Virus record (IMG/VR): IMGVR_UViG_3300023313_000028 | Location: 1-25,126 of that record | Source of the DNA: a virus | Length of the DNA stretch: 25,126 bases | Strand: one strand, 5' to 3' | Part shown: positions 1-25,126 of the stretch, piece by piece | How positions within the stretch are numbered: the first letter of the stretch is position 1 | Layout: the number at the start of each line of letters is the position of its first letter | Notes under the pieces: model-generated | What the model was told of the DNA's origin: nothing | Seen by the model: the letters and a program-made list of their open reading frames with translations, nothing else | The model's database searches: none | Translations under genes and position numbers: made by a program

Positions 1-203
1 GATCTTCCACTTACATTAAAGTCTACACCAAAAACTTGTGACGTTCCACCTATAAGGTCAAGCGTAACCTTGTTAACGTCCGTTGGTGGTAGTTGTAGCT
101 GTATTTGTTTATTTAAAGCTTCTGTAGCCGTAAGTGTGACGATCTCAACTGCATAATTATTGTCTATCGTTACAACTCTTTGAGCTTTGAAGGATAATGC
201 CAT
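1..203 (-). CDS. Conserved phage structural-type protein, cut by left edge
   Basis: The ATG is at 203..201 and overlaps the stop of the upstream lipoprotein gene as TAATG. The frame stays open to the window edge, giving 67 codons, so the C-terminus is missing. The visible protein begins MALSFKAQRVVTIDNNYAVE, is rich in beta-forming residues, and contains GGTSQVFGVDFNVSG near the edge. This G-G-x-x-Q-x-x-G-x-D-F-x-V-x-G pattern is one I associate with small conserved proteins or domains near phage tail-fibre and lysis genes, usually followed by a tryptophan-containing strand. No biochemical function is known to me. The gene is real by frame, tight coupling and motif; a structural role is inference. 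Confidence 0.7.
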   Translation of the reverse strand, partial: MALSFKAQRVVTIDNNYAVEIVTLTATEALNKQIQLQLPPTDVNKVTLDLIGGTSQVFGVDFNVSGR

Positions 204-466
204 TATTTATCCTTACACTTTTTTATATTATAATTAACCCAAGGCAATATCGGGTCGATAATGTCAGACGTTTTAAAACCTGTCACATCGTCACAATCAG
301 ACAATGGAAGATTAACTACTTTTGAAATTACTTTTCTTTTTTTGAGATCATACAAAAATCTTTTACAAGTATTAAATTTAAAAGATGTTGTGTATCTATA
401 TTGTGGTTCAAGATGTACGCAAGCAACACTAAATGTCAGAAAGAACATCATCATAAGCTTGCTCAT
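203..466 (-). CDS. Small lipoprotein, possible spanin-like lysis protein
   Basis: The start chosen is the ATG at 466..464, because AGGAG lies 6 bases upstream. A longer version from 490 adds eight residues before the signal and has no better ribosome site. The 87-residue product starts MSKLMMMFFLTFSVAC, a lipoprotein signal with a lipobox ending at Cys16, so the mature protein should be lipid-anchored at its N-terminus. Further along it has PLSDCDDVTGF, resembling a P-L-x-x-C-x-x-V-x-G-F motif I recall from small uncharacterised phage proteins. Its first 38 bases overlap the preceding gene in another frame, and small putative holin-like genes lie just upstream. A small lipoprotein overlapping a neighbour recalls Rz1 outer-membrane spanins, but no inner-membrane Rz partner is recognisable. 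A surface or superinfection-exclusion lipoprotein is an alternative. Confidence 0.72.
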   Translation of the reverse strand: MSKLMMMFFLTFSVACVHLEPQYRYTTSFKFNTCKRFLYDLKKRKVISKVVNLPLSDCDDVTGFKTSDIIDPILPWVNYNIKKCKDK

Positions 467-746
467 TGCCACTCCTTTTTGCTTCCTCAAGTGTTTTTAT
501 TAAAATTTTTCCTTTTGTCCTCTCGTAATAATATCCAAGTATCAAAAAAGTTTCTTTTATTATTGGTTCTGCTATTTCATCAAATAAATATTTTGAAATA
601 TATTTGACAATAAAAACCTTAAAACCACCACCAACAGCAGTTTTAAAAAATGATTTCAAAGCAAAAGTGACAAATTTTCCTTTCAAAAAATAAATCAATT
701 TCGCTTTGAAATATTCTAAATAATTATTTTCTATTTTTTTTGCCAT
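429..746 (-). CDS. Small membrane-associated protein of unknown function
   Basis: The ATG at 746..744 is preferred to the TTG just before it. The product is 105 residues. It is unusually rich in Lys, Phe, Tyr and Ile, with a hydrophobic, basic stretch around residues 20-75 including KTAVGGGFKVFIVKYISKYL, and an acidic C-terminus. It looks like a membrane-binding or short membrane-inserted protein rather than a soluble enzyme. The gene overlaps the upstream small helical gene by about 20 bases and the downstream lipoprotein gene by 38, implying coupled translation. Position in a group of small hydrophobic genes after the tail fibres makes a holin, antiholin or other lysis role possible. I do not recognise the family and no catalytic motif is visible. 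Confidence 0.6.
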   Translation of the reverse strand: MAKKIENNYLEYFKAKLIYFLKGKFVTFALKSFFKTAVGGGFKVFIVKYISKYLFDEIAEPIIKETFLILGYYYERTKGKILIKTLEEAKRSGNEQAYDDVLSDI

Positions 747-969
747 CAATCTTGTCGATCATTTCTGTTAAAAGTCCTTCAAATTTACCTTTAACAATTA
801 AATAAAAATCATCAATTTTGTTTTCTGTTCTTACTGCAATTCTTCCTAACATATCAGAAACCTCAACCATTAATTTCATTGCCATTTCTTCTGAAATTTC
901 AAAACCCATTTCTTTGAATTTTGCAACAGACACTTTTAATTCTTCTTTTAAAATTTCTTTAGTTCCCAT
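724..969 (-). CDS. Small helical protein of unknown function
   Basis: This gene has one of the best ribosome sites in the window: AGGAGGT six bases before the ATG at 969, overlapping the stop of the upstream gene. The 81-residue product is charged and predicted almost wholly helical (KEILKEELKVSVAKFKEMGF and following), with a basic tail GKKNRK. There is no signal peptide or clear membrane span. It lies between a coiled-coil membrane protein and another small membrane-associated protein, so it may be a soluble partner in the same lysis or membrane process. I do not recognise the family. The strong ribosome site suggests that it is made in quantity. Confidence 0.65.
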   Translation of the reverse strand: MGTKEILKEELKVSVAKFKEMGFEISEEMAMKLMVEVSDMLGRIAVRTENKIDDFYLIVKGKFEGLLTEMIDKIDGKKNRK

Positions 970-980
970 CTTGCTACCTC

Positions 981-1244
981 CTAGCTAAAAAACTTTTTAT
1001 TTACCCAAGCACCAAATAGTGTTGCAATCATTCCCATGATTGAAACAATACCAGTAACCTTTGTGGTCATTTTTGTTAATTTTATTTCGTTTTTATCAAC
1101 TCGCCTTTCTAGTTTTGTAAAAACAGAAACATTTCTATCTTCAATTTTATTAAGCCAATCGCTCATTCTTTCATGATTTGATATTTGATTATTTTCAATC
1201 GAATCAAGTCTACTTAAAATTAAATTTACTTCATTTTGATTCAT
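981..1244 (-). CDS. Coiled-coil protein with C-terminal membrane anchor, XhlA/holin-like
   Basis: The 87-residue protein has an amphipathic, heptad-like N-terminal two thirds (residues 1-60, LDSIENNQ through KLERRVDKNEIKL) and one hydrophobic segment at about residues 65-80 (VSIMGMIATLFGAWV), then a short basic tail KKFFS. This is the layout of XhlA-type phage proteins, which have a soluble coiled coil and a single membrane span and usually assist holins. The start ATG at 1244 has AGGA a few bases upstream, formed partly by the stop region of the preceding gene. The position after the tail fibres fits a lysis cassette. No endolysin is in the window, so the lysis role is inference. Confidence 0.65.
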   Translation of the reverse strand: MNQNEVNLILSRLDSIENNQISNHERMSDWLNKIEDRNVSVFTKLERRVDKNEIKLTKMTTKVTGIVSIMGMIATLFGAWVNKKFFS

Positions 1245-1250
1245 ATTTTC

Positions 1251-2024
1251 CTATAAACAAGTTTTATAAGCGTCCATTTTGCTTAAAATTAAAGTAATAT
1301 CTGAACTTGAAATTAAAGTACCATCTGGAACTATTGCTGATATTTCGCTCCTAGCTTCGCAAAGATCACCATCAAACATTGAATCCTTAATTGTTTTAAG
1401 AGTTGATTTAAGACCTTTTCTTTGAGCTTTTGAAAGCCCTTTTTGCTTATTTAAAACCTTGACCATTGCATAGAGCTTTTGACCAAATTTCATATCTGAA
1501 AGCTCTTTATCTACCGCTTTTTTATAATTTTCTTCTGCTAGTTTTTTAGCTTCGTAATTCGCTTTAAGTACAGCATCTTCAACTAGGATTTTTCTACCTG
1601 ATAACTTTTTATTATAACGTAAAACTTTAGTACAATAAATCTCTGAGAAATCCTGAGCCATTACAACTCTTTCTTGTATTGATGAACAAACTTTACTTGA
1701 ATTAAGAGCTTCACAGACTTGTTGTGCGGTTTTAGATTCGTCAATACTTGCTGTTGCAGGATCATTAATGATTGCAACACAAGGTTGAATTTCTGTTTTA
1801 GAATTTACAGGCTTTGTATAGTCGTCAATTTCCTCGTCAACTTCTTTGAAAGTATCAAACTTAAAATCTTTGTTTATTTTTTTACACTTTTTAGAAAGAG
1901 AATGTTTTTTACATTCTTTTTTGTCAGAATAAACAATCGACTTTTTGGCAAGGAAATCTTCTCTTGTCATGTAGTTTCCTGCTAAAACATTAAAACTTAA
2001 AATTAGTAATATTAAATATTTCAT
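1251..2024 (-). CDS. Exported protein of unknown function with Sec signal peptide
   Basis: The 257-residue product begins MKYLILLILSFNVLAG, a textbook Sec signal peptide with likely cleavage after Ala15 (VLA/G). The mature part is lysine- and glutamate-rich, contains about eight cysteines spread through it, and is strongly helical at residues 140-215, consistent with a periplasmic or secreted disulphide-containing protein. Its ATG overlaps the stop of the fibre-like gene as TAATG, and the ribosome site GAGGG is formed by that gene's last codons, so the two are translationally coupled. It could be an assembly factor for the exported fibre-like protein, a superinfection-exclusion factor or a lysis-associated protein. 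I do not recognise the family. Confidence 0.75.
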   Translation of the reverse strand: MKYLILLILSFNVLAGNYMTREDFLAKKSIVYSDKKECKKHSLSKKCKKINKDFKFDTFKEVDEEIDDYTKPVNSKTEIQPCVAIINDPATASIDESKTAQQVCEALNSSKVCSSIQERVVMAQDFSEIYCTKVLRYNKKLSGRKILVEDAVLKANYEAKKLAEENYKKAVDKELSDMKFGQKLYAMVKVLNKQKGLSKAQRKGLKSTLKTIKDSMFDGDLCEARSEISAIVPDGTLISSSDITLILSKMDAYKTCL

Positions 2025-4309
2025 TATTTTTTCCCTCTACAAGATATATTAAAATCCCCATCAGCAGGACTTCCTGCCCCTGATAACCCATAACGAAAGA
2101 TAGTAATATTATTACTATCAACTACTATTGATTGTAAGGTTGCAGAAGATGCGAACACTTCATTAGACACAACACAAACTGGTTTAACTGAATATATATT
2201 AGGCTTTAATATTAAATCTACATTTCCTGTTGATTGTCTTATGGTCGAACTTATCCATGACTCACATAACCCACTTGCTGTATCAATTGTTGCAGTTCCG
2301 TTATTATTAATCCTACAACTCTCAACCCTTACTCCACTCGAAACGCTTGTCTCAACCATATTCTGAATTATAGGTCGGGCGATGTGTTGACCTATGAGTT
2401 CGACAGTAACTTGAATTTGTCGATCAGACACAGAAACAACCCTATCAGTCAGCAAAGTTGTCCCTGCTGAGGTATTCATTAATTTAATAGTTTTGCTTCC
2501 AGAATTTAAATTAAATGTTTGACAAGTTCTTTGATGACTTTGTGTTGCCCCACCTGAGTTAATATATTGACCAGTACCGAATTGCAAAACAGTTGCTGAA
2601 TTATTTTGAGTTTCATTTATTCTAAAAGCAATATGATTACTAGCGTTTGAAAACTCAAAACACGTTTTATATTTACCAGAAACTGGTGCATCAAAAACTA
2701 TACCTATAATTTCAGCTCCTAATGCACAGGTTAACCCTGTACTATTGTTTCCTACACATGGTATTTGTGCATTTCCCCTCTTTATAATCATATCTAATGA
2801 AGCTTCTGATATATCAGAGTCTACCCCACTATTTACAACAGTAGTATTTGTTCCAGTGCTTGAACCAATTTGTGCTTCAATCCCAAAATCCGTAACACTC
2901 GGAGCGTAGGTTTTAAGTGGGTTTGCTGTCCATCCGACTATTGGGATGGTTATATCCCCTTTTAGTGTTAAATTTACTTGACCAAGACCTAGCCAAGACG
3001 CACTCCATGCCTCCATATTTGTTGTTGTTGCCCCACCTGCATCCCCTGCGGCAACACCTATTGAAACAGCTATACTTGTTGGTGATGCATATCTAAATAT
3101 AATACTCCCAGAAACATTAGTTGATCCATTACTTATTGTTCCTGATCCTAAAATTGTTCCTTGATCGTATACCTGTGCGCCTATAGATGAATTAATTTTA
3201 TTAACATCTATTTGCAAACCATCTGGAATAGTTATTCGATAAGTCCCAGTACCATTTGTTCCAGACCCATTTTGTGTAAATTCTATTTTTCCAACAAGTG
3301 TGTCACCAACCCTTTTATATAAGAAATCACTTTTTATAACTGAACCAACTGTAGGATTCGTTGTTGTTGCAGTTATTACAAGGTTTCCACCAGATTTCCA
3401 ATCAGTAATAATTTGATCTATTTGGCTTACGTTTAAATTACTTCCCACATATAAATCATCTAAATCAATAGTTCCTGCGGCAGTTGAAGAAATTCTTATT
3501 AAGTATTGAGTTCCTTTAGTGCAAGCAAATGGGACAATTGAAGAATCATTAAAGCTTGTTAAGTTTGAAACTACCTCACTTGCTACTGGGTTTACTAGAT
3601 CAGCAGTTGCATAGACTTCATACTTGAATACGCTATCACCTTGGTTGTAGCCTATTCTTAACATACAGCCACCGCTACCAAATTCACTAGAATCTGGAAC
3701 AGTGAAGAAATCACTTTCTACTTTTTCACCTGCGACTGTTGAAACAAATCTTGCGAATTTTAAATTTTGTTCCGTTGAATTTACATGATTTTCTACGGTT
3801 AAAGTTCCACCTGTTGCAGTAAAATTTAATGGAAGATTTCCAGAGAAATCCTCAAATCCTGAGTTTGCGACAAGATTTGTTCCGTCCCCTCCACCGCCAG
3901 AACCTGATCCAATTTTCTTTTCAACTATCCCATTATTAAAAGTTAAAGCCCCCGAAGTGGCATTATATTTAAAAGCTGGATTTGATGCCCCTGCACCTTT
4001 GTCGAATATTAAAAATTTATCTGTATCTGTTCCATCACCAACTGTTAAAGTGTTTCCAGATGAAGTTATGTTTCCACCTGTTGTTAGTGTTGAATCTAAA
4101 TTAAATGGTAAATTAAAACTTAAATTTGAACCAGTTGAACTTGATAGTTTTGGATTTAAAACACCTAGTCCAAAATCAAAAGAAAAACTTTTCGCATTTC
4201 CAGATGTCGGTCTTCCTAAACTAAATTGATCTGCTTTCAATGTTTCTGGAATCGAATATGCTTTAAAAGCAAAAACTGACATAAAAAGTATTAATAAAAT
4301 ATTTTTCAT
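2024..4309 (-). CDS. Large tail-fibre-like modular protein with signal peptide
   Basis: At 761 residues this is the largest product here. It is rich in Ser, Thr, Gly and Asn with beta-repeat character, as in tail fibres and receptor-binding proteins. Order: signal peptide MKNILLILFMSVFAFKAYS (cleavage after Ser19); a repetitive beta region to about 130; a glycine linker GSGSGGGGDG at 134-143; a module starting NLVANSGFEDF at 145, resembling the N-terminal strand of carbohydrate-binding jelly-roll domains; a fibre module with YKRVGDTLVGKIEF near the middle, ending in a WSASW strand; and a cysteine-containing C-terminus. GAGGT lies six bases before the ATG, which overlaps the upstream stop as TAATG. 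A Sec signal is unexpected on a fibre that should assemble in the cytoplasm. Receptor binding is inferred from composition and place; a secreted or cell-surface phage protein is the alternative. Confidence 0.78.
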   Translation of the reverse strand: MKNILLILFMSVFAFKAYSIPETLKADQFSLGRPTSGNAKSFSFDFGLGVLNPKLSSSTGSNLSFNLPFNLDSTLTTGGNITSSGNTLTVGDGTDTDKFLIFDKGAGASNPAFKYNATSGALTFNNGIVEKKIGSGSGGGGDGTNLVANSGFEDFSGNLPLNFTATGGTLTVENHVNSTEQNLKFARFVSTVAGEKVESDFFTVPDSSEFGSGGCMLRIGYNQGDSVFKYEVYATADLVNPVASEVVSNLTSFNDSSIVPFACTKGTQYLIRISSTAAGTIDLDDLYVGSNLNVSQIDQIITDWKSGGNLVITATTTNPTVGSVIKSDFLYKRVGDTLVGKIEFTQNGSGTNGTGTYRITIPDGLQIDVNKINSSIGAQVYDQGTILGSGTISNGSTNVSGSIIFRYASPTSIAVSIGVAAGDAGGATTTNMEAWSASWLGLGQVNLTLKGDITIPIVGWTANPLKTYAPSVTDFGIEAQIGSSTGTNTTVVNSGVDSDISEASLDMIIKRGNAQIPCVGNNSTGLTCALGAEIIGIVFDAPVSGKYKTCFEFSNASNHIAFRINETQNNSATVLQFGTGQYINSGGATQSHQRTCQTFNLNSGSKTIKLMNTSAGTTLLTDRVVSVSDRQIQVTVELIGQHIARPIIQNMVETSVSSGVRVESCRINNNGTATIDTASGLCESWISSTIRQSTGNVDLILKPNIYSVKPVCVVSNEVFASSATLQSIVVDSNNITIFRYGLSGAGSPADGDFNISCRGKK

Positions 4310-4911
4310 TATGCGACCTCGTTTATATTTGATACAAAATTATTTCCTGCACCATTATCTGCAACATCAGAAGTGTTGTCAAAAAAAGATGCTTGGGTAA
4401 TCATGCAATTTTTCGATGTATTAGTAAATTCAAAAACAATATCACCAACATCGTTAAATGAAATAAATCTTCCACCAATTATTTTTATTCTTAATCCAGT
4501 TATTTGAAAAGCTTTTGCAAGACCTGTCACAGTTGAAACAAGTGCAGAAGGTTTAAATTCTATAATTAAATCGTTTTTACTTATAATTTGAGTTGCGGTA
4601 AGTGCCATCGGGGTTGTTACTAAAATTTTTGAACCATCTAAAATATTTGCATCTGCCATAACTGCGTTCAAATCAGCGTGAGTTCCACCAACACCAACAA
4701 TTGCATCATAATTTAATGCTTGAGCAACTACACCATCGACTGCTCCATCAAGATAAACTATCCATGAATAAACAATGTTCATCCAAAAATTCATAAATTT
4801 TACGTTTGGTTTTTCTACCGACCACCCTGTTTGTTTTTTACTTAAAGCAGGTATTTCCAATAAAGCACCGCCACTTGTGGCCCATTCTGCTGATTCTGTT
4901 GGTTTTGCCAT
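4309..4911 (-). CDS. Tail fibre or baseplate-attached protein with beta-solenoid-like region
   Basis: The 200-residue product has an aromatic-rich N-terminus (GWSVEKPNVKFMNFWMNIVY around residues 28-50), a pattern I associate with baseplate-attachment ends of phage tail proteins. It then has a beta-solenoid-like part (residues 75-195) with GTHADLNAVMADANILDGSK and alternating hydrophobic strands, resembling short pectate-lyase-like folds in fibres. No catalytic residues of a depolymerase are evident and the solenoid is too short for a full enzyme. AGGAG lies eight bases upstream of the ATG. It sits between the last baseplate gene and the large fibre-like gene, so a short fibre or an adaptor for the fibre is the best reading. 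Confidence 0.7.
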   Translation of the reverse strand: MAKPTESAEWATSGGALLEIPALSKKQTGWSVEKPNVKFMNFWMNIVYSWIVYLDGAVDGVVAQALNYDAIVGVGGTHADLNAVMADANILDGSKILVTTPMALTATQIISKNDLIIEFKPSALVSTVTGLAKAFQITGLRIKIIGGRFISFNDVGDIVFEFTNTSKNCMITQASFFDNTSDVADNGAGNNFVSNINEVA

Positions 4912-4933
4912 TATTTATTCTCCTATTAATATA

Positions 4934-5608
4934 TTATACTGAAATAAACTTTCCTCCAAGTCTTGAATCGTCACTTGTTCCAAAACCAGAGCTATTATTT
5001 GTACCATCGAAACCAAAATCAAGTGCTGTTTCCAATGTTTCTGCAAAAATTCCAGCACTTACAAGATTTGTTCCATCATCAAAACCATTTGCAGACGGAT
5101 CTTGCTCAAAACCGAATGGTGATACTGTATCAAAAAGACCTATAAAATCAATCCTAACTCCTGCTGATACTATTTCCTGAAGTTTTTCAAAGACAAATTT
5201 TTGAACATTTAGGTTAATTTGTCCATCTGACATTAAATAAACACCTGATGGATAATATTCTTCTAAATAAACAGATGTTGCTTGAGTTATTAATTTATAT
5301 GCGTTTATTATTGTTTCTGTTTCACCTTCTGAATAATTTTGAACAATTTTTACATATAAAAGTATTCGGTAAAAATCATCATCGTAACCAAGTCTTTCTT
5401 GTCCAACTATTGTTCCAAAATCATCTAATGTTTGACCAATTGCAGTATCAACCCAACGACCATCATATAACGTAAAGAAAACATCTTCAATTTCTTGTGT
5501 TTGATTTGCAATACTTGTAATGAGTGAAACAAATTTTGGTGAATCCTTATATTGTTCTGCAATTCTGTCAATTGCTTGGCTTAAATGATTTGTTATTTTT
5601 GAACTCAT
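4934..5608 (-). CDS. Tail/baseplate protein, DUF2612-like
   Basis: The 224-residue protein directly follows baseplate J and overlaps its stop, the place where P2-like phages encode gpI and other myophages a DUF2612-type tail protein. The N-terminal half contains RWVDTAIGQTLDDFGTIVG followed by DDDFYRILLYVKI, matching the pattern D-x-x-G-x-x-x-x-x-x-R-x-x-x-x-D-x-x-Y-R that I associate with this family. The C-terminal third is glycine- and aspartate-rich (FGFEQDPSANGFDDG), a low-complexity tail probably contacting the fibres. Its likely role is to attach the fibre proteins to the J-containing wedge. Family assignment is from motif and place, so the broad role is more secure than the name. Confidence 0.75.
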   Translation of the reverse strand: MSSKITNHLSQAIDRIAEQYKDSPKFVSLITSIANQTQEIEDVFFTLYDGRWVDTAIGQTLDDFGTIVGQERLGYDDDFYRILLYVKIVQNYSEGETETIINAYKLITQATSVYLEEYYPSGVYLMSDGQINLNVQKFVFEKLQEIVSAGVRIDFIGLFDTVSPFGFEQDPSANGFDDGTNLVSAGIFAETLETALDFGFDGTNNSSGFGTSDDSRLGGKFISV

Positions 5609-7077
5609 AAAATAGTTACCAATGTTCTAGCACTGTCCCATTTTGAAACTTCATTTGAAGCTATTACTATATTGTCATTCAATGTAGGTGATGCCGTTTT
5701 TCCTATTCTTATTGAAATATCAAGTATTCCTTGAATATTATTTAAAGTGCTTATTAGTTTTGGAAAAACAATAACATCTTGTCCAATTGTTAAAGCGTTC
5801 CCAAAATTTAAAATAGCTGTTTCAGCTTGCGACTGACCATCAACAGGAAAGTTTACATCAACAGTTAAATCAAATTCTACATATATTAAAACATCAAAAG
5901 GTCTTGAAAACTTCATTAAATGAGTTACTCCTTCCGAATCAGTTGCTAATGCTGACGATGTTCCAAATGTTTCTATTCCGGCAGGTTTTGTTTCCCATAT
6001 TTTTTGAGCAATATCTAAATCAACCCCACCTTGAACAACCATTTCAAAACTTTTAGGTGGTCGACCATCAACATCTGTTATCATTGTTATATTTTCAAAA
6101 GCAACAACTGCATCGACTAGTGACAAACTCGCGAGTTGAGAAGCTATTGCACCAAGAACACTTGCTCCTGCTGTTTGCAAAGAATTTTCTCTCCTTAGTT
6201 TTAAATCAGCATCAGATTCAATTGATCTTCCCACTGTTGCATCTAATTCATTTGATACAGAAACAAGCCCAACCAAAGGATTTTCAATAACAGAAAGTGA
6301 TCCGCTTGGTGCTGATATAGCCCCGACATTTTCAGCTACAACAAGAGCTTGAACTCTGTTTGGAAAACCAATTTGAGTTGTTGAAAATGTTAAATTGACA
6401 GGAGTTGCACCATTTAATAATGAGTTTGTTCCAACAGAAAGCAATGGTTGATCTTGAAAACCATCTGCACCTTGAAATGTTATGTTAAAGCCTGTAGAAA
6501 AGTCGCCTGCAACTAGTACAGACGACAGATTTGGCAAGGCATTGAGAGCGTTCTCAATATCTTGGGAGGTAGCATTAAAAGCTAAAGACGCACTATCGTT
6601 ACCACCTAACGACAATACAAAATTGCCTGAATCTGGAACAGAATCAAACAGGATTTTTTGAATTTCATCTTGTCCTGCTGATATTGTTTGAGAAGTTTCT
6701 AAAACAAATCTTGCCGAACTGTTTCCGCTTACTGAAAAAATAGAAAGTGCTGGGATTATTGTTCCAACATCACCTAGAAATGTAAGTGTGACTTGAGATT
6801 TTAAGCCTGACTGTCTTTTTAATCCTGTTAAACTAACAACATTATCAAGCTGTACTGCCGAACTTTTTAATGGATATTGTGAATTATATATTCCTTCTCC
6901 TAATTCCCATAATAGTGATTCTCGTTCTGATAAAATTCCTATTAATTGACCGAATTTTGAAGATGGTAAAATATTTATATTAGGGCCAAAAATACTTTTG
7001 AAAAATGTTTCATATTCAATTTTAATATCATCAAGCCTTTTTGGATTAAAACCTGTTGAAGTTAAACCGTAAATCAT
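5605..7077 (-). CDS. Baseplate J-like wedge protein
   Basis: The 490-residue protein has the features of the P2 gpJ/Mu gp47 family: an N-terminus opening YGLTSTGF with R-L-x-x-I, a helical segment including GQLIGILSERESLLWELGEG, then L-D-x-x-x-x-L-T-G-L-K-R, and a C-terminal ring domain with ESDADLKLRRENSLQ and PKLISTLNNIQGI. It builds the baseplate wedge and joins the gp25-like protein to the outer tail parts. Residues about 137-236 (bases 6370-6669) form an extra beta-sandwich-like module with NFVLSLGGNDSASLAFNA and FNITFQGADGF, a pattern I recall in many unrelated phage structural proteins. That stretch is higher in G+C than the rest, suggesting domain acquisition. Start and stop overlap both neighbours by a few bases. 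Confidence 0.9.
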   Translation of the reverse strand: MIYGLTSTGFNPKRLDDIKIEYETFFKSIFGPNINILPSSKFGQLIGILSERESLLWELGEGIYNSQYPLKSSAVQLDNVVSLTGLKRQSGLKSQVTLTFLGDVGTIIPALSIFSVSGNSSARFVLETSQTISAGQDEIQKILFDSVPDSGNFVLSLGGNDSASLAFNATSQDIENALNALPNLSSVLVAGDFSTGFNITFQGADGFQDQPLLSVGTNSLLNGATPVNLTFSTTQIGFPNRVQALVVAENVGAISAPSGSLSVIENPLVGLVSVSNELDATVGRSIESDADLKLRRENSLQTAGASVLGAIASQLASLSLVDAVVAFENITMITDVDGRPPKSFEMVVQGGVDLDIAQKIWETKPAGIETFGTSSALATDSEGVTHLMKFSRPFDVLIYVEFDLTVDVNFPVDGQSQAETAILNFGNALTIGQDVIVFPKLISTLNNIQGILDISIRIGKTASPTLNDNIVIASNEVSKWDSARTLVTIL

Positions 7078-7430
7078 AATAATACCTCGCTAAAACTAAC
7101 CACGCTTTCATCAAATCTAACTGAAAAATCAATTTTAAGTGATCTCGTTGACTGATTAAATGTGGATTTAAAAGATATTAATTCAAGAACATCTTTTGAA
7201 TTTAGTATAACATTTTTAAGTGCTGAGTTTGCTTTTATAGGATCAATATTTTTTTTAAGTATTAATTGAAAATAAGGAACACCAATTTCAACATCAAGAA
7301 ACCATTCACCAAAAAATAATCTTAAATTTTCTTTTAATATTTGAACCTTTTCATCAAGTCCAGTTATGAAAGATAAATCATTATTTTCTACTACAAAATC
7401 ATTTAATGAATCCGATTTTAAACTTGTCAT
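7074..7430 (-). CDS. gp25-like baseplate wedge protein
   Basis: The 118-residue product matches T4 gp25/P2 gpW in size and in the core motif: V-Q-I-L-K-E-N-L-R-L-F-F-G-E-W-F-L-D, then GVPYFQLILKK and a C-terminal strand pair ending in SVRFDESVVSFSEVLL. These proteins share a fold with type VI secretion TssE and are part of the conserved wedge that anchors the first sheath ring. It lies directly before J and overlaps it by four bases, the order seen in P2 and Mu. In the family an acidic residue in the E-W-F/L region is conserved, and it is present here. Confidence in the function is high. Confidence 0.9.
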   Translation of the reverse strand: MTSLKSDSLNDFVVENNDLSFITGLDEKVQILKENLRLFFGEWFLDVEIGVPYFQLILKKNIDPIKANSALKNVILNSKDVLELISFKSTFNQSTRSLKIDFSVRFDESVVSFSEVLL

Positions 7431-7675
7431 GATATTGTAAGCCCTGTTTGTTTAGCAATGTCGCCTGTTGCCGTATCTGGCAAGCCTCCGACTCCTGGAG
7501 TAAAAACACTCGCATTTACATCTGAAACAACTGCTCTTTTTATTTCGGCAATAATTTCTTCCGATATTATAACCCAAGCATCATCAATTTTTGCTTGATC
7601 CGCAGGTGACAAAGTTATTCCTGCAAACATTCTGTTTATTATATTATCTTTTAATCTAACGCTGTCTAATGCCAT
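7427..7675 (-). CDS. Small baseplate-operon protein of unknown function
   Basis: The 82-residue protein sits between the spike and gp25-like genes, overlapping the latter by four bases. Its N-terminus is helical (SVRLKDNIINRMFAGITLSP, then an acidic-amphipathic helix EEIIAEIKRAVVSDV). The C-terminus is a flexible GVGGLPDTATGDIAKQTGLT segment. Small proteins of this helix-plus-flexible-tail type often lie at this point in myophage baseplate operons. I know no assigned function. It might plug or chaperone the wedge or spike. Coding status is supported by tight packing between two sure genes and by the absence of any alternative frame. Confidence 0.7.
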   Translation of the reverse strand: MALDSVRLKDNIINRMFAGITLSPADQAKIDDAWVIISEEIIAEIKRAVVSDVNASVFTPGVGGLPDTATGDIAKQTGLTIS

Positions 7676-7677
7676 AT

Positions 7678-8409
7678 TTAAACCTTAAACCCATCAATTT
7701 TAGCTTTTAAAGCAGGAAAAGTTTGAGTTAATCCTATTAATGGTTGCAATCCAAGCAAAGTTAATGTTTTCGCTCCAATTATTTCTGTTAATAAGTCCGA
7801 AAGCAAAGAAATAAGCTCATCACTTCCGTTGCTAATGGATATTTTACCAGAATTTTTAGCATTTATGGTTAAACTTCCATTAATAATATCCAAATCACCA
7901 TTTTGTTTTGCTATTATTTGAATAGAATTATTTTTTATTGTAATTTGTCCACTTTTTTCTATCGAGATTACATTTCCAGAATTGTTTATTTCAAGACTTC
8001 CGGAAGGTGCTGTGGGTGTAAATGATTGCTTAAAATCAAAACCACCAACTAAAGCATAGGCATCGCTCAAATTCCCCTTCCTTGGGTCGTTTGGCGACAC
8101 TATGCCCCCCTTTTCTTTCCATATATCCAGACTACGCTCAGAAAAGATAAGAGTGACCACATCATTTTTTTCTAAATCAAAATGAATAAAATTATTTTTA
8201 TTTCTTGGAAAGATTACTGGCACATTGTTAATTATTGGCAAGTTAACAATTCTTCCATCTTTGTATTTTCTTTTTAAAGAAGGTTGAACCACCGCTGATT
8301 GCTTATTTCTATCGTATGAAACAATTAACGCAGGTATACAAGTATGATGTTCTGATATTCGACCGTCAATTGCTTCTTTTAAAACATCGGCAAGTGTGGC
8401 ATCAGTCAC
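7678..8409 (-). CDS. Baseplate spike protein, gp138 N-terminal-domain-like
   Basis: The start is GTG at 8409..8407, overlapping the hub stop as GTGA, with AGGAG seven bases upstream. The 243-residue protein begins with a short helix, then an OB-fold-like domain (residues 22-100) with P-A-L-I-V-S-Y-D and V-N-L-P-I-I-N-N-V-P-V-I-F-P, the pattern of gp138-type spike proteins. Next comes SDAYALVGGFDF and a repetitive beta region (residues 130-200) of short strands ending in small residues (ISIEKSGQITIKNNSIQII), as expected of a trimeric beta-helix needle. The C-terminus is hydrophobic (LLSDLLTEIIGAKTLTLLGL). It should form the membrane-piercing tip beneath the hub. A GC-rich patch at 8041-8160 falls inside it. 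Confidence 0.85.
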   Translation of the reverse strand: MTDATLADVLKEAIDGRISEHHTCIPALIVSYDRNKQSAVVQPSLKRKYKDGRIVNLPIINNVPVIFPRNKNNFIHFDLEKNDVVTLIFSERSLDIWKEKGGIVSPNDPRKGNLSDAYALVGGFDFKQSFTPTAPSGSLEINNSGNVISIEKSGQITIKNNSIQIIAKQNGDLDIINGSLTINAKNSGKISISNGSDELISLLSDLLTEIIGAKTLTLLGLQPLIGLTQTFPALKAKIDGFKV

Positions 8410-9224
8410 GCAACTTCTCCTTTGCAGATAAATTTTCCATCTTTATTATCCCCAAAATAATTAACTTTTGATACTTTAAAAAATCCATTGACTGTTTTTC
8501 CTTCAATTTTTATCTTTCTTGCTACTTTTATTTGAGGATTTAAAAGACTTTCAAAAAAAACCTTGTCTTTTCCTTCCTTTTTTTCTTTGTATGCTCTTAA
8601 TAATCCAGTTTCATAGTTTAAAATTACAACTTCTTCTGTTGTTGACTCATCTTCTGGAAGAATATTTAATTCGCCATTTTGAATTGACCATTTTAGCCCG
8701 TCTTCTTTTGTAAAAGTATCAAGTTGATCTTTGACTTTCCCAGATGCTGAATAACCAGAATTAAAAAATTTATCTTTAATTCCTTTTATCGTTCCCTTAA
8801 CAACACCTAAAGTATTTACCATTTCGTTCATTATTGCTTCTTTTGAAATCCCAGAAGCAAAGGATTTGTCGAGAGTTTTTTCCCTTAAAGCTTTTCCTTT
8901 CTCTGAAATTTTAAAAGTAGTAATATTGTCCATTCCTTGTCTTTTTGTAACCACGTCTTCAATATCACCTGTGGCTAATTGTCCAATATTTGAACCTTCA
9001 TCAAGTCCGATATATCCAGCTTTTAACGTGAAAACGCTTGCCTCATCAAGTATTAAATTTTTTGAATCTTCATTTAAATTATATATTGATATTTTCCCAA
9101 CATTGGCTTCACTGTTGTCGTCTTTTGTAATGTCGATAGATATTTTTAACGTGTCAAATTTTCGCCCTATTGAATCAGGTTTCCCAACTTCTAATGAAAT
9201 GTATCTGTCGAATAATTCACTCAT
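8406..9224 (-). CDS. Baseplate hub protein
   Basis: The 272-residue protein has the hub layout of the gpD/gp44/gp27 superfamily: an N-terminal beta domain with ISIYNLNEDSKNLI (N-L followed by a loop and strand), V-F-T-L-K-A-G-Y, and QLATGDIEDVVTKRQGMDNIT; then a middle domain with KVKDQLDTFTKEDGLKWSIQNGELNILP; and a C-terminal barrel region with FESLLNPQIKVARKIKIE. G-L-L then basic residues before the last domain is also typical. It would form the central trimeric hub above the spike, closing the tail tube. The order plug, hub, spike, gp25, J supports this. It overlaps the spike start by four bases, and its own ATG immediately follows the end of the plug gene. Confidence 0.85.
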   Translation of the reverse strand: MSELFDRYISLEVGKPDSIGRKFDTLKISIDITKDDNSEANVGKISIYNLNEDSKNLILDEASVFTLKAGYIGLDEGSNIGQLATGDIEDVVTKRQGMDNITTFKISEKGKALREKTLDKSFASGISKEAIMNEMVNTLGVVKGTIKGIKDKFFNSGYSASGKVKDQLDTFTKEDGLKWSIQNGELNILPEDESTTEEVVILNYETGLLRAYKEKKEGKDKVFFESLLNPQIKVARKIKIEGKTVNGFFKVSKVNYFGDNKDGKFICKGEVA

Positions 9225-9538
9225 TAATCACCATATAGTAAAGTTATATCTGTTCCAAAATTATTTAAATCAGGATCAATATTTTCTCCGCTTGTATGAA
9301 CGCAGTAAAAATCTCTTGGCGGTAAACCTTCGCCAATCATTCCTAATTTTAAAGGTATTCCAGTTTGTAAAATAATTCCAAATAATAAAGGAGTATTTTG
9401 TTCATCTGAAATATCCATCACCCATCTATCTTCTCGCCTATTATATCTGAATCCTAGTGTATAAATTACAAAATCGAGTTCAACTCTCATGGTATAAGCA
9501 AAAATATCGTTTCTTATTGGTATTTTTACGAAACTCAT
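9224..9538 (-). CDS. Baseplate plug-like protein (cyanophage Pam3 gp18 type)
   Basis: The 104-residue protein has the core W-V-M-D-I-S-D-E-Q-N-T-P-L-L-F-G-I followed by L-Q-T-G-I-P-L, matching the pattern W-x-x-x-I-x-D-x-x-x-x-x-L-x-x-G-I-x-L-x-x-G-x-x-L of small baseplate plug proteins typified by Pam3 gp18. Such proteins sit inside the hub channel. It lies between the Dit-like and hub genes, as expected for that role, and overlaps both (ATGA at its start). No good ribosome site is visible upstream, so translation probably depends on coupling. Assignment rests on a short motif and gene order, hence moderate confidence. Confidence 0.75.
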   Translation of the reverse strand: MSFVKIPIRNDIFAYTMRVELDFVIYTLGFRYNRREDRWVMDISDEQNTPLLFGIILQTGIPLKLGMIGEGLPPRDFYCVHTSGENIDPDLNNFGTDITLLYGD

Positions 9539-10245
9539 ATTCCAATTCCTGTTAATTTAGATAATATAGATTGCCCTTTTGATGATTCTTCCGATGAAGG
9601 TGTGTCTGTTCCTTGTTTTCCAAGGTTTGTTTTTGAAACACCTGTATGTTGAACATCTTTTGCTAGTTTTCTTTTTGAAATTTTTGTTGTTTGAGATTTT
9701 ACTATTTTAACTTTTAAAAAATCTATTGTGAATTTTATAGACTTCCCAATTTTTTGGTCAACTGGAATTGTTATCGAAGTTATCAACATATCCTCATATT
9801 TTCTTAATCCAGTAACAAGTGTCATTGGTATTTTTAAATCACGCATAACTAATAACTGCTCAAGTGAGTCATTTACTCGATCTTGACTGTCTGTTGAAAG
9901 CATATCTGTTGAAAGTATAGCCCCTGCAACACCTGCAACTGTTGATATATTTGAAACTGCTCCAACTGCGACATTTTTTAAAATATTTTGCATTGAAATT
10001 GGAGCTTCTGAAATTATTCCTTCAATTTGAACTGTTTCTGGCTGATGAACAACATTGTCATTCACGCTATTTGTACCATCAACGTCTTGCTCTACTTCGT
10101 TTGTAGTTACCTTTGATTTAAATGAGTGGTTTTCTCTTAATGTTGCATCTAATTGAATAACACCGAAAAGCTCTTTATTATCGCCTTGAAATCCAAACTG
10201 AGTTCTGAAACCTCTTTTATTAAATAAAATACCTATTCCTGCCAT
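9535..10245 (-). CDS. Dit-like baseplate/tail protein
   Basis: The 236-residue product contains FGVIQLDATLRENHSFKSKV, a V-T-x-x-x-V-E-Q, a D-x-V-V-H-Q-P-E-T-V-Q-I-E-G-I-I-S pattern and a basic beta-rich second half. The sequence L-D-A-x-x-x-E-x-H-x-x-x-S-x-V-T-x-x-x-V-E with D-N/H-V...P and I-x-G is what I know from the Dit-like N-terminal domain of myophage baseplate proteins. It follows the tape measure directly, as Dit does. Residues 85-130 are hydrophobic and small (VAVGAVSNISTVAGVAGAI), possibly a loop contacting the tape measure. The last 50 residues are Ser/Thr/Lys-rich and probably disordered. It should form the ring joining the tail tube to the hub. Confidence 0.82.
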   Translation of the reverse strand: MAGIGILFNKRGFRTQFGFQGDNKELFGVIQLDATLRENHSFKSKVTTNEVEQDVDGTNSVNDNVVHQPETVQIEGIISEAPISMQNILKNVAVGAVSNISTVAGVAGAILSTDMLSTDSQDRVNDSLEQLLVMRDLKIPMTLVTGLRKYEDMLITSITIPVDQKIGKSIKFTIDFLKVKIVKSQTTKISKRKLAKDVQHTGVSKTNLGKQGTDTPSSEESSKGQSILSKLTGIGI

Positions 10246-10249
10246 TAAA

Positions 10250-11821
10250 CTACTCCGCTATTGGTGTCGATATTTGACGTTTGGTGTTTATAAAAAGCTC
10301 GCTTAAATTATCAGATAGTGATTGTCTCACAACGTCTGCAACTTGATCTTGATTCGTTCCCTCTGGAACACTTATAGTTATTGGTGCATCTATTTTAACG
10401 TCATTAGATGTTTGATTTTGACCTGCTGAACCTATACTTTGAGCTGTGTTGCTCGCAGGTGTTGTTGAAAATACATTATCAAAACCAAATTTACTTAAAA
10501 CTCCATTAGCTTTTACGTTTAACAAATTGCTGAACTCACTTATTTTTTTCAAAACATTATCAAGTGGAGTTATAAACCAATCAACAAATTTTTGACTTAT
10601 CCAATCACCGAAACTTGTCCATTGACCTTTTAACCAAATAAACATATCGCCAAATTTATTCATAATTACTGCGGTAACTGATTTTTCACCATTAAAAAAT
10701 GCAACAATATCTTCTATCGCAAGTAATAATGTCGCAATTCCTGCTCCTATCAATAATGGAATCAATAGAGCTTGAGCATTTGCCAACATTGTAGCTAATT
10801 TAAAATTTTTCATTCCAGTAATTAAAGAAAATATTGCAAGACCCATATTACCTAATGCAGATAACATATTTGCACCTAAAAATAATAACATTGCATCAAG
10901 AGCAAGTTTTATAGAACTTTCAAGACCGCCAAAAACATTTGTAACCGCCTTTAAGACTTTAAAAGCTCCCATTAAGACAGAAACAAAATTTCCAATAAAT
11001 TTAACCATGTCTTTTATGAATTTTATAACTCGAACTTTTATTAATTTTTTATTTGCACTGAACCATTTCAATGTGATTGATAGCATTTCTTTGGCTTGAG
11101 GAAGTAAAGATTTACCAAGTTCTGCTGAAAAGTTTTGCATAACACCCTGAATAGTTGAAATTAACCCAAGATATGATTTTGATTGTTTAGCCATTAATCC
11201 AGCAAATTTTCCATTACCTGTCGCTAAATCAGTCAATGCTTTGTCAACATCAGAAAAACCAACTTTTCCTTGAGAGACCATTTTTATAATTTCTTGTTTT
11301 GTTACACCCATTCCTTTTGCTAATGAATCGAGAATTGGAACACCTGCTTCAAGAAACATATTCAATTCTTCCATTGTTCCTTTTCCTTTAGTTTTTATTT
11401 TTCCAAAAGCTCGAACAAGTGTACCGAATTTATCTTTTCCAACACCAGATGCAATATTTCCTAAAATTTCTGTTTTCTTTATTAAATCCTCTTGAGCTAC
11501 ACCAAAAGCAAGAAGTCCTTTTGTTGCCTTTATAACTTCGTTCGTATCAAATGGGGTAACATCAGCAAATTTTGTTATCTCACTCATTAAAGATTTTGCT
11601 TTCTCCATAGAGCCAAGCATTGTTTCAAAAGCAATTAATGTCTGTTCTCTTGCTCCTGCTTCATTTAAAAGAAAACCAACTCCTGCGGCAGCTGAACCTG
11701 CGATTGCAGTTAATTTAAATAGACTACTTTTAATGTTTTCAATATTTGAATCCAATGCTCGCAACGGCTTGTCGTTTACATCAAAACCAAATTTTGTAAT
11801 AAGCTCACGAATAGTTGCCAT
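10250..11821 (-). CDS. Tape measure protein
   Basis: The 523-residue protein has the tape-measure N-terminal domain of the TMP_3 type at about residues 35-235: AREQTLIAFETMLGSMEKAK, TPFDTNEVIKATKGLLAFG, and GTMEELNMFLEAGVPILDSL with V-G-F-S-D-V-D-K-A-L. Two long hydrophobic stretches follow at about 300-365 (MLLFLGANMLSALGNMGLAI and LLIPLLIGAGIATLLLAIED), typical of tape measures that insert into the host membrane. It sets tail length and is threaded in the tube. At roughly 1.5 angstroms per residue, 523 residues would give a tail of about 75-80 nm, short to medium for a myophage. Its ATG shares a base with the stop of the frameshifted chaperone product (TAATG), coupling their translation. 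Confidence 0.92.
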   Translation of the reverse strand: MATIRELITKFGFDVNDKPLRALDSNIENIKSSLFKLTAIAGSAAAGVGFLLNEAGAREQTLIAFETMLGSMEKAKSLMSEITKFADVTPFDTNEVIKATKGLLAFGVAQEDLIKKTEILGNIASGVGKDKFGTLVRAFGKIKTKGKGTMEELNMFLEAGVPILDSLAKGMGVTKQEIIKMVSQGKVGFSDVDKALTDLATGNGKFAGLMAKQSKSYLGLISTIQGVMQNFSAELGKSLLPQAKEMLSITLKWFSANKKLIKVRVIKFIKDMVKFIGNFVSVLMGAFKVLKAVTNVFGGLESSIKLALDAMLLFLGANMLSALGNMGLAIFSLITGMKNFKLATMLANAQALLIPLLIGAGIATLLLAIEDIVAFFNGEKSVTAVIMNKFGDMFIWLKGQWTSFGDWISQKFVDWFITPLDNVLKKISEFSNLLNVKANGVLSKFGFDNVFSTTPASNTAQSIGSAGQNQTSNDVKIDAPITISVPEGTNQDQVADVVRQSLSDNLSELFINTKRQISTPIAE

Positions 11822-12455
11822 TATTTTTTCTTCCTTGAATTTAATTCGCTCAATTCATTCATTGCGTCTATCATATCATGTAAATCAGCCAAGTCGCAAA
11901 GCGTATAATGATCTTCAATTTCTTGAAGTGTTGCCATTTTCATATAAACAGGCAAAAAAACAAACGTATCAACATCGTTAAAATCAATTTCGGTCGCACG
12001 ACCAGTAGAACTTATCCTACTTTTCCTACGACCCCTTCTAAAAAATCAGAAAAATTAACCTGTAAAACTGACCACATTACTTTGTACATGTGAAGTAAAC
12101 CATATTCATTAAAATGAGAATCAACTGTAATCATTCTTTTTCCATCAGGTTTAACAAAATCAACATTTATTAATGTTAAGGTAAATTGTTCTATTTTTTC
12201 CTCGTCTGCATCTGCCGAAAATTCCATAAATGCACTTGCTATAGCTTCAAGATTTTTTTCACCCTTGCCGAATGATTCTAAATCAGTATCAAGAAGACCT
12301 TTTGTATCACCTTTTAATAATTGCAATATAAAATTTGAAATAGGTTTTCCAAAAGTGTTTATCAATTTAACTAAAATTCTTTGTGCTTTTAATGGACTAC
12401 AAGGCATTATATTATAGCTCACACTATCAATAATGACCGTTTTTTGCTCTCTCAT
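11821..12455 (-). CDS. Tail assembly chaperone GT-type product, made by -1 frameshift
   Basis: This is the extended form of the chaperone. Translation starts at 12455, reads to the slippery heptamer T TTT TTA at 12045..12039, slips back one base so that base 12039 is read twice, and continues to the TAA at 11823..11821, giving about 211 residues (139 plus 72). The extension reads RRGRRKSRISSTGRATEIDF and then a helical acidic part and a basic end NSRKKK. The -1 frame has a stop just before the heptamer and no good start of its own, so frameshifting is its natural route. This matches gpG/gpGT of lambda, where GT links the tape measure to tube subunits. The extension ends exactly at the tape measure start. 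Frameshift efficiency cannot be known from sequence. Confidence 0.8.
12012..12455 (-). CDS. Tail assembly chaperone, short (G-type) form
   Basis: The 147-residue product starts at the ATG at 12455 because GGGAGG lies four to five bases upstream; a TTG four codons earlier falls on this ribosome site and is rejected. It begins MREQKTVIIDSVSYNIMPCS, then SPLKAQRILVKLINTFGKPI. The pattern of a short beta hairpin and P-x-K-A-x-x-x-x-x-K-L matches the tail assembly chaperone family (TAC_15 type). The rest is helical and acidic. It lies between the tube and tape measure genes, the conserved position. The last codons before its TAA hold the slippery site for the longer form. It keeps the tape measure soluble during tail assembly and is absent from the virion in studied relatives. 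Confidence 0.85.
   Translation of the reverse strand: MREQKTVIIDSVSYNIMPCSPLKAQRILVKLINTFGKPISNFILQLLKGDTKGLLDTDLESFGKGEKNLEAIASAFMEFSADADEEKIEQFTLTLINVDFVKPDGKRMITVDSHFNEYGLLHMYKVMWSVLQVNFSDFLEGVVGKVG
12039..12045 (-). promoter_or_regulatory. Programmed -1 ribosomal frameshift site (T TTT TTA)
   Basis: The heptamer T TTT TTA fits X XXY YYZ in the zero frame (…gat ttt tta gaa…), the same heptamer used by HIV-1. In the -1 frame a TGA lies directly upstream, so slippage must occur here or later to give the extension, and no other good heptamer follows before the zero-frame stop at 12014..12012. About five bases downstream a structure can form: GGTCG (12033..12029) may pair with CGACC (11996..11992), enclosing a 5-bp hairpin AGTAG/CTACT (12021..12017 with 12008..12004). 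Alternative pairings exist, so the fold is uncertain. Confidence 0.78.
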
Positions 12456-12528
12456 TCTACCTCCCAATAAAATAAAAAATGGTGACTTGATTTATTAACG
12501 GAAAACCAAGCCAAAAAACCAGATATTT

Positions 12529-12945
12529 TTAATTTCCGCCAAGAAACATATCTAAATTTTCACACTGAAAAACATATTCAAATTCTGGTAAATCTTTTGT
12601 ATATTCAGCCGATGGCCATTTTACACAATAAGCTGATTCAGCTTTATGAAGATCAAAACCTGAGTTATCTTTGCATAGAACTGGAACTATTCCAGAATTA
12701 TCAATTTCATCTTTTTTAATTAAACCACTAAAAAACGCATTTGATGGACTTGATTTTTGAAGTCGAACAGTTACTTTTCCTGCTTTGCTAGGATTTTTTG
12801 CCCTTGTTCCACCACCGTTATTGTCACCATGATAAGTATAAGCATCATCGTCTCTGTCAAATGTCACAAAAGAATCTTCTGATCCACCTTCAACAATATG
12901 CCCACCAATTATAAGTGCCACTTCTGAATAATCGTAAGTTTTCAT
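12529..12945 (-). CDS. Tail tube protein (DUF3277/PhiTE type)
   Basis: The 138-residue protein opens with YDYSEVALIIGGHIVEGGSE and then D-S-F-V-T-F-D-R-D-D-D-A-Y-T-Y-H-G-D-N-N-G, followed by A-K-N-P-S-K-A-G-K-V-T-V-R-L-Q-K-S-S-P-S-N. These are the hallmarks of the DUF3277 family, the tube proteins of KPP10- and PhiTE-like myophages: an I-x-G-x-x-I-x-G motif and the S-x-x-G-x-V-x-V-x-L strand. It polymerises as hexameric rings around the tape measure. It follows the sheath by 16 bases with AAGGAG before the ATG. A gap of 73 bases follows it, without a clear terminator, before the chaperone start. Confidence 0.9.
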   Translation of the reverse strand: MKTYDYSEVALIIGGHIVEGGSEDSFVTFDRDDDAYTYHGDNNGGGTRAKNPSKAGKVTVRLQKSSPSNAFFSGLIKKDEIDNSGIVPVLCKDNSGFDLHKAESAYCVKWPSAEYTKDLPEFEYVFQCENLDMFLGGN

Positions 12946-12961
12946 ATTTTATTTCTCCTTT

Positions 12962-13996
12962 TTAAACAGTTACAACACCGTTGATTGTCATACTATGAAC
13001 TGCACCTGCTAAAACACCTTCAAATTTAATATTTGGAAGTATTCTCGATGCTCTATTATTAAAAGATATTGATCTAACATCAGGAATTGTTATCGAATAT
13101 TTTGGATCATTTGTTAAAATTCCTTGATTTTCAGCAAGCTGTAAAACTGCGTCCATTTCATTTTCAATAATTCCTGCACCTTTATTTGTATAAGGTATTT
13201 TTGGAAGATTTGCCAATTTAGCAAAAATTGCTTCTTGCATACGAGCATGAATAAAATCAACTCCTCTAATTACATCTATAAACTCACCAGAAGCCATTGT
13301 GCCTTCTTCTGTGATACTTGCACCACCAATAATATTATACCAGTTAGCTTTTTTTGTTTTTAAATTTGTAATATCCGTTCCAGATAAATTATTAGCACTA
13401 ACACCAGAAAGATTTTTAAATTTCCAAGTAGCACTTCCAGGAAGTGTTGGAAGCATACGACCAAGCCAAGCCATTTCTTGATAAACAGTAATATCCGCAC
13501 CATATAAAACTGCTGTTCTTGTTCTTGATAATCCGTTCAAAACTCCTGCAATATCAGTTATAGTCACAGCCAAAACATTTGTATCGGCACTTCTTACCAT
13601 TGATATTTTTCTTTGAGATTCAACCCATGTTGCTAATGCTTCTTGATCTGTTTGAAGGACTGATTGAATACCAACCCCGTAGAAATCGTCATTTTCAGCT
13701 TGTATAGCATTTAAAGCAACTGTTAATGTTTCAGCACTTTCAACATATCCAATCATTAATTGAGTAGGAATAAGAGCTTGTGAAAAGTATGCAGAACAAG
13801 CTTTGTAAACTTCATCAGCAGGTAAAAATTCAGTTTTATATGAATCTTGGTCATAAATTCTAACCCTTGTTGTTTGTCCGGCAGGTTTTTCCGTTGAATC
13901 AGAAGCAACGAATAACGCTGTTCCAAAACCTTTTTGACTTACACCTTTCGTTTGTCTGTCAATTTGAATGTTAATTATTCGATCTAATCCACTCAT
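12962..13996 (-). CDS. Contractile tail sheath protein (DUF3383 type)
   Basis: The 344-residue protein begins SGLDRIINIQIDRQTKGVSQ with the G-F-G-x-x-L-F-V strand, and has the D-E-V-Y-K-A-C-S-A-Y-F-S-Q and P-T-Q-L-M-I-G-Y pattern typical of DUF3383 sheaths. The C-terminal half has GEFIDVIRGVDFIHARMQEA and a closing beta region ending MTINGVVTV. It forms the contractile outer layer and establishes the myovirus type. At 344 residues it is near the small end for sheaths. AAGGAG lies about seven bases before the ATG. It is the first of the sheath-tube pair, which would be among the most abundant virion proteins. Confidence 0.92.
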   Translation of the reverse strand: MSGLDRIINIQIDRQTKGVSQKGFGTALFVASDSTEKPAGQTTRVRIYDQDSYKTEFLPADEVYKACSAYFSQALIPTQLMIGYVESAETLTVALNAIQAENDDFYGVGIQSVLQTDQEALATWVESQRKISMVRSADTNVLAVTITDIAGVLNGLSRTRTAVLYGADITVYQEMAWLGRMLPTLPGSATWKFKNLSGVSANNLSGTDITNLKTKKANWYNIIGGASITEEGTMASGEFIDVIRGVDFIHARMQEAIFAKLANLPKIPYTNKGAGIIENEMDAVLQLAENQGILTNDPKYSITIPDVRSISFNNRASRILPNIKFEGVLAGAVHSMTINGVVTV

Positions 13997-14005
13997 ATAT
14001 TCTCC

Positions 14006-14554
14006 TTATAAAGTTTCGTTTATTCTATTTGGGTCGCCCTCATATCTATCATACCCTGAATTTGGGTCAGATGAAACATTTTCAATTAATTCTATATCAA
14101 ATTCAGCTAAACTAACAACCCTTACTCTAAAATCAAGCTGTAATCTTTCTTCAAAATTTGTTTGCATTAATTCTGAAAGGTTTTGAATGTTTGGCGTGTC
14201 AATAATTGCTATTTCTATTCCATACTGAACACCTTCAAAATGTAACATGTGTCTAAATACGCTAGACATCATTAAATCATGAAGGTTTGAAAGTGTATTT
14301 ATTGCATTTTCTCCATATATATTTACAGAAAATGTCATGTTTCTATTCCCGAATGATTGCATCTTTGAGCCACTAACTAGCTCCACATTAGCCCCTACTT
14401 TTAATGGGCCTGCTATTAATTTAACAGTGCAATATGAACCACTTTTTTGAAGTAGTTTTATTCTATCAAATTTTTGATCCGCCCAAACCACTGGTATTCC
14501 TACGAAGTTTGTTATTACTGACCAAATAGAATCTTTTGTTTCTTTAATTTTCAT
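14006..14554 (-). CDS. Tail terminator/neck protein (gp12-like, LIC_12616 type)
   Basis: The 182-residue protein opens with a helix and the motif GIPVVWADQKFDRIK, then Y-C-T-V-K-L-I-A-G-P and a beta-strand pattern F-S-V-N-I-Y-G. The G-I/V-P-V-x-W-A-D-Q core is the signature I know from neck terminator proteins of DUF3383/DUF3277-type myophages. It would cap the tail tube and sheath and dock the tail to the head. It lies directly upstream of the sheath gene and overlaps the head-closure gene by 11 bases. The C-terminus is acidic and loop-like (DPNSGYDRYEGDPNRI). Confidence 0.8.
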   Translation of the reverse strand: MKIKETKDSIWSVITNFVGIPVVWADQKFDRIKLLQKSGSYCTVKLIAGPLKVGANVELVSGSKMQSFGNRNMTFSVNIYGENAINTLSNLHDLMMSSVFRHMLHFEGVQYGIEIAIIDTPNIQNLSELMQTNFEERLQLDFRVRVVSLAEFDIELIENVSSDPNSGYDRYEGDPNRINETL

Positions 14555-14882
14555 CTTTTCTCAATATTGCTGTGTATTTATTATGCTGTATTCTTGAGTT
14601 GTATTTTTTAACCATTGAAACTTCATATTTTTCACCATCAAACTCAATAAAATCTGAAATTCCATCTTTCTCATAAATCATTAACTTTTCTTTTGTATAT
14701 ATTTTGATAGCTCCCTCTGTTCTTGCTCCAAATATTTCTCTAATAAGTTTAATATTTCCTTCTGGTTGAATAGAACCAGTTATTTTTAAATCAATTCTAG
14801 CAGTTTCAACGAGAACACCTTTAACAAACTTTTCGCCTGTTTTACCTCTACTTACAATTATTTCATCTTCCTTAATTATCAC
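14544..14882 (-). CDS. Head closure / head-tail connector protein
   Basis: Translation starts at the GTG at 14882, which overlaps the preceding TGA as GTGA and has AAAGG about seven bases upstream. The 112-residue product is a compact beta-barrel-like sequence: ARIDLKITGSIQPEGNIKLI, then GARTEGAIKIYTKEKLMIYE, D-F-I-E-F-D-G-E-K-Y-E-V and K-Y-T-A-I-L-R at the end. The pattern G-S-I-Q-P, G-x-R-x-x-G-x-I-x-I-Y-T and G-x-x-Y-x-V is typical of head-closure proteins in this myophage group. Its place between the gp10-like protein and the tail terminator agrees. The exact homologue is not certain. Confidence 0.75.
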   Translation of the reverse strand: MIIKEDEIIVSRGKTGEKFVKGVLVETARIDLKITGSIQPEGNIKLIREIFGARTEGAIKIYTKEKLMIYEKDGISDFIEFDGEKYEVSMVKKYNSRIQHNKYTAILRKDEN

Positions 14883-15352
14883 TCGTTACCTTTTCTTAAT
14901 TGCCATTTAATAGATTGTCTCATTCTTCCAGTATCTATTAAAGGATTATTTGAACCCTTGCTTTTAATCGTACTAGGTGCATTTGGTGGACTTTTTAAAT
15001 CAGTGATTTTTTTCTGAATTAACCCTTGAATCATAACACCTGCTAGGCTTAACGCCTTATTTGCTTTTATTCTATTTAGTAATATTTTAACCTTCATGTT
15101 TTCCATGAATTTAAATAATTTTCTTTCGTTTTCATCAACAGTTGATCTTATAAATGATCTTTCTGGAACATGACCGCCATTTTTAGTTGTTCCAAACTCG
15201 TTAGCTGTTGCGTATTCTACAAGACCAAAATCGCTTCCTCCTGACTCTTCACCAAGAACACCAATTGCAGTATAAGGATTTTTTTTAAGATCTTTAATTT
15301 GCTTTTTTAAAGTATCCCACTGTTTGCGTCTATCAATAATTTTTCCACTCAT
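14879..15352 (-). CDS. HK97 gp10-like / neck protein
   Basis: The start chosen is the ATG at 15352..15350, which overlaps the upstream stop as ATGA; an ATG nine codons earlier lies inside the previous gene and has only a weak ribosome site. The product is 157 residues. It has VEYATANEFGTTKNGGHVPE followed by R-S-F-I-R-S-T-V-D-E-N, the A-x-x-x-E-F-G-T...I/V-P-x-R-x-F-x-R/x signature of HK97 gp10- and Mu gpG-related proteins, and near the C-terminus a P-L-I-D-T-G-R-M-R-Q-S-I motif, also typical. These act in head-tail joining or tail completion. Confidence in the family is good. Confidence 0.85.
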   Translation of the reverse strand: MSGKIIDRRKQWDTLKKQIKDLKKNPYTAIGVLGEESGGSDFGLVEYATANEFGTTKNGGHVPERSFIRSTVDENERKLFKFMENMKVKILLNRIKANKALSLAGVMIQGLIQKKITDLKSPPNAPSTIKSKGSNNPLIDTGRMRQSIKWQLRKGNE

Positions 15353-15684
15353 AAAACAATAGCCGATATGACATTGCATTTTCTTAATTCTAAATACATA
15401 AGACCATAATTAGATTGTGAAAGATATTCTTCACCAGTTATAATGTTATATTGATAAGTTATGTCGCCGACTTTCTCTGATGATAATTGCCCTTGTGAAG
15501 ACGTGTTCCCACCAACTGTAGAAAGGGCGTGTGCAGTAAGTAAAAAAACCGCAGTTTCATAGTTGTTTCCAAATTGATCTACACTAACATTTTCAACCAT
15601 TAAATTTAGATACATTTGAATTTTTAACTCATTAGTATTTGAAAATTCATCAAAGCTATCTAAAAAAGTTTGAACATCTATCAT
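15349..15684 (-). CDS. Head-tail adaptor (DUF4054 type)
   Basis: The 111-residue protein starts IDVQTFLDSFDEFSNTNELK and continues with an A-V-F-L-L-T-A-H-A-L-S motif and S-S-E-K-V-G-D-I-T-Y-Q-Y, then Y-L-S-Q-S-N-Y-G-L-M-Y-L-E-L. The F-x-x-x-F-x-E/F-F start, the L-L-T-A-H-x-L helix and the K-V-G-x-x-x-x-x-Y strand are the DUF4054 pattern, a gp6-like adaptor that binds beneath the portal. GAGGT lies seven bases before the ATG. Just upstream is an intrinsic terminator, so expression of this and later genes depends on read-through or on a promoter I cannot identify. Confidence 0.82.
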   Translation of the reverse strand: MIDVQTFLDSFDEFSNTNELKIQMYLNLMVENVSVDQFGNNYETAVFLLTAHALSTVGGNTSSQGQLSSEKVGDITYQYNIITGEEYLSQSNYGLMYLELRKCNVISAIVL

Positions 15685-15696
15685 TTTTTTACCTCA

Positions 15697-15739
15697 AATA
15701 AAAAAACCACCTAACTCAAATAAATGAAAAAGGCGGTTT
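15697..15739 (-). terminator. Intrinsic terminator between head and neck genes
   Basis: On the minus strand AAACCGCCT (15739..15731) pairs with AGGTGGTTT (15712..15704): nine pairs with one G-U, an 18-base loop, and a run of T directly after the stem. It lies 33 bases after the stop of the 117-residue gene and about 10 bases before the ribosome site of the adaptor gene. The long loop weakens it relative to the one at 16139. Confidence 0.75.
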
Positions 15740-15771
15740 CTAATATTAACCAATCAACAAAGGAGTATTGA

Positions 15772-16125
15772 TTATTTATCGTCCTTTTGAACTAAATGAT
15801 CTTCAATTTCCTTTAACTTAGAGTCAATCGACTTTAATATTGCCGCTCTTTTTTGCCCTTCTTCTTCTGATGATTTCCATTTCATTAAAACTTCTTCATC
15901 GTTCATTTCTTTAATCATTGGAACAGCTTTTTTTACAGATAAGTTTCCAAGCGATTTGTCACTTGCACCTTCTGATGATTCAAGACTTAATTCTTCATGT
16001 GCTTCAATTTCTTTTGCCCATGTTTTAACTTTTGAATCTTCGATTAAATTTGAACCCGGAGACAATACAACTTTTCCAAGAATTATCGCCCTTTCTGCAT
16101 TATTTGTAATTATTACTTTTGCCAT
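15772..16125 (-). CDS. Small head-associated protein of unknown function
   Basis: The ATG at 16125 is chosen because GGGAGG lies about four bases upstream; a TTG at 16137 overlaps that site. The 117-residue product begins AKVIITNNAERAIILGKVVL, a beta hairpin with S-P-G-S-N that recalls small head or neck proteins, and continues as a charged helical part (KVKTWAKEIEAHEELSLESS; KAAILK-like helices at the end) finishing VQKDDK. It sits alone between two intrinsic terminators, directly after the major capsid gene. A role as a minor head, head-completion or head-fibre protein is plausible but unproven. I do not recognise a named family with confidence. Confidence 0.7.
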   Translation of the reverse strand: MAKVIITNNAERAIILGKVVLSPGSNLIEDSKVKTWAKEIEAHEELSLESSEGASDKSLGNLSVKKAVPMIKEMNDEEVLMKWKSSEEEGQKRAAILKSIDSKLKEIEDHLVQKDDK

Positions 16126-16138
16126 TTTCCCTCCCAAG

Positions 16139-16168
16139 AAAAAAACAGGGACTAAATTAATAGTCCCT
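16139..16168 (-). terminator. Strong intrinsic terminator after major capsid gene
   Basis: The minus strand reads AGGGACTA (16168..16161), loop TTAATT, TAGTCCCT (16154..16147), then G and seven T (16145..16139). The stem is eight perfect pairs with a six-base loop, a classical Rho-independent terminator. It begins 14 bases after the capsid stop codon. It would end most transcripts carrying the capsid gene and raise the capsid-to-tail ratio. Confidence 0.88.
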
Positions 16169-16181
16169 TATTTAATATTTT

Positions 16182-17165
16182 TTATTGTGCAACTTCTGCG
16201 TATGCCGCACTTAATGGTCTAACAAATTGTAAACCACCCATTCTAGCATAATTTTTTACGCTGTATTCTGAACCATCCCAAAAAGGAAGCAAAGATTTAT
16301 ATCTTACAGGTAAATGAAATTTAAGCTTTCTTGGATTTTTGCTATAAGCAATAACTCTGTCTAATGCCGCACCTTGAAAACTATCAAGTAAATGATGGTC
16401 GCTAAATGTAACACCTTTAAATTTTTTCTCAAGGAAGTTTAAGATAGTTTTATCAAGATTATTTCCCATTGGAGTATCTTCTAAATGAAGATATAATCTG
16501 TTTGGTAAAATAACACTATCAACTTTCTCACGACCTGCTGTTGCAAGATATGGTGCTCTAATAATGCTTGAAATATCAGCAATAACTTGTTCTGGTGTTT
16601 TTAATTCCCAGTTTGAGTTTGTCGCTGTGCTATTATTAGGAAGAACAACTTGCGATAAATTAGCATTGTTAAAAAATCCTGATATCCCTGCAAGAGGTTC
16701 ACCGAAAGCCATTACTTGCTCAATTTTTGCTTCAACAACTTCACGTGCTGTTTCTGCTCTCATTCTATCAATAGGACGTTTAGCAAATTTTGCATTTTCA
16801 ATTTCTTGAAAGTTGTATCCATAAGAATCACCAAAATTTTCAAAGTTTAATGTGAATTTTGAACCTTTTACATCAACTCTTTTAAAGTCAGTCGCATAAT
16901 TTTTAATTAATTGAGCAACACCAACTTTGTCAAACATATAATATGTATGACTTTCTGCACCTGCACCTGCTTCCGAAGTAACTGGAACAAGACTTGTCAT
17001 TTTAAATTCTGGATACTCAACCATGTAAGTTTCAGCTTCAACATTTTCTAATTCTCTTGCAAAAAAAGCTGAACTCGCCGCATCTTCTTTAAAGATAGTG
17101 TCACCTTTAATGGAAGACTCGATAGCATCAATTCTTGCCTGTCTTTTTTCGTTTAATTTTTCCAT
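16182..17165 (-). CDS. Major capsid protein (DUF2184-type, HK97 fold expected)
   Basis: The 327-residue protein has an N-terminal helical arm, then EAETYMVEYPEFKMTSLVPV and a core with YYMFDKVGVAQLIKNYATDF, E-N-F-G-D-S-Y-G-Y-N-F-Q-E-I, and an R-A-E-T-A-R-E-V-V-E-A-K-I helix followed by AFGEPLAGISGFFNN. The order Y-x-x-F-D-x-x-G-x-A, a Y-G/Y-S-x-x-E-I strand and the A-R-x-x-x-x-x-x-I...G...G-I-x-G-x-x-N loop match DUF2184-type capsid proteins. It should form the icosahedral shell. AAGGAG lies about seven bases before the ATG. A strong terminator follows its stop closely, consistent with a highly expressed gene. Confidence 0.9.
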   Translation of the reverse strand: MEKLNEKRQARIDAIESSIKGDTIFKEDAASSAFFARELENVEAETYMVEYPEFKMTSLVPVTSEAGAGAESHTYYMFDKVGVAQLIKNYATDFKRVDVKGSKFTLNFENFGDSYGYNFQEIENAKFAKRPIDRMRAETAREVVEAKIEQVMAFGEPLAGISGFFNNANLSQVVLPNNSTATNSNWELKTPEQVIADISSIIRAPYLATAGREKVDSVILPNRLYLHLEDTPMGNNLDKTILNFLEKKFKGVTFSDHHLLDSFQGAALDRVIAYSKNPRKLKFHLPVRYKSLLPFWDGSEYSVKNYARMGGLQFVRPLSAAYAEVAQ

Positions 17166-17188
17166 TTTATATTCTCCTTATCTTTAAA

Positions 17189-17656
17189 TTATGGAAGATT
17201 GATTGTTAAAATTGCAAGACCACCTGCAATTGCAGATGTTTCCCATTTTGCAACGCTTGAAATGTCAATACTGTTAACACCATCAGCAATGTTTCTAAAT
17301 CCACCTGTTCTTGGATTTCCAACTGTTCCAATTGCCCTAACATGAACAGCGTCACCCGGAGCAACAGCAGTTTCAACTTTTACATAAATTGAACCTTGTT
17401 CAAGAATTGATAAACCATCCTTGTCAACTGGTTGTAATCCACTTTCTGTATGTTCATGAAGAATAATACCAGTAAATTTTTCAGTTATAGCCGAAAACGC
17501 TTTTCTTTGTAATTCTTTGTCTGTTCCTAAAGTACAACCTAGACCGTACTCAAGTCCTGCACCCTCAGCAAGTTTTGATCTAACCATTCCTGCTTTGTCA
17601 TAGGCAATCATACCTTCTATTGCAACACCTCTGTTTTTATTAAATACTGTTTGCAT
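17189..17656 (-). CDS. Capsid cement/decoration protein (gp24-like)
   Basis: The 155-residue protein is beta-rich with the pattern VAIEGMIAYDKAGMVRSKLA, a GCTLGTD segment, I-L-H-E-H-T-E, a D-G-L-S-I-L-E-Q-G-S-I-Y-V-K-V-E strand and A-V-A-P-G-D-A-V-H-V-R, ending with a short strand ILTINLP. The E-x-G-x-x-x-V...V-x-x-G-D-x-V-x-x-R arrangement matches structural cement proteins of this capsid group, which bind the outside of expanded heads. The gene lies immediately upstream of the capsid gene and downstream of the protease-scaffold gene, as in related phages. GGAGTTAAAAA-type ribosome site (AAGGAG) precedes the ATG. Confidence 0.82.
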   Translation of the reverse strand: MQTVFNKNRGVAIEGMIAYDKAGMVRSKLAEGAGLEYGLGCTLGTDKELQRKAFSAITEKFTGIILHEHTESGLQPVDKDGLSILEQGSIYVKVETAVAPGDAVHVRAIGTVGNPRTGGFRNIADGVNSIDISSVAKWETSAIAGGLAILTINLP

Positions 17657-17667
17657 TTTTTAACTCC

Positions 17668-18264
17668 TTATTTGTTGTTTTTGTAGTTTTCTTCTGTTTT
17701 CTTTTGTAACATTTCTTCTGGACTTAATGAGTCTGATTTATTGTCGCTTGATTTGTTATCGTTTTCAACCTTTTTCTTTAAGGCATTAGCTAAATGGTCA
17801 ATTTTTAAATCAACACCAGTAATTGTTTCAAAAGAAGCGTTAATATAATCTTCTGATTTTTCGTCCATTTTAACATTTGGTAACATTTTTGAAACAACGT
17901 GTTTTTTTAATGTCATGTTATCCATTTCATCCATTTTTTCAATTTCAGAACAAACTTTTAAAGAGCTTTCTTCGATTGATTTTCTTTCTTTTACTAATTC
18001 ATGAATATCAACTGAATCATTTTTTGATTCTTTTAATGATTTTTCAAGGTCAGCATTTTTAACTTCTAAAGAATCAGCCTTTGCAGTTGCTTTGTCTAAT
18101 TCGCTTTTTACTTCGTCAATTTTAGAAGCATCTTTTTTAAGATTTGAAACTTCATCATTTAATTTCTTATTAGAATCTGCTTGATCTGCAATAAATTTAT
18201 TGATTGCTGTTGCATTTTCCTTTGAAACTTCAATTTCAACTTCTCCAATTTTAATTTTTTCCAT
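17668..18264 (-). CDS. Nested scaffold protein from internal in-frame start
   Basis: Within the protease gene an in-frame ATG at 18264..18262 (residue 197 of the long form) has AAGGA (18276..18272) with a seven-base spacer, a better ribosome site than that of the long gene. Starting there gives a 198-residue protein: a short beta segment KIKIGEVEIEVSKENATAIN, a coiled coil (about residues 25-80) with NKKLNDEVSNLKKDASKIDE, and an acidic-lysine-rich C-terminus. This is the arrangement of lambda C/Nu3, where the scaffold is a nested, separately started C-terminal part of the protease. A separate scaffold gene is absent here, which supports it. Whether the start is used needs proteomic proof. Confidence 0.65.
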   Translation of the reverse strand: MEKIKIGEVEIEVSKENATAINKFIADQADSNKKLNDEVSNLKKDASKIDEVKSELDKATAKADSLEVKNADLEKSLKESKNDSVDIHELVKERKSIEESSLKVCSEIEKMDEMDNMTLKKHVVSKMLPNVKMDEKSEDYINASFETITGVDLKIDHLANALKKKVENDNKSSDNKSDSLSPEEMLQKKTEENYKNNK

Positions 18265-18852
18265 ATTTCCATCCTTTTTTAGTTGTTTATCTTCTAAATC
18301 AGTGTAAAAGACACCGTCACTTTCATCAAGTTTTAATTTAACATTTGGGCCTGCTCTACCAACATCGACAAGTGCAACGTGATTATATCTAATATTGGTT
18401 TGAATTGCATCGTATTCTTGACCGTTCCAGATGCCACCTTTATCAACAACAAAAGCAGTATAACCGCATGAGACTTGCTGTTGTTCCTTATTGCTTATTT
18501 TTTTAATTATTTTTTCATCAGTAATTAATCCATTTATATCTATAAATTTACTTTCACTGACTTGTATTTGTTCGCCAACATGACCAATTTGTAATTTTTT
18601 TGCATTTTTACTGTCAACCATTCCTTTCGGATGACTGTCAGTTATTATTTTATTCTTTAAAGTTTCAAGAGAATCAACAGAAAATACTTCCTCTGATGAT
18701 CTTAATTCACGTCTAATTGAACCATCTTTCATTATATATGGAAATATACCTATACGTGTAGCTCTTATAGGAACACGCATAAAACCTTCGTCCGTAAATG
18801 ATACGTCTTGGAATCGAGAGTCAAAAATTTCTGTTCTTTTTACTTTACTCAT
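17668..18852 (-). CDS. Head maturation protease fused to scaffold (DUF2213 type)
   Basis: The 394-residue product has a DUF2213-type protease domain at residues 1-185: I-T-D-S-H-P-K-G-M-V, a G-H-V-G segment, a Q-Q-V-S-C-G-Y-T-A strand and NHVALVDVGRAGPNVKLKLD at the end. The His of D-S-H-P and the Ser of V-S-C-G-Y are the natural candidates for catalytic residues in this herpes-protease-like fold, and N-H-V-A-L-V with G-R-A-G is the family signature. The part after about residue 195 is a coiled-coil scaffold that guides shell assembly and should be removed on maturation. The ribosome site of the long form is weak (GGTAG about ten bases upstream). A promoter-like sequence lies just before it. 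Confidence 0.87.
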   Translation of the reverse strand: MSKVKRTEIFDSRFQDVSFTDEGFMRVPIRATRIGIFPYIMKDGSIRRELRSSEEVFSVDSLETLKNKIITDSHPKGMVDSKNAKKLQIGHVGEQIQVSESKFIDINGLITDEKIIKKISNKEQQQVSCGYTAFVVDKGGIWNGQEYDAIQTNIRYNHVALVDVGRAGPNVKLKLDESDGVFYTDLEDKQLKKDGNMEKIKIGEVEIEVSKENATAINKFIADQADSNKKLNDEVSNLKKDASKIDEVKSELDKATAKADSLEVKNADLEKSLKESKNDSVDIHELVKERKSIEESSLKVCSEIEKMDEMDNMTLKKHVVSKMLPNVKMDEKSEDYINASFETITGVDLKIDHLANALKKKVENDNKSSDNKSDSLSPEEMLQKKTEENYKNNK

Positions 18853-18863
18853 AACTAAATACT

Positions 18864-18892
18864 ACCATAATTTTGATTTATGCAAAGGTCAA
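18864..18892 (-). promoter_or_regulatory. Possible sigma70-type promoter before protease/capsid genes
   Basis: On the minus strand TTGACC (18892..18887) and TATGGT (18869..18864) are separated by exactly 17 bases. The -35 matches TTGACA in five of six bases, the -10 matches TATAAT in four of six. It lies in a 36-base gap before the protease-scaffold gene and the capsid genes; such a gap is uncommon in this packed operon. In AT-rich DNA chance matches are frequent, so this is weak evidence. Confidence 0.4.
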
Positions 18893-19671
18893 ATGTCAAA
18901 TACTGGCAAAGCTATACATCTACACTGGATTGGTTCGCCCGGAATTGTCCCAGAAACACCGTCAACAGTCGCACCTTTTTTGTAAGTAAATGTTTTACCA
19001 TTTACAGCTCTGTGAGAAAAACGCACCCTTTCATCCATTGAAGTTGACCATTCAAATTTCTTTATTCCTAAAGATGTGTGCCTTTGGGCAGTGATATCAC
19101 CATTTAATTTTGCCGTTTGATCTCTTGCGATTAATTTTGCCCTGCTTTTGCTTACACCCGTTCGTTTGGATATTTTTTCAGTCATCAAGGCAAGTGACTC
19201 GCCTTTTCCAACTCCATTATAAACAATAGTTCTAACATCTTTTAAATATGTATTATGAACAGTAACGATAAGTGACACGTTTTGTTGAATAAATAGATTT
19301 ATCTGAGTTTTTATACCAGTTTGAGCTACAAAAAGATCAATTCCTTGAACTTGTTTAACTTGCGCCCTTAATAAATCCAGATTATGTTCTGAAATTTCAA
19401 TTCCTCGCCTTTCTGCTAACGACTCAAGAAGTCTTTCTGGATATCTATCTGCAAACTTAATTTGAAGGTCATTAAAGATAACTTTTAAATCATCGTCAAT
19501 TGCATCAAGTCGAGAACCACTTTTTTTTGAGCTATTTTTTAAGTTTTTAAGCTTTGGAATAAGAAATTCTTTTATAATGTTATGAAGCTCACTTATTGTC
19601 CCAACAAGATCACGCTGATATTTCTTTTCAACCATAGATGGAAAACGTCTTAATTTAGATGCTCTTTCCAC
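18889..19671 (-). CDS. Head morphogenesis protein (Mu gpF / SPP1 gp7 type)
   Basis: The 260-residue protein has the family's C-terminal domain: R-A-K-L-I-A-R-D-Q-T-A-K-L-N-G near residue 180, KKFEWSTSMDERVRFSHRAV with W-S-T-S...D-x-R-V-x-x-x-H, N-G-K-x-F, and the end I-P-G-E-P-I-Q-C-R-C-I-A-L-P-V. This W-x-T...D-x-R-x-x-H-x-x-x-x-G...P-G-x-x-x-x-C-R-C signature identifies minor head proteins packaged in small numbers. The N-terminal two thirds are helical and basic. It overlaps the end of the portal gene, the usual partner. In relatives the protein enters the prohead with the portal, and some are thought to be ejected with DNA. Confidence 0.9.
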   Translation of the reverse strand: MERASKLRRFPSMVEKKYQRDLVGTISELHNIIKEFLIPKLKNLKNSSKKSGSRLDAIDDDLKVIFNDLQIKFADRYPERLLESLAERRGIEISEHNLDLLRAQVKQVQGIDLFVAQTGIKTQINLFIQQNVSLIVTVHNTYLKDVRTIVYNGVGKGESLALMTEKISKRTGVSKSRAKLIARDQTAKLNGDITAQRHTSLGIKKFEWSTSMDERVRFSHRAVNGKTFTYKKGATVDGVSGTIPGEPIQCRCIALPVFDI

Positions 19672-20981
19672 TAAAACTCACCATTATTATTAGTGTTTTC
19701 CTTTTGTTTATCAGGTGTTTTTCTAAGGTCATTGTTTATTTTTGTATCAAGTGAGTATTTACCAGAGCCATATCGAGACAAAGCAACCTCATCAGGATCA
19801 AGAATTTGATTTAATATATCAGAAGAATCAGCTTGAGAAGTTTTAAGCCTTATATCTGCTTTTTGAGTATCACTCATTTCAAATAATGATTCAAAATCAA
19901 CATCTAATCCAGCAGGTATTTCTTTTCCGTTTGCTTTTAATAAAACTTTTCCTATTTTTATTAAATTTGGCTCAAGCTCTGCTTCTTGTTTTCTAGCAAC
20001 ATAATTATACCAATTGTTATTTTCTGAATCACCGCCACTACCAAGAGTTGAAGATGGGCCTTCTCCTAAAATTACAGTATGAGGCATATTTGTATCTGCC
20101 ACGAGTTTGTTTCCAAGAACCTTGATTGATTCTGGCATACCAGTTAATGAAACGTGTTCCCTTTTAAAATCTTCATCACCATCAAGCACAATAGCTCTTA
20201 CGATTGATTTTTTAGCATTAATAAGCCCCATTCTTGTTACAACTTGGCTTTCTTTTCCTGCTCCAACTAGTTTTGCAAGCCCTTTCATTTTAAAAACACC
20301 TAAACTAAATTCATGGAGAGTTGAGGCGAGCGAATCGCAAGCTGTATTATAATTTGCTAATGAGTTTTTTACCTTATTTAAAACAGAATCATGCGTATTG
20401 TAATTTCTGATATATAGTTGATGTGGTAAGTTTGAACCGATAAACTTTATTAATCTTGAAGCATGAACAACGCTTACATCATCGTCATTTACTTCAACCA
20501 ATCTATAAGTTTCTGGTTTTTTAAAATATTCTGTTCGAACATCTGTACCTAACTCATTTACTGTTAATTGCCATTTATGGAACACCTGACACCAGTCTAA
20601 TTTTCTAATTCTTTCAACATCAAGTGGCTCTGAGTGGTCTTGTCCATCGTCAATTCCCATTAAAACGTATGCTTCACCATATAATCGAGCTTGTTTCATA
20701 GCTTCAAGAAATTTTTCTTTTACCTTAAACTCTTTTAAATAATTATTCATTTCTTCATTAAAGGAAGGTTCTGCTTGCTCATGCGAATATTTAAACTCTT
20801 TTCTGAGCATTTCTTCTGGAAGATACTCAACAACTTTTGTTGCTAATTCATCACTAGAATATAGATTTTCAACTTCATCCCAAGACATTCTGTTCCAAGA
20901 AGCAAAAGTGTCAGCTCTTCCATCTTGCCCTTTTACACCAAGTCCTGTTAAAAGGTTTTTCCATCCGTCAAATTTCCACAT
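19671..20981 (-). CDS. Portal protein (DUF1073 type)
   Basis: The 436-residue protein matches DUF1073 portals: WNRMSWDEVENLYSSDELAT, ARLYGEAYVLMGIDDGQDHS with the following L-D-V-E-R-I-R-K-L, V-V-H-A-S-R-L-I-K-F-I-G, and later N-M-P-H-T-V-I-L-G-E-G-P-S-S-T-L-G-S-G-G-D-S-E-N-N-N-W-Y. The N-terminal Y-x-S-D-E-L-A-x-K-V-V and the L-F/L-G-x-x-P...G-D-x-x-N-x-Y motifs are characteristic. It forms the dodecameric ring through which DNA is packaged and to which the neck attaches. Some DUF1073 proteins carry a C-terminal extra domain; this one ends soon after a disordered Lys/Asn tail and has none. It follows the terminase by four bases. Confidence 0.92.
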   Translation of the reverse strand: MWKFDGWKNLLTGLGVKGQDGRADTFASWNRMSWDEVENLYSSDELATKVVEYLPEEMLRKEFKYSHEQAEPSFNEEMNNYLKEFKVKEKFLEAMKQARLYGEAYVLMGIDDGQDHSEPLDVERIRKLDWCQVFHKWQLTVNELGTDVRTEYFKKPETYRLVEVNDDDVSVVHASRLIKFIGSNLPHQLYIRNYNTHDSVLNKVKNSLANYNTACDSLASTLHEFSLGVFKMKGLAKLVGAGKESQVVTRMGLINAKKSIVRAIVLDGDEDFKREHVSLTGMPESIKVLGNKLVADTNMPHTVILGEGPSSTLGSGGDSENNNWYNYVARKQEAELEPNLIKIGKVLLKANGKEIPAGLDVDFESLFEMSDTQKADIRLKTSQADSSDILNQILDPDEVALSRYGSGKYSLDTKINNDLRKTPDKQKENTNNNGEF

Positions 20982-20985
20982 ATAT

Positions 20986-22467
20986 TTACTCCCTTAATAA
21001 TCTTTCTAAATAATTTACTTCTTCGATACACATTTGCAAAGCGATAGAATTTGCTATAAAAGCATCATCATGTTTGCCTGTCATTGCTTCAATCTTACCA
21101 TTGTTATCAATCAAGGTCATGCACTCTCCAATAGTTGTTTCATCTCTAATTAATATCATATCACTATCTATTGCATCAATTAAAGTATCAACCATAATTG
21201 GCCTTGTTACTTTGTTTGTAAGCCAACCAACTCGACCATCGGTGTGCTCAAACAGGTTATCATATTCTAAGTGTTCATCAAGCCACAACAACACAGCGTG
21301 TCCATGATTATTTCTTTCAACTGCAACAACTGGATAATTTAACGATTCGCCAGTATATCTTTCAGCTAGTGAAAAAATTCCTTCTGCAAATTTCTTTGGC
21401 TTAATATGTCCTCTGAGCTGTGCCACTTGTTCACGAGTTGATTTTTTATAAACACTGGCAACAGAATAATCAGAACCTACACCTTCGGCAGTATCGCAAC
21501 CAATAACGTATTCTTCACCTGTTTCGTGTTCTTCCCATATCTTTAAATTTCCATTATCTTCAATTGGTTCTGGGCAATTTGACTTCTTTTCAGCAAGCAT
21601 CTGCAAGTCCATTACTGAATTTCCAGAAATTAAGAAACAAGTAACATCATCTTCTGGGTGTTCTTCTTGAAATGATTTTAATGATTTTTGACCAATTTTA
21701 AACCTTCGCCAGGCAATTTGATCTTTCGTTATATCAATTCCACTTATTTTTTTTGCCTTACTTATTAGCTCTTTTTCTGAATCCGTATAAGTTGAAATAT
21801 CAATCTCTGAATTAAGCATTATGTTTTCGTGGTGAAAATACCAAGGAAAGAAATGTTTATTATAAGGAAAATCAGGATCAATCCAATCATCGTGAAAATG
21901 GTTTATCCCGAATGGAGTTGATTCTATTGATATAACACCTCCATCTGTAGGGACAGCTTCAATCGATGCATTAAATCTTTGCTTATTCATCATTAATCCA
22001 TATTCTGAAACGTGTAAGCGACTAACTGACTCTGATCGAACTTCCAAAGTTACTGATATTCTTGAGTTTATACTTGGAAAATACATCTCATGCTTTGAAC
22101 CACCACCCTTTGACAATAGTGGTCTTAAGTTTTCTGGTAAGTTTTCATAAGCAAATTTTACAATGCGAAACAATTTACCTAACGACTCCCTGTTATGTGA
22201 GAGAATAACCACGTTTTCATGTGAATTCCATATACAATCATCAAAATATTTTAATAAATAGTATGTAGAAACACCTTGCTGACGACCTTTTAAAGTCATA
22301 TTGAAATTTGAATTTGAATTATCTAACTTTATTTGAGTTTTATTCATCTTAAATAAGACTTTTTTACCTGCCTTATTTCTAATAAAATAGAGGTTTTTCA
22401 TTCTCCATGTTTTATCGTGAATATTATCAACTAATTCTTCTTGCGAAAAATTATACCCATCAATCAT
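20986..22467 (-). CDS. terL: Terminase large subunit
   Basis: The 493-residue protein has an N-terminal ATPase with T-L-K-G-R-Q-Q-G-V-S-T-Y (residues about 57-68) as Walker A, a V-V-I-L-S-H-N-R-E segment, a Walker B-like V-S-E-Y (residues about 152-155) and the S-T-P-F-G motif for coupling. The P-loop lysine position is Val, and a Lys precedes the loop (K-G-R-Q-Q-G), a deviant form seen in several terminase groups. The C-terminal nuclease has the three acidic sites: G-C-D-T-A-E-G, V-A-V-E-R-N-N-H-G and K-H-D-D-A-F-I-A. It cuts and packages DNA into the prohead. The start overlaps the small terminase gene by eight bases. Confidence 0.94.
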   Translation of the reverse strand: MIDGYNFSQEELVDNIHDKTWRMKNLYFIRNKAGKKVLFKMNKTQIKLDNSNSNFNMTLKGRQQGVSTYYLLKYFDDCIWNSHENVVILSHNRESLGKLFRIVKFAYENLPENLRPLLSKGGGSKHEMYFPSINSRISVTLEVRSESVSRLHVSEYGLMMNKQRFNASIEAVPTDGGVISIESTPFGINHFHDDWIDPDFPYNKHFFPWYFHHENIMLNSEIDISTYTDSEKELISKAKKISGIDITKDQIAWRRFKIGQKSLKSFQEEHPEDDVTCFLISGNSVMDLQMLAEKKSNCPEPIEDNGNLKIWEEHETGEEYVIGCDTAEGVGSDYSVASVYKKSTREQVAQLRGHIKPKKFAEGIFSLAERYTGESLNYPVVAVERNNHGHAVLLWLDEHLEYDNLFEHTDGRVGWLTNKVTRPIMVDTLIDAIDSDMILIRDETTIGECMTLIDNNGKIEAMTGKHDDAFIANSIALQMCIEEVNYLERLLRE

Positions 22468-22858
22468 TGTTCTCTTGCTGTTTTCGCAACGCTATTAAAT
22501 CAATAAGTCCTGTATAACTATCTGTTTCAACTCTTATCTCTTCTTTTACTTTCCCAATAAGTCTATCAAGAATAAATCCAAGACGTTTTTCATCACCTTT
22601 TCTAATAGATTCAAATAAAACTTTTATGACAACTAATTCAAGAGCTGTGACTTCTGATTTTATATTTTTAGATTTTTCAATTATTCCTTTAAGCTCTGCA
22701 ATATTGCAATGTATATATTTTTGAAGTATTGCTTGGAATTTTAACTTGTCCATCTGTTTAGCTTTTTTCATGTGTTCCGGTGTTTTTGGCCTTCCTTTCG
22801 GATTGCCACTTTTACCTTTTACAAAATCTCTTCCACCTGTTTTTTTTCTCTTAATCAT
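22460..22858 (-). CDS. DUF5681-type protein, probable small terminase subunit
   Basis: The 132-residue protein has the DUF5681 opening F-V-K-G-K-S-G-N-P-K-G-R-P-K (residues 13-25), a basic, AT-hook-like element, followed by a helical region (MDKLKFQAILQKYIHCNIAE; V-T-A-L-E-L-V-V-I-K-V-L-F). The middle I-L-D-R-L-I-G-K-V is likewise typical of the family. Such proteins are regularly encoded just before the large terminase, where the small subunit that recognises the packaging site belongs. DNA recognition by this protein is inferred from position and basic motif. The ribosome site is weak (AGGG about eight bases upstream). Confidence 0.78.
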   Translation of the reverse strand: MIKRKKTGGRDFVKGKSGNPKGRPKTPEHMKKAKQMDKLKFQAILQKYIHCNIAELKGIIEKSKNIKSEVTALELVVIKVLFESIRKGDEKRLGFILDRLIGKVKEEIRVETDSYTGLIDLIALRKQQENND

Positions 22859-22869
22859 AATAAACCCTA

Positions 22870-23547
22870 TTACATTATATTATTATCATCAATTTGATGC
22901 AACGTTTGAATCATAGCTTCAACTGGAAGTATATACGATACATTTTCATGCTTTTCATCTGGATATAATATTTTTTTAAACCTTTTAACTTGGTCTTCAA
23001 CTTGTTGAGCAACATCTACAGGAAGTCGCCACTTGATTGTTTTAAATTCTTCTTCTTTTTCGTTAGTGCTTTCTGAAACTGAAGAATCGCTACTATTATC
23101 TTCAATAAATTCATTTGGATTAACAATGTTTGTAAATCTTTCAATATCTGATTCATCGAAAAATGTTGTTTCTGTGAGATCGTCAAACTCTCCTAAAATA
23201 TCATCGAATATTTCAGCTAGTCTTATTGGGTTTGCCTCAAACTTTGTCTCATTTGTCTCGATTGCTATTCTTTTGGCTTCATTTAATGATACTTTTCCAA
23301 GATTATAACATTTTACAACCTTTATATTTAATTTAACTAAAATTTTTAGCCTGTGATTTCCATTAACCACTTCAAATTTATTATTTGATAATTCTCTAAC
23401 AATAATATTTTCAATTATTCCATTTTTCTTTATATTATTTTCAAGCTTACTCATTTTGTGTTCATTTAACGCAGAATCATCAGTTTTATAATTCCAATCA
23501 GCTTCTATAAGCTTTGAAACTTCAATATCGCACCATTTATTATTCAC
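22870..23547 (-). CDS. ParB/sulfiredoxin-fold domain protein
   Basis: The 225-residue protein starts from GTG at 23547, overlapping the preceding TGA as GTGA with AAGGG upstream. Residues 1-95 form a ParB N-terminal-like domain: V-S-K-L-I-E-A-D-W-N-Y, K-L-E-N-N-I-K-K-N-G-I-I-E-N-I-I-V-R and the V-V-N-G-N-H-R-L-K-I motif (G-x-H-R box), which in this superfamily binds nucleotide (CTP in ParB; ATP in others). The middle is acidic (residues 120-170, with a Ser/Glu-rich linker) and the end is basic and helical. No helix-turn-helix of a full ParB is clear. Phages often carry such a protein next to terminase genes, where a role in packaging or DNA modification is suspected. Confidence 0.8.
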   Translation of the reverse strand: MNNKWCDIEVSKLIEADWNYKTDDSALNEHKMSKLENNIKKNGIIENIIVRELSNNKFEVVNGNHRLKILVKLNIKVVKCYNLGKVSLNEAKRIAIETNETKFEANPIRLAEIFDDILGEFDDLTETTFFDESDIERFTNIVNPNEFIEDNSSDSSVSESTNEKEEEFKTIKWRLPVDVAQQVEDQVKRFKKILYPDEKHENVSYILPVEAMIQTLHQIDDNNIM

Positions 23548-23786
23548 TTTTCGCCCTTTTTGTTAATGTCTTTTGTTATAGACCTAATTTGTCTTTGTAT
23601 TTCAGCATCAGTTATTTGATCGGCTCTTGAATTTAGATAATTTTCACTCATTTTTTCATTATGTGGAGAGTTTTTGAGTTCTTTTAATATTATATCTCTT
23701 ATTTCTTTTCTCCATAATATCGCCCTGTTGGAATTAATAGCCATTCTCGACTGACAAGATGGACAAGTGATATTTAATCTATTCAT
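23544..23786 (-). CDS. Small CPxC protein of unknown function
   Basis: The 80-residue protein starts NRLNITCPSCQSRMAINSNR: one C-P-S-C pair followed by R-M, reminiscent of one half of an Ogr/Delta-type zinc finger, but there is no second Cys pair, so a full finger could form only between two copies. The rest is charged and helical (ILWRKEIRDIILKELKNSPH), ending in a basic tail. The ATG follows the stop of the microprotein by one base, and its own stop overlaps the ParB-like GTG start, so all three look co-translated. A DNA-binding or dimerising role is a guess. The family is unknown to me. Confidence 0.65.
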   Translation of the reverse strand: MNRLNITCPSCQSRMAINSNRAILWRKEIRDIILKELKNSPHNEKMSENYLNSRADQITDAEIQRQIRSITKDINKKGEK

Positions 23787-23787
23787 T

Positions 23788-23871
23788 TTACATATACCCT
23801 TTATTCATCATGGTTATAAATATCAACAATAGACAATAATAAATTATGGCTAATGTAACACTGAATTTCAT
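23788..23871 (-). CDS. 27-residue single-span membrane microprotein
   Basis: This short gene fills the gap between the SEC-C gene and the CPxC gene. The ATG at 23871..23869 overlaps the SEC-C stop as ATGA and has AAGGA (23882..23878) six bases upstream, a good ribosome site; the TAA at 23790..23788 ends one base before the next ATG. The product starts MKFSVTLAIIYYCLLLIFIT and ends with a few polar residues (NKGYM). Almost the whole length is one hydrophobic segment, so it should sit in a membrane. A small membrane regulator or antiholin-like role is possible. No family is known to me. Placement by overlap, ribosome site and stop argues for a real gene. Confidence 0.68.
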   Translation of the reverse strand: MKFSVTLAIIYYCLLLIFITMMNKGYM

Positions 23872-24056
23872 TTAACTTCCTTTACTGCTTTTTTAATCGA
23901 CTCCAAACCAACTAAAATTTTCTTGTCATTTTTAATATACTCAACATTTCCGCAACATTTCTTCATCTTTTTTCCTGATCCGCATATACAAGGCAAGTTT
24001 CTTAATTTTCCACTTTTTAAAGGATTCCTAGTAAAATTTTCTTTTAACTTATACAT
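23868..24056 (-). CDS. SEC-C motif protein
   Basis: The 62-residue protein carries a SEC-C zinc-binding motif, P-C-I-C-G-S-G-K-K-M-K-K-C-C-G at residues 22-36 (Cys23, Cys25, Cys34, Cys35). This motif was first seen at the C-terminus of SecA and in many small proteins, where it binds zinc and may bind nucleic acid or protein. Both flanks are lysine-rich. GAGG is six bases before the ATG, formed within the previous gene's end. It is the minimal form: the motif with short basic arms and no attached domain. A SecA- or ribosome-related target cannot be deduced from sequence. Confidence 0.8.
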   Translation of the reverse strand: MYKLKENFTRNPLKSGKLRNLPCICGSGKKMKKCCGNVEYIKNDKKILVGLESIKKAVKEVK

Positions 24057-24279
24057 CTACAACCTCACCGACATATAATGCTGATAATGGATGATTTTTC
24101 CCTTTCGTAACCATTGTTATTTTTCCAGTAAATATAAGTTTTAGCCTTTCAATAAATGTTATATTCCAAACACTTGCAACATGATCTTTCGACTTTGTTA
24201 CCGGCAAAAATGGTTCACCTGTTTGATCTGGGTATACAAAATTAGTGTGTTTTGTTTTAACTGGTTTTAGTTCTTTCAT
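24049..24279 (-). CDS. Conserved small phage protein of unknown function
   Basis: The 76-residue protein has ASVWNITFIERLKLIFTGKI, a W-x-x-T-F-x-E-R-L-K-x-x-x-T-G-K pattern that I have seen in many small phage proteins without known function, followed by a strand and G-K-N-H-P-L-S. The N-terminus is basic. The ATG overlaps the CsrA-like gene by 23 bases and AGGATC lies about six bases upstream. It overlaps the SEC-C gene by eight bases. Tight overlap on both sides suggests co-regulation with those genes. The motif looks like a short membrane-proximal amphipathic helix; a clear span is absent. Confidence 0.68.
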   Translation of the reverse strand: MKELKPVKTKHTNFVYPDQTGEPFLPVTKSKDHVASVWNITFIERLKLIFTGKITMVTKGKNHPLSALYVGEVVDV

Positions 24280-24475
24280 TTTTTGATCCTGTCGTTACTA
24301 TTGTTTTTCCATCAAAATGCTTTCTTACTATCTTAAATTTTTTATCCGCCTCAATATGAAGCCTGACCTGATTATTTCTATGACGCCTAACTTGAATTTT
24401 TATCACATCTCCATTATTTGACTTAAATTCAAGCCATTCTTCTTTCCTTGGTTGAAGTGTTATTACTAAAGACAT
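24257..24475 (-). CDS. CsrA-like RNA-binding regulator
   Basis: The 72-residue protein begins SLVITLQPRKEEWLEFKSNN and continues G-D-V-I-K-I-Q-V-R-R-H-R-N-N-Q-V-R-L-H-I-E-A-D-K-K-F-K-I-V-R-K. The N-Q-V-R-L-x-I-x-A-x-x-x-x-x-I-x-R core matches CsrA/RsmA, with the Arg used for RNA contact in CsrA (Arg44 region, HREE-like) retained as V-R-K and the N-terminal L-V-I-T strand in place. The I-G-D-x-I-x-V part is also kept. The last 20 residues are an extension with G-K-T-I-V-T-T-G. CsrA dimers bind GGA in mRNA leaders and block ribosome access; whether this acts on phage or host mRNA is unknown. Divergence in the first strand limits confidence. Confidence 0.62.
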   Translation of the reverse strand: MSLVITLQPRKEEWLEFKSNNGDVIKIQVRRHRNNQVRLHIEADKKFKIVRKHFDGKTIVTTGSKNERTKTS

Positions 24476-25011
24476 TTTTCACCTAATTTATGAAAAGAAT
24501 AACCAATTTTCCAATCATCGTGATTATCTATAAAGCGTAGTGAGCGTATCACATTCGCCTTGTAATCATCGTTAAACACAGGATTTATATATTTACATAT
24601 ACAATCAATTTTTCCTATTTGTACCGCTGTTTTATCGCTAAAATAAGGATATTTAATTATTAAATCATCGCAACGTGTTATCAAATTTATTTCATGTCTT
24701 GGAATAAGAATAATTGAATCTAAGAATATTCGATATGATGGGTTTAAATCAGTTTCACCAGATGTTTGAAGAGTTATATTCCAATCATTATTATTTAGTT
24801 TTGAAATAAAATCTCTATCAATAAGGCTTAAATCATTGCATATAATAAGCATATTTTTTAATCTATAACCAAGTATGCTTAACATATATTCAATTTTTGG
24901 AAACGAAACACCTTTACTTTTTTCTGATAATTCAATTAATACACATTCTTTATGAGCTTTTGAACCATAACTAAATGATGTTTTTTTAATCTTTTTTATT
25001 TTATAGTTCAC
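24466..25011 (-). CDS. QueE-like protein without radical-SAM motifs
   Basis: Translation starts at the GTG at 25011, with GGAG seven bases upstream. The 181-residue protein resembles 7-carboxy-7-deazaguanine synthase (QueE) from its middle to its end: W-N-I-T-L-Q-T-S-G-E-T (residues 77-87, like the I-E-T-S-G-T motif), I-L-I-P-R near 102-105 (like V-S-P-K), D-D-L-I-I-K-Y (115-121), Y-I-N-P (141-144, like L-Q-P) and D-W-K-I-G-Y-S-F-H-K-L-G (166-177, like W-R-L-S-x-Q-T-H-K-x-x). The C-x-x-x-C-x-x-C iron-sulphur motif is absent and the G-G-E-P motif is replaced by C-N-D. It therefore should not be an ordinary radical-SAM enzyme. It overlaps the CsrA-like gene by ten bases. Confidence 0.62.
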   Translation of the reverse strand: MNYKIKKIKKTSFSYGSKAHKECVLIELSEKSKGVSFPKIEYMLSILGYRLKNMLIICNDLSLIDRDFISKLNNNDWNITLQTSGETDLNPSYRIFLDSIILIPRHEINLITRCDDLIIKYPYFSDKTAVQIGKIDCICKYINPVFNDDYKANVIRSLRFIDNHDDWKIGYSFHKLGEKCL

Positions 25012-25013
25012 GA

Positions 25014-25126
25014 TTAATCTCCAACATATTCAAAAGTGGTTGTATATCTATTCATTGACATTGATTTTTTATTAAACATACAAGTTTTACTATTTTTCAT
25101 TCTGCTTTTTCTTACAAGTATCCATT
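25014..25126 (-). CDS. Partial ORF at right edge, unknown
   Basis: A minus-strand frame open from the right edge ends at TAA 25016..25014, giving 36 codons. The end reads MKNSKTCMFNKKSMSMNRYT and then TTFEYVGD. The gene either begins beyond the window or at the internal ATG at 25100, which would give a 28-residue product with a poor ribosome site. Its last codons supply the GGAG ribosome site of the QueE-like gene, so the two are probably in one transcript. It has no feature that I recognise. A preQ0-pathway protein would be of interest but nothing in these 36 residues shows one. Confidence 0.45.
   Translation of the reverse strand, partial: WILVRKSRMKNSKTCMFNKKSMSMNRYTTTFEYVGD

Follow-up and report, generated by a model that had tools for sequence, protein, structure and literature searches.

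The window analyzed here, a stretch of 25,126 bases, is one entire IMG/VR virus record. It corresponds to a myovirus-like fragment, in which the genes for baseplate, tape measure, sheath, capsid, portal, and terminase all lie on the minus strand. The first complete gene on this strand, with its start 115 nt from the end of the record, encodes a protein that resembles QueE, and its features are listed in Table 1. The GC content of the QueE-like gene is 25.5%, the second lowest among the genes of the window, and its GC by codon position (0.335/0.280/0.148) is similar to that of its neighbors. The AGGTG ribosome-binding site of the overlapping csrA-like gene is located inside the QueE-like gene; from the sequence, the two genes are probably translationally coupled. 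On the other side, the short frame that ends upstream of the GTG start was without a family match and possibly represents the preceding gene of the same operon.

Table 1. Features of the QueE-like gene and its immediate surroundings in the 25,126-base window.
Feature	Coordinates	Strand	Description	Basis
QueE-like gene, putative QueE-derived pseudoenzyme	24466..25011	-	181 aa; GTG start at 25009-25011, TAG stop at 24466-24468	
GGAG, Shine-Dalgarno-like site	25019..25022	-	7 nt 5' of the GTG start	Sequence
Codons 1-29, eroded QueE N terminus	24925..25011	-	Strands 1 and 2; TLQGEG replaced by TSFSYG, Arg27 by Glu	Ungapped PSSM test and alignments
Codons 29-34, junction of the missing 4Fe-4S cluster loop	24910..24927	-	About 30 aa, with three cysteines and CDT, gone	Alignment columns
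Codons 58-60, C-N-D in place of GGEP (SAM-binding motif)	24832..24840	-		Alignment
Codons 64-176, best-preserved QueE block	24484..24822	-	TSG, IPR for SPK, DDLIIKYP, YINP, DWKIGYSFHK	QueE profile and TIGR04508
csrA-like gene	24257..24475	-	First 10 nt shared with the 3' end of the QueE-like gene	Pfam CsrA, E = 1.6e-7
Open frame of 36 codons, running off the end of the record	25017..25124	-	Stops just upstream of the GTG start	

The csrA-like protein comprises 72 aa, and its match to CsrA is limited to residues 22 to 52. It scored 18.7 bits against TIGR00202, for which the cut-off is 70, and its N-terminal strand is unlike the canonical one. Two genes for diverged homologues of bacterial proteins, QueE and CsrA, thus overlap in a probable operon. 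Nearby, a gene at 23868-24056 (minus strand) encodes a 62-aa protein with little beyond a SEC-C metal-binding motif. Downstream of the tail genes, the proteins encoded at 1251-2024 and 203-490 (minus strand) have signal-peptide-like N termini, and no convincing match to them was found in the libraries tried.

Alignments of sheath and baseplate identified phages with a syntenic structural module (L078, L076, L088, L116, and L117). Together with positions 5605 to 20981 of the window, these form an uncultivated myovirus-like group sharing a syntenic head-tail module, with a sheath about 40% identical to that of Pakpunavirus/Otagovirus. The window's terminase (PHROG 2) had no counterpart in the fetched loci, and in L078 and L076 the region that precedes the packaging genes has nothing recognizable in common with the block of QueE-like, csrA-like, and SEC-C genes. 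Baseplate matches were also observed in metagenome-assembled genomes (MAGs) assigned to Desulfobacteraceae, "bacterium," Margulisiibacteriota, and Nanohalarchaeota; the contigs concerned may be phage sequences binned with the wrong genome.

Relationship of the protein to QueE

An earlier note on this DNA had recognized the protein as QueE-like from a series of landmarks, which are present as claimed: T83-S84-G85, DDLIIK (residues 115 to 120), YINP (141 to 144), and DWKIGYSFHK (166 to 175). When the protein was searched by hmmscan against 18,950 NCBIfam models, TIGR04508 (queE_Cx14CxxC) was the sole family at an E value of ≤10, with an E value of 1.6e-4. The match spans residues 63 to 176 at about 20% identity and reaches 21.5 bits, below the curated cut-off of 240, and searches of Pfam and PHROG with the protein gave no match. 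These values would suit an AT-rich phage protein with no relation to QueE and an accidental likeness to it. However, a profile made from the collected viral QueEs of the Cx14CxxC type, from which the query was excluded, scored the protein at 27.8 bits over residues 64 to 176, and the best of 2,000 shuffles scored 4.3. A separate shuffle test of the N terminus, described below, also argues against a chance likeness. Furthermore, when the query alone was searched by phmmer against the 11,158 ORFs of the fetched loci, among which QueE is overrepresented, the ten best matches were all QueE ORFs, and the motifs follow the same order along the whole length of the protein. A resemblance by chance is therefore very improbable. 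No profile or fold search favored another family over QueE, and the TIGR04508 match, the QueE profile, the shuffle tests, and the single-sequence phmmer search together support a protein derived from QueE. Judged by its sequence, the protein shares a common ancestry with QueE, and its ancestor is a QueE of the Cx14CxxC group or of the short CX3CX2C group. Its placement in a QueE tree failed, since its branch is too long.

The N terminus had been described as replaced. Instead, residues 1 to 29 (MNYKIKKIKKTSFSYGSKAHKECVLIELS) pair without a gap with residues 1 to 29 of QueE (MTYAVKEIFYTLQGEGANAGRPAVFCRFA), and the difference lies in the deletion of an internal loop. The position-specific score of residues 1 to 29 was 0.75, compared with a shuffle mean of -31.1 (standard deviation, 7.5); 3 of 20,000 shuffles (0.015%; p ~1.5e-4) scored as well, and the next best N terminus among the proteins of the window scored -16.9. 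After residue 29, the cluster loop of about 30 aa, with its three cysteines, is absent, and the sequence is eroded on both sides. A small alignment puts the gap earlier, after T11. The exact position of the deletion junction is uncertain, but the absence of the loop itself is not in doubt.

QueE is among the smallest radical-SAM folds. The AF2 model of the QueE-like protein, obtained with a 19-sequence alignment that included 18 viral QueEs, had a pLDDT of 84.4 and a pTM of 0.81. As seen in a Foldseek search of the PDB with this model, the best match was B. multivorans QueE (4njg; E = 6.5e-9; TM, 0.72) and the second was E. coli QueE (6nhl; E = 1.2e-4); no other entry had an E value below 1e-3. 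Since the alignment held real QueEs, the fold result is not independent of homology, and AF2 without an alignment was uninformative for this protein (pLDDT, 39.8). The hydrophobic pattern of the protein also correlates with that of the QueE profile (r = 0.48; z = 6.2). In the model, the protein otherwise seems to retain the QueE fold.

Radical-SAM signatures and ligand contacts

Near-invariant positions were defined as alignment columns in which at least 90% of 20 QueEs agree, and there were 64 of them. Of these, 14 coincide with the deletion, 34 carry a substitution, and 16 retain the QueE residue. The kept positions (Y3, K6, T11, G16, V24, G61, T117, G119, D128, P134, P153, P174, N183, W197, H204, and K205, in QueE numbering) look mostly structural. 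The lost ones include the cysteines, the QGE of QGEG, Arg27, which is replaced by Glu, all of TGGEP, and E116, N118, S133, K135, K149, and Q202. The site of TxQGEG reads TSFSYG and that of TGGEP reads I56-I57-C58-N59-D60, so that C58-N59-D60 faces G92-E93-P94 of B. multivorans QueE. This agrees with the earlier note, which had also reported that both radical-SAM signatures are missing; indeed, the protein contains neither CxxxCxxC nor Cx14CxxC, and GGEP is lost. Its six cysteines are scattered at positions 23, 58, 114, 137, 139, and 180, and none aligns with a cluster ligand. In B. multivorans QueE, Arg27 binds the carboxylate of CPH4 in a salt bridge (PMC5347944), and E. coli QueE with the R27A substitution no longer supports Q biosynthesis (PMC11142719). 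Given that the SAM, substrate, and metal contacts are substituted and the loop is deleted, the protein is predicted to be unable to make 7-carboxy-7-deazaguanine. With the catalytic residues lost and both signatures gone, "pseudoenzyme" was the best description among those that had been proposed.

The gene could also be one half of a split or frameshifted QueE, with the loop supplied by an intron, another frame, or a second polypeptide. The record is a fragment, and a second piece could lie outside it. Nevertheless, no other frame of the window supplies the cysteines or matches the QueE profile, the N terminus that would precede the loop is encoded in frame with the rest of the protein, and the GGEP and Arg27 sites, which belong to the part present, are lost too. 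We consider such a split extremely unlikely.

Two functions independent of catalysis were also weighed. One is that of a ligand sensor, which would bind a pterin, a 7-deazapurine, or SAM without turnover and regulate, for example, the csrA-like neighbor. Such a role is consistent with the overlap of the two genes and with the retention of H174-K175 and P144, the counterparts of the C-terminal HK and QP motifs of QueE. However, the CPH4 carboxylate contact at Arg27 is a Glu here, and the residues listed above, from QGE and TGGEP to E116, N118, S133, K135, K149, and Q202, are all changed. These changes speak against the binding of SAM and against the binding of CPH4 or a similar ligand that the earlier note had suggested, and a sensor seems improbable. 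The other is a retained moonlighting function that blocks the division of the host cell. E. coli QueE stops septation without catalysis, as seen with R27A (PMC11142719), and it is thus a QueE-fold protein that acts without chemistry, as proposed here for the QueE-like protein. Nevertheless, this role needs the region E45-W67, the counterpart of which lies within the deleted stretch. In addition, the nonenzymatic side role has been demonstrated for enterobacterial QueEs only, the QueEs of P. aeruginosa and B. subtilis being inactive in it (PMC11142719). A block of host division by the QueE-like protein is thus hardly credible.

Probable maintenance of the reading frame and possible function

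A protein that has presumably lost catalysis might come from a recently inactivated queE that is decaying without a present function, in a phage that no longer needed an active QueE. The concentration of the losses at catalytic residues, the low GC content, the failure to find relatives, and the lack of another 7-deazaguanine gene nearby are all consistent with such decay. Neutral decay was simulated at 30% GC from the QueE-like gene and three viral queEs, with 2,000 runs each. The first stop appeared at a median of 95 to 97% identity, and 60% identity was reached in 0 of 2,000 runs from any of the four starts; indels, which would disrupt the frame earlier, had no part in the simulation, and all constraint was taken to disappear at once. 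In contrast, the QueE-like gene has lost two thirds of its non-deleted near-invariant positions, with 34 substitutions in addition to the loop deletion, and still has 181 codons without a stop. Its end branch in the QueE tree measures 10 compared with a median of 0.47, about 20 times as long, suggesting that the frame remained open through many changes. Since stops appear early in the simulation and this diverged frame is open, selection has probably kept the frame intact since catalysis was lost, a conclusion drawn from one sequence. The codon-position bias and the hydrophobic pattern also persist, and the Shine-Dalgarno-like site and the probably coupled downstream gene are further signs of maintenance. 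Decay of a recently inactivated gene is thus rather unlikely, although it deserves some weight.

Relatives of the QueE-like protein were found neither in the viral contig, genome contig, and phage collections nor in 294 whole genomes, and no QueE-like gene was found in the 44 complete phage records that encode a related sheath. A DNA pattern for the C-terminal motif W-K-x-x-Y-x-F-H-K gave 22 matches, none of them recognizable relatives. In 291 genomes of the class to which the Desulfobacteraceae MAG belongs, three short matches were obtained (E ~0.01), in frames too long for the QueE-like protein.

Overall, we favor, with a probability of about 0.62, a QueE-derived phage pseudoenzyme in which the fold is kept and the frame is selected, and whose role would be to bind a macromolecule, probably a protein of the host. 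In this view, an internal deletion took the iron-sulfur loop from an ancestral QueE, the SAM, substrate, and metal contacts were substituted, and catalysis would have been lost. The QueE scaffold would have been kept for binding, and the pseudoenzyme would be produced along with the csrA-like protein, whose gene overlaps its own, in a block immediately preceding the packaging genes. We infer that the QueE-like protein is expressed and functional and that it acts by binding. The first candidate partner, one among several, is the host QueE, by way of heterodimers. It is conceivable, with little likelihood, that a captured QueE has come to inhibit the host 7-deazaguanine pathway or to serve as a decoy in it, for instance through inactive dimers with the host QueE. 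If so, it would interfere with host tRNA queuosine or with a host system of DNA modification and restriction based on 7-deazaguanine. In a limited literature search, no report was found of a radical-SAM-derived pseudoenzyme in a phage. If the fold is kept without the loop and the ligand residues, the favored pseudoenzyme would be a natural example of a QueE scaffold living without chemistry, and its partner would reveal other things that such a scaffold can bind.

Comparison with intact QueEs of viruses

The closest intact QueE by identity (22 to 24%) is a viral protein encoded at 4001-4564 of IMGVR_UViG_3300025300_000084 (L028). This is a short QueE of 188 aa with a classical CX3CX2C loop, yet its best match is the Cx14CxxC family, and, with its motifs intact, it also falls below the TIGR04508 cut-off, with 177 bits. 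The QueE-like protein has the same order of strands and helices and the same predicted fold as L028 and the TIGR04508 QueE of B. multivorans (4njg). Common to them are the N-terminal strands, which are eroded in the QueE-like protein, and the ETNG/TSG, SPK/IPR, QP/NP, and HK regions. Unlike both, the QueE-like protein is without the cluster loop, the cysteines, QGEG, GGEP, and Arg27.

The phage QueEs of PHROG 2076 (9g, Seurat, and CAjan), which belong to 7-deazaguanine DNA-modification clusters, are a phage-borne QueE lineage too, and the QueE of 9g complements E. coli (PMC6884629). In the examined members of PHROG 2076, the motifs are intact and most of the genes lie beside queC, whereas for the QueE-like protein no cluster partner was found in the record, and it has no PHROG match. 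Neither folE, queD, queC, or dpdA nor a second queE was found among the ORFs of the 25-kb record, which is a genome fragment.

To place the missing loop among viral QueEs more broadly, viral contigs were surveyed by C-terminal motifs, which gave 53 QueE ORFs, some of them near-identical and one cut by the contig end before the loop. The cysteine loop, with some spacing, QGEG, and GGEP were retained in 52 of the 52 ORFs in which the region was present. The survey patterns include intact C-terminal motifs and would therefore miss proteins as eroded as the QueE-like protein; the survey shows that viral QueEs seldom lose the loop alone, and further eroded examples may exist. The spacing of the cluster loop is very variable in the viral QueE loci L177, L178, L179, L181, L182, and L184, and several of these QueEs exhibit unusual spacings before CDT. 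As a consequence of this variable spacing, genuine QueEs escape searches that use a fixed cysteine motif.
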